This document shows, piece by piece, positions 1 to 46,169 of a stretch of DNA of 46,169 nt. The stretch covers positions 1-46,169 of IMG/VR virus record IMGVR_UViG_3300005264_000097; one strand, given 5' to 3'. A program made the translations under genes and the position numbers. Source of the stretch: a virus. How positions within the stretch are numbered: position 1 is the first letter of the stretch; each line of letters starts with the position of its first letter. The notes beneath the pieces were generated by a model, which was not told the origin of the DNA, searched no databases, and worked only from the letters and a program-made list of their open reading frames with translations.

Positions 1-2
1 TA

Positions 3-392
3 GCTACATTATTAGTTAGAGCATTAGATTTAAAATCAGATTCTGTTGAAGAGTTTAATGATGTTAAGCCTTCTGATTGGTTTTATAAATATGTAAATAT
101 AGCTAGAGCTAATGGCATCATTAGTGGTGTTGGAGATAACAATTATGCTCCTAATGCACAAGTAAAATATCAAGATGCTATCATTATGATATCTAGAAGT
201 ATGAGTAATTTTAAGAATAGTAATATCAAACTTAGAATTTCATCATTTGAAAATACTTCATTATATGCTATCAAATATGTTAGTCATTTAGAAAATTTAG
301 GATTCATTTCTAAAGATTTCTCTTCAGGTACAGATAGTATTAATAGATTACAAATGGCAGATTTAATTCATTCATTATATTTCTTTGAATAA
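3..392 (+). CDS. SLH (S-layer homology) domain protein, C-terminal part
   Basis: This gene is cut by the window edge. The frame is open from base 3, so the first ATG inside (186) is not the start. The visible 129 residues hold one clear SLH domain with the usual signature: FNDVKPSDWFYKYVNIA, then ANGIISGVGDNNYAPN, then a region equivalent to the ITRAE-type end (VKYQDAIIMISRSM). A second, weaker SLH-like stretch follows (YAIKYVSHLENLGFIS ... NRLQMADLIHSLYFF). SLH domains bind secondary cell-wall polymers of Firmicutes, so the protein probably contacts the host wall as a lysin or fibre. Its catalytic or other part lies upstream and is not visible. It is followed by a tiny ORF and a strong terminator. 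Confidence 0.75.
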   Translation, partial: ATLLVRALDLKSDSVEEFNDVKPSDWFYKYVNIARANGIISGVGDNNYAPNAQVKYQDAIIMISRSMSNFKNSNIKLRISSFENTSLYAIKYVSHLENLGFISKDFSSGTDSINRLQMADLIHSLYFFE

Positions 393-429
393 ATTATAAG
401 TAAAAAATAAGAAAGGAGAATACAATATT

Positions 430-480
430 ATGGATGAAAATTATACAGATGATAACCAGACATATGGAGAATATCAATAA
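430..480 (+). CDS. Possible 16-residue peptide
   Basis: A short ORF, MDENYTDDNQTYGEYQ, starts 12 bases after a good Shine-Dalgarno (gaaaggag, about 411-418) and ends just before a strong terminator. It is highly acidic and polar with no membrane segment. It sits between the SLH gene and the terminator, so it would be the last cistron of that operon. The ribosome site supports translation, but a peptide this short could be chance. Function unknown. Confidence 0.4.
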   Translation: MDENYTDDNQTYGEYQ

Positions 481-486
481 ATATAA

Positions 487-522
487 AAAGAAGTGCTTAA
501 AACGCACTTCTTTATTTTTTTT
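487..522 (+). terminator. Rho-independent terminator
   Basis: A perfect 10-bp stem (aaagaagtgc, 487-496, with gcacttcttt, 504-513) with a 7-base loop is followed by a T-rich run. It ends the SLH operon and isolates it from the gene at 582. Confidence 0.85.
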
Positions 523-545
523 ATTATCTATTATTTTATCAATAC

Positions 546-557
546 AACTATATTATA
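546..557 (+). promoter_or_regulatory. Putative phage promoter, AACT-N6-TA variant
   Basis: AACT-atatta-TA lies 24 bases before the gene at 582, downstream of the terminator at 487-522. It is one mismatch from the AACA-N6-TA motif seen before many other genes here. The assignment is by pattern and position only. Confidence 0.4.
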
Positions 558-581
558 ATTAAATGAAAGGAGGAATAAAAA

Positions 582-1310
582 ATGCAATCCATACCTAATT
601 TTTTAAAGCATGGAGAAAATGATTCAATACTATTTAATAATAAAGGATACATGAGTTTTTATATTCCAGAAAGATTCTTTACAAGTGGATATGCTGAAAT
701 TGATGGAGAATTTGTTAAACTATTTGGATTATTTAATTATGCTTTATATACAGAAAACGATAAGCCAATTGGAAAGTTACGATTATTTAAATTCCCAACA
801 ACATTTTTATCACAGCCTGGAGAAATAACCAAAGAAAGAAATATTAAACTTACAAATAATAATAAAGCTGAAGATTATAGAGTTTTAAAATATTATACAA
901 ATGATAAAGTAATAGTATCAACTAAAGTTCCAAAACTTGTAGATAATATTGAAATATTCTTTAAAATGTTTAATAGTGGAATAATACCAACTGGTGTGCC
1001 ATATGATGAATTACATAATCTTTTTTTATGGAATGCATCTATAAATGGATATTCGTATGGAGTACCTGCATCTTTAATAGGACTGTGCATATCTGAATCT
1101 TGTAGAGCTGGTAACAATGATGCTTTACCTTTTAGATTATCTAAAAGTGAGGATATGAATAATTATAATCTAGTTAGTATAAAACAAATTCCAAATTTAA
1201 CATCAGCATTTACAGCTATGACAAGTGAAAATTGGAATGAATCTCTTGCTAATGCAATAACTAATAAAAACCATACTGATAGTCCTTTAGAAAAGATATT
1301 CATGGGATAA
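582..1310 (+). CDS. Unknown virion-region protein upstream of tail sheath
   Basis: 242 residues with a strong ribosome site (aaaggaggaataaaaa) before the ATG. I see no signal peptide, membrane segment or recognisable catalytic motif. It is a mixed alpha/beta soluble protein with many aromatic residues (for example FYIPERFFTSGYAEIDGEF). It directly precedes the tail sheath and tube genes and is separated from the upstream operon by a terminator. A role in tail assembly (completion, neck or sheath-associated) is therefore plausible by position. The family is not recognised. The sheath gene has its own promoter-like motif 9 bases after this stop, so the two may be separately initiated. Confidence 0.75.
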   Translation: MQSIPNFLKHGENDSILFNNKGYMSFYIPERFFTSGYAEIDGEFVKLFGLFNYALYTENDKPIGKLRLFKFPTTFLSQPGEITKERNIKLTNNNKAEDYRVLKYYTNDKVIVSTKVPKLVDNIEIFFKMFNSGIIPTGVPYDELHNLFLWNASINGYSYGVPASLIGLCISESCRAGNNDALPFRLSKSEDMNNYNLVSIKQIPNLTSAFTAMTSENWNESLANAITNKNHTDSPLEKIFMG

Positions 1311-1318
1311 GCATATAT

Positions 1319-1330
1319 AACATAATAATA
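1319..1330 (+). promoter_or_regulatory. Putative late promoter AACA-N6-TA before tail sheath
   Basis: AACA-taataa-TA lies 60 bases before the sheath ATG in the short gap after the gene at 582. It fits the consensus AACA-N6-TW known for late promoters of jumbo phage AR9, and the same pattern recurs before many genes in this window. Confidence 0.55.
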
Positions 1331-1389
1331 AAGCTTAAGTAGTCATTTAATAAGTGTAGATAAAATTATAAAAAGGAGGATAAAGACAT

Positions 1390-3213
1390 ATGAATTATCC
1401 AAATACCAAATTTGAGATTATTGATCAAAGTCAAGTTCAAGAACCAGTAAAAGTGAAAAATGGAACACCTTTATTTATGTGTTGTTCAACTACAGATAAA
1501 GGACCTGAAGATTTGAGAGTTGTTACTGATAGCGATTTCGAAAAATTATATGGTAAAGTATCATTTGTTAAACATGGCCAGCCTCAATTGCAAACAGCAG
1601 TAACTTTAAAAGAGGGTGCTCAAGTATTAATGAAAAGAATCGTATCTCCAGATGCATTATTAGCAAATACTGTTATAGTTGCTAAAGTGAAATCTGTTGA
1701 AAAACAAAAGGTGAATGATTTGGGAGAATTATTATACCTTTTACCAAGCGGTGATGAAACTACAGATAGTACTGCAGTAGATGCAGAAGCTATTATGATT
1801 CCTACAGCTGAAATAAAATATGAGGCTCAGTCTATAGCTGCAATTGCAACTTTAGATGCTGCTATTATTGCATCTAATAATATATTCAGCAGTACTCCAG
1901 ATGTCGATGGATATAAAACTTATCCATTATTTGTATTTACTGATGTAGGTAGAGGTACTTCTAACAAGAAGTTTAGAATATCTACAGATTTTGTTGAAAG
2001 TAAAAGATTCGATTATGCTAAATATCAATTAGATATTTTTGAAAATAGCGAATTATTAGAAACTATTAGATTTAGTTTTGATTATGACGCAATTGAATCT
2101 AATGAAAATGTTTCATTACAAGCAGTAGTTACTAAGTATTCAGAACAAGTTATCGCTAGAGTATTATATACTCATGTAGATTCATTTGTAGAAGAGCTTG
2201 AAACTATTTCTGGTAGAGATGATTTATTAAGTAATGATATATTATTCGGAAGAATGAAATCATCTAAAAATATGCAAGAAGTAAATATTGCTGATGCATC
2301 TGTATCTTTGTCACATGTATACGGAATCAATTTAGCCAATGGTAGTAATGGATCATTTACTGGCCCTAATACTCCAGAAGTTGAAACTGAAATGGTTAGA
2401 TTCTTTAATGGTGAATTAGATCAAAGTATTTATGATTTAGACAGATATAAGATTGATGCTATTGTTGATGCTAATTATCCTGGTTCTGTTAAAAGAGCTA
2501 TAGAAAATTTAGTAGATTTTAGAGAAGACTTATTTTTCTTTAGAGGATTAGGATTTGTGTATACTTATGAAAGTATTAAATATGCTGAATTAGATTCAAA
2601 TCCATCTAGATATTGTGCATCTAATCATTTATCATATGATATAATTGATCCATTCTCTAAGAAACAAATTAGAGTAACTGTAGGTTATTCGTTATCTAAA
2701 GTATTAGTACACCATTTCTTGAATGGTAGACATAGACCTTTAGCTGGTAAAATTAATGAAGTTATAATTAGTGATGCTATTAAAGGTACTGAAAATTATT
2801 TACCAATAGTTACACCTAATGTAAATCAAAAAGAATTACTTGCTGATTTAAAGGTTAATTATGCTTCATATTTTGAAGGAGAATTAGTTGTTGAAACTCA
2901 ATTTACTTCTCAGAATAAGTTAACTCAATTATCATATATTGGTAATGTATTAGCTGTACAAGAAGTTATTAAAGCAATTAGAACTAAGTGTCCTAAAATT
3001 AGATATAGCTTTATAGATGGTGAAGATTTAGAAACTTACAAAAAAGATGTTCAAGCCGTTATTAATAAATTTACAGATAATTTTGCTGAATTAACTTTTA
3101 AATATTTAAGAGATGAGCAAAATATTCAAGATAAGACTTTTAAAGCTGCTTTAGTCGTGAAATTTAGAAATTATGCTGAAAGTGAACATTTCACTATTTA
3201 TACTATTAATTAA
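1390..3213 (+). CDS. Tail sheath protein
   Basis: 607 residues. It would form the contractile outer tube that shortens on infection and drives the inner tube through the host envelope. The N-terminus has the usual sheath opening: a short strand, then NGTPLFMCCSTTDKGPEDL and a 'V-TDSDFEKLYG' element. This corresponds to the 'GV.I...S.KGP....V.S..EF...FG' pattern of phage sheaths. The long variable middle (about residues 100-330) probably is the surface domain. The C-terminal half contains the conserved core (RAIENLVDFREDLFFF; LVHHFLNGRHRPLAG; KDVQAVINKF). Size is typical of large myoviruses. It starts at a strong aaaaggagg site and is followed 16 bases later by the tube gene, the standard sheath-tube pair. 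Confidence 0.88.
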   Translation: MNYPNTKFEIIDQSQVQEPVKVKNGTPLFMCCSTTDKGPEDLRVVTDSDFEKLYGKVSFVKHGQPQLQTAVTLKEGAQVLMKRIVSPDALLANTVIVAKVKSVEKQKVNDLGELLYLLPSGDETTDSTAVDAEAIMIPTAEIKYEAQSIAAIATLDAAIIASNNIFSSTPDVDGYKTYPLFVFTDVGRGTSNKKFRISTDFVESKRFDYAKYQLDIFENSELLETIRFSFDYDAIESNENVSLQAVVTKYSEQVIARVLYTHVDSFVEELETISGRDDLLSNDILFGRMKSSKNMQEVNIADASVSLSHVYGINLANGSNGSFTGPNTPEVETEMVRFFNGELDQSIYDLDRYKIDAIVDANYPGSVKRAIENLVDFREDLFFFRGLGFVYTYESIKYAELDSNPSRYCASNHLSYDIIDPFSKKQIRVTVGYSLSKVLVHHFLNGRHRPLAGKINEVIISDAIKGTENYLPIVTPNVNQKELLADLKVNYASYFEGELVVETQFTSQNKLTQLSYIGNVLAVQEVIKAIRTKCPKIRYSFIDGEDLETYKKDVQAVINKFTDNFAELTFKYLRDEQNIQDKTFKAALVVKFRNYAESEHFTIYTIN

Positions 3214-3229
3214 AAGGAGGCTATAGATT

Positions 3230-3973
3230 ATGTTTGATAATTCAATAAAAGCAAAATCACTAACTAACTATAATCTTTATAGAGGAGTTACAGATTTTGG
3301 AAATTTAGAACAATTTGATGTATTTGAATCTGGACATTCTTATTTAAGTGTTATAGAAATTCCTAGAATGCTAGAAAAATTAGCATCTTCAGATGCTAAA
3401 TATGATGCTATTATACAGAATGCTGTTCATATAATAGAATATGAATTTAAAGGATTAGATGGCATTGAAGATATGTCTGCTGAGACGTTAGAAATCAATG
3501 ATGGATTAAATACTTTAAATCTTATTAATAAAGTTAAAGAGCAATCAGCTTCTACAGTATCTATGAGATATAATGAAAAATCTGGTGCTCCATTAACTAA
3601 ATTAAATCAATTATATTTAACTGGTATTAGTGATCCAAGAACTGGATTTAAACATTACCATGGTTTAATTGAAAAAGGAATCTTAGCAAAAGGATTCGAA
3701 AATGAAATCTTTACTTTATTATATTGGGTAACTGATTCTACAGGTATTGGTATTGAAAAAGCTTATTTATTATTAGCTGCTCAACCTACTAAAGCAGAAT
3801 TAAGTATCTATAATGGAGAAAAAGGTGCACATGATCCTAAGGAAGTTACTATGGAATTCTCATGTTATGCAGTTCAAGGTGGAGCTGTTAATGCAATGGC
3901 TGCATCTGCATTAAGCTCAATGGCTATTATTAGAAATGCTGATAAGTTTAAGTATACTGGAACTCAAGAATAA
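3230..3973 (+). CDS. Tail tube protein
   Basis: 247 residues, immediately after the sheath gene with a strong ribosome site (aaaaggagg). In contractile tails the tube gene nearly always follows the sheath gene, and the length fits T4 gp19/phiKZ-type tube subunits. The protein lacks signal and membrane segments. It shows the tube-like pattern of alternating strands, with a helical insertion (EKLASSDAKYDAIIQNAV) and a late strand pair (KEVTMEFSCYAVQGGAVNAMAA). Function is assigned mainly from gene order and size. A strong terminator follows, so sheath and tube make a two-gene unit under the promoter at 1319. Confidence 0.8.
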   Translation: MFDNSIKAKSLTNYNLYRGVTDFGNLEQFDVFESGHSYLSVIEIPRMLEKLASSDAKYDAIIQNAVHIIEYEFKGLDGIEDMSAETLEINDGLNTLNLINKVKEQSASTVSMRYNEKSGAPLTKLNQLYLTGISDPRTGFKHYHGLIEKGILAKGFENEIFTLLYWVTDSTGIGIEKAYLLLAAQPTKAELSIYNGEKGAHDPKEVTMEFSCYAVQGGAVNAMAASALSSMAIIRNADKFKYTGTQE

Positions 3974-3980
3974 TTATATT

Positions 3981-4020
3981 ATTAAGAGTATACCTTTATG
4001 GTATACTCTTAATATTTTTT
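3981..4020 (+). terminator. Terminator after tail tube (GAGTATACC family)
   Basis: A perfect 14-bp stem (attaagagtatacc, 3981-3994, with ggtatactcttaat, 4000-4013) and a 5-base loop are followed by a T run. The same arm GAGTATACC recurs in terminators near 9634, 21386, 38798 and 40179. The 3' arm, T run and following promoter block (to about 4064) reappear upstream of two propeller genes. Confidence 0.9.
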
Positions 4021-4027
4021 TATAAAG

Positions 4028-4039
4028 AACATTACTATA
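4028..4039 (+). promoter_or_regulatory. Putative late promoter before the C1 peptidase
   Basis: AACA-ttacta-TA, 47 bases before the ATG at 4087. It lies inside a roughly 50-base block (about 4014-4064) repeated at 28734-28784 and, inverted, at about 40136-40176. That conservation supports a regulatory role. Confidence 0.6.
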
Positions 4040-4086
4040 AATGAAAGAATAATAATAATAGATATAAATTTTAAGGAGGTAACAAA

Positions 4087-5247
4087 ATGAATATTGACAA
4101 AGAACTAATGCAATTAGCAACACCTGAGTTGAAGCCGTCACCGTTTGATCCTAGAGATAAACATGTAGATAGTTTATTAACAGCAGATGATACATTTGAT
4201 GAAAAAGAATTTAATATATTTGATGATGAAACTCTTAAAGTATATAATCAAGGTCAAACAGGAATGTGCACTGCATTTTCAGCTGCTCAATTTATAAGAC
4301 ATTTTAATTATTTAACTACAGGCAAATTAGAAGATTTTTCATTTGGATTTATATATGGTAATAGAAAGAATCCAGAAAAAACTTCTGAAGGAGAAACATT
4401 AGTAGCTACATTATCTCAATTAAGAAAGTATGGAGTTTGTAAACTTAAAGATTTTGATTTTACTGGTTCATATGAAGAAGTAAGAGAACAATTTGTAAAA
4501 CTAAGTGATAAAATAAAAGAGTCTGCTAAAGAATTTAAACTTAAATCATTCTATAGACTTTCTCTTACTAAAGATGATGAATTACCAAGAGTATTAACTA
4601 AATATAAACATATAGTATATGCAGGAATTCCTATTTATTCATCTTTCTATTCTTCATTTAAAGATGGTATTGTTCCAATTCCTAAAAAAGGTGAAAAGTT
4701 CTATGGAGGACATGCTGTTGTTATATCTGGATATAAATATATTAATAAAGTATTACATGCAATAGTTATAAATTCTTGGGGTGATGAACGTGGAGATAAT
4801 GGAAAATTCTATATTCCTGTTAAAAACTTCCCATGGTATGAAATGTGGTTACCATTTGATTATGAAAAAATGCATTTAACTATTCCTGTAGATAGTGATA
4901 CATTCTATAACAATGGAAAAGAAATTAAAGCATATGAAAAAAGTTTTATTCTAAATGATAGAATGATGGTTCCATTAAGAACTATAACAGATATATACAA
5001 TCTTGAAGTAGAATGGAATAATGAGTATAGAACAATAATGATTAAAGAATATGCAGATAAAATATGGATGCAAATTGGTAATAAACAAATAGTAAATATG
5101 CAATCAGTTTCATTTACCAATATGGATGTAGCACCAATAATTAGAAATGATCGTACATTTATACCATTAAGATTTTTATCTGAAGTACTTGGTTTAAAGG
5201 TATCTTGGGATAATGATAATAGACAGGCAATTATAACAAATTATTAA
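4087..5247 (+). CDS. Papain-type (C1) cysteine peptidase with copper-amine-oxidase-like domains
   Basis: 386 residues. Residues about 15-275 are a C1-family cysteine peptidase. The oxyanion Gln55 and nucleophile Cys61 lie in NQGQTGMCTAFSAA, the catalytic His209 in YGGHAVVISGY, and Asn229 in VINSWGDERGDNGKFYIP, all in papain order. The remainder (about 280-386) resembles the copper amine oxidase N-terminal-like domain of Clostridia and Paenibacillus (NDRMMVPLRTITDIY and NDRTFIPLRFLSEVLGLKV), thought to bind cell envelope. There is no signal peptide, so it would act from the virion or after lysis. It is followed 16 bases later by a wall amidase gene, suggesting a pair that opens the host surface: peptide or S-layer cleavage plus peptidoglycan cleavage. 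The true substrate is unknown. Confidence 0.85.
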   Translation: MNIDKELMQLATPELKPSPFDPRDKHVDSLLTADDTFDEKEFNIFDDETLKVYNQGQTGMCTAFSAAQFIRHFNYLTTGKLEDFSFGFIYGNRKNPEKTSEGETLVATLSQLRKYGVCKLKDFDFTGSYEEVREQFVKLSDKIKESAKEFKLKSFYRLSLTKDDELPRVLTKYKHIVYAGIPIYSSFYSSFKDGIVPIPKKGEKFYGGHAVVISGYKYINKVLHAIVINSWGDERGDNGKFYIPVKNFPWYEMWLPFDYEKMHLTIPVDSDTFYNNGKEIKAYEKSFILNDRMMVPLRTITDIYNLEVEWNNEYRTIMIKEYADKIWMQIGNKQIVNMQSVSFTNMDVAPIIRNDRTFIPLRFLSEVLGLKVSWDNDNRQAIITNY

Positions 5248-5263
5248 AAGGAGGAATAATTAT

Positions 5264-6232
5264 ATGAATAATGAATCATATATATTAGATTATTTACCTA
5301 TAAATTCTAAAAGAAGAAGTGGAAAGCTTCTAGAAACAGATAAGCCAAAGTTTGTTGACCATGATACAGGAAATCCAGATAGTACTGCGAAAGGAAATGT
5401 TAAGTATTTTAAACGTACCGCTAATGGTAGTTATAGTGCTAGTGCCCACGTTTTTATAGATGATATTGATATAATTATATGTATACCGTGTTTCCCAGGT
5501 GTTGCTGAAAAGGCATGGCATGTATTGTATCAAACTACTAAAGATAATGAAATATTTGGTGATGATTCTAATGATATTGCAATTGGTTCTGAGTTATGTT
5601 ATTTTCCAAAAGATAAAAAAAGAACTTTAGCTGCATATATGAATTATATTGATTTTCAAGCATATCTTGCATATCTATATGATGTAGATCCTAGACATAG
5701 AGCAGGACATTATATGTTAGATCCTACAAGAAAAACAGATCCTTTAAACGCATTATCTATAATAGATAAAACATATGAAGATATGGTTAATGATATTTAT
5801 ACAATTTATCTAAGTAAAAATAAAGAAAAAGAAAATGAATGTGCTGATTATGCTATTGAAGCAAGAGATTGGGTTATGGCTAATGGTATATCTGATGGTG
5901 CTAGAGCTTATGATAATATAAAACGAGTAGAACTTTGGGTTATGCTACGTAGATTATATGATAAAGATAATAAAGATTGTTTTGAAGGAATTGAGGATTG
6001 GGTAAGAGATAATAAAATATCTGATGGAACAAGACCAGATGATAATATAACAAGAGAAGAAACATGGGCAATATTATCAAGATATTTTAGTAAAGAAAAA
6101 ATTGTAGTAAATTGGGAAGAAGCATCAAAGAAATGGGCAGTAAATAATAAAATTTCAGATGGACTTAATCCTAAGTTTTTAACAGAACGTCAACAAGTTT
6201 GGACTATGCTATTTAGATGTATGAATTTATAA
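5264..6232 (+). CDS. N-acetylmuramoyl-L-alanine amidase with SLH-like C-terminal repeats (endolysin)
   Basis: 322 residues. The first about 190 form an Amidase_2-type zinc amidase cutting the bond between MurNAc and L-Ala in peptidoglycan. Visible motifs are FVDHDTGNPDST (first zinc His), SASAHVFIDD, KAWHVLYQ followed by the IGSELCYF strand, and GHYMLDPTRKTDPL (last zinc His plus Lys/Asp). Three wall-binding repeats follow, each of the type 'W...N.ISDG.RP.D...RE..W..L.R': DWVMANGISDGARAYDN, DWVRDNKISDGTRPDDN and KWAVNNKISDGLNP. This repeat is common in clostridial lysins. There is no signal peptide, so release needs a holin; the membrane protein gene at 6249 is convergent and adjacent. It could instead be virion-borne given its place beside tail genes. 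Confidence 0.88.
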   Translation: MNNESYILDYLPINSKRRSGKLLETDKPKFVDHDTGNPDSTAKGNVKYFKRTANGSYSASAHVFIDDIDIIICIPCFPGVAEKAWHVLYQTTKDNEIFGDDSNDIAIGSELCYFPKDKKRTLAAYMNYIDFQAYLAYLYDVDPRHRAGHYMLDPTRKTDPLNALSIIDKTYEDMVNDIYTIYLSKNKEKENECADYAIEARDWVMANGISDGARAYDNIKRVELWVMLRRLYDKDNKDCFEGIEDWVRDNKISDGTRPDDNITREETWAILSRYFSKEKIVVNWEEASKKWAVNNKISDGLNPKFLTERQQVWTMLFRCMNL

Positions 6233-6238
6233 AAAAAT

Positions 6239-6267
6239 TAAGAGTATGTCATAACGACATACTCTTA
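6239..6267. terminator. Bidirectional hairpin between convergent genes
   Basis: A perfect 12-bp stem (taagagtatgtc, 6239-6250, with gacatactctta, 6256-6267) and a 5-base loop lie between the lysin gene (+) and the membrane protein gene (-). The stop codon of the - gene (6249-6251) is inside the stem. A-rich and T-rich flanks on both sides allow termination in either direction. Confidence 0.7.
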
Positions 6268-6692
6268 TATTTATTTTCGATTAGTATTATTATTGAAAAT
6301 GAAATTATTATTATATATGCAAATAAGTCTATTCCTATATATAATCTTAATAAGCTTAAACTTACTCCTATTATATTTAATATAATATATACCTTATTAT
6401 GTCTTAATGTATATAAATATATTAATAATAAATATATAATAATATATACATTTATTATGATACTTAATTGTATTGCGATAAACGGTAAAATACTAACTAA
6501 TATATAATTTTTATATCTATCAATTAATAATTCAATTTTATCATAATTTTTCATATTAATATATAATAAGATTAATATTAATATACTATCATATGGATCA
6601 ATCAATATAGGATCAACTATAACTAATATTAATGCATTTAAAATAATAATTAATGAAACTTGATAAAATGCTTTTAAACTTCTTGAAATCAT
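6249..6692 (-). CDS. Small multi-spanning membrane protein
   Basis: 147 residues, almost entirely hydrophobic, with about four to five predicted membrane spans (VSLIIILNALILVIVDPIL; SILILILLYI; ILVSILPFIAIQLSIII; VYIIIYLLLIYLY; LFAYIIIISFSIIILI). It begins 5 bases after a strong ggaggg site, which supports the - strand rather than the overlapping open frame on +. It lies downstream of the fibre gene at 6706 and faces the lysin gene across a shared terminator. A holin or membrane-accessory role is possible from position but not supported by a family match. Ile content is extreme even for this genome. Confidence 0.65.
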   Translation of the reverse strand: MISRSLKAFYQVSLIIILNALILVIVDPILIDPYDSILILILLYINMKNYDKIELLIDRYKNYILVSILPFIAIQLSIIINVYIIIYLLLIYLYTLRHNKVYIILNIIGVSLSLLRLYIGIDLFAYIIIISFSIIILIENKYKSMSL

Positions 6693-6705
6693 GTATACCC
6701 TCCTA

Positions 6706-9600
6706 TTACATTAAATAATTACGTTCAATTTCTTGGTGTACTTGTATTACTTCACTATGTGAAGTCAATGTACATTCTAATTTAATCCATTTAAAATTTA
6801 AATTATGCAATATTATATAGATATCTAAATCTTCTGTATAATTATATTCATATTGCATTATAGTACCAACTAAAGATTCAGTTCCTATAAGTTCGTCTCT
6901 ATCTAATGTATATATTCTTACTTCAGTTCCAGGTTGTATATGTGTTAGTGTTAGAGTTCTTAATGTTACTAATACTACATTGTTTTCTGTAGTTGTCGGA
7001 TTAGAAGCTTCTTTAGCACGAACTGTAGCTTGATATTCTGTGTAATCATTACTTAGGTCTATAACATTATTGATGAATACTGAAGTTTCTAATGTTGTTT
7101 CTGTATCAAACGTTGAACTAAATGTAATAGCTTTATTGTTATCTTTAAATATTCCATTAGTTATAATACTATCTGCTACAGATATATTTAAACGGCTATT
7201 AGTAAATACATTATTAGAATTAACTCCATCTATAATATCTATTTTATTAGTATTTTTAAATTCAGTATTATTAATATTAATACTATCCATAAATCCTAAT
7301 ATATTATTATACTTATTAAAGTTACATCCATATAGACTTACTATACTTTGATTTTCTATAATAAAGTTACTTCTATTTATTATTGGCCCGTATATTGAAT
7401 TATAACTATTAGAAAGCATATATAAACCATTAGATCCTTTATTATTATTTAATTCTCCAAATATTACTATACTTGGATGGCTATTTGATTGTATTATAAT
7501 ATTATGATGATCTTGTAATACATTTGGTTCCATTGAAGATACTATAACACCATCTTTACCTGTGATTTGTATACCTTTTTCATCTGTAGTATTATTTCCT
7601 AAAATCATAGTACCAGTAAGAGTAAATATACCATTTTCTTTTGTAAATATACCCCATCCTTCTTCTTGATCTTTCTGTGCTATCGTATCAAGAGTTATTG
7701 GTGCATCTGATACTACATTATATGATGAACCTAATGTCAAACAATCTATCCATAAACTATCCATAGAATTCATCGTGTTCACATCTGTAATTATTTGAAT
7801 TTTATTAATATTACTAAAATCAATAGAATCTCCTTCATCTTGTTGATTCCATCTATTTAATTGTAATAATTTCCATCCACCTTTATAAGTATCAAATCCT
7901 TCTACATAATACGTTCTATAATCATTATTAGAATCTATAAATTTTAATTGAACGCCACCTTCCATCTTATTTTTTAGTACTATAGGAAAAGCAAAATTGA
8001 ACCAGCATCTGAATGTATCTACATTTGTATTAATAGATAAATCTAAATTAAAAAATTCAACTGTCTTAGTTCTCTCTAAACGTTCATCTATATCATATGC
8101 AAGACAATTATTACCATACTTATTAAAGCCTTCTTTAACAACTAAAGATTCTCCAGGACCTTTAACATTAGCACCATTTTCACAATCATGAATAATATAA
8201 GGTGTATTTTCAAACCATGATTCATTTGTATTGTTTGTTACTGATTTAATATAATATATGTGTGATATTCTTTGAGATAATGAAGTATCTCTAGTATATG
8301 CATACACTTTAATTATAATATCTTGAGGAATACCATTAATAGTCATATTTGGATCTGACTGATATCCTGAATTATATATTACTGAATTGTCTAAATATTT
8401 TAAAATAATCTTGTATTCTAATGTATCACCATCAGGATCTGTTCCTTCTATATTAAATACTAAATTAATATCAGTTATAATTAAAGGATTAGTTTGACTT
8501 TGTGATATCTCACTTCCATTATAATTAACTATAGGGATGTCTGGTATTGTATTAAATATTATAGTATTTAAAGTACCTGTATTATTATTATCATTATATG
8601 CTATAAGGAAATTACCATTTCCTTTATCTACTATCTTGGGATCATAAAAAATACCAGTATCAAGATTTTCAACTGATTCTACAGATACATCCATATCATC
8701 TATATTTAATATACTATATGCACCTTTATACCCAAAGTCAGAAGAGCAATATGCTACTATTGCTTTATTTTCATCTATAGGTAATACATCATTAAAATAA
8801 CACCATCCAGAATTAAATATAGTATCATTCCCTACATTTATTTCTGTATAATCTTGATTAGTGCTTATTACATTTGTTACTCCATTATAGTCTCTATCAG
8901 AGTATACAACAATAAATTTATTTATTGATAATTTTTTGAATGAAGTCCAACTATGAATTCTATCTTTTATCATTGATGAGCTAACAATTGATAGATTATC
9001 GTTCTCTATATTAACTATAGATAAACTTAATTTATCTCCACCAGGAGTGTGTGCATATAATACAGCTATATGATTATTATCTATAGTTAATGAATAAGAA
9101 TATTCAATTTTTTCATATATAAGATATATACTATTTATATAATATATTGTATTATCTTCATTTATTCCTAATAATTTAGATCTTGCCCTTTCATGATCTT
9201 TGTATGAAACTAATATTCTGTTATAACTATTTACAGCGATACTAATTCTTTCACTTCTATCAGATGCAAAATTGAATATAGGATTTATTTCAAGAATATC
9301 ATTATAAAGTATATTAACTATTACAATATATCCATTATCATGATTACCAAAAGCAATTATTATTTTAGTACTAGATATTTTTTTTATATCTATATCTTCA
9401 TGCTCTGGTTTAATATTAGAAATTACTGTTTCAGTTCCTTGTATTACTTCTCCATCTATATCTATAACACATCCAGTTAATTTATCTCCATTTCCTTTAT
9501 CTTTATATACTATAACAGATCTACTATTAGATATTTCAATGGCTTCTAAATATTCTGCTCTAGCATCGTTAAATACAAAATCATTTCCTATCTCTGCCAT
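6706..9600 (-). CDS. Large tail fibre: propeller, Ig-like and beta-helix-like parts
   Basis: 964 residues. Residues about 1-350 contain seven degenerate repeats of 'hydrophobic-x-hydrophobic-V-x-Y-x-D' type (RSVIVYKDKG, KIIIAFGNHD, RILVSYKDH, HIAVLYAH, KFIVVYSDRD, KAIVAYCSSD, NFLIAYNDN). These are spaced like the blades of the propeller genes at 20085, 28805 and 38831, so a diverged seven-bladed propeller is likely. An Ig/FN3-like segment follows (NTIPDIPIVNYNGSEISQ ... EYKIILKYLDNSV), then a jelly-roll-like part with an Asp/Trp-rich core. A beta-helix-like region rich in Asn, Ser and Ile (about 680-850) follows, then a C-terminal strand domain. It is probably a receptor-binding or glycan-contacting fibre. 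It lies downstream of two fibre genes on the same strand, with a terminator between. Confidence 0.75.
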   Translation of the reverse strand: MAEIGNDFVFNDARAEYLEAIEISNSRSVIVYKDKGNGDKLTGCVIDIDGEVIQGTETVISNIKPEHEDIDIKKISSTKIIIAFGNHDNGYIVIVNILYNDILEINPIFNFASDRSERISIAVNSYNRILVSYKDHERARSKLLGINEDNTIYYINSIYLIYEKIEYSYSLTIDNNHIAVLYAHTPGGDKLSLSIVNIENDNLSIVSSSMIKDRIHSWTSFKKLSINKFIVVYSDRDYNGVTNVISTNQDYTEINVGNDTIFNSGWCYFNDVLPIDENKAIVAYCSSDFGYKGAYSILNIDDMDVSVESVENLDTGIFYDPKIVDKGNGNFLIAYNDNNNTGTLNTIIFNTIPDIPIVNYNGSEISQSQTNPLIITDINLVFNIEGTDPDGDTLEYKIILKYLDNSVIYNSGYQSDPNMTINGIPQDIIIKVYAYTRDTSLSQRISHIYYIKSVTNNTNESWFENTPYIIHDCENGANVKGPGESLVVKEGFNKYGNNCLAYDIDERLERTKTVEFFNLDLSINTNVDTFRCWFNFAFPIVLKNKMEGGVQLKFIDSNNDYRTYYVEGFDTYKGGWKLLQLNRWNQQDEGDSIDFSNINKIQIITDVNTMNSMDSLWIDCLTLGSSYNVVSDAPITLDTIAQKDQEEGWGIFTKENGIFTLTGTMILGNNTTDEKGIQITGKDGVIVSSMEPNVLQDHHNIIIQSNSHPSIVIFGELNNNKGSNGLYMLSNSYNSIYGPIINRSNFIIENQSIVSLYGCNFNKYNNILGFMDSININNTEFKNTNKIDIIDGVNSNNVFTNSRLNISVADSIITNGIFKDNNKAITFSSTFDTETTLETSVFINNVIDLSNDYTEYQATVRAKEASNPTTTENNVVLVTLRTLTLTHIQPGTEVRIYTLDRDELIGTESLVGTIMQYEYNYTEDLDIYIILHNLNFKWIKLECTLTSHSEVIQVHQEIERNYLM

Positions 9601-9633
9601 TACTTATACCTCCTTTTTGCAGTATTAAAAATA

Positions 9634-9663
9634 TTAGAGTATACCTATAATGGTATACTCTAA
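9634..9663 (-). terminator. Terminator after fibre gene 9671 (GAGTATACC family)
   Basis: A perfect 12-bp stem (ttagagtatacc, 9634-9645, with ggtatactctaa, 9652-9663), 6-base loop and short T run on the - strand. No AACA-N6-TA motif is visible between it and the fibre gene starting at 9600, so that gene may depend on read-through. Confidence 0.75.
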
Positions 9664-9670
9664 AATAACG

Positions 9671-10192
9671 CTATTCTACAATTCCACCACTAATGTATTC
9701 CCATATAAATGGTACAGCTGTTGTTTCTGATATATCGCTTTCTATAGTAAATGAACCATTAGCAGATACAACTGACCAATTACCAGTTTTATCTCCTAAT
9801 ATAATTTCTTGTGGATATATAGTAACTATATCATTCTCTGTGCAATCTGCTGAATTAATAGTAAGTGTAGTTCCAGAAAATACACCATTTCCTGAATGAC
9901 GTATTGCTCTTGCATTAATACTATTATTTATAGTATTAGTAAAATCTGGATCATTATTAATAGCAGCGGCTACCTTAGCAATTGTATTTAAATTTGCTGG
10001 TGCATCATCTATTACACCTAATACTAATTGGCTTATTTCCATAGCACTTAAAGCACCTTCTATCATTGATACTGGATGTGTTGCTGGATGTACATATACA
10101 TTATTAGATGCTGCATTCTCTAGATTATCAATTAAATCTTTTAAGTTATTACCTTCATGATCGATTTGTATAGATTGTAATTTATTAGACAT
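9671..10192 (-). CDS. Small tail fibre-associated protein
   Basis: 173 residues. It shares two segments with its larger upstream neighbour (10209-12239). One is the phage tail motif VHPATHPVSMIEGALS. The other is a C-terminal domain beginning at ARAIRHSGNG and containing 'GNWSVVSANGSFTIESDISETT', which parallels 'GLWSVSYIDGQITISSDAVETG' in the neighbour. It thus looks like a shortened paralogue lacking the six repeats. The two genes are 16 bases apart and probably co-transcribed. The 'HPxTHP' segment is widespread in trimeric fibre and baseplate-attached proteins of Bacillus-type phages. Exact location in the particle is unknown. Confidence 0.7.
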   Translation of the reverse strand: MSNKLQSIQIDHEGNNLKDLIDNLENAASNNVYVHPATHPVSMIEGALSAMEISQLVLGVIDDAPANLNTIAKVAAAINNDPDFTNTINNSINARAIRHSGNGVFSGTTLTINSADCTENDIVTIYPQEIILGDKTGNWSVVSANGSFTIESDISETTAVPFIWEYISGGIVE

Positions 10193-10208
10193 TTTATTAT
10201 TCCTCCCT

Positions 10209-12239
10209 TTATAATAATACTAAATTGACAATATCATTTGTTTTTTGAATGATTATATTAAATAGTACAAGCCCTGTTTCTACTGCATCACTTGAAATAG
10301 TAATTTGACCATCTATATAACTAACGCTCCATAATCCAACTGTAGGATTAAGAAGTTCTATTTCTACAGAACATAGACTCTCTACTATATATGGATCATT
10401 ATAGATAACTTCACTAGTTCCTGATTGCATTGAATGCCTAACTATACGTATAGATGCATTTTTACTAGTTTCATTAGCTATTCTATTATCTATCTCTGTT
10501 TCACTTAAAGCTCCAGTAATCATTGATACTGGATGTGTTGGTGGATGTACATAATCTTCTGTATTGTCTTCTATTAAAACTTTTACATAATCTGTTACAT
10601 CATCAGCAAATGCTTCACTCTTTATAGTATGAGGGATTATTCTATTACCATGTATAGGAGTATCTGAAGTTCCACCAATACTAGTTCCTGATTTAAGTAT
10701 TATAATCACATAAGGATAACCATTAGTCCAATTTCCAGAAATATCTACTATTTCATTATCTACTATTTCATAGTCTACATTTAAAGATTGTAATAATCCA
10801 TCTACAAAGAATAACAAACCATCGTTATCAGCACTATAATTAATAAGCTGAATTGGATCTTGATTTTCTATAAAAGAATCATAATAATTAAAACCATCTA
10901 TATTTATATCATTCTTAATTACAATATAAGTATAATATAACTCATCAGCCCATTCATTATTTATATCTATTATCTGACCATCAGTTACAGTATATTGTAT
11001 ATCCTTAATTTGGAAAACTCCATCTATGAATAACAATAATGTATCAAGACTTTCATTATAATCTTCAATATCTACAGGAGCTACTGTGAAATCAGGATTT
11101 CCTGTAAAATAATCACTATGTTGAACTACATCAATATGACCTAAAGAATCTTTAAATACTAATGCATCATATCGTGAACCTTCGTGCCAAGAATTATTTT
11201 CTTCTGATATAGTGCTTCCAGCAACTGAATAATCTCTTGAAGTTGTAAGTAATTCACCATCTTCAAATAATAATAATCCATCATTTTCTATATCAAAATT
11301 TTCTAATTCTATAGTATTTTGACCTACTAATAATATATCAGTATTATCTATTATTTCTAAATCTCCAGTTGTTCCAGTAGCACCATTAGTTATACCGTCA
11401 AATACTATTACATCATATATTAATCCATAATTCCAATTACCAGTACCTCTAGATATTACTCCATTATTAATTGTGTAATCAGTATTTTTTGTTTGTAAAA
11501 TACCACCTATAGAAAATAGAACTAAACCTTCCCCATCAAAGTTAGGTATTGTTATTATATTTTGCTCATGTGTAAAAGAATTATGTACATTAAATTTTCT
11601 CATTACATTATCTGTATCTTTGATAATTATAATATCATATTTTAATCCTTCTACCCATTTGCTTGAAGAATCTATAATCTTATTAGTAGTAATGTCTATA
11701 GAATAATCTATACCATTAGTCTGTAGCAATCCACCAACATAAAATAATACTTCATCTGATTGACTATTAAAATTAATAATATCTATAGTTATTTCATTTT
11801 GTTGATCTACAAGTGTACCAAATTTATTTTCTATTGTAACTTTTTCAGATCCTTCATCTGTAGTTACATTCATGATTATTATATCATATATTAATGGCCA
11901 TGGTATACCCAAAGGTACTATATTATTATTATTAACAATATAATCTATACCATTAGTCTGTAACAAACCTCCAGCATAAAATAATAAAGAATCGCCATTA
12001 ACATAACCAGGAATAGAAATAGGGATTTCTGTTGTTCCTTCTGGAGCTATACCAGATTGTCTTTTTGAAGATATATTAGATATGGATGTTCCTCCAATAT
12101 CTCCTCCGCTGCCTGTATCTCCACCATCAAAATTAGCTAACAAAGTATTTATTTCGTTTTTATTATAAACGTCTACAATACCATGATCTCTAACTAATTG
12201 TGGTAAATTTTTTATTTGGTCAAAATGAACTTTAGCCAT
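10209..12239 (-). CDS. Tail fibre protein with six repeated beta domains
   Basis: 676 residues. The N-terminus MAKVHFDQIKNLPQLV is a typical fibre attachment segment. A Gly/Ser linker follows, then six repeats of about 70-80 residues. Each has a core such as SLLFYAGGLLQTNGIDYIV then '..W..GL.YDIIII' (others: EVLFYVGGLLQTNGIDYSI, LVLFSIGGILQTKNTDYTI, LLLFEDGELLTTSRDYSV, LLLFIDGVFQIKDIQYTV, LLFFVDGLLQSLNVDYEI). A 'VHPPTHPVSMITGALS' element and a C-terminal domain are shared with the next gene. The same repeat core occurs once in the protein at 43019. It probably forms a long shaft of stacked strand domains. It starts at a strong ribosome site under a divergent AACA-N6-TA motif. Confidence 0.78.
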   Translation of the reverse strand: MAKVHFDQIKNLPQLVRDHGIVDVYNKNEINTLLANFDGGDTGSGGDIGGTSISNISSKRQSGIAPEGTTEIPISIPGYVNGDSLLFYAGGLLQTNGIDYIVNNNNIVPLGIPWPLIYDIIIMNVTTDEGSEKVTIENKFGTLVDQQNEITIDIINFNSQSDEVLFYVGGLLQTNGIDYSIDITTNKIIDSSSKWVEGLKYDIIIIKDTDNVMRKFNVHNSFTHEQNIITIPNFDGEGLVLFSIGGILQTKNTDYTINNGVISRGTGNWNYGLIYDVIVFDGITNGATGTTGDLEIIDNTDILLVGQNTIELENFDIENDGLLLFEDGELLTTSRDYSVAGSTISEENNSWHEGSRYDALVFKDSLGHIDVVQHSDYFTGNPDFTVAPVDIEDYNESLDTLLLFIDGVFQIKDIQYTVTDGQIIDINNEWADELYYTYIVIKNDINIDGFNYYDSFIENQDPIQLINYSADNDGLLFFVDGLLQSLNVDYEIVDNEIVDISGNWTNGYPYVIIILKSGTSIGGTSDTPIHGNRIIPHTIKSEAFADDVTDYVKVLIEDNTEDYVHPPTHPVSMITGALSETEIDNRIANETSKNASIRIVRHSMQSGTSEVIYNDPYIVESLCSVEIELLNPTVGLWSVSYIDGQITISSDAVETGLVLFNIIIQKTNDIVNLVLL

Positions 12240-12274
12240 TTATATTTACCTCCTTTTTATATTTCTATATAATT

Positions 12275-12286
12275 TACTATAATGTT
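12275..12286 (-). promoter_or_regulatory. Putative late promoter of the fibre operon
   Basis: Read on the - strand: AACA-ttatag-TA, 36 bases before the ATG of the fibre gene ending its 5' side at 12239. A strong Shine-Dalgarno (aaaaaggagg) lies between. Confidence 0.6.
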
Positions 12287-12435
12287 ATCTTTATAGGTTT
12301 AAAGATAATTACAATCATATACTATAATAATGAAGATAAGGTCTTATGTTTTAAATTAATCTTTATAATTATTTTATAATAGAAAAATACTTTTCGTCCA
12401 TCCCACAATTCAGTTCACGCATATTATTTGTGTAA

Positions 12436-12447
12436 AACAATATACTA
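12436..12447 (+). promoter_or_regulatory. Putative late promoter before a tiny ORF
   Basis: AACA-atatac-TA in the 475-base gap. It is followed 16 bases later by an ATG with a ggaga site, so it may drive a very short transcript or peptide. Confidence 0.45.
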
Positions 12448-12463
12448 TAGATGGAGAAATTGT

Positions 12464-12535
12464 ATGAAAAATATTATTGGAGATGATAAAATATGGGACA
12501 TAATAACGGAACGCCATTTAAGACAAAACTTTTAA
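12464..12535 (+). CDS. Possible 23-residue peptide or gene remnant
   Basis: The reading frame gives MKNIIGDDKIWDIITERHLR plus three residues, preceded by 'ggaga' 9 bases upstream and by a promoter-like AACA-N6-TA motif. It resembles no family I know. It could be a genuine micropeptide or the start of a decayed gene, since the sequence beyond the stop stays open in no consistent frame. Low confidence. Confidence 0.3.
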   Translation: MKNIIGDDKIWDIITERHLRQNF

Positions 12536-12646
12536 TTATGAATAATAAAACAAAACTGATTGATAATATTATTAATTTGTATTGTCCTTTTTATTTAATA
12601 TATTAAAAGGTTATATAATGACTAAGACTTTATTTTTTTATTTTTT

Positions 12647-12658
12647 AACATATTAGTA
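12647..12658 (+). promoter_or_regulatory. Putative late promoter of the 12716-15026 operon
   Basis: AACA-tattag-TA, 57 bases before the ATG at 12716, preceded by a T-rich run that could end transcription from upstream. Confidence 0.55.
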
Positions 12659-12715
12659 AATTAGAGAGTATGCTTATTGATATACTTTATAAAATAATTA
12701 TAAGGAGGAGAATAT

Positions 12716-14002
12716 ATGCAAAAATATATACATGAAACTGTATTAAGAGATGTGATAGATATAGTAGAAGGCTTGAAAAAATACGATGCAATAGATTCAT
12801 TTATGAATAGAAAAAATGGAAATATTAAATCTATAAATGATGCAGCAGCAGGACAAGTATTAGTTTTTCCAGTTATAGTAAGTAATAACCTTTCTATAGA
12901 TACAGCTCAAATGATGACTAAGTCTATTGAGAGAAAAGCAGTATCTTTATTACGTATATTATTTTCAGCAATACAAGTAACTAATGATGCAACTTTATCA
13001 AAATATTTGAAACAATTTCATAATAATTTAGATATAGATATGGTCGATTTTAGTGTTGAAAATATACTAGATTTAACTGATAAATATCTAATGGAAAATA
13101 CTATATTAAAAGAAGGAACTGATTATATTAAAATTAATCAGTATGATATCTCTAAGCAATTAAATAAGGATTATGCTAATTCTGATTTATATTTGGAAGA
13201 TTCTATTAATGAGAATGCTATTGGAGATTTTAAAATTAATAATGGTACAGATGTAGTATTAGAATACGATAATATTAAAGCAAAATCTGCGATAACTAAA
13301 TCTATGAATGATACTACTAAATATCTATCACAAAATTTATTAGATAATGATGTTAAAAAAGCTAATGAATTAGTGGAAACTCAAATGGTTGTTAATGTAA
13401 CATATCAAAATGAAGAAGGTGCGTTTTTACCATTACATTTAATAATTGGTATAAAAGCAAAAATGCATCCTGTAAATTCTATGGATATCATAGACAGATT
13501 AGTAATTAAAAATAAAGATAATAATTTTTTTATGAAACTAATACAAACTACTACTAGAGAGATATCATTCTTTAAAGATTTCCTATTAGGAATAGAAAGA
13601 TCTAAGTTAGATGCTATATCTGTATCTAGTAAATATAAAAAATCATCAGTACTATGGAAAGTATTAGAAAGACGTGCTAAGAAAAGTAAATTAAAACGTG
13701 TTGCTGGTTTACAAAACGATGCTATGTCTATAACAACGTTAGTTGTTTCTCAATCTGAGGTGGAATATTTAAAAACAGAACACAACATTAATATAGAGGA
13801 GCCTAAAGTAATTAGAAAAATTATGGAATCTTATAATCTAATGAGTGTTGTAATTGCAGATGAATCAAGTGAAATTGGTAAATTTATTTTTGACAATGGT
13901 TCAGATTTGTATGAGCATATTTCTTTTAGATCTTTAGAAAGAGAAAGCTCAGATAGAGATTATAAAAAATTGGTAAATCTAATGGCTAAGAATAGATATT
14001 AA
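12716..14002 (+). CDS. Unknown virion-region protein
   Basis: 428 residues with a strong ribosome site (aaggaggag). No signal peptide or membrane segment. The N-terminal third is mostly helical (YIHETVLRDVIDIVEGLKKY) and contains a hydrophobic stretch, AAAGQVLVFPVIVSNNLSID. The middle is acidic. Near residue 240 is a strand region, FLPLHLIIGIKAKMHPVNSM, and a basic patch follows (RRAKKSKLKRVAGLQ). It is first in an operon with the membrane-segment protein at 14022 and upstream of the inner-protein cluster, so it is probably part of the particle. Family not recognised. Confidence 0.75.
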   Translation: MQKYIHETVLRDVIDIVEGLKKYDAIDSFMNRKNGNIKSINDAAAGQVLVFPVIVSNNLSIDTAQMMTKSIERKAVSLLRILFSAIQVTNDATLSKYLKQFHNNLDIDMVDFSVENILDLTDKYLMENTILKEGTDYIKINQYDISKQLNKDYANSDLYLEDSINENAIGDFKINNGTDVVLEYDNIKAKSAITKSMNDTTKYLSQNLLDNDVKKANELVETQMVVNVTYQNEEGAFLPLHLIIGIKAKMHPVNSMDIIDRLVIKNKDNNFFMKLIQTTTREISFFKDFLLGIERSKLDAISVSSKYKKSSVLWKVLERRAKKSKLKRVAGLQNDAMSITTLVVSQSEVEYLKTEHNINIEEPKVIRKIMESYNLMSVVIADESSEIGKFIFDNGSDLYEHISFRSLERESSDRDYKKLVNLMAKNRY

Positions 14003-14021
14003 GAAAGGAGGTATATAATAT

Positions 14022-15026
14022 ATGACTTATGATAAAGTGCTACAAGAGTACTGTGATTTAAATGATTTAAAAACTCTTAAAGTTATGACCTCTATTAATG
14101 AGAATGATCAAAATACTGCTTTAATTAGTATAACTAATAAACTATATGAAAAAATAGTTGATAAGGTTGATGATATTGATTTTGGTGAAATTCCTAATAC
14201 TAAAGGAGACATTACTAAACTTACTCAGTATAGCCAATTACAAGAAACTATTGATTTAATTAAAAATCTATTAATAGAATATAAACAGGATACTAAACCT
14301 GCTGATACTATATTAACTGCTATAGAAAATATTAGATCACGTAAAAGTTTATTCGAGACTGCATATAAGACTAATACTGAATTACCTATGATTATGTATA
14401 ATACTTTAGTATTATCTATTATTAGTAGTATATCATATTTAATCTCTACTAGTATATCATATGTAAAAGATCCTAGTGATGAATCATTTATGATCGTAAT
14501 GGATAAAGTTGCTGTACGTAAATCTTCTTCTTCTTTACTATATAGTAATTTAGAAAAGTTTAATAGTACTTGTAAGAATGGTTCTTTTGATAAAGCTATG
14601 GATCATATAATTAAATCATCTGCAGATAATTTAATGGGTGTTATGGTAGGATTTCAAGTTATGCAGGCTACAAGTTTAATAGTTATTGCATTACTTCTTA
14701 TTCCTATGCTAAAAGAATTAATATATTTCTTCTATTATTCAAGAGTTAGAATTTCTGATTATTTTGATGCACAAGCAGATTTATTACAAATGAATATTTA
14801 TAATTTAGAAAGAAGTAAAACAAAACAAGCTAAAGATATAGAAAAAATTACTAAGAAACAAATAAAGCTAGTATCTATATTTAGAAAAATTGCTAATACT
14901 GTTCAAATAGATATGGATAAATCTGAAAATAGTGCTACTAAAGAAATAGTGTCAGATAATAAAAAATATAAATCTGATGAAATATTTGATGATGTTGCAC
15001 CTGATTCGGGATCAGCATTATTCTAA
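14022..15026 (+). CDS. Virion-region protein with two membrane segments
   Basis: 334 residues. Two hydrophobic stretches are evident: about residues 124-147 (IMYNTLVLSIISSISYLIST) and about 205-238 (SLIVIALLLIPMLKELIYFF). Between and around them are helical, charged segments, and the C-terminus has a Lys-rich coiled stretch (RSKTKQAKDIEKITKKQIK) ending in an acidic tail. It starts 19 bases after the preceding gene with a strong aaaggaggt site, so both are one operon. A protein with membrane segments beside head and inner-protein genes could be an ejected pore component, but that is inference. No known family recognised. Confidence 0.75.
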   Translation: MTYDKVLQEYCDLNDLKTLKVMTSINENDQNTALISITNKLYEKIVDKVDDIDFGEIPNTKGDITKLTQYSQLQETIDLIKNLLIEYKQDTKPADTILTAIENIRSRKSLFETAYKTNTELPMIMYNTLVLSIISSISYLISTSISYVKDPSDESFMIVMDKVAVRKSSSSLLYSNLEKFNSTCKNGSFDKAMDHIIKSSADNLMGVMVGFQVMQATSLIVIALLLIPMLKELIYFFYYSRVRISDYFDAQADLLQMNIYNLERSKTKQAKDIEKITKKQIKLVSIFRKIANTVQIDMDKSENSATKEIVSDNKKYKSDEIFDDVAPDSGSALF

Positions 15027-15094
15027 ATATGATAAAAGTATTAATTAATTAATAAGCTATACTAAAATGGTAGTTTATTATAATTATATAGGTA

Positions 15095-15106
15095 AACATT
15101 ATAATA
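15095..15106 (+). promoter_or_regulatory. Putative late promoter of the inner-protein cluster
   Basis: AACA-ttataa-TA, 50 bases before the ATG at 15156. An imperfect hairpin (about 15049-15079) just upstream may terminate the previous operon. It has no clear T run. Confidence 0.6.
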
Positions 15107-15155
15107 AAGTTATAGAAAAATTTTAACGGCTAATAAAAAAAGGAGGAAATATATT

Positions 15156-16250
15156 ATGGCTATTTATTCAAAAAATACACATGTTTTAGAAAACGTTCAA
15201 ACACCAGAACCTACTGAAGGTTATGTTGGAGAAAATGGGTTTGCTAGAATTATGATTGACAATGTTCAAAATGAACATGCATTATTTGAAGCACTAATTA
15301 TGAATGATTTTGAAGAGGTTGCATTGGGTGAATCTGCAACTATGGAACAATTACAACCTATCTATGAAGCAAGCATTGGTGGTTTCTTTGCTAAGATTAT
15401 AGAATTCTTAAAGAAAATTTGGGCTAAGATTGTTAACTTATTTAAAGTTTTCAAAGAAAAACTTATTCAATTATTTACTAAAGATTATGCTGCATATGTT
15501 AAGAAAACTAAACAAGCAGTTATTGCTAAGGATTTAACTAAATTTAAATTTAAAGCAAGAATGGGTAAATCTGGAACATTTGCTGTAGGTGGTGTAAAAT
15601 TTGCTGAGCCTAGTTTACAATCAGAAGATGTTCTTAGTATGTTTAACGAAAAAACAACTACTGATGATTTAGATAAAGCAATTTCAAGTCTTGATGAAGA
15701 TTTTAAATTAAAAGTATATAATGAAATGCATGGGTTAGATTCTAGTGAAATATCTGATATACCTAAAGATTTTATTGATAAATATTTTGAAGATGAAGAA
15801 GAAATTGAAGGATTAAAAAGTGAGCAATTAAATAGTATCTTATCTGTATTAACTGAGTATAAATCAATAATTAAAGATTTAGAAACTTCAGAAGGAAAAG
15901 TTAATAAACAATTTAAAAAAGAAACATCTGCTTTAGCTAAATTATCTAAGAAATATGCTGATATGCAACCTAAAGGTGGAACAGATGGAGATAAAAAAAT
16001 AACTGCAGAGCAAGCTGCTGTATCTTCTAAAATTGTTAGCTATACACAAAAATTATCAGGAATTAATTCAGCAGCATATACTGAATTTTCTAAGAATGTT
16101 ATGACTCTTACAAAATTATCAGTTAGTGAATCTTGGAAAGTATACAAAAAAGCAGTTACATTTAATCCTAAAGCAGTTAAAGAATCAACAGTATTATTTA
16201 ATGCTATTGATGAATCTGTTGATTATGAAATGGAATTAGCATTCGAATAA
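15156..16250 (+). CDS. Putative processed inner (ejected) protein, paralogue 1
   Basis: 364 residues. First of four tandem proteins with one plan: an acidic N-terminal segment, then I-x-E and a small residue (here I69-Y70-E71, then AS), then a strongly amphipathic aromatic/Lys helix (FFAKIIEFLKKIWAKIVNLF, continuing to about 108), then a long helical body. I-x-E is the cleavage consensus of the T4 gp21 prohead protease, and a related protease is encoded at 21854. Removal of the first 71 residues during head maturation would expose the helix. The N-terminus MAIY is shared with the proteins at 16308 and 25105 and may be a head-targeting tag. I infer an encapsidated protein that may insert into membranes on ejection. 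No database family is recognised. Confidence 0.72.
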   Translation: MAIYSKNTHVLENVQTPEPTEGYVGENGFARIMIDNVQNEHALFEALIMNDFEEVALGESATMEQLQPIYEASIGGFFAKIIEFLKKIWAKIVNLFKVFKEKLIQLFTKDYAAYVKKTKQAVIAKDLTKFKFKARMGKSGTFAVGGVKFAEPSLQSEDVLSMFNEKTTTDDLDKAISSLDEDFKLKVYNEMHGLDSSEISDIPKDFIDKYFEDEEEIEGLKSEQLNSILSVLTEYKSIIKDLETSEGKVNKQFKKETSALAKLSKKYADMQPKGGTDGDKKITAEQAAVSSKIVSYTQKLSGINSAAYTEFSKNVMTLTKLSVSESWKVYKKAVTFNPKAVKESTVLFNAIDESVDYEMELAFE

Positions 16251-16264
16251 TAAATTATTATATT

Positions 16265-16290
16265 AAGGGGAGAAAATCTCCCCTTTATTT
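16265..16290 (+). terminator. Terminator between inner-protein genes 1 and 2
   Basis: A 9-bp G+C-rich stem (aaggggaga, 16265-16273, with tctcccctt, 16277-16285), 3-base loop and T-rich 3' side. The next gene's ribosome site follows at once and no AACA-N6-TA motif intervenes, so partial read-through is likely and would set expression ratios. Confidence 0.8.
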
Positions 16291-16307
16291 TAAAGGAGGA
16301 ATATACA

Positions 16308-17372
16308 ATGGCTATTTATAATACAAGAGTTATTAGTGAAAGTTCTAATCTTGACAATATAGATGTAGAAGCAAGTAAATATGATGCTAACTTAGCAGGA
16401 GCTTCTATGTTAGTATATGAGAATGAATTAAATTATGCTAACATGATGAAAGCAGTTGGCATTAATGAATTAAATTACTTAATTGAGAATGGAACAGAAA
16501 TGATTTATGAAGGTGGAAACTTAAAAAGCTTCTTTGCAAAAGTTAAAGCATTCTTCGTAAAAATATATGAAAAAGTTAAAGGTTTATTCAAGAAGTTTAT
16601 TGCTACTATGGATAAATTTGTTTTATCTAATAAAGATTTTGTTAAGAAATATAGAGAAGCATTAACTAAAGTTAATACTACTGATTTTGAGTATAAGGGA
16701 TATGAGTATACTATTAATGCATTTAGTGTTGCTACTTCTTATGCTATAATGAAAGATCAAGATAAACATAGCAAATTCCCAGTAAATACTGCAACTGATG
16801 TAAAAGTTCTTACAGCTGAAAAAGATAGATTAACTGAAAATAAAGAAGACATTCAAGATTTATTAAGAGGTGCTTGTTTTAAAGGTGCTAAAAATAATAA
16901 CAATAAAGTTGATGCTACTGACTTTGATAAAGAGTTAAAAGCAATGTTTAGAAATGGTGAAGAATCACCTGAGATTATCGATAAAGTTGAAGTTACTGCA
17001 TTATTGAAAACTATTGATAGTTATAAAGACGTTAAGAAAGCTGCTGAAAAAGATTTATCTGATACTAAAAAGATTATCGATGCTATCATTAAAGATCTTA
17101 CTAAGCAAGAAAAAGATTTATCTTCTAAAATTCCTAAAGGAACTGAAGCTACTAATCTATTAAATGCTGCTTATGTATCATTATACAGCAAGTATCACCA
17201 ATTAAACAAAGATATGTTAGGATTCTTAACTAGAGCTAACGGTGCTAAGTTAGGTGCTATGAAATCAGACTTATCACAAGCTAAATCAGTATGTGTTAAA
17301 TTACTTTCATACAAACCTAAAAATGAAGCTGCTACTTTAGAGAGCGGATCTTTAGATGTTAATTTTATTTAA
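16308..17372 (+). CDS. Putative processed inner (ejected) protein, paralogue 2
   Basis: 354 residues. Same plan as its neighbour at 15156: MAIY start, acidic leader, I66-Y67-E68 then GG, and an amphipathic helix (SFFAKVKAFFVKIYEKVKGL, then FKKFIATMDKFVLSNKDFVKKY). The helical body has a short strand motif, FEYKGYEYTINAFSV. The gene at 17431 has a matching motif, FEWDGYEFTIFDNVP, which strengthens the paralogy. It contains 'FRNGEES', paralleled by 'FRDGEDS' in 17431. It is flanked by terminators on both sides. Function inferred as for paralogue 1: a head-internal protein cut by the prohead protease. The sequence of the bodies is otherwise poorly conserved between members. Confidence 0.72.
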   Translation: MAIYNTRVISESSNLDNIDVEASKYDANLAGASMLVYENELNYANMMKAVGINELNYLIENGTEMIYEGGNLKSFFAKVKAFFVKIYEKVKGLFKKFIATMDKFVLSNKDFVKKYREALTKVNTTDFEYKGYEYTINAFSVATSYAIMKDQDKHSKFPVNTATDVKVLTAEKDRLTENKEDIQDLLRGACFKGAKNNNNKVDATDFDKELKAMFRNGEESPEIIDKVEVTALLKTIDSYKDVKKAAEKDLSDTKKIIDAIIKDLTKQEKDLSSKIPKGTEATNLLNAAYVSLYSKYHQLNKDMLGFLTRANGAKLGAMKSDLSQAKSVCVKLLSYKPKNEAATLESGSLDVNFI

Positions 17373-17380
17373 GTAATTAC

Positions 17381-17417
17381 GAGATACACTCTTTGAGTGT
17401 ATCTCTTTTATTTTTTA
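17381..17417 (+). terminator. Terminator between inner-protein genes 2 and 3
   Basis: A perfect 11-bp stem (gagatacactc, 17381-17391, with gagtgtatctc, 17395-17405), 3-base loop and T-rich tail. The next ribosome site follows within about 12 bases with no promoter motif between. Confidence 0.85.
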
Positions 17418-17430
17418 GAAAGGAGAAATC

Positions 17431-18471
17431 ATGTTTAATATTAATACAATAATGAATGAAGCTTCTGTTGATTATGGCTATCAGAAATATGAAGAAAACT
17501 ATACATTAGAAATGATGAATTATATTATAGAATATAAAAAAGAATACAATAATGCGATTAAAGATTTATATTCAAATGTAATTAATGAATCTAATGTAGA
17601 AATAATACATGAATCATTTGAAAGTTTTATTAATAAAGTTAAAGAAATTATTAAAAAGTTTATAGCATTTATAAAAAGTTTATTTAATAGATTTATTACA
17701 TTATTAATGGGAATGGTTAAATCTGATAAATACTTAAAAAGTAATAAAGATAAATTAATGAAATTTGAAAATAAACACGAATTTGAATGGGATGGTTATG
17801 AGTTTACTATATTTGATAATGTACCTTTAGTTCATCTTGCTGAAATGGAATTTAGAAAAGATTTCTTCGATTTTGATGTTCCAGCAAAAGATATAGAAGT
17901 ATTATATGATGAATTTAAAAATACTTTATATGATGGATTTTATGATAAATTTAGAGCTACTGTAATTGGTAAAGATGGTGAATATATAGATGATGCAAAT
18001 TTCACAGGAGAATTATTTACACTATTTAGAGATGGTGAAGATTCTAGAAATAAATTCACTGTAGATAAAAACTATATAAGTAATGCTTATGATAATTATA
18101 AAAATTATAAAGATATTGAAAAGTCTATAAATAGAACTAAAACAGATATAGAAACTAATTATAGAAATATAGAGAGATATTTAGATAAAATGTATAAAGT
18201 TGTTTCAAAAGGTTCTGATAATCCTATATCTATTTTAGTTAAGGATTATGATAGTGGAAATGAAACACATGCTGTATTGACAAATAAACAAAAGATAATC
18301 TTTGATGAATTTATTAAAGCTAAATCTAATCAAGTCATAGGTATGTCTACTATACATGGTATTGCATTTAGTTCTAAATTAGATGCTATTAAAGATAGAT
18401 ATGATCAAGATAAAAGTATTATGTATAAAGCACTATTTAAAATCGATGGATATGCTAAGGAGGCGAAATAA
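17431..18471 (+). CDS. Putative processed inner (ejected) protein, paralogue 3
   Basis: 346 residues. Third member of the cluster. The leader carries several candidate cleavage sites (IMNEAS at 8-12, VINES at 50-54, and I59-H60-E61 then SF aligned with the other members). The amphipathic helix follows as FINKVKEIIKKFIAFIKSLF, then a hydrophobic extension, ITLLMGMV. The shared strand motif FEWDGYEFTIFDNVP and 'LFTLFRDGEDS' tie it to 16308. The N-terminus differs (MFNINTIMNEAS). It abuts the next gene with no gap: its stop is directly followed by the ATG at 18472, whose ribosome site (aaggagg) lies inside this gene. That suggests coupled translation. Confidence 0.72.
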   Translation: MFNINTIMNEASVDYGYQKYEENYTLEMMNYIIEYKKEYNNAIKDLYSNVINESNVEIIHESFESFINKVKEIIKKFIAFIKSLFNRFITLLMGMVKSDKYLKSNKDKLMKFENKHEFEWDGYEFTIFDNVPLVHLAEMEFRKDFFDFDVPAKDIEVLYDEFKNTLYDGFYDKFRATVIGKDGEYIDDANFTGELFTLFRDGEDSRNKFTVDKNYISNAYDNYKNYKDIEKSINRTKTDIETNYRNIERYLDKMYKVVSKGSDNPISILVKDYDSGNETHAVLTNKQKIIFDEFIKAKSNQVIGMSTIHGIAFSSKLDAIKDRYDQDKSIMYKALFKIDGYAKEAK

Positions 18472-20067
18472 ATGAATGATTATATAACAAGTCTTGCTTT
18501 TCAAAATTCTACTAATATATTTGAAAGTATGATAGAAGATGCGAAGTTGCAATTATTTATTAATGAGTCTATAGCACTATCTGAGAAAGACTTAACTAAT
18601 TTATCTTTGATAAATGAAGGGTTTAAAGATAAAGTTAAAGTAGCATGGGATAAATTAATGGCTATGATTGCTAAAATTTGGGCTAAATTTATGGCTAAAG
18701 TTGATGAACTATTTAAATCTAATTCTGATTATTTATCTAAATATAAGAATATTATTTTGAATGTACCCTTATCTGATGAGGAATACAATATGTATCCATA
18801 TTGGAAAGGGACTGATGAATTAAAGAAACTTAAAGTTCCTAAATTTGAATCTGATAAGATTCTTAAAGATAATGATGAATGTGCTGCTGAATATTATAAG
18901 AAATATTATAAGAAAGATATTGAATTAAAAGATAATATTAGAAACATTCTTCGTGGAAGTGATGAGATGACTAATATTCCTAAAGGGCAAATTCCAATGA
19001 CAGAAATGTATAATTACTGTAAGGATTTTGATAAATTAGCTTCATTAATTGAAAAAGATGTTAAGGCTTTAGAAGATGGTGGAAATACTGTAAAGAAATT
19101 ATTAAGGCAGATTAAAACAGAATCTGTAGATATTATATCTGGAGAACGTTATGTATATTCTAGCATATTAGAATCTTTTATTAATGAGAAAGTAATCCCT
19201 GGTGGAGATAAAAATAAAGATGGTAAACCAGATGATACAGAAAAGAAAAATAATGGTGAGCTTAATAAGAAAGCTGCTAATGGTGATGAGGGATCTATAA
19301 AACTTATAAATGATAAAATAGATTCTGCTAAGACATATGTAAGAGTTAGTCAATCGGTAATCTCAGTAAAGATGGAAATTGCTCAGAGTGCATATGAAGA
19401 CTATATGTTTATAATCAAAGACCATGTTAAGAAAAATGCTGATGCTAAACCTAAGAAAGACAATAGTACTGAAGATACTAAGAAAAAAGAAGATACTAGT
19501 TCTAAAGAAAATAAACAGAATGAAAAAGATTCTGGAAGCACAGATAAAGGATATAGTATTATAGATAAAGTTAAAAATGCAGTTAAAAAAAATAAGTCTA
19601 AAAAAGTAAAAGAATCTGCTGTAGATGAATCTGCAGCTAATCCAGGTGTAAGAGATCCTAACTGTCCAGATAATGATGGTACTGAAGCATCTAGAAAATA
19701 TAAGAATAGAACTGATGGTGCTAAAGGTGTAAGAGATCCTGATTGCCCAGATAATGATGGTACTGAAGCTTCTAGAAAATATAAGAATGCTAAAAAAGTT
19801 GTTGATGAATCAAATGCTAATCCAGGAGTAAGAGATCCTAACTGTCCAGATAATGATGGTACTGAAGCATCTAGAAAATATAAGAATGCTAAAGACGGTG
19901 CTAAAGGAGAAAGAGATCCTAACTGTCCAGATAATGATGGTACTGAAGCATCTAGAAAATATAAGAATAGAAAAGAAAATATGATTATTGATAATAAAGA
20001 TGCAATAGATATATATAAAGATCCTGAGGAATCAATTCAAGAATTTAGTATATCTAGTAATGATTAA
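18472..20067 (+). CDS. Putative processed inner protein, paralogue 4, with four C-terminal peptide repeats
   Basis: 531 residues. The first about 350 follow the family plan: leader with FINES and LSLINEGF (I47-N48-E49 aligned with the other members), then a Trp-containing amphipathic helix (VAWDKLMAMIAKIWAKFMAK), then a helical body. Unlike its siblings it has a Lys/Asp-rich linker (about 320-385) and four copies of a 21-residue unit at 392-412, 419-439, 452-472 and 479-499. Each unit has the core RDPNCPDNDGTEASRKYKN (one copy RDPDCP). The same unit occurs twice in the protein at 22784. The unit has one Cys, an acidic Asn/Asp loop and a basic end. Its function is unknown. A short acidic tail ends the protein. 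Confidence 0.72.
   Translation: MNDYITSLAFQNSTNIFESMIEDAKLQLFINESIALSEKDLTNLSLINEGFKDKVKVAWDKLMAMIAKIWAKFMAKVDELFKSNSDYLSKYKNIILNVPLSDEEYNMYPYWKGTDELKKLKVPKFESDKILKDNDECAAEYYKKYYKKDIELKDNIRNILRGSDEMTNIPKGQIPMTEMYNYCKDFDKLASLIEKDVKALEDGGNTVKKLLRQIKTESVDIISGERYVYSSILESFINEKVIPGGDKNKDGKPDDTEKKNNGELNKKAANGDEGSIKLINDKIDSAKTYVRVSQSVISVKMEIAQSAYEDYMFIIKDHVKKNADAKPKKDNSTEDTKKKEDTSSKENKQNEKDSGSTDKGYSIIDKVKNAVKKNKSKKVKESAVDESAANPGVRDPNCPDNDGTEASRKYKNRTDGAKGVRDPDCPDNDGTEASRKYKNAKKVVDESNANPGVRDPNCPDNDGTEASRKYKNAKDGAKGERDPNCPDNDGTEASRKYKNRKENMIIDNKDAIDIYKDPEESIQEFSISSND
19645..19968 (+). repeat. Four in-frame copies of a 63-bp coding repeat
   Basis: Copies lie at 19645-19707, 19726-19788, 19825-19887 and 19906-19968, with spacings of 81, 99 and 81 bases. 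They encode G-V/E-R-D-P-N/D-C-P-D-N-D-G-T-E-A-S-R-K-Y-K-N. Most differences are synonymous (gcatct versus gcttct, aactgt versus gattgc), pointing to selection on the peptide. The linkers also repeat (AKKVVDESNANP resembles VDESAANP). Two more copies are at 23225-23380 in another gene. Confidence 0.9.
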
Positions 20068-20084
20068 AAACAATAGGATTATAA

Positions 20085-21377
20085 ATGGCTAGAGGAAATG
20101 TGTACGGACAAAGTAGTGGAGGTCTTAAAGTAAATGATGTAGAGAAGACAACAGCAGTAATAAAAATAGGAAGTGTAGTAAGTGAAGGAGATCTTATTAG
20201 TTATGATGGTAGTGAAGTAACAAAAAGAGGTATTGGTAATAATATAAATAGTGGTAATGAATTTGTATTCACTAGTAGTAGTACTGTTTATATAAGTGCA
20301 GTATCTTTAACAAGTACTAAAGTTCTTGTTAGTTATAGAGATAATGATAATAATTATTATGGTACTTCTATAGTTCTTAATATAAGTGAAGATATAATAA
20401 CTAGTGGTAGTGCTTATATATTTAATAGTAGTGATACTGGTTTTATAAGTGCAGTATCTTTAACAAGTACTAAAGTTCTTGTTAGTTATCAAGATGGTGG
20501 TAATAGTCAATATGGTACTGCTATAGTTCTTAATATAAATGGTATTAATATAACTAAAGGTAGTGAATTTGTATTTAATAGTGGTGCTGATTATATAAAT
20601 GCTGTATCTTTAACAGATACTAAAGTACTTATTAGTTATAGAGATTATGGTAATAATTTTTATTGTACTTCTATAGTACTTAATATAAGTGGAAATATTA
20701 TAAGTAAAGGTAGCCCTTATGTATTTAGTAATAGTACTAATACTGAATATATAAGTGCTACTTCTTTAACAGATACTAAAGTTCTTGTTAGTTATAATGA
20801 TAGTAGTAATAGTTATTATGGTACTTCTATAGTACTTAATATAAGTGGTACTAATATAACTAAAGGTAGTCCTTATGTATTTAATAATATTGGTAGTACT
20901 TATTATATAAGTGCAGTATCTTTATCAGATACTAAAGTATTTGTTAGTTATCAAAATAAAGGTAATAGTTATTATGGTACTTCTATAGTACTTAATATAA
21001 ATGGTACTAATATAACTGGTGGTAGCCCTTATGTATTTAATAGTGGTAATAGAACTGATTATATAAATGCTATATCTTTATCAGATACTACAGTACTTGT
21101 TAGTTATAAAGATAATAGTTCTTATGGTACTTCTATAGTTCTTAATATAGATGGTAATAATATAAGTAAAGGAAGTGAATATATATTTAATAGTGGTTAT
21201 ACACAATATATAAGTATAGTATCTTTAACAGATACTAAAGTACTTGTTAGTTATCAAGATACTGGTAATAATAGTTATGGTACTTCTATAGTTCTTAATC
21301 TTAATAAGTTAGAGCCAGAAGGTATTGCATTAAAGAGTGGTACTGGTGGAGAAACAATAGACATATATAAATTTTAA
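20085..21377 (+). CDS. Seven-repeat beta-propeller protein, copy 1
   Basis: 430 residues. An N-terminal cap (MARGNVYGQSSGGLKVNDV, then a 'GDLISYDGSEV' element) is followed by seven repeats of about 48-52 residues with the core YISAVSLTDTKVLVSYxD..N.YGTSIVLNI.G..IT.GS.YVFNSG. The C-terminal cap is ALKSGTGGETIDIYKF. Seven WD-like blades predict a closed propeller. Copies 2 (28805) and 3 (38831) share the caps exactly or nearly. Copy 1 alone lacks the promoter block and strong ribosome site: only a weak 'agga' precedes its ATG, 17 bases after the inner-protein stop. It may therefore depend on read-through. It is probably an exposed carbohydrate- or receptor-binding decoration, inferred from fold and context only. 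Confidence 0.75.
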   Translation: MARGNVYGQSSGGLKVNDVEKTTAVIKIGSVVSEGDLISYDGSEVTKRGIGNNINSGNEFVFTSSSTVYISAVSLTSTKVLVSYRDNDNNYYGTSIVLNISEDIITSGSAYIFNSSDTGFISAVSLTSTKVLVSYQDGGNSQYGTAIVLNINGINITKGSEFVFNSGADYINAVSLTDTKVLISYRDYGNNFYCTSIVLNISGNIISKGSPYVFSNSTNTEYISATSLTDTKVLVSYNDSSNSYYGTSIVLNISGTNITKGSPYVFNNIGSTYYISAVSLSDTKVFVSYQNKGNSYYGTSIVLNINGTNITGGSPYVFNSGNRTDYINAISLSDTTVLVSYKDNSSYGTSIVLNIDGNNISKGSEYIFNSGYTQYISIVSLTDTKVLVSYQDTGNNSYGTSIVLNLNKLEPEGIALKSGTGGETIDIYKF

Positions 21378-21385
21378 ATAAATAA

Positions 21386-21418
21386 AGAGTATACCATAAT
21401 AGGTATACTCTCTTTTAT
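21386..21418 (+). terminator. Terminator after propeller copy 1 (GAGTATACC family)
   Basis: A 10-bp stem (agagtatacc, 21386-21395, with ggtatactct, 21402-21411), 6-base loop and T-rich tail. It separates the + strand propeller gene from the - strand gene ending at 21422. Confidence 0.85.
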
Positions 21419-21421
21419 TTT

Positions 21422-21837
21422 TTATATTGTATACATCATAGGTTGATTAGTATTATCTGCAGCCACATAATTTTCTTCAAGATACTCTATAAGAGATTCT
21501 CTATCATCTTCAGCAGATTCCCAACAGAAATAGTTTTAACATTAGATGTATATAATGAAGAAAAGTTTATATCTCTTAAACCAAATATAGTAATATCTCC
21601 TGGAATTCTATCTTCATCTATATGAAAATAATCTGGAAATTTAGTACTAGCATCTTCTTTATATACTGTATATTCTATTTTATGGGGATAATATCTAGAA
21701 AAAGTTTCTAGTGTATCTTCTATGATAACATTTGCCCATTTATCTTTTTGTAAATTTTCTGGTAGATTTAATAAAGCACTACCAATACGTCTTTCTATTT
21801 TATTTATTAATTTTGTCATTGAATTAGAAAATGCCAT
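21422..21837 (-). CDS. Unknown virion-region protein, frame interrupted near its end
   Basis: From the ATG at 21837 (good aaggagg site) the intact frame runs to 21487 and gives 116 residues (MAFSNSMTKLINKIERRIGS ...). Near 21530 coding quality switches frame: reading back one base continues as WESAEDDRESLIEYLEENYV and ends with QPMMYTI and a stop at 21422. The extension has the expected acidic, helical look, whereas the intact frame ends in a random-looking 'GNLLKMIENLL'. A single missing base (a T in the T/G run) would explain it, as a real mutation or a sequencing error. It lies 16 bases after the prohead protease gene and is likely co-transcribed with it. The protein is not recognised. The C-terminus may also have been trimmed by arrival of the adjacent propeller gene. 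Confidence 0.65.
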
Positions 21838-21853
21838 ATTCAAACCTCCTTAA

Positions 21854-22678
21854 TTAAAATGATGAATCAACATAATCCATTATTTTATCTGTAATATAAT
21901 TTTCTATATATACTACAAATCTAGAACCTTCTTTATCTACTAGTGTAACATGTTTTGCATCTTCAGATAATATAATATCATCATATAGAAATTCAAATGA
22001 TTCTAATACACTTTTTATATTAGTAGATTCTTTAATGTAATTCATAACTTGTTGATTATTAATAGGCTCTAATAATCCTTTATCATTATTTTCACATATT
22101 AAATTACTAGATTCTCCCAATATAACAGATTCTGATACATTAACAAATTTATCCATATATGCTCTATCATGACTAGGATATATAACCCAATCCCAAGTTA
22201 TAATTTTAATATTACGAACTTCTGCACCTCTAGATGTATTACTTACACTTCCCAAGGCTCTTAAAGAAAAAGCAACTTTAGTTCCATTTTCAATTAAACG
22301 TTTAAAGTCATCTCCAACTCTAGTACTAGCAGGTTCAACATGTGCTCTAATATCATTTCCACTAATCCATATTTTAGATATAAGTATAGCTAAATTTGTA
22401 GGATCTATAGTCTGTTGTCTACTTAATTCTTTACTTGTAGGGTGACCTGCCTCTCCAAAAAGACTTCTATTGTTTATTAATTCTGTCATTCTTGGAACTG
22501 ATATTTGTGGAGCTAATTCTTGTGTATCATAAAATCTACCATTTCTATTTTTAACCATCATATCTTGTAAGATTACCTCTATTATTGGATTACCATTTAC
22601 TGATTCACCTATGACTTTTGGAACTTGTGGAGAACTACTTGCTGTTTCACATATCATATATCCTATATTTTTACTCAT
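21854..22678 (-). CDS. Prohead maturation serine protease (T4 gp21-like)
   Basis: 274 residues. It cleaves scaffold, capsid and internal proteins inside the prohead before DNA packaging. Family features seen: VKNRNGRFYD near 43-51; LFGEAGHP with the catalytic His79; a strand region DPTNLAILISKIWISGNDIR; then GTKVAFSLRALGS with the nucleophile Ser138. This is the order of the S77/T4 gp21 family (GELGHP ... GVSSRG). Possible self-cleavage sites of I/L-x-E type are VIGES near residue 25 and ILGESS near residue 190. The T4 enzyme also processes itself. It is on the opposite strand to the capsid genes, with its own divergent AACA-N6-TA promoter at 22709. Confidence 0.85.
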   Translation of the reverse strand: MSKNIGYMICETASSSPQVPKVIGESVNGNPIIEVILQDMMVKNRNGRFYDTQELAPQISVPRMTELINNRSLFGEAGHPTSKELSRQQTIDPTNLAILISKIWISGNDIRAHVEPASTRVGDDFKRLIENGTKVAFSLRALGSVSNTSRGAEVRNIKIITWDWVIYPSHDRAYMDKFVNVSESVILGESSNLICENNDKGLLEPINNQQVMNYIKESTNIKSVLESFEFLYDDIILSEDAKHVTLVDKEGSRFVVYIENYITDKIMDYVDSSF

Positions 22679-22708
22679 TTATAAAACTCCTTTCCTAATA
22701 TTATCCAT

Positions 22709-22720
22709 TACTAAAGTGTT
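22709..22720 (-). promoter_or_regulatory. Putative late promoter of the protease operon
   Basis: On the - strand: AACA-ctttag-TA, 31 bases before the protease ATG. It is divergent from the + strand motif at 22741, only 20 bases away. Confidence 0.6.
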
Positions 22721-22740
22721 CTTTATATAATTATTCTTTT

Positions 22741-22752
22741 AACACTATAATA
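22741..22752 (+). promoter_or_regulatory. Putative late promoter before the 22784 gene
   Basis: AACA-ctataa-TA, 32 bases before the ATG at 22784, with the gagggat ribosome site between. It forms a compact divergent pair with the protease promoter. Confidence 0.6.
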
Positions 22753-22783
22753 ATAGATTTATAGAGAATTGGAGGGATTTAAC

Positions 22784-25084
22784 ATGGAACAAATAACTTT
22801 TAAACAGTTAAAAAAGATTTCAGAAAGTATCGATAGAAAATATCCATACTCTAATTATAATTTTAGTGAAAATTTGTTATTAAAAGAAGCAAATTCGTTA
22901 GAAGGTTTAAAAACTTTAGTTAGCAATTGGGGTATATTATCTGGAGATAATAGATTCATATTTAAAACTATTATAGAAAATATGAATAACTTACCAGAAA
23001 AAAATTATGATATAATTAATAATGTAATTGTAGAAAATTTTATTAATTATTTAAGTCATGATGAAAATATTAATGACTATATTAATATAATAAATGATGT
23101 TGGAAATTCAGCAATACAAGAATCACTTATTCCTAAATTAAGAAGAAATATAAAACAAAGATCTATAATAAGAAATGTAAATATTCTTCAAAAGAAACGA
23201 AGACCTAGTGCGAATAGAGCATTAGGTGTAAGAGATCCTAATTGTTTAGATAATGATGGAACTGAAGCGTCTAGAAAATATAAGAATAGAAGAACTAATA
23301 ACATAAACAGAGATAGGGGTGTAAGAGATCCCAACTGTCCAGATAATGATGGAACTGAAGCTTCTAGAAAATATAAGAATGCTTTATCTGAATATGTATA
23401 TGAATATGTAGATACTATTGTAGATGAATACAAAGATAAATTATCTCCAATAAAGATATATGCTATAACGTTAGAATCTATGAAGATTATAATTGAAGGT
23501 TTAGGAGGATATTCTAATCCATCAGATATTATGGAAATTGTTACTGAATATTTCTTATTAGAAAATAGAGTAGATGTTTCTCCAATAGATATGTATTCAG
23601 GGATAGTTGAATCGGATGTATATGCTGATAAAGATAAAATAGTAACAGAAAATATGCTTAGTTATGCTTTTAGTTATGAAGATATAATAAATGAGTCTAA
23701 ATTAACTAAGAAACAAAGAGACAAGTTATCAGATGATGATTTTGGATTGCCTAAGGAACGTAAATATCCATTAACTGATGAAAATCATGTAAAATCTGCA
23801 ATTCGATTCTTTAATAAATGTGATGATGATAAAAAACCTATTTTAGCACGTAATATTCTTGGGGCTATTAGTAAATTAGATTTAAAAGATATTGATTATA
23901 AAGAATCAGATTGGTTTACTTATGCTAATGATAAAATAAAAGAATCTGGAATAGAATTTGATGGTGTTTATAGTGAATTTATTAATAGAGAATTATATAC
24001 TGAAAGTGAAAAACTTCAAAAGTTTATAGCTAAAACCAAAGATTCAATTCCTGTATTATTAACTAAAGCTACTGCTACTTATAAAAAGCATCCAAAAGAT
24101 ACTATAGATAAATTAGCAAAAGCAATTTATGCTAAACCTGTAGATGATATAATGCATGATTCATATAGTATTATTAGATTAGGACGTAAATTTGTTATTA
24201 TAGGTATTGTGACTTTAGGAACAGCAGGTGCTAGTACAGCACTTATACCTTTCGCTATTGGTTTTGTAACAGGATTTATTGATGAAATGATAGATAATGA
24301 TATTAATAGAAAGCAAGCTGATAAATTATTAAAAGAAGTTAACGAGGAAATAAAATATGTTGAAGATAAAAAAGATAAGACTACTAATGATGATAAAGAA
24401 AAAGAGTATAGTAAATATATTAAAGAATTAGAAGATAAGAAATATAAGATTGAAGCTTATAGAGATAATTTATTATCTGAAAAAGAACAAGAAAGACTTG
24501 ATAATGAAGAGGAAGAAGATTCACTTGAAGAGATAGCCAGATTATCAATAGCTTTAGAGCAATTTGAATTAAATAGTGGAGAGTCTATTCTAGAAGTTAG
24601 TGCAGTTAAACTTCTTAATGATACTATTAAAAGAGCTGGTAATAAAACAATTGGAAAAATTTCAGCAAAAGATAGATCTTTATCTAAACAGATAGATAAT
24701 TCTGTTGAGAAACTTGAAAATAAAATAAGAATGTCTTTAAAAAATGATAGTAGAGAAAAAGTTATTAAAGGTCAAATTCTTCCATCAATGTCTAAACTTA
24801 TTAAACTAGTAGTAGCTGTTGGTGCAACATGGGCAGTAGCTCCAATGCTAGCGGTAGTAGGTTCTGTTGCAGCTATAGCTATAGCTAAAGATTCAAATGC
24901 CAAAGAACGTAAAATGATACTAGATGAATTAGATGTTGAATTAAAAATTGTTGAGAAAAAACTCCATCAAGCTGAAATGAACAATGATATGAAGGCATAT
25001 GGTGAATTATTAAGATTAGAGAAGAAACTTAATTTAGAAAAGAAACGTATTAAGTATAAGCTTAAGACTGGCAATTCATTATAA
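22784..25084 (+). CDS. Large putative inner protein with two shared peptide repeats and membrane segments
   Basis: The ATG at 22784 (after ggaggg) is preferred over an in-frame TTG at 22769 that overlaps the ribosome site, giving 767 residues. The leader contains I/L-x-E sites (KISES, LLLKEANS) like the inner-protein cluster. Two copies of the 21-residue repeat lie at residues 148-168 and 179-199, with one Pro to Leu change. Two hydrophobic segments follow: about 468-500 (FVIIGIVTLGTAGASTALIP) and about 670-705 (LVVAVGATWAVAPMLAVVGS). Each is followed by a charged coiled-coil (ADKLLKEVNEEIKYVEDKK; LDVELKIVEKKLHQAEMNN), suggesting an internal duplication. It lies between the protease and capsid genes. 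I infer an encapsidated, possibly membrane-active protein. Confidence 0.7.
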   Translation: MEQITFKQLKKISESIDRKYPYSNYNFSENLLLKEANSLEGLKTLVSNWGILSGDNRFIFKTIIENMNNLPEKNYDIINNVIVENFINYLSHDENINDYINIINDVGNSAIQESLIPKLRRNIKQRSIIRNVNILQKKRRPSANRALGVRDPNCLDNDGTEASRKYKNRRTNNINRDRGVRDPNCPDNDGTEASRKYKNALSEYVYEYVDTIVDEYKDKLSPIKIYAITLESMKIIIEGLGGYSNPSDIMEIVTEYFLLENRVDVSPIDMYSGIVESDVYADKDKIVTENMLSYAFSYEDIINESKLTKKQRDKLSDDDFGLPKERKYPLTDENHVKSAIRFFNKCDDDKKPILARNILGAISKLDLKDIDYKESDWFTYANDKIKESGIEFDGVYSEFINRELYTESEKLQKFIAKTKDSIPVLLTKATATYKKHPKDTIDKLAKAIYAKPVDDIMHDSYSIIRLGRKFVIIGIVTLGTAGASTALIPFAIGFVTGFIDEMIDNDINRKQADKLLKEVNEEIKYVEDKKDKTTNDDKEKEYSKYIKELEDKKYKIEAYRDNLLSEKEQERLDNEEEEDSLEEIARLSIALEQFELNSGESILEVSAVKLLNDTIKRAGNKTIGKISAKDRSLSKQIDNSVEKLENKIRMSLKNDSREKVIKGQILPSMSKLIKLVVAVGATWAVAPMLAVVGSVAAIAIAKDSNAKERKMILDELDVELKIVEKKLHQAEMNNDMKAYGELLRLEKKLNLEKKRIKYKLKTGNSL
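23225..23380 (+). repeat. Two further copies of the 63-bp coding repeat
   Basis: Copies at 23225-23287 and 23318-23380 match those at 19645-19968 in protein sequence (DNDGTEASRKYKN core identical), with several silent base changes. They are separated by a basic linker (RRTNNINRDR). Confidence 0.9.
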
Positions 25085-25104
25085 ACAGAAAGGAGCATAT
25101 TAAA

Positions 25105-25824
25105 ATGGCAATTTACGGAAGACGAATAGTTCAAAAATCAATTAATGAATTAGATTTATCTAAAAATAAAAAAGATGATAAAGAAACAGGATATGATTTA
25201 CCTGAAGATGATAAAGAAGAAACTAATGTTTCTTCTGATCCAGCACCAGATGAAGGATATGATTTACCACCTGAAGAAGGAGAAGGAGATCCAGCACCAG
25301 AAGATCCAGCACCAGATGAAGGAGAAGGAGATCCAGCACCAGAAGATCCAGCACCAGATGAAGGAGAAGGAGATCCAGCACCAGATGAAGGATATGATTT
25401 ACCACCTGAAGAAGGAGAAGGAGATCCAGCACCAGATGAAGGAGAAGGAGATCCAGCACCAGATGAAGGAGAAGGAGATGCAGAGGAAGAAACTAATCCT
25501 GAGGATGAAATCTTTCAAGATTTATCAGATAATGAAAAAAAGATAAGAGATAAACATCTTATTGGTTTATACGTTGATTTATATACTACATTAAATTCTT
25601 ATATGGATAAATTAAATAATATTTCAAAAAATGAAATGAATATAGAAATATTAAGATTTATATCTATAAAATCAAAAGAATTAATTAATATATTATATGA
25701 CTATATTTATAATGTATATAATACTAGAACATATGTAGAAAATTATACTAATTATTATATATATCTAGCATCATTTGATAAAATCAATAAATTAATGGAA
25801 GAATTAGATAAAAAGAATGAATAA
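25105..25824 (+). CDS. Acidic Pro/Glu/Asp-repeat protein upstream of the capsid gene
   Basis: 239 residues. The N-terminus MAIYGRRIVQKSINELDLSK has the MAIY tag of the inner proteins and an I-N-E site. Residues about 45-130 are repeats of GEGDPAPDE and GYDLPPEE, with no other composition. The last about 100 residues are helical (NEKKIRDKHLIGLYVDLYTT; NYYIYLASFDKINKLMEELD). An acidic, extended protein with a head-type N-terminus just upstream of the major capsid gene fits a scaffold or an internal core protein, but no family match supports this. Open frames in other registers through the repeat are by-products of its 9-base periodicity. Confidence 0.7.
   Translation: MAIYGRRIVQKSINELDLSKNKKDDKETGYDLPEDDKEETNVSSDPAPDEGYDLPPEEGEGDPAPEDPAPDEGEGDPAPEDPAPDEGEGDPAPDEGYDLPPEEGEGDPAPDEGEGDPAPDEGEGDAEEETNPEDEIFQDLSDNEKKIRDKHLIGLYVDLYTTLNSYMDKLNNISKNEMNIEILRFISIKSKELINILYDYIYNVYNTRTYVENYTNYYIYLASFDKINKLMEELDKKNE
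25250..25482 (+). repeat. Low-complexity tandem coding repeats (PAPDE-GEGD)
   Basis: Nearly exact repetition of units such as 'gatccagcaccagatgaa' and 'ggagaaggag' and two copies of the GYDLPPEE segment (25255-25278 and 25390-25413). The identity at DNA level implies recent expansion by slippage or unequal exchange. Confidence 0.85.
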
Positions 25825-25850
25825 GCCATTATAATAGCTTTAATTCATAT

Positions 25851-25862
25851 AACAATATAATA
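25851..25862 (+). promoter_or_regulatory. Putative late promoter of the capsid gene, with a structured leader
   Basis: AACA-atataa-TA, 80 bases before the capsid ATG. The leader after it holds a short palindrome (aatgta-tagta-tacatt, 25863-25879) and a possible weak hairpin (25880-25903). A long structured leader on a highly expressed gene may stabilise the mRNA. Confidence 0.6.
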
Positions 25863-25941
25863 AATGTATAGTATACATTCTATGGTTCCAATAGGGATTA
25901 TAGATTAAAAAAAATATAAATTATCGAAAGGAGATCAAACT

Positions 25942-27570
25942 ATGAGTATAGTTGGAACTAGAAAAACTGTAAGAGCAAATGGATATTCAAAAGATCCTAT
26001 GCATGCAATGGCGAAAGAATTCGCTGAAAAATCAAGAGGTATTTTAAATGAATCAGGATTAGACATCTTTTCAGAAGCAAGTAAAGTAGCTATGAATGAA
26101 TCTACTAAAGAAACATTATGGGCTTATTTTTCAGAAAACTTCTTAGACCCTAATATTGAAATGTCAGCAGAGGATAGAAACGATCAAATGGAAATGTTAA
26201 GAGAGCAATTCGAGAATGACATCGAGGCTATCAAAGAGCATGCTCCAATCGGTGCTGCAAATCCAGTAATGGGTATGTTATTACCATTACACAAAAACTT
26301 ATTAATGAATACAATTTGGGATAAAGGCGTAGTTAATAAAGCTGTTGCTGTATCTCCAAAAATTACTATCTCTATGGAGCAAAGAATTTTAGTTGATGCT
26401 CTTGGAAATGAATACGATCTTTATAAAGATCAAATGAGTATTAAAGCTGCTATTGATGCTGCTAATCCTGATACTGTTGTTGAATTATCATTACCAGAAA
26501 CTGGAGATACTGATATTTTAGATGAAATTGGAGCTACTTCTAAAGATCATTTAGAAATAACTACTCACATTTGTGAATATCAATTAGATCCTGCTGTTGA
26601 TGCTACATGGTATACTACTAAAATCGAAACTAAACCAAGTTATGGTGAATTCGATAGAGCTGCTATGGCAACTGTTGTATGTGGAGCTGAAACTGATGTA
26701 ATTAACTTTACTATGAAAAAAGATAGATTGACTATTTCTTCTTTAAAAGGTTTAGTTAAAAAAGTTAAAGTTAAAGCTAAGAAAGATACTTCTAATGGAT
26801 TAACTGGAACTGCTTCTGTTAAATGGAAATCAACTACTGATGTAGTAGAAATCCCAACTGCACCAGCAATCAATACTACTATTTCACCAGAAGAAGTTAA
26901 AGATATTTCTGCTCTTTATAAAGTAGATCAATTAACTAAGATTATGTCAATTACTAAAGATGTAATGGCTAATTATAAAGATGACACTATTAGAGATTTC
27001 TTAGAAGAGTCATTCCAATTATTAGATCCATCTCAAAAGAGAGAAGCTACATTCTCATTCAAGCCACCAACTGATGGTACTTACAATGGAGGATTTGTTT
27101 CTTGGAGAAGAGATACATTTATGGATATCTTAGACACAATTGCTGGAGAATTATTAAATATTCTTAATGATCCTAATATGACTATTACTGTAGTTGGACG
27201 TCCTGATTTAATCAGAAAAATTACTCCTACTGAGTATAGCTACCAATCATCTAAAAATGTTGGTCCTGTTGAATTAGATTTCACTAAGACTGTAACTACT
27301 TCAGATAGAAGAGTTTATCAATTCATTTCTTCTCAAAAAGAAGATGGAAATAATGATTTAAGAATTATTATTAATCCAAGAAACTCTGAAAGAATTATCT
27401 ACAGATTATACGATTATCAATTATATGTATCTAACGAAATTAGAAACGCTAATAATCCTGTATTACCAGCTGTTCATACTTTCGAAAGATTCAAAATGAC
27501 TGAATATCAACCAATCCAAGGAAAAGTTACTATTACTAATCCTGATGGTGGTTATGTAACAAGACCATAA
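25942..27570 (+). CDS. Major capsid protein
   Basis: 542 residues. Gene position (after protease and putative scaffold/inner genes), length and composition fit a large-phage HK97-fold capsid protein. The codon choice is visibly richer in G/C third positions than its neighbours, as expected for a very highly expressed gene. The N-terminal about 50 residues are helical with possible protease sites (GILNES at 33-38, IFSEAS, AMNES), so a propeptide ending near residue 37-53 is likely. The segment LPLHKNLLMNTIWDKGVVNK resembles the start of the mature capsid fold. The rest is strand-rich with an insertion (about 180-290) that could be a surface domain. It ends TITNPDGGYVTRP and is followed by a terminator. 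Confidence 0.82.
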   Translation: MSIVGTRKTVRANGYSKDPMHAMAKEFAEKSRGILNESGLDIFSEASKVAMNESTKETLWAYFSENFLDPNIEMSAEDRNDQMEMLREQFENDIEAIKEHAPIGAANPVMGMLLPLHKNLLMNTIWDKGVVNKAVAVSPKITISMEQRILVDALGNEYDLYKDQMSIKAAIDAANPDTVVELSLPETGDTDILDEIGATSKDHLEITTHICEYQLDPAVDATWYTTKIETKPSYGEFDRAAMATVVCGAETDVINFTMKKDRLTISSLKGLVKKVKVKAKKDTSNGLTGTASVKWKSTTDVVEIPTAPAINTTISPEEVKDISALYKVDQLTKIMSITKDVMANYKDDTIRDFLEESFQLLDPSQKREATFSFKPPTDGTYNGGFVSWRRDTFMDILDTIAGELLNILNDPNMTITVVGRPDLIRKITPTEYSYQSSKNVGPVELDFTKTVTTSDRRVYQFISSQKEDGNNDLRIIINPRNSERIIYRLYDYQLYVSNEIRNANNPVLPAVHTFERFKMTEYQPIQGKVTITNPDGGYVTRP

Positions 27571-27584
27571 TAAAAAATAGAATA

Positions 27585-27617
27585 GGTCTACTACATTTTT
27601 GTAGTAGATCTTTTTTG
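27585..27617 (+). terminator. Terminator after the capsid gene
   Basis: A 10-bp stem with one G-T pair (ggtctactac, 27585-27594, with gtagtagatc, 27601-27610), a 6-base loop and a T6 tail. The next gene starts 23 bases later with no promoter motif, so it relies on read-through. Confidence 0.85.
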
Positions 27618-27639
27618 TATATATTTGGAAGGAGGAATA

Positions 27640-28473
27640 ATGAATTATAATTTTTCAAAATTTGAAGAAATACTCTCGGGTATAAGACATAAAGCAACTA
27701 AAGCAGGATTAAATGATTTAAAAAAAGAATTAAATAATTTCTTTAGTGATAGTAAATGTTTAGAAGTTTTATATACACATAATACAGATAAAATGTTTTT
27801 TGGTATGTCTGTAATTCCTAATCTTGGATTTAATTATATTGGAGCTTTAGTAGCTAATCAGCCAAGACGATTTGATCAATATTATTTAGAGTTAGATTCT
27901 AGATTATTTTCACCATTACTTGGATTAACTGATAAAGAATTAACTGCGATATTATTACATGAAGTTGGACACTTAGTAAATAATGCATCTGCATCTATTA
28001 ATTTATCAAACATAATAAATGTTAAGATTGATCAAGATGGTGTATCTATAGATAGAGCTAAAGCATCTAAAGAATCTAAACTTATTAATTTAGGAATAAT
28101 AAAAGCATTAAGAAAAACAACTTCTATATTCCATAAAAATGATGAAGAGTATATTGCTGATGCTTTTGTAGTTGATTGTGGATATGGTCAACCATTAGAA
28201 CGTGCATATCATAAAATTATTAATGATAAAGAGTTAATTAATAATAAAGAATCTAATGATTATAAAATTAGTACTTTATTATGGACTTTACAAGTTTATA
28301 CTTCAATGGGTATGAGAAGAAGAGCTGTTTTAAAACGTCTTAAAGAAGGCGAAGAAATGGAATCTTCTGTATTAATGATAAGACTATATAAAGATGCTTA
28401 TGAAAAAATTAAAAGTAATACTTATGTTTTAGAAGAATCAGGATATCTATTAATTGAAGAATATAAGAATTAA
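27640..28473 (+). CDS. Zinc metallopeptidase-like protein (HExxH)
   Basis: The ATG at 27640 is chosen because the TTG at 27625 would overlap the ggaagg-agg ribosome site; this gives 277 residues. The motif LLHEVGHLV (His107-Glu108, His111) and a downstream EEYIADAF (Glu170, Asp174) fit a gluzincin of the M48-like type, where the second Glu is the third zinc ligand. No membrane segment or signal peptide is visible, unlike many cellular M48 enzymes, so it would act in the host cytoplasm or in the particle. It lies directly after the major capsid gene, where a second head-processing peptidase or a late host-directed protease are both possible. The substrate is unknown. Confidence 0.75.
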   Translation: MNYNFSKFEEILSGIRHKATKAGLNDLKKELNNFFSDSKCLEVLYTHNTDKMFFGMSVIPNLGFNYIGALVANQPRRFDQYYLELDSRLFSPLLGLTDKELTAILLHEVGHLVNNASASINLSNIINVKIDQDGVSIDRAKASKESKLINLGIIKALRKTTSIFHKNDEEYIADAFVVDCGYGQPLERAYHKIINDKELINNKESNDYKISTLLWTLQVYTSMGMRRRAVLKRLKEGEEMESSVLMIRLYKDAYEKIKSNTYVLEESGYLLIEEYKN

Positions 28474-28498
28474 ACATTTGGAAGATGAAGATGAAGCA

Positions 28499-28717
28499 AT
28501 GGATACATTAAGAGATTTGAATTTTAGAATTTCTTTACTTGATGATTATATTGCAACTCAAACTAAATCATCTAATGATGTTAAAAAATATACTGAATTG
28601 GCTAATAAATATAGATTCTTAAGAACAACACTTGTTAAACTTCCAAAGTTTAAAAGTAAATCTTATGGTCTATATGTAAAATATCCAGAGATGGATGCAT
28701 ACTCTACTAGAATATAA
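28499..28717 (+). CDS. Small unknown protein after the metallopeptidase
   Basis: 72 residues from the ATG at 28499, or 87 from a TTG at 28454 that overlaps the previous gene by 20 bases. Neither start has a clean ribosome site (ggaag lies 14 bases before the ATG). The protein is helical and charged (RDLNFRISLLDDYIATQTKS; YTELANKYRFLRTTLVKLPK), with a short C-terminal 'KSYGLYVKYPEMDAYSTRI'. It is probably translated by coupling to the upstream gene. Function unknown. Confidence 0.6.
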   Translation: MDTLRDLNFRISLLDDYIATQTKSSNDVKKYTELANKYRFLRTTLVKLPKFKSKSYGLYVKYPEMDAYSTRI

Positions 28718-28724
28718 TAAATAA

Positions 28725-28739
28725 AGAGTATACCATTTT
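28725..28739 (+). terminator. Half-deleted terminator upstream of propeller copy 2
   Basis: Only the 5' arm (agagtatacca) of the GAGTATACC hairpin remains, joined directly to the T run and the promoter block found intact at 4014-4064. The 3' arm is missing, so termination here is probably lost and the capsid operon may read into the propeller gene. Confidence 0.6.
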
Positions 28740-28748
28740 TTTATAAAG

Positions 28749-28760
28749 AACATTACTATA
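28749..28760 (+). promoter_or_regulatory. Putative late promoter of propeller copy 2
   Basis: AACA-ttacta-TA, 45 bases before the ATG at 28805. The surrounding block is identical to 4014-4064, and downstream of it the leader matches that of propeller copy 3 (ctataaggaggaatataaa). Confidence 0.6.
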
Positions 28761-28804
28761 AATGAAAGAATAATAATAATAGATACTATAAGGAGGAATA
28801 TAAA

Positions 28805-30094
28805 ATGGCTAGAGGAAATGTGTACGGACAAAGTAGTGGAGGTCTTAAAGTAAATGATGTTTTAAAGAAAACAGCAGTAATAAAGAGTGGTAGTATAGTA
28901 AGTGAAGGAGATCTTATTAGTTTTGATGGTAGTGAAGTAATAAAGAGAGGTATAACTAATGATATAAGTAATGGTAATGAATATGTATTTAATAATAGTG
29001 TTATTTCTAATATAAGTGTAACTACTTTAACAAGTACTAAAGTACTTGTTAGCTATATGGATAATGATAATAATAGTAATGGTACTGCTATAGTACTTAA
29101 TATAGATGGTACTAATATAACTAGTGGTAATAAATTTATATTTAATAATGGTAGTACTTCTTATATAAGTGCAACTACTTTAACAAGTACTAAAGTACTT
29201 GTTAGTTATAGAGATACTAATATGTATGGTACTGCTATAGTACTTAATATAAGTGGAAGTACTATAACTAGTGGTAGTGCTTATTTATTTAATAGTTATA
29301 GAACTCATTCTATAAATACTATATCTTTAACAGATACTAAAGTACTTGTTAGTTATAGAGATGAAGGTAATAATGATTATGGTACTTCTATAATTCTTAA
29401 TATAAGTGGTATTAATATAACTAGTGGTAGTGAATATGTATTTAATAATAGTAATTCTTATACTACTGATATAAGTGCAGTAAAATTAACAGATACTAAA
29501 ATACTTGTTAGTTATAAAGATTATGGTAATAGTCAATATGGTACTGCTATAGTACTTAATGTAGATGGTACTAATATAACTAAAGGTAATGCTTATGTAT
29601 TTAATTATGGTAATACTGATAGTATAAGTGCTACTTCTTTAACAAGTACTAAAGTTCTTGTTAGTTATAAAAATAATAATAGTATTGATACTGGTACTGC
29701 TATAGTACTTAATGTAGATGGTAATGATATAACTAAAGGTAGCCCTTATGTATTTAATTATAATGGTAGTACTGATTATATAAGTGCAGTATCTTTATCA
29801 GATAGTAAAGTACTCGTTAGTTATAGTGATAATGGTAATAATAGTTATGGCACTACTATAGTACTTACTATAGATGGTAATGTAATAACTAGTGGTAATG
29901 AATATGTATTTAATAGTGGAAAAACTTATGATATAAATGCAGTATTTTTAACAGATTCTAAAATATTTATTAGTTATATGGATAATAATTTTTATGGTAC
30001 TTCTGTAGTATTAGATGTATCTAAAACAGATATAGAAGGTCTTGCTCTTAAGAGTGGTACTGGTGGAGAAACAATAGATATATATAAATTTTAA
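28805..30094 (+). CDS. Seven-repeat beta-propeller protein, copy 2
   Basis: 429 residues. The N-terminal cap is identical to copy 1 for 19 residues (MARGNVYGQSSGGLKVNDV), then come seven blades (for example NISVTTLTSTKVLVSYMDND; YISATTLTSTKVLVSYRDTN), ending in GLALKSGTGGETIDIYKF. Blades vary mainly in the loops around 'YxD..N..YGT' while the strands are constant, the pattern expected of a scaffold with variable contact loops. It has its own promoter motif and strong ribosome site. It is inserted between the capsid-metallopeptidase module and the polymerase fragment, a place with no functional link, which suggests a movable cassette. Role inferred as a virion surface decoration. Confidence 0.75.
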   Translation: MARGNVYGQSSGGLKVNDVLKKTAVIKSGSIVSEGDLISFDGSEVIKRGITNDISNGNEYVFNNSVISNISVTTLTSTKVLVSYMDNDNNSNGTAIVLNIDGTNITSGNKFIFNNGSTSYISATTLTSTKVLVSYRDTNMYGTAIVLNISGSTITSGSAYLFNSYRTHSINTISLTDTKVLVSYRDEGNNDYGTSIILNISGINITSGSEYVFNNSNSYTTDISAVKLTDTKILVSYKDYGNSQYGTAIVLNVDGTNITKGNAYVFNYGNTDSISATSLTSTKVLVSYKNNNSIDTGTAIVLNVDGNDITKGSPYVFNYNGSTDYISAVSLSDSKVLVSYSDNGNNSYGTTIVLTIDGNVITSGNEYVFNSGKTYDINAVFLTDSKIFISYMDNNFYGTSVVLDVSKTDIEGLALKSGTGGETIDIYKF

Positions 30095-30125
30095 TCTTTT
30101 ATTTTTAAAAAAATACATAGTACAA

Positions 30126-30137
30126 AACATATTAATA
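30126..30137 (+). promoter_or_regulatory. Putative promoter before the polymerase fragment
   Basis: AACA-tattaa-TA, 26 bases before the ATG at 30163, with 'aaaggag' between. There is no clear terminator between the propeller stop (30094) and this point, only T-rich sequence. Confidence 0.5.
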
Positions 30138-30162
30138 AAATAGATTAAAGGAGATGAATTAT

Positions 30163-31979
30163 ATGATACCAGGATATCCAAAAAGTGCTAACTTGATGTT
30201 ATTAAACACTAATTTCAATACACAATAGAAGAGCCTGAATATGAATTTTATATAGCAAAAGATGATGTAGAAATAACTCATAATTTATTATTTATAGAAG
30301 AAGAAAAAGTAAATAAAGTTAAAGTTAAATTTAGAGATTTATTAAAAGAAATTGCAGTACTAAGTGATAATACAGAATTCTTTTATGATAATATAAAAAG
30401 TAAAAACTTTTATGCTAATAATGTATTATTCACATATAATAGAATATTCAATGCTGATATGGATATTGAAGATAACTTTAGATTAAGATTTTATAAGTAT
30501 TATGGAATGAATATTGATCTTCCTGAGATGGCATTCTTTGATATTGAGGCAGATACTATTGATATGGTAGGAGATTTCCCAGAGCCTGGTGAATGTCCAG
30601 TAAATGCTATTACTTATATAGATAATAATACTAAACAAGTGTATACATTACTATTACATAATGATAGTAATCCACAAATAAAAAAACTAGAACAAGAAAT
30701 AAAAACTCCAGAGGGATATAAAAAATTTATTGAAGACATTAATACAAATTTATTAAAATCTTGTCAAAATAATACTAAGCAATTTAGAAGATTAGAACTT
30801 GATAAATTAGAATATTCAATTAAATTTTATGATGAAGAAATAGATTTATTAGTTGAGTTTTTTAATATAGTAAATGGATTAAAACCTGATATATTATTAG
30901 CTTGGAATATGGCATTTGATTTACCATACTTAATAGAAAGACTTAGAACTATTGGATATGATCCTAGAGAAATAATACCACATCCAGATTATGATACAAA
31001 TGAAGCATATTATTATATTGATGAAAGAATGGCTAATATTCCTGAAGAGAAAGGTGATTTTGCTAAGATAAGTTCATATACTGTATTTATGGATCAACTT
31101 ATTCATTTTGCATCAAGACGTAAAGGACAATCTAAATTAAAAAGTATGAAATTAGATTATATTGGTTATGTCACTGCTAAATTACAGAAATTAGATTATT
31201 CTCATATTACTAGAGATATAGCACAATTACCATATAAAGATTATAGAATTTTTGCAATATATAATATCATAGATACTGTAGTACAGATGGCAATAGAATT
31301 TAAGACTGGTGATATAAATTATATATTTAATAAAGCTCAATTGAATATAACAAGATATCATAAAGCTCATCGTCAAACTATTTATATACCAAATAGAATG
31401 ATTTTAGAATTTTCAGATAATGGACTTATTGCAGGAAATAATGTAAATAAATTTAAGAGTAGACCAACAGAAAAATTTCCTGGAGCTTTAGTAGGTAATC
31501 CTTTAAATATTGAACAAGATAACTTAGTAAAAACTCCATTAAATACATTCATTAGAATAGCTGAAAATGTAATAGATTTTGACTTTAAAGCTCTATACCC
31601 TAGTATCATGGAAGAAAATAATATTGCACCAAATTCTGAGATTGGTAAAATAACAATTAAGGATAAACCATTTAAAGAAGTTAATCCTTTTGGAAATACT
31701 AGATTTAATGATGGCGGATTATTCTTAGAAGATTATAGTTCTGATAATATAATAGAATTTACTCGTAGATGGTTTCAACTACCAGATGTATTAGAAATGA
31801 TAAATAGTATAGATAAATATTTTGATGAGAATGAACCATTATATGACCATAAAGGATATGATCCGATTACAGGATTAGTTAGACCATTTAGAGTTAGAAC
31901 ATCTGAACTATTTAAACCATTTAGCATAGATGACTTTATTCATAAACCATTTAGTATACAAGAAAGTATGCCAAAATAA
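30163..31979 (+). CDS. Family B DNA polymerase, N-terminal part only, with one frame shift
   Basis: A ribosome site and ATG at 30163 begin MIPGYPKSANLMLLNTNF. That frame stops at 30228, but another frame (from about 30213) continues without a start as YTIEEPEYEFYIAKDDVEIT and so on into the long frame whose first ATG is 30459. One missing T near 30213 would rejoin them. Numbering from 30459: 3'-5' exonuclease motifs I (FFDIEAD, Asp28/Glu30), II (AWNMAFDLPYL, Asn150/Asp154) and III (YNIIDT, Tyr268/Asp272), then polymerase motif A (FDFKALYPSIM, Asp375). The frame ends about 130 residues after motif A. Motif B (K..xN..YG) and motif C (DTD) are absent from it and from the rest of the window. So this is a split polymerase whose second half is elsewhere, or a truncated remnant. 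Confidence 0.75.
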
Positions 31980-31992
31980 AAGGAGATATTAA

Positions 31993-32625
31993 ATGATTAA
32001 AACAGAACTTAAAAAATTTTATGAAATAATAAAAATATGTAAAACTGGAATGATAATGTTTAAAGATAATATATCTATATTATTAGATGGCAATCAAGGC
32101 TCTGTCACTATTATAGAATATAATCCTTTTACAGCATATACTACAGATACTTTAATATTTGACACATTACAATTACAGGAATTTCGTAAAGCTAAGTTTA
32201 AAGAACTGAATATCAAACAACACCAATATGGTATATCTATAATGGATATTGATAGCACTATAATTGTGAATAATACGGATTTTAATAATACTAATTTATC
32301 GTATAAACATGAGTATATTTTAAAAAATAATCTTATATTAATTTGTAATACACATGATACATTACATCATGAAAATAATCTATTTGATATTCCAGAGTTT
32401 GTAGAAATGATGAAATTAAAATCTTCTAATAGTAGTACGTTTATTAAATTAGGTAATAAATATTATATGAATTTATATCCTAGAATATTACCAATTCTTA
32501 AATCGGATAAATCTGTTAGTGTTGATATAAAATATGAAAATCCTAGTGTATTTATAAGTATTATGACTATAGAAAAGAAATTATTCAATGTAAAATTGTA
32601 TATGCGATTTTTATACAATGTATAG
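31993..32625 (+). CDS. Unknown protein after the polymerase part
   Basis: 210 residues, starting 13 bases after the polymerase stop with 'aaggag'. It is strand-rich, with repeated alternating hydrophobic patterns (FKDNISILLDGNQGSVTIIE; NLILICNTHDTL; SVDIKYENPSVFISIMTIEK). Length and a two-domain strand pattern resemble a sliding clamp (T4 gp45 is about 228 residues), and the location next to a polymerase fits. However, I see no diagnostic motif, so this is only a suggestion. It could instead be an unrelated structural protein. Confidence 0.55.
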   Translation: MIKTELKKFYEIIKICKTGMIMFKDNISILLDGNQGSVTIIEYNPFTAYTTDTLIFDTLQLQEFRKAKFKELNIKQHQYGISIMDIDSTIIVNNTDFNNTNLSYKHEYILKNNLILICNTHDTLHHENNLFDIPEFVEMMKLKSSNSSTFIKLGNKYYMNLYPRILPILKSDKSVSVDIKYENPSVFISIMTIEKKLFNVKLYMRFLYNV

Positions 32626-32631
32626 ATAATA

Positions 32632-32675
32632 TTTTTAATAGTATTAATTAAACATCATATTAATACTATTAAAAA
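32632..32675. repeat. Perfect inverted repeat around the portal promoter motif
   Basis: A 17-bp perfect arm (32632-32648; tttttaatagtattaat) pairs with 32659-32675. The AACA-N6-TA motif lies mostly in the loop. A read-through transcript would fold this into a hairpin just before the portal ribosome site. Confidence 0.8.
32651..32662 (+). promoter_or_regulatory. Putative late promoter of the portal gene
   Basis: AACA-tcatat-TA, 30 bases before the portal ATG at 32692, within the inverted repeat at 32632-32675. Confidence 0.5.
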
Positions 32676-32691
32676 GGGAGCGTGAATAAAA

Positions 32692-34812
32692 ATGGCACGA
32701 AAATCAAAAAAGAATGATGAAAAAAAGTTTGATAATGCAAAATCTATAGGTATTGCACAAAATATAAATAATTTAATATCTGATTTATATAGAAAAACAT
32801 ATTATACTAATACTGATGCTAAAGATGCTTTAGAAAATATAAAGATGAATTCAGATAAAGCTATAGATAAATTAATTAATAAATCTATAGATATAAATGG
32901 TGCAAATATGTCTAAATTGTATAGCAGATTAGAAGTAAAAAAAAAGTTAGAAGATAAGAAAACTCGTGATGCATTTGAAACTATGTTTGAAGATGAACAT
33001 AACATGGATGGATTATTAAGCACTTATATAAATAATAAATATCTAAAAGAGTTAGACTCGGAAATAGATGTTATATGTAAATATATGCCTCAACTAGAAG
33101 ATGTATTAACAATAAAAAGAGATAATATTTTATCTTCAGATACATTATCATCAGATTTTATTAATGCTAAAAGTATAACAACTATAGGAAATCAAAATCA
33201 ATTTAAATTAAATATTGATACTATAAAAAGTACATATAAGCTAGTAGAGTTATTTGAAAAAGCTTATATGAATATAAGTAAATATGGCGAAGAATTTATT
33301 TACGTAGTTCCATATAATAAAGCAATTGCTAAAGAATATGATAAAAAAAATTCTTTAAATATATCTGAGATGACATTAGAGCCAGATGCAGATATTATAA
33401 ATGAATCAACTGAAGAAATGGTATCATTTAAAGTTAAATTCGATAAAAGCACTGCAGTTGAATCACTAATTAAAGAATCTTTATATTTACATGAAAAAGG
33501 TTCTAGTATTATAGATTCAGATAAATTAGATATAGATAGTTTCTCATCTTCTAATGATGGTATAATTGATAATAAAGAAGATAAAACAAAAATAGATATT
33601 ACTGGATGTATAGTAAAAAGAGTTCCAAGAGAAAATATAATTCCATTATATATTGATAATATATGTATTGGATATTATTATGTAGAATCAGAACAAGATA
33701 ATTTGTTTGATGCTATTCAGCGACAATCCAATCCATTAGCAGGTATAAAAAGAAATGGTGGATTAATGAATCAGCAAAATCAAAAAGATATTAAAAAATC
33801 ATTATTAAAAAATCTATCTAAAAAATTATCAGAACAGATAGATAAAAAATTTATTAATGCTAATCAAGATTTAAGTAAAGAAATATATATGATACTTAAA
33901 CATAGTAACTTTAAGAAAGAAAGCCAAATTCGTATATCATTTATTCCTCCAAATGAAATGTTTCATTTATACTTTGATAAAGATGAAAAAACTAATAGAG
34001 GACAATCTGATTTATTAAAATCATTAATTCCAGCAAAACTTTATTCTGCATTGTATATATCAAGTTCTATAGGGATTTTAACAAGATCACAAGATAAACG
34101 AGCATATTTTGTTAAACAAGCTGTAGATAAGAATATTAGTAAAAATCTTATTAATACAATAAATCAAATTAAGAAAGCTAATTTTGGTATGAGAGAAGTA
34201 GAAAATCTTAATAATATATTAGGTATTACTGGTAGATATAATGATTATGTTATTCCTACATCTAATGGTGGAGAACGTCCTATAGAATTTGAAATTGTAT
34301 CTGGACAAGATATAGATACGAATGATGATTTTATGGAAAAACTAGAATTAATGGCAACTAAACCTTTAGGTGTTCCATATGAATTAATAGATTCTATGCA
34401 CCAAGTAGACTATGCATCAAGATTAAAAACTTCAAATATTAGATTTGCTAAACATGTATCTACACGTCAATCAAGACTACAAGTAATGTTTGGTCAAGTA
34501 TTGACAGCAATATATAATTATCAATTTAATGATAATGAATTAATCACAATTGTATTGCCTCCACCTTCTCATTTAAACATACAAAATATAAATGAGTTAT
34601 GGGATACTACGGAAGATTTAGTTTCTAAAATGGTTGAAATGGAATTAACAGATAAAGATAGAGAAGATGCAAATATTGAATATATATTTAAAAAAAATCT
34701 AATTAGATATTATTTATCAACGTATATAGATTGGAATCATTTAGATACTATCAAGCGTAATTCTAAATTAGAATCTAAATTGCTTCAAGACAATGAAGAT
34801 GAAGGATATTAA
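32692..34812 (+). CDS. Portal protein
   Basis: 706 residues. It would form the dodecameric ring at the head vertex through which DNA is packaged. Large-phage portal features seen: a helical N-terminal wing; a central strand region with EEFIYVVPYNKAI; the crown/stem core (RISFIPPNEMFHLYFDKDEK, then GQSDLLKSLIPAKLYSALYI); a tunnel-loop-like region; and the conserved ending DFMEKLELMATKPLGVPYEL-I-DSM, then ASRLKTSNIRFAKHVSTRQS. This is the arrangement of T4 gp20-like portals. An acidic linker (about 230-300) carries 'NESTEE'. It is followed by a terminator and the SbcC-like gene. The ribosome site is aaaaagggag. Confidence 0.85.
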   Translation: MARKSKKNDEKKFDNAKSIGIAQNINNLISDLYRKTYYTNTDAKDALENIKMNSDKAIDKLINKSIDINGANMSKLYSRLEVKKKLEDKKTRDAFETMFEDEHNMDGLLSTYINNKYLKELDSEIDVICKYMPQLEDVLTIKRDNILSSDTLSSDFINAKSITTIGNQNQFKLNIDTIKSTYKLVELFEKAYMNISKYGEEFIYVVPYNKAIAKEYDKKNSLNISEMTLEPDADIINESTEEMVSFKVKFDKSTAVESLIKESLYLHEKGSSIIDSDKLDIDSFSSSNDGIIDNKEDKTKIDITGCIVKRVPRENIIPLYIDNICIGYYYVESEQDNLFDAIQRQSNPLAGIKRNGGLMNQQNQKDIKKSLLKNLSKKLSEQIDKKFINANQDLSKEIYMILKHSNFKKESQIRISFIPPNEMFHLYFDKDEKTNRGQSDLLKSLIPAKLYSALYISSSIGILTRSQDKRAYFVKQAVDKNISKNLINTINQIKKANFGMREVENLNNILGITGRYNDYVIPTSNGGERPIEFEIVSGQDIDTNDDFMEKLELMATKPLGVPYELIDSMHQVDYASRLKTSNIRFAKHVSTRQSRLQVMFGQVLTAIYNYQFNDNELITIVLPPPSHLNIQNINELWDTTEDLVSKMVEMELTDKDREDANIEYIFKKNLIRYYLSTYIDWNHLDTIKRNSKLESKLLQDNEDEGY

Positions 34813-34821
34813 AATATTAAT

Positions 34822-34858
34822 AATATACATACCTTTTATAGGGTATGTATATTTTTTT
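34822..34858 (+). terminator. Terminator after the portal gene
   Basis: A 12-bp stem (aatatacatacc, 34822-34833, with ggtatgtatatt, 34842-34853) and an 8-base loop, then a T run. Confidence 0.85.
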
Positions 34859-34869
34859 ATGTCTTAAAT

Positions 34870-34881
34870 AACCATATATTA
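34870..34881 (+). promoter_or_regulatory. Putative promoter before the SbcC-like gene, AACC variant
   Basis: AACC-atatat-TA, 18 bases before the ATG at 34899. It has one mismatch to AACA-N6-TA but the same placement after a terminator. Confidence 0.4.
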
Positions 34882-34898
34882 ATACTTAGGGAGGATAT

Positions 34899-37622
34899 AT
34901 GAAATTTTTATATTTAGAATTAAAAAACTATATTGGAATATATAATGGAATGAATAAAGATATAATAAAAATTGATTTTAGTAAAGCTCAAAGTAATAAA
35001 ATAATTATAAGGGGATTAAATGGCAGTGGAAAATCAACAATAATGAATTCATTATCACCATTGCCTGAGAGTAATGAGAATTTTATAAATAATAGAGAAG
35101 CAAGTAAAAAAATAACTTTATCACATAATAAAATAATATACAATATTAAAATACTTCATGAGATTACTAGTAATGGTGATAGAAAAACTACTAAAGCATA
35201 TATACAAAAAACTTTAGATGATACTATGATAGAATTAAATCCATCTGGAAATATAACTCCGTATAAAGAGGTATTATATAATGAATTTGGATTAGACTCT
35301 AATTTTGAAGCTCTTAGTCGTCTCAGTACAGATGATAGAGGTATAGCTGATAAATCGCCATCGGAAAGAAAGAAATTTGTTAATAGTATATTATCTGAAC
35401 TAGAGTCTTATAATAATATACACAAAACTATATCTAAGAGAGCCAGTATATTTAAATCAATGGTTAATAGATTAGAAACTAAAATTGATCGTATTGGTAA
35501 TCCAGAAAAATTAGAGTCTTCATATAAATCGATTGAAAATAGATTAGCTGTTATGGAACAAGATAAAATAAATTTAACTTCTAAATTAAGTAATATAATG
35601 GCAGAAATTAATATACTAGATCCAAATGGTCAAATACAATCTTCTTTTAATGTAATTTCACAATCATTAAAGAGTATAAATAATGAATTAAAAATAAAGA
35701 ATGAAGAATTAAAATCTATTATGATTAATGTAGATAAAAAAGAATTTACTAGAAATGAATTAATAGAAGATATTAAATCTTTAGATCATATGATATTAGA
35801 ATTAAAATTAAAAATAACTAATACTGAAACGAAAATAAATCAAAGTCTTTTAGATAGAGAAGATTACGCTAAACAACTCCAATACAAATCCTCTAAATTA
35901 AATTCATTAACAAATAAATATGATTATGAAGAATCTATAACTAAATTAAAATCATTACGAAAAACATTAAATGAATGGAATAAGATACTTGTAGAAATAG
36001 GGTTTAATAAAGATGAAGTTAATTTATCTAAAGAAGAATATCTATTAGGAATGGATACTTTAAATCAAATTAAAGATACAGTTTCAGCATTTAAAGCTTC
36101 GGGAGATTATAAGATAATAAATGAAGTTATTAATAACTTTATTATACCAAACGTTAAACCAAATATAGATATTATTATGAATAATATAGAAAATATTAAT
36201 AATAAATTATTAGATATTAAAGATGAAATAAATGAGCAAAATAGAAAAATAGTACTTATGAGCACATTAAAAGATAGACCACAGTTATGTACAATAGATA
36301 ACTGTAAATTCATTAAAAATGCAATAGCCATATCCCACACTAAGCCTGTGGAAGAGTTACAGAGATTAGAAAAAGTAAATGCTTCTCTTATTACTGAATT
36401 AGATAAGAATAAATATGAAAAAGAGAGAATGATAGAAATATTATCTGCATATAATGATTTAAATAATATTTTAAGATTATTATATGCTAATCGTAATATT
36501 TTAAATAAACTTCCACATATGGAAAGTTTTCTTAATAAAGAAGTTTTTTTAAATAGAATTCTAAATAATGATGAGTTTAATGATATAGACCATTTACAAA
36601 AATATGTTGAATACTGTGATATTTTTGCTATGTATAATATATATAAATCTCAAGTAAATAAATTATCTACAGACATTAATATTTATAAATCAAATAATAG
36701 CATAATAAAAGAATTTAATAAAGATATAAATTCTTTAAAATCTAAAATAGATAATATTGATAATACCAGTGATACTTTAAGAAATAATTTATTAACTCTT
36801 AATGATAATATGACTAATGCACAATATAAATTTGATTTGTATAATAAGATATCTATTATTTTAAATGATATACATGAATTAGAAAATAATCGTAATGATC
36901 AATTTAATAGATATAAAGATATAGAAAATGCTATAAATGCAATTAATGAATTACACAAATCTAAAGAAATATTTCAATCTAAATTAAATGATATATCTAG
37001 ATCTATTGGTCCAATAAAAAATGATAGAGATCAAATTCAGTTTAATCTAAAACAATTAGAAGAATATTATGTAGAATATGAAGAATTTAAAGCTAAGTAT
37101 AATAAAATTAAAGAAATTAAATACCACTCATCTTCAACTACAGGAATTCAATTAATCTTTATAAAATTATATATGGGTAATATGATTAATTTAGCAAATA
37201 AATTATTATCATTATTATTTGATGGTGAATTTTATTTAGAACCATTTATAATCAATAGTAAAGAATTTAGAATACCATGTAGAGGACAAGGTATATTGAA
37301 TGATGATATATCATCTATGTCTACTGGACAAATATCATTAATATCTATGGTATTAAGCTTTGTTATGTTGAAACAATCATCAACAGATTATAATATACTT
37401 AAACTTGATGAGATAGATGCAGGGTTAGATAGTATGAATAGAGTGTTATTTTTAAATTTATTAGATAAACAAATGGAGCTATTAGATGTAGAGCAATGTA
37501 TAATGATATCGCATAACCCAGAATTAGATATTAATGGATGTGATATGATATTATTAAAAATGGATGAAAGTGAGAAGGCTCATGTACTTGCTTCTGACAC
37601 TAATATAATTTTCAACTACTAA
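34899..37622 (+). CDS. SbcC/Rad50-like recombination ATPase (T4 gp46-like)
   Basis: 907 residues. It would be the ATPase subunit of an SbcCD/gp46-gp47 nuclease for DNA end processing and recombination-dependent replication. Features in order: Walker A GLNGSGKST (Lys45), two long coiled-coil arms (about 170-450 and 490-770), a central break with CTIDNC, ABC signature SSMSTGQISLISMVLSFVML, Walker B LKLDEIDAGLD and switch His in MISHNPEL. The central Cys pair is C-x4-C rather than the C-x2-C zinc hook. No partner nuclease (SbcD/gp47) is in the window. A helicase-type or structural SMC-like role is less likely given the length. It sits among virion genes rather than replication genes. Confidence 0.85.
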   Translation: MKFLYLELKNYIGIYNGMNKDIIKIDFSKAQSNKIIIRGLNGSGKSTIMNSLSPLPESNENFINNREASKKITLSHNKIIYNIKILHEITSNGDRKTTKAYIQKTLDDTMIELNPSGNITPYKEVLYNEFGLDSNFEALSRLSTDDRGIADKSPSERKKFVNSILSELESYNNIHKTISKRASIFKSMVNRLETKIDRIGNPEKLESSYKSIENRLAVMEQDKINLTSKLSNIMAEINILDPNGQIQSSFNVISQSLKSINNELKIKNEELKSIMINVDKKEFTRNELIEDIKSLDHMILELKLKITNTETKINQSLLDREDYAKQLQYKSSKLNSLTNKYDYEESITKLKSLRKTLNEWNKILVEIGFNKDEVNLSKEEYLLGMDTLNQIKDTVSAFKASGDYKIINEVINNFIIPNVKPNIDIIMNNIENINNKLLDIKDEINEQNRKIVLMSTLKDRPQLCTIDNCKFIKNAIAISHTKPVEELQRLEKVNASLITELDKNKYEKERMIEILSAYNDLNNILRLLYANRNILNKLPHMESFLNKEVFLNRILNNDEFNDIDHLQKYVEYCDIFAMYNIYKSQVNKLSTDINIYKSNNSIIKEFNKDINSLKSKIDNIDNTSDTLRNNLLTLNDNMTNAQYKFDLYNKISIILNDIHELENNRNDQFNRYKDIENAINAINELHKSKEIFQSKLNDISRSIGPIKNDRDQIQFNLKQLEEYYVEYEEFKAKYNKIKEIKYHSSSTTGIQLIFIKLYMGNMINLANKLLSLLFDGEFYLEPFIINSKEFRIPCRGQGILNDDISSMSTGQISLISMVLSFVMLKQSSTDYNILKLDEIDAGLDSMNRVLFLNLLDKQMELLDVEQCIMISHNPELDINGCDMILLKMDESEKAHVLASDTNIIFNY

Positions 37623-37632
37623 CATATAAGTA
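37621..37632 (+). promoter_or_regulatory. Possible promoter motif at the SbcC stop
   Basis: AACA-tataag-TA overlaps the last bases of the SbcC-like gene. It fits the consensus but the position could be chance. Nothing codes downstream on + for at least 170 bases. Confidence 0.3.
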
Positions 37633-37659
37633 ACCCCCTAATTATATACACAATTAACA

Positions 37660-37671
37660 AACTATATAATA
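37660..37671 (+). promoter_or_regulatory. Possible promoter, AACT variant, in a non-coding gap
   Basis: AACT-atataa-TA in the gap after the SbcC-like gene. With the terminator at 37754-37795 it defines a short non-coding unit. Confidence 0.35.
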
Positions 37672-37795
37672 AAGGATATTATGTATAAATAATAATCTTT
37701 ATTATCGCAAAGTTTTTCATTATTTCTTTGCATTCTTCTAATTTTATAACTTTAAAAGACTATACCTGTTAAGGGTATAGTCCTTTAATTTTTTT
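37672..37795 (+). ncRNA. Candidate small non-coding RNA
   Basis: This 120-base stretch lies between two convergent genes. It contains no ORF longer than three codons after an ATG. It starts after a promoter-like motif, holds a hairpin (gcaaag at about 37708-37713 with ctttgc at 37727-37732) and ends with a terminator hairpin and a T9 run. The layout fits a small RNA, but no known family is recognised and the unit could be merely a spacer. Confidence 0.3.
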
Positions 37796-37797
37796 TT
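37754..37797. terminator. Terminator hairpin between convergent genes
   Basis: Stem gactatacc (37758-37766) with ggtatagtc (37774-37782), extended by A/T pairs, 7-base loop, then a long T run on +. It lies just past the stop of the - strand gene at 37801, so it could act for both directions. Confidence 0.75.
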
Positions 37798-37800
37798 GTT

Positions 37801-38793
37801 TTAATATTTACTATTTTTAGTATCTCCTATAATACGGATATTCCAAGTTTGATCTAGATTTACATTTCTAGCTACACCAGAATTAAGATCTAATGTTGTA
37901 TCTTCTAAGAACATTTGATCTGGTTTTTCTATTCCAGGAATTGATTGTCCTGTAGAAACATCTATAACATCAAACCATCTACGACCAGAAGATTTATCAT
38001 ATATAATAACCGTTTGTACATTAGGATCATTTTCATATTTCATTTTTCTAAATTGTGGAGACATATTCTGTTGATAATTTTCATATCCAGAATCATTATT
38101 ACCAATTCCAGCTCTGATTATATTTAATGACATAGGATCAGTCATAGCATTCATTGTTGGTGGATTAAACCCTTGAGTACTATGTCCTGGCATTGATATG
38201 AATGAGTTATACATATCCATTATCATTTTATCATCATCTTGCTCTGTTGCTTTGTAAGCACCAGTGTCTTTCATTCTTTGTAATTCTAGTTTATGAGCAT
38301 TAGTAATAACACTATTAATTTCTCTAATAGCTGTTACTTTACTTGTAACTAGACTACTAAGTGTATTAGCCATATCTGTAATGTATCTATACTTATTCTT
38401 TAATCTTCTAGAAGATCTGATTTCATCTAAATCTTCTTTAACTTCATTGCTTATAATATCCATTTGTGTTACAGCAGACTTTAGCATATGTGTTGTATCA
38501 TTATATGTTTGTGCATAAGGCATATCTGATTGCATCATTTCTAATCCAACAGATTCATCAGCTAATACTATTTCTACTCCATTTGAAAGGGTTTCAGTTT
38601 TAACAGTATCTGTTTTTTCTGCTTTCTTTTTCTTCTTTTTTTTCTTAGACGTATTATTCAATATTTTAACATCTTGATTATTTGGAACCATTGATATTGA
38701 ACTTCCTACAAGTCTAGATAATTGTCCAAAATCTTCTTCTTCTACTTCATTTGTATTTATACTAAATGGTTGCGATAATTTCATTTTATCCAA
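37801..38793 (-). CDS. Unknown virion-region protein with a poly-Lys segment
   Basis: 330 residues. An acidic N-terminus (NEVEEEDFGQLSRLVG) is followed by a run of Lys residues near position 51-58 (SKKKKKKKKAEK). A helical region follows (MLKSAVTQMDIISNEVKEDL; SSLVTSKVTAIREINSVITN), then a Met/Asn-rich linker. A C-terminal strand domain contains VQTVIIYDKSSGRRWFDVID and ends RIIGDTKNSKY. The ATG lies directly after a terminator hairpin with only a weak 'tttgga' site, so expression may be low or come from read-through of the propeller operon. A Met-rich helical linker is common in head-tail connector and baseplate proteins, but the family is not recognised. Confidence 0.7.
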   Translation of the reverse strand: MDKMKLSQPFSINTNEVEEEDFGQLSRLVGSSISMVPNNQDVKILNNTSKKKKKKKKAEKTDTVKTETLSNGVEIVLADESVGLEMMQSDMPYAQTYNDTTHMLKSAVTQMDIISNEVKEDLDEIRSSRRLKNKYRYITDMANTLSSLVTSKVTAIREINSVITNAHKLELQRMKDTGAYKATEQDDDKMIMDMYNSFISMPGHSTQGFNPPTMNAMTDPMSLNIIRAGIGNNDSGYENYQQNMSPQFRKMKYENDPNVQTVIIYDKSSGRRWFDVIDVSTGQSIPGIEKPDQMFLEDTTLDLNSGVARNVNLDQTWNIRIIGDTKNSKY

Positions 38794-38794
38794 A

Positions 38795-38824
38795 AGAGAG
38801 TATACCTATTATGGTATACTCTTT
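38795..38824 (-). terminator. Terminator after propeller copy 3 (GAGTATACC family)
   Basis: Stem gagtatacc (38798-38806) with ggtatactc (38813-38821), extended by flanking A/T pairs, 6-base loop and a short T run on the - strand. It lies 2 bases before the start codon of the next gene. Confidence 0.75.
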
Positions 38825-38830
38825 ATTTAT

Positions 38831-40108
38831 TTAAAATTTATATATGTCTATTGTTTCTCCACCAGTACCACTCTTAAGAGCAAGACCTTCTATATCTGTT
38901 TTAGTAAAATCTAGTACTATAGAAGTACCATCACCATTATAACAGCTAACAAGTACTTTAGTATCTGATAAAGATACTGCACTTATATAAGAAGTACTAC
39001 TACTATTAAATACATACTCACTACCACTAGTTATAGTATTACCATCTATAGTAAGTACTATAGAAGTACCATAATCATTATTACTATCATCTCTATAACT
39101 AACAAGAACTTTAGTACTTGTTAAAGATATAGCACTTATATAAGTAGTATCACCACTATTAAATACAAACTCATTACCTTTAGATATAGTACTTCCAGAT
39201 ATATTAAGAACTATAGCAGTGCCTTTATTACCATTACCTTGATCTCTATAACTAACTAATACTTTAGTATCTGTTAAAGATACGGTACTCGTAAAAGCAG
39301 TATTATTATTAAATATATAAGCACTACCTTTACTTATAGTATTACCACTTATATTAAGTACTATAGCAGTACCATAATAACTATTACTAGCATCTTGATA
39401 ACTAACAAGCACTTTAGTACTTGTTAAAGAAGTAGCACTTATATAAGAAGTATTACCACTATTGAATACATAAGGGCTACCACTAGTTATAGTAGTACCA
39501 TCTATATTAAGAACTATAGCAGTACCATAAGAGCTATTATTATAATCTTGATAACTTATAAGAACTTTATTAGTATCTAATAAAATAGGAGTTATATTAC
39601 CAGTATTACCACCACTATTAAATACATATTCACTACCACCAGTTATAGTATTTCCAGATATATTAAGAACTATAGAAGTACCATAAGAACTATTACTATA
39701 ATCTTTATAACTAACAAGTACTTTATTATTATCTATTAATAAAGAATTTGTATCTATAGTAGTACCACTATTAAATATATATTCACTACCACTAGTTATA
39801 TTAGTACCATCTATATTAAGAACTATAGCTTTACCATAACTACCATCTCTATAACTAACAAGTACTTTAGTATCTGATAAAGATACTGCACTTATATAAA
39901 TAGGAGTACCACTATTAAATACATATTCACTACCACTAGTTATATCATTACCAATACTTCTCTTTATTACTTCAGTACCATCATAAGATATAAGATCTCC
40001 TCTACTTATATTATTACCACTCTTTATTACTGCTGTAGTTAATAATGCATCATTCACTACACCACTAGAACCTCCACTACCTTGACCATATACTGTTGCT
40101 TTCTTCAT
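38831..40108 (-). CDS. Seven-repeat beta-propeller protein, copy 3
   Basis: 425 residues. The N-terminal cap differs (MKKATVYGQGSGGSSGVVND) but keeps the YGQ...GG tag and the GDLISYDGTEVIKR element. Seven blades follow, two of them more diverged (TNSLLIDNNKVLVSYKDYSN; ITPILLDTNKVLISYQDYNN). The C-terminal cap is identical to copy 2 (GLALKSGTGGETIDIYKF). It has the promoter block of copy 2 (inverted) and a strong ribosome site. It stands at the head of a - strand unit with the protein at 37801. A decayed relative lies immediately upstream at 40213. Role as for the other copies: a likely surface-exposed binding protein. Confidence 0.75.
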   Translation of the reverse strand: MKKATVYGQGSGGSSGVVNDALLTTAVIKSGNNISRGDLISYDGTEVIKRSIGNDITSGSEYVFNSGTPIYISAVSLSDTKVLVSYRDGSYGKAIVLNIDGTNITSGSEYIFNSGTTIDTNSLLIDNNKVLVSYKDYSNSSYGTSIVLNISGNTITGGSEYVFNSGGNTGNITPILLDTNKVLISYQDYNNSSYGTAIVLNIDGTTITSGSPYVFNSGNTSYISATSLTSTKVLVSYQDASNSYYGTAIVLNISGNTISKGSAYIFNNNTAFTSTVSLTDTKVLVSYRDQGNGNKGTAIVLNISGSTISKGNEFVFNSGDTTYISAISLTSTKVLVSYRDDSNNDYGTSIVLTIDGNTITSGSEYVFNSSSTSYISAVSLSDTKVLVSCYNGDGTSIVLDFTKTDIEGLALKSGTGGETIDIYKF

Positions 40109-40149
40109 TTTATATTCCTCCTTATAGTATCTATTATTATTCTTTCATT

Positions 40150-40161
40150 TATATTAATGTT
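40150..40161 (-). promoter_or_regulatory. Putative late promoter of propeller copy 3
   Basis: On the - strand: AACA-ttaata-TA, about 42 bases before the ATG at 40108. The block differs from those at 4028 and 28749 by one base in the spacer and lacks one AAT unit downstream. Confidence 0.6.
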
Positions 40162-40178
40162 CTTTATAAAAAAATATT

Positions 40179-40205
40179 AAGAGTATACCATAAAGGTATA
40201 CTCTT
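40179..40205 (-). terminator. Terminator after the decayed propeller cassette
   Basis: Stem aagagtatacc (40179-40189) with ggtatactctt (40195-40205), 5-base loop and a T7 run on the - strand. Together with the promoter at 40150 it reproduces the arrangement at 3981-4064. Confidence 0.85.
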
Positions 40206-40212
40206 TATTTAT

Positions 40213-40494
40213 TTAAAATTTATATATGTCTATTGTTTCTCCACCAGTACCACTCTTTAAAGCAAGACCTTCTGGAGATGCAGGAGATATTCTTTCAATA
40301 ATATTAGTTCCATCATAAACTATAAGATCTCCTTTACTTATAGAATTTCCTGCTTTAATTACTGCAGTTGTTTGTGTTACACCATTAATTATTAATGCTG
40401 TACCGCCTTTCCTGCTTTAATTACTGCAGTTGTTTGTGTTACACCATTAATTATTAATGCTGTACCGCCTACCATATACTGTACCATTAGCCAT
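40213..40494 (-). pseudogene. Decayed propeller cassette: caps only, with a 62-bp duplication
   Basis: Starting at the ATG at 40494 (ribosome site aaaaaggag) the frame reads MANGTVYG, matching the propeller N-terminal tag, then shifts and stops within 16 codons. Other frames supply the rest of the N-terminal cap (GGTALIINGVTQTTAVIKAG, then SISKGDLIVYDGTNIIERI). These run straight into the C-terminal cap (PEGLALKSGTGGETIDIYKF) with no blades between. A perfect tandem 62-bp duplication (40346-40407 and 40408-40469) breaks the frame, and a further one-base offset precedes it. With the duplication removed, an internal ATG would give an intact protein of about 65-75 residues. It is either a relic or an assembly artefact. 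Confidence 0.75.
40346..40469 (-). repeat. Perfect tandem duplication of 62 bp
   Basis: Two identical 62-base units (40346-40407; 40408-40469). 62 is not a multiple of three, so the duplication disrupts the reading frame of the small cassette. Confidence 0.9.
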
Positions 40495-40569
40495 TTTATA
40501 TCATCTCCTTTTTATTTATATAAAAATAATTCTGACAAGAAATTAAATGATTCATTTAAAGATATCTTA

Positions 40570-41631
40570 TCAAACATCGCAATTAAGTAATGGGATTTCC
40601 TCTGATCCTAAAGTTCGTTTATCTATAACATCAATCCAAAAACGAGCTCCTCCATAACCACTAATATACATGAATCTACCAAATACTAGTAGTATTACAA
40701 ATGTAGTAGTAGTAGTTCCACTCATAAATGTTAATCCATCAGGTTCTTTATTAACATTAACATCATATACAACTTTATTAAAATTCTCTAATACTCTAAC
40801 TCTACATCCTCTCGATATATCATATACAGATATATTATAATTATCAATTTTATTATATTTCATCCTAAAATAAGAATGCAATGTAGAATGAGTAGTTTCC
40901 ATAACTGAAGATCCTGATATATATAATTTGTATGCATTATATGAACCATCTTCATATAAACACAGTCCTTGATCATCAGAAAAACATCTATTTGCATAAT
41001 TTATATCATCTATATAATTTATATATTGACCTGTTGATGCATTTATGCTTGCAAAATTATTTTTCTGACTTCCGTTATAATATGCTTGTAACCCAAATAT
41101 AACATCATAAGTACTATTATAGATATATCTATGAGAATCATTTGATCCATTTTGTGGATAGTTTCCTAAAGAAGGTATATTAATATTTTGATGTATAAAT
41201 ATATCATTCTCTATATCATATACAGAGAATTGATTTCCTCCATTTGTATAATTTCCATTATATGATGCAAGAGCAACCAAAACGGCATAACCTCCAGCAA
41301 CAAATGCTTTTCGTAATCCACTATTTTGATTAATACCTACCATAGTTTGAGTATTCAATATTTTTCTTAAAGATAAATCAGATTTATTATAGATATATAC
41401 ATAATCTCCTTGAAGAAATGAATAAAAATTTGTAGATACAAAAGGTTGTCTCAATCCAGTATCAATATTTGTTATTTCAGGAAATAATTCCGAAACTTCT
41501 TTAAGAGTCATATCATTATTTACTATTTTAAAAATATCACTTTGTTTAGATAATTCATTGCTAACATGATAATCTGTTATTTTTATATTATCTTTCCCTC
41601 CGCTTTGACCATATATATTTGCTCTTTTCAT
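40570..41631 (-). CDS. Virion surface protein with the propeller-type N-terminal tag
   Basis: The ATG at 41631 (after ggaggtaatt) is chosen over a TTG at 41646, giving 353 residues. The start MKRANIYGQSGG matches the tag of the propeller proteins, but the body is different: a sequence of irregular repeats resembling Kelch/WD-type blades (GDYVYIYNKSDLSLRKILN; FSVYDIENDIFIHQNI; YIYNSTYDVIFGLQAYYNGS; ISVYDISRGCRVRVLENF; GRFMYISGYGGARFWIDVID). Thus it may be a second, unrelated propeller mounted on the same attachment peptide. It lies in the - strand distal tail operon, 15 bases after the gene at 41647. Confidence 0.7.
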   Translation of the reverse strand: MKRANIYGQSGGKDNIKITDYHVSNELSKQSDIFKIVNNDMTLKEVSELFPEITNIDTGLRQPFVSTNFYSFLQGDYVYIYNKSDLSLRKILNTQTMVGINQNSGLRKAFVAGGYAVLVALASYNGNYTNGGNQFSVYDIENDIFIHQNINIPSLGNYPQNGSNDSHRYIYNSTYDVIFGLQAYYNGSQKNNFASINASTGQYINYIDDINYANRCFSDDQGLCLYEDGSYNAYKLYISGSSVMETTHSTLHSYFRMKYNKIDNYNISVYDISRGCRVRVLENFNKVVYDVNVNKEPDGLTFMSGTTTTTFVILLVFGRFMYISGYGGARFWIDVIDKRTLGSEEIPLLNCDV

Positions 41632-41646
41632 TACAATTACCTCCAA

Positions 41647-42558
41647 TTACACTTTAGCGATAGCTTTTATACCATCATTTGTTTGAATACGTAATGGACT
41701 AGCATTAGTGGCAGATGTTTCAACTAACTCGAAACATACAACTTGAGAGCCATTATATAATCTAAACGCATTTTTATTATCCATACCAATAGAAGGATCG
41801 TATAATGGAATTTCAATACCATTCATTTTCATAGTTCCTAAACGTACTTTATTTACTATATTAAAAGAAATAGTACTATATTCACTATATTCATTAGAAG
41901 ATGTATTTTTTGCTCTAACACGGAGTTGTGCATTTTCAGATGCAACTTGATTAGAAAAATCATATGTGAATTCTGCTGCAGCACCTATATATAATGATGC
42001 CCAACTGCTACCACCATTTATAGATATATCTAATTCATAATTTATACTACCAGACATTTCATCTGTACTAGGAGTCCATGTTATATCATATATATCATTA
42101 GTAGAAATAGTCTCATCTGTAATAGGATGTGTCATAGTAGGTATTGTAGGTCTAACCTGTTCTCCTCTAACATACCAAAATCCATTTTTTTCTCCATTGA
42201 TAGGATATGATGATTCATCTGCAATAATTTCTTCTACAAAAGTTGTTTTAGTTCCAGAATAATGACGTTCTCTAATTTTATATGTCGCACAACACATTGT
42301 AGTTTCATGATCACCAGGATTAATAGTTTCACAACCATCATCACTAACTAATTGATACCAATGAATAACTTTTCCTCTACTTCTTATATATGTCGATGTT
42401 GAATAAGTATTTTCTAAATTTCTATAGTCTGTTTTCTTTGTACCTGATGTAGCGAATGTACCAAGTGAAGAGTTATACGTATAACCTGATGTACCAGCTT
42501 CACTCCATCCAGACATTACATAATTCATATTATATTTACTAAATTTATAATATCCCAT
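41647..42558 (-). CDS. Tail protein with FN3-like domain
   Basis: 303 residues. The N-terminal about 130 are rich in Tyr, Ser, Thr and Gly with four Cys (DDGCETIN; TMCCATYK). Residues about 135-235 form a fibronectin type III-like domain (PTIPTMTHPITDETIS, then YDITWTPSTDEMSGSINYEL, ending YSEYSTISFNIV). The C-terminal about 65 contain a strand motif, GTMKMNGIEIPLYDPSIGM. The start codon overlaps the previous stop by one base (TAATG), so translation is coupled. FN3 domains are common accessory modules in phage tail proteins that contact the cell surface. Exact role unknown. Confidence 0.7.
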   Translation of the reverse strand: MGYYKFSKYNMNYVMSGWSEAGTSGYTYNSSLGTFATSGTKKTDYRNLENTYSTSTYIRSRGKVIHWYQLVSDDGCETINPGDHETTMCCATYKIRERHYSGTKTTFVEEIIADESSYPINGEKNGFWYVRGEQVRPTIPTMTHPITDETISTNDIYDITWTPSTDEMSGSINYELDISINGGSSWASLYIGAAAEFTYDFSNQVASENAQLRVRAKNTSSNEYSEYSTISFNIVNKVRLGTMKMNGIEIPLYDPSIGMDNKNAFRLYNGSQVVCFELVETSATNASPLRIQTNDGIKAIAKV

Positions 42559-42695
42559 TATAAATCACTTCTAAACCAAATACGGCCCACGACTGCATTT
42601 GTAGGATCTGTATCTCTCACTTCAACTACCATAGGTTTATCATTACTTGTTCTTACATTATCTTGTTGTCCACCTCGTATAGTTCCTTCAGCCAT
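42558..42695 (-). CDS. Small tail protein, 45 residues
   Basis: The ATG at 42695 (after a perfect aaaaggagg) is chosen over a longer frame start at 42743 that falls inside the hairpin at 42721-42751. The product is MAEGTIRGGQQDNVRTSNDK followed by PMVVEVRDTDPTNAVVGRIW. The ending 'VGRIWFRSDL' resembles the short phage tail element 'G.iWyr.d.g.lr' found at the N-terminus of many fibre proteins. It overlaps the next gene by one base. Likely a structural adaptor peptide; the family is not certain. Confidence 0.65.
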   Translation of the reverse strand: MAEGTIRGGQQDNVRTSNDKPMVVEVRDTDPTNAVVGRIWFRSDL

Positions 42696-42720
42696 AAGTA
42701 TACCTCCTTTTATAATAAAA

Positions 42721-42751
42721 ATAGAGAGATGAGAATATCTCATCTCTCTAT
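42721..42751 (-). terminator. Strong terminator inside the tail operon
   Basis: A perfect 13-bp stem (atagagagatgag, 42721-42733, with ctcatctctctat, 42739-42751), 5-base loop, T-rich on the - strand. No promoter motif is visible between it and the gene at 42695, so attenuation rather than a full stop is likely. Confidence 0.85.
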
Positions 42752-42770
42752 TATTTTATTCAATCTTAAA

Positions 42771-42995
42771 TTAAACTTCTAGCACTCTTAAAAATAATTC
42801 ACCATCTATGACAGTCAATGTATACTTACATCCAGTAATTTCATCTGTTAAAATAGTATTTGCTTCTGGATTAATTATAATATTACCTGATGGAGTACCA
42901 ATATATAATTTTTTTGTATCTTGAGTAAAACCAGGCTCTCCATTATCTAATACAGGTAGATTTGCCTGGTTGCCACGTTTTAATTTTATTTGCAT
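42771..42995 (-). CDS. Stand-alone Mtd-type N-terminal domain protein
   Basis: 74 residues. The sequence MQIKLKRGNQANLPVLDNGE, then PGFTQDTKKLYIGTPSGNI, is the Mtd/fibre N-terminal module ('lkRG....l..LaaGEp.ft.DTk.lyiG...G'), followed by a short strand pair (TGCKYTLTVIDGELFLRVLE). The same module opens the proteins at 43019 and 43531. Normally it anchors a larger fibre, so here it is either a minimal cap protein or a truncated fibre. Ribosome site: gagaggagcc. Confidence 0.75.
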   Translation of the reverse strand: MQIKLKRGNQANLPVLDNGEPGFTQDTKKLYIGTPSGNIIINPEANTILTDEITGCKYTLTVIDGELFLRVLEV

Positions 42996-43018
42996 AGAAA
43001 TCAGGCTCCTCTCTTAAA

Positions 43019-43450
43019 TTAGAAAGTTCCACCATCTATCCATGGATCGCTTGGATCTAATTCATCTACATTCTTAAGAACAACAAAGTCATAAGTATAG
43101 CCTGTAGGCCATGTAGTGCCTGTACCGTCATCAATTTTAATAACAGTTCCTGTAGCATTGTCAAGAGTATAATTTACATCTTTAGTTTTTAATAAACCAC
43201 CAATATAAACCATTACTGAATCTCCAGGTTGATAAATTGGAAGTTCTATTTGTTTAGAACTTGTAGGTGTATCAAAAGTTCCTGCAAAAGAGTAATTTTT
43301 AACTCCTACACCATTCATAGTAGACAATTGAATATTTCCATCTGCCGAACCTACATAAAATTCTTTAGTATCTAAAGTAAATGCTGGTTCTCCAATTGCT
43401 AATAACGGTAAATCAGCTTTATTACCACGTTTCAATCTAATATCTGACAT
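43019..43450 (-). CDS. Short tail fibre protein with Mtd-type N-terminus
   Basis: 143 residues. Module 1 (1-47): MSDIRLKRGNKADLPLLAIG and EPAFTLDTKEFYVGSADGNI, the Mtd-type attachment domain. Module 2 (about 55-130): one copy of the strand repeat of the fibre at 10209 (SVMVYIGGLLKTKDVNYTLD, then 'WPTGYTYDFVVLKN'). It ends DPWIDGGTF, the same C-terminal hexapeptide as the protein at 43531 and almost that of 44472. The combination shows fibre modules being reused across the genome. It is in the - strand distal tail operon between two hairpins. Confidence 0.75.
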   Translation of the reverse strand: MSDIRLKRGNKADLPLLAIGEPAFTLDTKEFYVGSADGNIQLSTMNGVGVKNYSFAGTFDTPTSSKQIELPIYQPGDSVMVYIGGLLKTKDVNYTLDNATGTVIKIDDGTGTTWPTGYTYDFVVLKNVDELDPSDPWIDGGTF

Positions 43451-43479
43451 TTATTTTTTACCTCCTTTTTTTAATAAAA

Positions 43480-43515
43480 AAATCTAAGTTAATATAAATA
43501 TATCAACTTAGATTT
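43480..43515 (-). terminator. Hairpin after fibre gene 43531
   Basis: An 11-bp stem (aaatctaagtt, 43480-43490, with aacttagattt, 43505-43515) with a 14-base loop and T-rich 3' side on the - strand. It lies between two fibre genes. Confidence 0.75.
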
Positions 43516-43530
43516 ATTATTGTATACTAA

Positions 43531-44430
43531 TTAAAAAGTTCCACCATCAATAACTGAAGAAGCAACTAAATAATTTTGTGATTTTACAAATGCAGTAGTA
43601 GCCATTAATGTACTATTATCTTCTACAGCAACAGTAACACCATTAATGTCTCCAGTGAATGTAGGATTACTGAACATAGTAGCTTTAGATTCATTAGTTA
43701 CATTCTCTAAGCCAACATCTGAAGCAGCTAATACAACAGCACCAGTTCTACCATTTACTGAAGATACAGCATCAGTAGGTGATTTCATTTCTAACCAATC
43801 AGCTAAAACTGTAGGATCATTTGAAGATAAAATAAATGTTTTCTCAATATCATTTCTGATAGCAACGTCACCTTGTTGAGCAACTAAAGCAAGCATAGCA
43901 GCTTCATCAGCAACAACATAAGTAGAAATAATTGCTAATTCTGGTAATACTGAAGTATTTAATTTACCGCCAACTCCAAGAAGTGGAATATCTCCCTCTA
44001 AGATACCAGTGTTTAATTCAGCAACAGTACCAAGACCAGAGATTTTAGTAGTAGGGATTGTTGGTAAATCGCCTAACTCTAAAGCAGCTCCATTAGTAAC
44101 AATACCTTTATCATTTACAGTAACTTTTCCATAAGTACCAGCAACAACACCAGATGTAGCTAAAGCTAATGAAATATTAACATCAGAAGTACCATCGAAA
44201 GAAGCAGCAGTTGCTTGGAATTCAGCTCCAGCAATACCGATCAATCTAGCATTTTCTAATTGAGTAGCAGATGCAGCGTTTGAAGCAATGTCAGGGTTAA
44301 TTAGTACTTTATTAGCACCATCTCCAACGTATAATTTACCTGTGTCTAATGTCATTGCCATTTCACCAGCTAATAACGATAAAGCACCAAGATTTGCAGA
44401 GTTACCTCTTTTAATTTGAATTACAGACAT
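43531..44430 (-). CDS. Tail fibre protein with Mtd-type N-terminus and fibre repeats
   Basis: 299 residues. N-terminal attachment module (MSVIQIKRGNSANLGALSLL, then AGEMAMTLDTGKLYVGDGAN). A fibre shaft region follows with the common elements SFDGTSDVNISLALATSGVV-AGTYGKVTVNDKG, KISGLGTVAELN, GDVAIRNDIEKTFILSSNDP, VNGRTGAVVLAASDVGLENV-TNESKA and MATTAFVKSQNYL. These are classic phage fibre repeats. It ends VIDGGTF. Base composition and codons are noticeably richer in G/C and Ala than neighbours, suggesting recent acquisition from another phage. It probably is a side or short tail fibre. Confidence 0.82.
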   Translation of the reverse strand: MSVIQIKRGNSANLGALSLLAGEMAMTLDTGKLYVGDGANKVLINPDIASNAASATQLENARLIGIAGAEFQATAASFDGTSDVNISLALATSGVVAGTYGKVTVNDKGIVTNGAALELGDLPTIPTTKISGLGTVAELNTGILEGDIPLLGVGGKLNTSVLPELAIISTYVVADEAAMLALVAQQGDVAIRNDIEKTFILSSNDPTVLADWLEMKSPTDAVSSVNGRTGAVVLAASDVGLENVTNESKATMFSNPTFTGDINGVTVAVEDNSTLMATTAFVKSQNYLVASSVIDGGTF

Positions 44431-44471
44431 ATTGTATTCCTCCTTTTATATAATTATATAATTTAAATGAT

Positions 44472-44675
44472 CTAAAAGATACCTCCATCTATATGAAGGC
44501 TGTCTAAGTCTCCAGACCAATAACTATCAGGGTCATTATTCCCTAATTCCTCATAAACCAAGTTATTCAGGTTTATGATTGAATTAATTTGTTCTTGAAA
44601 ATGCGATTGTTGAAATTCTAATTCATCAATTCGTATTTTATTAATATATGCTAATATATTTGACAAACTACCCAT
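44472..44675 (-). CDS. Small tail protein ending IDGGIF
   Basis: 67 residues with a very strong ribosome site (gaaaagggggaaa). Residues 1-45 form a helix suited to a coiled coil (ILAYINKIRIDELEFQQSHF). The end SLHIDGGIF matches the C-terminal hexapeptide of the two fibre proteins downstream. It is the first gene after the - strand promoter at 44721, heading the distal tail operon. It is probably a trimeric adaptor. Function not known. Confidence 0.7.
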   Translation of the reverse strand: MGSLSNILAYINKIRIDELEFQQSHFQEQINSIINLNNLVYEELGNNDPDSYWSGDLDSLHIDGGIF

Positions 44676-44690
44676 TCATTTCCCCCTTTT

Positions 44691-44730
44691 CATGTATATA
44701 CATAAATACTTGATCTAATTTATATACATG
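44691..44730. repeat. 10-bp inverted repeat at the tail-operon promoter
   Basis: catgtatata (44691-44700) and tatatacatg (44721-44730) are perfect inverted copies. One arm coincides with the AACA-N6-TA motif on the - strand. This could be an operator-like site or a leader hairpin. Confidence 0.55.
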
Positions 44731-44732
44731 TT
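44721..44732 (-). promoter_or_regulatory. Putative late promoter of the distal tail operon
   Basis: On the - strand: AACA-tgtata-TA, 46 bases before the ATG at 44675. It would drive the genes from 44675 down to 40570. Confidence 0.55.
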
Positions 44733-44742
44733 ATTTACAGTT

Positions 44743-44790
44743 AAATAAAAAGTAATAGTAATATGAATTATATATTCTTACTTTTTATTT
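44743..44790 (-). terminator. Hairpin at the end of the 44785 gene
   Basis: A 13-bp arm (aaataaaaagtaa, 44743-44755) pairs with ttactttttattt (44778-44790); the 22-base loop is AT-rich. It overlaps the stop codon at 44785. The T run is within the stem, so it is a moderate terminator at best. Confidence 0.5.
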
Positions 44791-46011
44791 ATTTTTCATA
44801 GTACTAGTTTTTTTCTTAGTAGTAATCTTTTTTTTAGTACTTGGTTTCTTATTATCTTTAGATGAAATTGGAGAATTAATATTCTCTTTTATATTATCTA
44901 TATTAGCATCAATTGATTTGATGGAATCCTTAATTAAATCTTTAGAGATTTCATAAGCCTTTCCATGAAAATAAGACATAAATGTTACATCAGATGAACC
45001 AAAATCAGCTTTTAATTTTTTATTCATCTTATTATAATCTCTTTGAATTTTTTTCAATACTTTAATTGCTTTTTCGTATATATGGAGTGAATCAAATCCA
45101 GATGATCGTTTAGCTTCTATAAGTCTATTAACTAAATTACATTCATCTATAACAGTTTTATACTTATACATAATAGCTTCATTAAATGAAGATTCAGGTC
45201 TTATAATAGGTTCAATATCATATGAATCTCCTATCACTTCTCCATTTTGAATTAATACTTCTCCATCTATAAATATAACATCTTCGCCAACAATAGCAGG
45301 CATTTGTCTAGTTATAGTAGTATATCTTATAGTAATAAGTTCTCTTGCTTCTTCCTCTTGATAATCAAATTTAGGAATTATTTTAAGTCTCATGCCCATT
45401 TCAACAAAATCTACAAATTCATATAATTCTCCTGCAATATAAATATATTTAAAATCCTCATCTTTAAATATAGGAGATAATATTTCTAATTCATTAATTA
45501 CTCGTAATGCATCTATTGCAAACATTTCTTTGTTAGGAGAATTAACTCTCATTAATTTAATCCAATTTGCTATTGGTGAAGGTTTTACATATATATCACC
45601 AATTGTAACTTTTTTCTTTTCTATAATAATATCTTCAGCTTTATATCTATATAAAGGATATTTTTCTTCAATTATATTATTAGTAAGCACATCAATACCA
45701 TATTTACGGAATGATGCTTTAATACTACCGTCTTCAAGTTCATATACTATTATATATGAATTAACTAAAAGCATTTCAAATATAATTGTTCCATCACTCT
45801 CAAGAAATGAAACCATTTTATTTTTATCTGTATATAATATATTTTCAGCTTCAACTCTAATTACAGTTTCTTCAGCTATATCAATATTTATAAATTTAAG
45901 TTCGCCAAATTCACATGTTTTAATATCCGATTCAATTTCATCATCAAAATAACTACTAGTAGTTATTCCATCTGATAGTGCATAAAAAATTATATCTTTA
46001 TTAATTTCCAT
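44785..46011 (-). CDS. Unknown tail/baseplate-region protein with a basic tail
   Basis: 408 residues. The first about 240 are strand-rich and acidic (FGELKFINIDIAEETVIRVE; YRYKAEDIIIEKKKVTIGDI; PIANWIKLMRVNSPNKEMFA). About 270-370 is helical (NRLIEAKRSSGFDSLHIYEK; VLKKIQRDYNKMNKKLKADF). The last about 35 are almost all Lys, Ser and Thr (KKPSTKKKITTKKKTSTMKN), a disordered basic tail suited to nucleic acid or acidic-surface contact. It starts with aaaggaga and overlaps neither neighbour. By position, on the same strand as and upstream of the fibre operon, it is probably a baseplate component. Family not recognised. Confidence 0.7.
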   Translation of the reverse strand: MEINKDIIFYALSDGITTSSYFDDEIESDIKTCEFGELKFINIDIAEETVIRVEAENILYTDKNKMVSFLESDGTIIFEMLLVNSYIIVYELEDGSIKASFRKYGIDVLTNNIIEEKYPLYRYKAEDIIIEKKKVTIGDIYVKPSPIANWIKLMRVNSPNKEMFAIDALRVINELEILSPIFKDEDFKYIYIAGELYEFVDFVEMGMRLKIIPKFDYQEEEARELITIRYTTITRQMPAIVGEDVIFIDGEVLIQNGEVIGDSYDIEPIIRPESSFNEAIMYKYKTVIDECNLVNRLIEAKRSSGFDSLHIYEKAIKVLKKIQRDYNKMNKKLKADFGSSDVTFMSYFHGKAYEISKDLIKDSIKSIDANIDNIKENINSPISSKDNKKPSTKKKITTKKKTSTMKNK

Positions 46012-46029
46012 TATTTTTATTCTCCTTTA

Positions 46030-46169
46030 TTATATTATATCTCCAATTTTACATACATAAGTATTAGGACATTTAATTTCATTATAAGTTACATTTAACA
46101 TAGCTCTTATCGTATGTTCATCTGAAAGGGAGTTACCTGTAATCTCAATAGATAATGCCACTGGGTTCT
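46030..46169 (-). CDS. C-terminal end of an unknown gene (cut by window edge)
   Basis: The last 45 residues are visible, ending LNVTYNEIKCPNTYVCKIGD then II and the stop. The preceding part (NPVALSIEITGNSLSDEHTI) is strand-like. Its stop is 19 bases before the next gene's ATG, so the two are probably one operon. A C-terminus with two Cys is visible, but nothing identifies the family. Confidence 0.6.
   Translation of the reverse strand, partial: NPVALSIEITGNSLSDEHTIRAMLNVTYNEIKCPNTYVCKIGDII

Follow-up and report, generated by a model that had tools for sequence, protein, structure and literature searches.

The T4 prohead protease gp21 has a preference for L/I-x-E. Among the closest described systems to the locus studied here are the inner-body proteins of the jumbo phages phiKZ and SPN3US. 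In these phages, phiKZ gp92–gp96 and SPN3US gp53–gp54 (PF12699) are encoded in tandem behind gp89 and gp50, respectively, and phiKZ gp89 is itself counted among the inner-body proteins (PMC13282480). The cleavage motif is S/A/G-x-E in phiKZ (PMC13282480) and A-x-E in SPN3US (PMC10052503), where the mature N termini of gp53 and gp54 were established by mass spectrometry as (E)GWKETLKDLFER and (E)SLWDDIK (PMC10052503). When these sequences were compared, S-x-E was invariant in all five phiKZ proteins with a helix coming next, and the mapped SPN3US termini coincided with the start of the corresponding amphipathic helix. Injection of phiKZ gp93, gp94, gp95, and gp163 has been demonstrated by western blots (PMC10449902). 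Phages of the PBS1-type clade are reported to encode multisubunit RNA polymerases and to lack chimallin (PBS1, PMC10299810). In BpSp, gp272, an orthologue of the proteins described below, was seen in virions (11 peptides; PMC4870245).

The four genes and their neighborhood

The window, that is the whole stretch of DNA analyzed, is a 46-kb IMG/VR virus record (46,169 nucleotides) with a GC content of 26%. An inner-body cluster is opened by the gene at 12716–14002 (+ strand; phrog_23804, E = 5e-35), a homologue of phiKZ inner-body gp89, SPN3US gp50, and AR9 gp213. The HMM of this family matched phiKZ gp89 (47.8 bits), a Phabio protein, and SPN3US gp50, and the protein itself is 24–28% identical to proteins of the jumbo phages AR9, PBS1, BpSp, Listeria LPJP1, and Staphylococcus AH12. 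The next gene (14022–15026, + strand; phrog_23545, E = 2.7e-23) occupies the place of phiKZ gp90 and codes for a virion protein (AR9 gp214, BpSp gp271), the equivalence to gp90 being positional and without a sequence match. Elsewhere in the window, positions 4087–6232 carry a papain-type protease with a Cu_amine_oxidN1 domain and then an Amidase_2 enzyme, the C-terminal repeats of which are SLH-like in appearance, and these enzymes suggest a Gram-positive host.

Four + strand genes for inner-body-like proteins, here termed w1 (15156–16250, 364 aa), w2 (16308–17372, 354 aa), w3 (17431–18471, 346 aa), and w4 (18472–20067, 531 aa), lie in tandem behind the gp89 homologue and the gp90-position gene. 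An initial annotation had given these genes leaders of 49–71 residues ending in IYE, IYE, IHE, and INE, and the open reading frames and translations bore this out in full. The leaders of w1 to w4 are 71, 68, 61, and 49 residues long, with net charges of −11, −8, −7, and −6, and each closes in hydrophobic-x-E (PIYE/AS, MIYE/GG, IIHE/SF, and LINE/GF). Predicted cuts after Glu71 (15366–15368), Glu68 (16509–16511), Glu61 (17611–17613), and Glu49 (18616–18618) would leave mature proteins of 293, 286, 285, and 482 residues. Across the family, 98% of leaders are acidic (mean charge −9.7). The ~34 residues past each junction contain 5–8 aromatics and 7–8 Lys/Arg with a net charge of +4 to +6. In no other window of the same protein is the 18-residue hydrophobic moment as high as the best value reached in this stretch. 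Composition and hydrophobic moment agree with the aromatic- and Lys-rich amphipathic helix originally proposed; its proposed length of ~30 residues does not hold for w2, where the modeled helix spans residues 72–120 (~76–106 in w1).

When w2 alone was scanned against IMG/VR, no relatives came up, and the gp89-like neighbor at 12716 was for this reason used as bait, which yielded 34 IMG/VR loci. Phage records gave no matches to w1 and w4, searched as DNA and by tblastn. An iterated profile then gave 71 family members at 24 distinct loci, with at most five detected per locus, and at these 24 loci the members were almost always directly behind the gp89- and gp90-position genes. Two loci (L006 and L008) carry orthologues of w1–w4 in unchanged gene order, and AR9 and BpSp each have two proteins of like plan at the equivalent locus. 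The low bulk identity noted at the outset was confirmed in pairwise comparison (13–23% to w1), but the mature bodies are clearly homologous by profile, since hhalign of the w1–w3-type against the w4-type alignment matched them at E = 1.5e-16. The four are therefore true paralogues along their length and not at the N terminus alone. These genes are real, well conserved, and of a kind already described.

The third and fourth units form one gene of 700–900 aa in L022 (14532–16742), L023 (14057–16279), L027 (14975–17296), L032 (15001–17373), and L088 (4996–7692), and probably also in L009 (15054–17174), where the first unit matches the w3 profile weakly. Most fused genes retain an internal hydrophobic-x-E ahead of the second helix, and the simplest reading is that they encode polyproteins that would be separated by the protease; so read, the retained junction provides independent support for processing at this site. 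Enzyme cargo was considered for the 700–900-aa members; no such domain was found and several of them are the fused units.

The C-terminal tail of w4 is disordered and carries four copies of a 21-aa repeat, GVRDPNCPDNDGTEASRKYKN (19644–20010, + strand). The same repeat occurs twice (23224–23422) in the unrelated protein encoded at 22769, and the DNA of the copies is nearly identical. It was absent from the L006 and L008 orthologues, from phage records (tblastn), and from IMG/VR (exact scan), and therefore appears to have spread recently, in frame, between w4 and the gene at 22769, both of them head genes. The latter (22769–25084), which lies between the protease gene and the capsid gene, encodes a large head-region protein with two hydrophobic segments; its counterpart in L002 is 835 aa long and similar in the C-terminal part. 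Three closely similar proteins built of ~50-aa repeats are encoded at 20085–21377, 28805–30094, and 38831–40108 (minus strand), scattered among head and tail genes; they have a conserved common N terminus and a common C terminus, ALKSGTGGETIDIYKF, and the repeat units of the 20085 gene are mostly 150–156 nt.

The junction and the prohead protease

Conservation of the junction was quantified in 70 family members from ~24 related contigs, with positions counted relative to the helix anchor. A Glu was present at −9 or −10 in 52 of the 70, and P3 was hydrophobic in 51 of these 52; with Glu at −13 to −15, P3 was hydrophobic in 5 of 36. The motif hydrophobic-x-E-small was found at most 26 residues before the anchor in 60 of 70 members, as against 42% of shuffled windows and 24% of body windows. 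In a reduced set of 44, hydrophobic-x-E lay 6–12 residues before the anchor in 35, and 2000 shuffles gave a mean of 16.6 and a maximum of 27. The exact motif is absent in 10 of 70 members, among them AR9 gp215 and BpSp gp272, in which it is displaced. Alignment of eight w4-type proteins left four invariant columns, the junction Glu being one of them. Judged by these sequence statistics, the junction is not a product of chance. The original proposal of an expanded head-protein family with a protease junction ahead of an amphipathic helix is upheld by this conservation, and the arrangement is the one mapped in SPN3US gp53/gp54.

The gp21-like protease expected from the initial annotation is present on the minus strand (21854–22678). 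It matches Peptidase_S80 (phiKZ gp175 family; E = 2e-13, 50.5 bits, cutoff 23.4) slightly better than Peptidase_S77 (T4 gp21; E = 1.2e-11), and its catalytic His/Ser motifs (GExGHP and FSLRA) are conserved, which together with the profile match make it an S80 prohead protease. The C-terminal part of this protease family contains sites resembling hydrophobic-x-E, recalling the C-terminal self-cleavage of SPN3US gp245 (PMC10052503). In the major capsid protein (25942–27570, + strand; phrog_20655, E = 6e-23), the sequence AIKE/HAPIGAANPVMG places IKE ahead of the presumed mature start, and the presumed mature domain, the start of which is conserved, was directly preceded by [ILV]-x-E in 18 of 18 capsid proteins compared. 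Because [ILV]-x-E recurs in the inner-body junctions and the capsid proteins, with similar sites in the C-terminal part of the protease, the P3 rule of this clade seems to be hydrophobic, as opposed to S/A/G-x-E in phiKZ and A-x-E in SPN3US.

The capsid gene is immediately preceded by a gene (25105–25824) whose product is small and acidic; its tandem DPAPDEGEG repeats are also spanned by a second open frame. This product is probably a scaffold or core protein, and L002 has a Gly/Asp-rich protein at the equivalent position. Immediately after the capsid gene, 27625–28473 encodes an M48-like metallopeptidase.

Relationship to phiKZ-type inner-body proteins

Against the PF12699 cutoff of 27 bits, w4 scored 25.2 (E = 1.2e-5 over residues 32–85), w1 15.6, and w2 13.4, with no match for w3, and the four proteins are thus outside the Pfam family as defined. 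The best of 40 relatives reached E = 2.9e-6 and 10 of the 40 had E < 0.01; any other Pfam family matched one member only. When 22 related whole records were scanned, all 16 matches, each sub-cutoff, fell within inner-body genes, and 14 control genomes gave none. Comparison by hhalign with phiKZ gp92–gp96 (five sequences only) brought junction and helix into register, the match being weak (probability 8%, E = 0.0043), and hhalign of the w4 alignment against the phiKZ proteins was without success.

The AlphaFold2 model of w2 (pLDDT 82.9, pTM 0.83) consists of a leader helix (29–61), a low-confidence linker with IYE at 66–68, the helix at 72–120, and then a helical body. The best viral matches to this model in Foldseek were uncharacterized proteins from Myoviridae together with a protein of 368 aa, the same length as BpSp gp272, followed by a 296-aa AR9 protein and then by many phiKZ-like virion proteins, each non-significant (E > 0.01). 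On this model, the structural neighbors would be PBS1-like proteins first and phiKZ-like virion proteins after. The w4 model was poor overall (pLDDT 59), with a low-confidence helix drawn across the junction, and served only as support; though weak, it matched several of the top Foldseek proteins of w2. A fold search of the PDB gave no significant match, and long-helix pore formers in its list (E > 0.5) were discounted as evidence.

The four proteins are therefore best called divergent homologues of the inner-body family and not Pfam members of PF12699, the direct comparison with phiKZ being weak. The initial annotation had regarded the phiKZ inner-body proteins as mere analogues, a view contradicted by the synteny, the genome-wide PF12699 scan, and the common junction-plus-helix plan, all of which indicate homology. 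For the T4 internal proteins, no IPI/II/III or Alt family was among the Pfam or PHROGs matches.

Discussion

We consider it probable that w1–w4 are a divergent branch of the phiKZ-type inner-body (ejection) proteins, distantly homologous to gp92–gp96 and gp53–gp54 (PF12699), in what appears to be a PBS1/AR9-like jumbo phage. This is said with the caveats that PF12699 matches are sub-cutoff, that the hhalign comparison is weak, that each phiKZ-like Foldseek match has E > 0.01, and that 10 of 70 members lack the exact motif. The acidic leader would direct each precursor into the prohead core, where the S80-type protease would cut after [ILV]-x-E; conservation suggests this cleavage here, and mass spectrometry has shown it in the homologues from SPN3US. 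The mature protein, beginning just ahead of the cationic amphipathic helix, would remain packed with the DNA and leave the head with it at ejection, as for phiKZ gp93, gp94, gp95, and gp163. For w1–w4, both cleavage and ejection are inferred.

One could instead regard w1–w4 as core or scaffold proteins that build or order the head, are cut at maturation, and have no job after ejection. The acidic leaders and multiple cut-like sites suit core proteins, and in SPN3US the absence of gp243 from the head goes along with absence of gp53/gp54 and with instability (PMC5694885), but the mature part is conserved and makes up at least two thirds of each protein, and the phiKZ homologues enter the cell, so that we hold this alternative to be rather doubtful.

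In another scheme, the ejected set would be host-takeover or entry factors, and cleavage would expose a cationic amphipathic helix able to bind the host membrane or perturb it. The helix has the top hydrophobic moment in each of w1–w4 with its positive net charge, the leaders are acidic, and the phiKZ homologues are injected. However, although this clade has a strongly amphipathic helix with a mean net charge of +4, its cationic character is not conserved, because phiKZ-type helices range from −1 to +6, and a membrane role is therefore possible and not favored. The w2 model also shows a single confident 49-residue helix within an all-helical fold, so that the amphipathicity may merely mirror packing, and the PDB search returned no significant pore-former match. 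We judge this scheme unlikely. An elaboration, in which the leader masks the cationic helix as do the pro-segments of antimicrobial peptides, head cleavage arms an ejected membrane-acting set, and some relatives make two factors as a polyprotein split at the internal [ILV]-x-E, is a speculation to which we give little credence. That the four proteins have no common ancestry, with convergent Lys-rich helices and chance I-x-E triplets, might be argued from the low pairwise identity and the weak direct phiKZ profile match, but is barely tenable against the motif position statistics, the profile alignment of the bodies, the conserved synteny, and PF12699 matching nowhere else.

Reading w1–w4 as divergent inner-body proteins brings PBS1-type jumbo phages into the phiKZ inner-body system, with respect to both gene order and cleavage plan. 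If true, injected inner-body proteins are not restricted to the phage-nucleus lifestyle, with AR9, PBS1, and BpSp becoming usable Gram-positive models for the family. The cleavage rule with hydrophobic P3 makes a concrete prediction for mass spectrometry of virions.

Among known systems, phiKZ gp92–gp96, gp162, and gp163 (PF12699) share with this locus the tandem array after gp89/gp90, the S80 protease, and a variable copy number, as well as the long leader, x-E junction, amphipathic helix, and helical body. They differ in that w1–w4 fall under the Pfam cutoff, have a hydrophobic P3 ([ILV]-x-E, not S/A/G-x-E) and shorter leaders, and belong with a PBS1-type clade reported to be without chimallin. 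SPN3US paralog family A, gp53 and gp54, is alike in having two tandem members at the equivalent place with the mature N terminus, from mass spectrometry, at the helix start, and unlike in its A-x-E cleavage and propeptides of 125 and 137 residues, compared with 49–71 here. AR9 gp215/gp216 and BpSp gp272/gp273 have the same locus and N-terminal plan, with BpSp gp272 present in virions, but number two copies and have a displaced or altered junction motif. The T4 proteins IPI–III and Alt, with gp21, work alike, through a targeting leader, a cut after L/I-x-E, packaging, and ejection, but their leader is 10–20 residues long.

Follow-up and report, generated by a model that had tools for sequence, protein, structure and literature searches.

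The family B DNA polymerase gene that ends at position 31979 of IMG/VR record IMGVR_UViG_3300005264_000097 is very probably (we put the probability at roughly 0.9) the N-terminal subunit of a replicative polymerase made of two polypeptides, with the gene of the partner off the contig and the active site built in trans. By the window we mean the whole stretch of DNA that was analysed, the 46,169 nucleotides of that record. The evidence lies in the motifs of the gene, its homology, an end point conserved among its homologues, the separate partner gene found in relatives and the complementary coverage of T4 and RB69 gp43 by the two halves. Judged from its sequence, the gene is a new, divergent metagenomic member of the known N-terminal subunits of split family B polymerases found in AR9/phiKZ-type jumbo phages.

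Motifs, end point and neighbourhood of the gene

Direct reading of the open frame that ends at 31979 gave the three exonuclease motifs and polymerase motif A, followed by the stop codon (Table 1), as the first-pass annotation had reported. The exonuclease domain of the window protein was also recognised by Pfam (PF03104, E 4e-9). The catalytic aspartate of motif A, a role that we assume by analogy with RB69 gp43, is expected at 31581-31583, and the stop codon of this N-terminal half (N-half) lies 131 residues past it. The same annotation held that the gene ends short of motifs B and C, which nothing in the window supplies. This was borne out, as AR9 g152, a protein carrying the missing part, had no match within the 46 kb of the window; since the window is a fragment, this absence is uninformative as to the partner.

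Table 1. Features of the polymerase N-half and its surroundings, in positions of the window
Feature	Position	Strand	Remark
AAAGGAG, resembling a Shine-Dalgarno sequence, before the original start codon	30147..30153	+	direct reading
True start of the N-half (MIPGYPKSANLMLLNT...), in another frame than the remainder	30163..30228	+	matches MKDLIPGYPAGSELILLDT of L011
Lesion junction	30210..30225	+	N-terminal domain shorter by about 24-34 codons than in the aligned relatives, frame lost
PolB N-half open frame (N-terminal domain, 3'-5' exonuclease, first palm strand)	30213..31979	+	583 codons from 30228
Exo I, DIE	30540..30548	+	invariant in alignment A4
Exo II, N...D (NMAFD)	30906..30920	+	N227 and D231 invariant in alignment A4
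Exo III, Y...D (YNIID)	31260..31274	+	Y345 and D349 invariant in alignment A4
Polymerase motif A, DFDFKALYPSIM	31575..31610	+	D450, D452, Y457, P458 and I460 invariant in 19/19 rows
C-terminal extension, about 47 residues	31836..31976	+	from the alignment; modelled with low confidence
Small gene between N-half and portal	31993..32625	+	29% identical to its positional counterpart in L011
Portal / virion structural protein	32692..34812	+	phrog_3004; same neighbour in AR9, MarsHill and L011

We then compared the window protein with its family. PHROG 3011 ('DNA polymerase', 576 profile positions) was matched at positions 53-566 (E 2e-41), meaning that the window protein is not C-terminally truncated relative to the family; the remaining positions 1-52 coincide with the broken start of the gene. 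A tblastn search of 50,697 phage records returned 444 with a match to the window protein, the best covered being those of the Staphylococcus phages S6, MarsHill and DC4, the Bacillus phages AR9, PBS1, Goe21 and BpSp and the Yersinia phage phiR1-37 (26-32% identity). The homologues of four of these phages, AR9 g132 (554 aa), MarsHill_138, phiR1-37 g170 and BpSp gp206, align through the core end of the window protein and have their end point at the same alignment position. The nearest IMG/VR loci found were L011 (52% identical; the 58-kb contig IMGVR_UViG_3300033508_000200), L014 (46%), L012 (44%) and L013 (44%), and among the rows aligned the C-terminal extension is common only to the window, L011, L012 and L013, AR9 being without it. 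With the window protein alone as query, the scan of viral contigs gave no relative, whereas the scan with an alignment did find relatives. The scan of genome contigs gave 45 distant PolB matches, 21-26% identical apart from three short stretches at 38-44%, and none of them was near enough to check the frame break described below.

A break after motif A near virion genes had been called unusual; it proved to be the normal state in the AR9-type group, where the N-half adjoins the portal gene. Indeed, the arrangement of one or a few small genes followed by the portal gene is alike in the window, L011, MarsHill and AR9. An SbcC-like gene (34899-37622, +) lies downstream of the portal gene in the window but precedes the polymerase half in AR9, MarsHill and L011, and this differing position indicates that gene order has been shuffled.

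Two further groups of genes were seen in the window. Three paralogous genes of about 430 aa (20085-21377, +; 28805-30094, +; 38831-40108, -), with protein identities of 61-66% and DNA identities of about 78-81%, are scattered among the virion genes; they are built of tandem repeats of about 51 residues (about 153 bases) with a putative propeller-like look, and a 964-aa gene (6706-9600, -) is a distant relative of them. Three adjoining genes (15156-16250, 16308-17372 and 17431-18471, +) encode proteins of 346-364 aa that are mutually about 29% identical and had no PHROG match.

The partner half and the place of the split

In phiR1-37, motif B (ILANSYYG) and motif C (SDTDS) are carried by g167, relatives of which were found in 22 phage records, mostly of the same phages as the N-half. 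Its AR9 counterpart is g152, annotated as 'DNA-polymerase catalytic subunit'. Using AR9 g152 as query, we searched 20 records, namely the window and 19 of the 80 N-half loci, taken from the best 25 after removal of duplicates, of the AR9 and phiR1-37 records and of a few others. A separate partner gene was present in 17 of the 20 records and in all ten of those of at least 200 kb, the three misses being the window (46 kb), a 21-kb fragment and a 41-kb fragment. In the partner frames listed, regular expressions detected motif B and/or motif C, and motif A in none. In some records (G003, G004, G008, G015 and G018) the partner is fragmented into two or three frames. On the contig of L011, the partner (L103) is a protein of 694 aa encoded about 14.5 kb from the N-half, with a motif C that reads DTDS and, according to the alignment, a variant motif B (DANGTYGAIG).

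From L011, a partner about 14.5 kb downstream, and so just beyond the right end of the window, could be predicted. We dropped this prediction because gene order differs: the sheath genes and SbcC are placed differently in the window and in L011. Since the partner is absent from the window, its existence in this phage rests on the relatives, from which we infer it.

Profile comparisons located the split. The N-half profile (19 sequences) covers residues 3-434 of T4 gp43 (9e5y) and 93-434 of RB69 gp43, and the partner profile (9 sequences) covers residues 453-602 of T4 gp43 and 704-769 of the RB69 protein. The coverage of 3-434 by one profile and 453-602 by the other makes the two halves complementary, with the break between about residues 434 and 453, a position that we take to be past the motif A strand and ahead of the fingers. 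An AlphaFold model of the window protein, built from 16 sequences and with a mean pLDDT of 75, superposed on RB69 gp43 over residues 1-402 (Z 23.0, rmsd 4.1, 329 aligned), and its half-palm (403-480) was of low confidence at residues 403-419 and 428-480. The partner model was poor (9 sequences, mean pLDDT 64); a Foldseek search of the PDB yielded nothing for it at E 0.001 or better, and RB69 gp43 was only among the weak top matches. Either the shallow alignments or the missing second chain could be the cause of the low model confidence.

We propose that the window subunit would provide the first strand of the palm, which carries motif A, along with the N-terminal domain and the proofreading exonuclease, and that the partner subunit, encoded outside the 46-kb contig, would provide the remaining palm, the fingers with motif B, motif C and the thumb. 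The two subunits would fold together and their physical assembly would create the active site in trans, with one catalytic aspartate coming from motif A of the window subunit and the other from motif C (DTDS) of the partner.

Family B polymerases encoded by two genes include the T4-like gp43A/gp43B and the archaeal MthPolB. In Pseudomonas phage MIJ3, PolB also occupies two genes, and the split is tied to an intein (PMC6892783, in part). The closest known system is that of AR9 (gp132 and gp152) and PBS1. As in the window, its N-half has the exonuclease and motif A and is located near the portal gene and SbcC. The AR9 partner with motifs B and C is in a separate gene about 15 kb away; in contrast to the window, with which its N-half is 31% identical, the AR9 protein has an intact N-terminus. 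The AR9 split is published, the relevant part of the paper giving gp132 as 'exonuclease and partial catalytic domain' and gp152 as 'catalytic subunit' (mBio 2017), in agreement with the AR9 annotation, and for DC4 an excerpt likewise has one gene for a 'DNA-polymerase catalytic subunit' and another for a 'DNA polymerase' (PMC10638138). The split PolB is not mentioned in the excerpts of four other papers (PMC7544198, PMC8460666, PMC7909554 and PMC10299810). L011, with the partner on its contig, resembles the window in the N-half, the C-terminal extension and the small gene and portal gene downstream, and differs from it in having an intact N-terminus and SbcC upstream rather than downstream. 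The phiR1-37 system (g170, g167 and g164) has the same break after motif A and differs in that its catalytic half is itself split, the thumb being a separate third gene, g164, whereas in AR9 it lies within the catalytic subunit. In the g164-g167 region (L005:3817-6140) the catalytic half is cut before the thumb, and this polymerase would consist of three polypeptides.

The frame break near the start

The reading frame that begins at the original start codon (ATG, 30163) runs into a TAG stop at 30226-30228, and the polymerase frame opens only at 30213, after a TAA at 30210-30212; no ATG, GTG or TTG start occurs in the polymerase frame before 30459. We aligned 19 N-halves, excluding intron-bearing or broken frames, duplicates and ambiguous starts, and measured the spacing from the conserved T of 'LLNT', or its alignment column, to the P conserved in 'EEPEYEFY'. 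This spacing was 32-42 residues in 18 of 18 relatives and about 8 in the window, where FQYTIEEPEYEFY comes almost directly after LLNT and out of frame. The earlier claim that the N-terminus is in a different frame, with a join near 30213, was therefore right as to the frame and needed refinement as to the join, which is not a simple one of 1-2 bases since about 24-34 codons are missing. The sequence as written would not yield a full N-terminal domain, and the lesion may inactivate this one copy of the gene.

The loss at 30210-30225 of about 24-34 codons and of the frame would be a local event separate from the split. With seven other genes matching those of L011 and the polymerase frame otherwise open, the damage is confined to this spot and, if genuine, of recent date. 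Either the genome has lately undergone a deletion here or the sequence contains a sequencing or assembly error. We consider the chances evenly balanced that the break is such an error and that the real gene is intact like that of L011, which is compatible with a split subunit. The seven genes common to the window and L011 match over most or all of their length (256 of 330 residues for the weakest), and the remaining polymerase frame is intact, a condition that a long-dead gene would not keep; however, about 70-100 bases are missing rather than a single homopolymer base, and around the junction there is no repeat of at least 14 bases on which an assembly could collapse, only one 12-base match.

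The first-pass annotation had offered two layouts, one with the polymerase divided over two genes and its palm/thumb half encoded elsewhere, the other a dead copy. The first was upheld, and the second is not supported for the C-terminal truncation because the homologues end alike and their genomes have the partner separately. A remnant in decay, cut short at its C-terminus and out of frame at its N-terminus while a full-length polymerase works elsewhere, would explain the broken N-terminal frame and the loss of residues kept in 18 of 18 relatives. We nevertheless regard it as quite improbable: the gene ends at its C-terminus where the whole family does, its open frame of 583 codons retains every exonuclease and motif A residue, and no fused polymerase was found among the N-half frames read in relatives. 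Least probable of all is a join of the two frames by programmed frameshifting or by splicing of an intron or intein. An N-half gene in a relative does contain a group I intron (PhiPA3, at motif A, Rfam 72 bits) and that of Madawaska, labelled 'DNA polymerase exonuclease subunit', is annotated as two exons. In the window, however, residues are missing rather than added, so that splicing could not restore the N-terminal domain, no intron is detected by Rfam, and the overlap ACT AAT TTC AAT lacks an X XXY YYZ slip site. Nor does an intron account for the end of the gene after motif A, since Rfam finds none in the window and the gene ends where its family naturally does.

The split in phiKZ-type phages

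We also looked at the more distant phiKZ-type phages. The N-half profile matches PhiPA3 gp085 (E 4e-25), which ends at 'HVADLD', the start of motif A; the group I intron follows, and the frame beyond it reads '...STYPNVSQILNIARETTVMEF...'. In three of the five phiKZ-type phages read, motif A is within the same CDS: phiKZ082 (DLDIVSTYPN), SPFM21 (DADLTQAYPS) and N1M2 (DIDVTGAYPH). The exonuclease CDS of Goslar ends at 'VAD' with an HNH/NUMOD gene directly next to it, and the remainder of its motif A was not found within 1.2 kb after the exonuclease gene. The other half was read in PhiPA3 gp047, which has a motif B-like NNNSYSG and the motif C SDTDS and no motif A; the PhiPA3 annotation gives gp047 as similar to phiKZ gp050, motifs B and C having been read in the PhiPA3 protein only. 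When profiles were compared with hhalign, the N-half profile matched phiKZ082 (98.4%, E 4e-15) with motif A aligned, and the partner profile matched PhiPA3 gp047 (99.6%, E 2e-24).

As far as these alignments tell, the phiKZ-type split is the same as that of AR9 and the window, with motif A on the exonuclease polypeptide and motifs B and C on the other; the phiKZ and PhiPA3 halves are very divergent from the window protein, and PhiPA3 differs by its intron at motif A. A split between motifs A and B would put the two catalytic aspartates on two proteins. We lean towards the view that, throughout the phiKZ/AR9 group, the replicative PolB has been split between these motifs ever since a common ancestor.

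In the literature, phiKZ050 and phiKZ082 are both listed as DNA polymerase and were top hits of a knockdown screen with a phage-infection phenotype, according to the part of the article seen (Nature 2025, PMC12571901), which also carries an alternative suggestion for phiKZ082, suppression of the Pf4 prophage. An excerpt of a 2021 review describes phiKZ-group polymerases as being without a fused exonuclease, one being encoded elsewhere, and makes no mention of motif A on that exonuclease (PMC7824862). We found no description of the motif A/B split as such in the excerpts of openly licensed literature, and one may be in print.

Motif A of the N-half gene is a recurrent site of mobile insertions: the group I intron of PhiPA3, an endonuclease-like stretch in L014 and the HNH/NUMOD gene of Goslar (L116:1591-1896, -; L014:11342 onward; L118:2766 onward). 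The L014 N-half is interrupted exactly inside motif A (VDFD / FASLYPS) by a putative endonuclease-like frame, its translation having been read by eye, and Rfam found no intron in this insertion at the gathering threshold. A further group I intron is located elsewhere in L031 (18628-18827).

For the window, these results remove a false alarm, the missing half being the normal build of such polymerases, and they add a deep branch to the split polymerases, 52% identical to the nearest relative found and 31% to AR9. We offer the extension to phiKZ-type phages as a more interesting outcome than the window gene itself, as it raises the general statement that the polymerase active site of phiKZ- and AR9-type phages would come from two polypeptides. 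If this is true, the 'stand-alone exonuclease' of these phages is the first half of their polymerase, whose active site draws its pair of metal-binding aspartates from two genes separated by kilobases. Replication would then require both halves, permitting control via subunit supply. An active site made of two polypeptides may also account for the difficulty of recognising the phiKZ polymerase and for the harm that knockdown of either phiKZ082 or phiKZ050 does to the phage.
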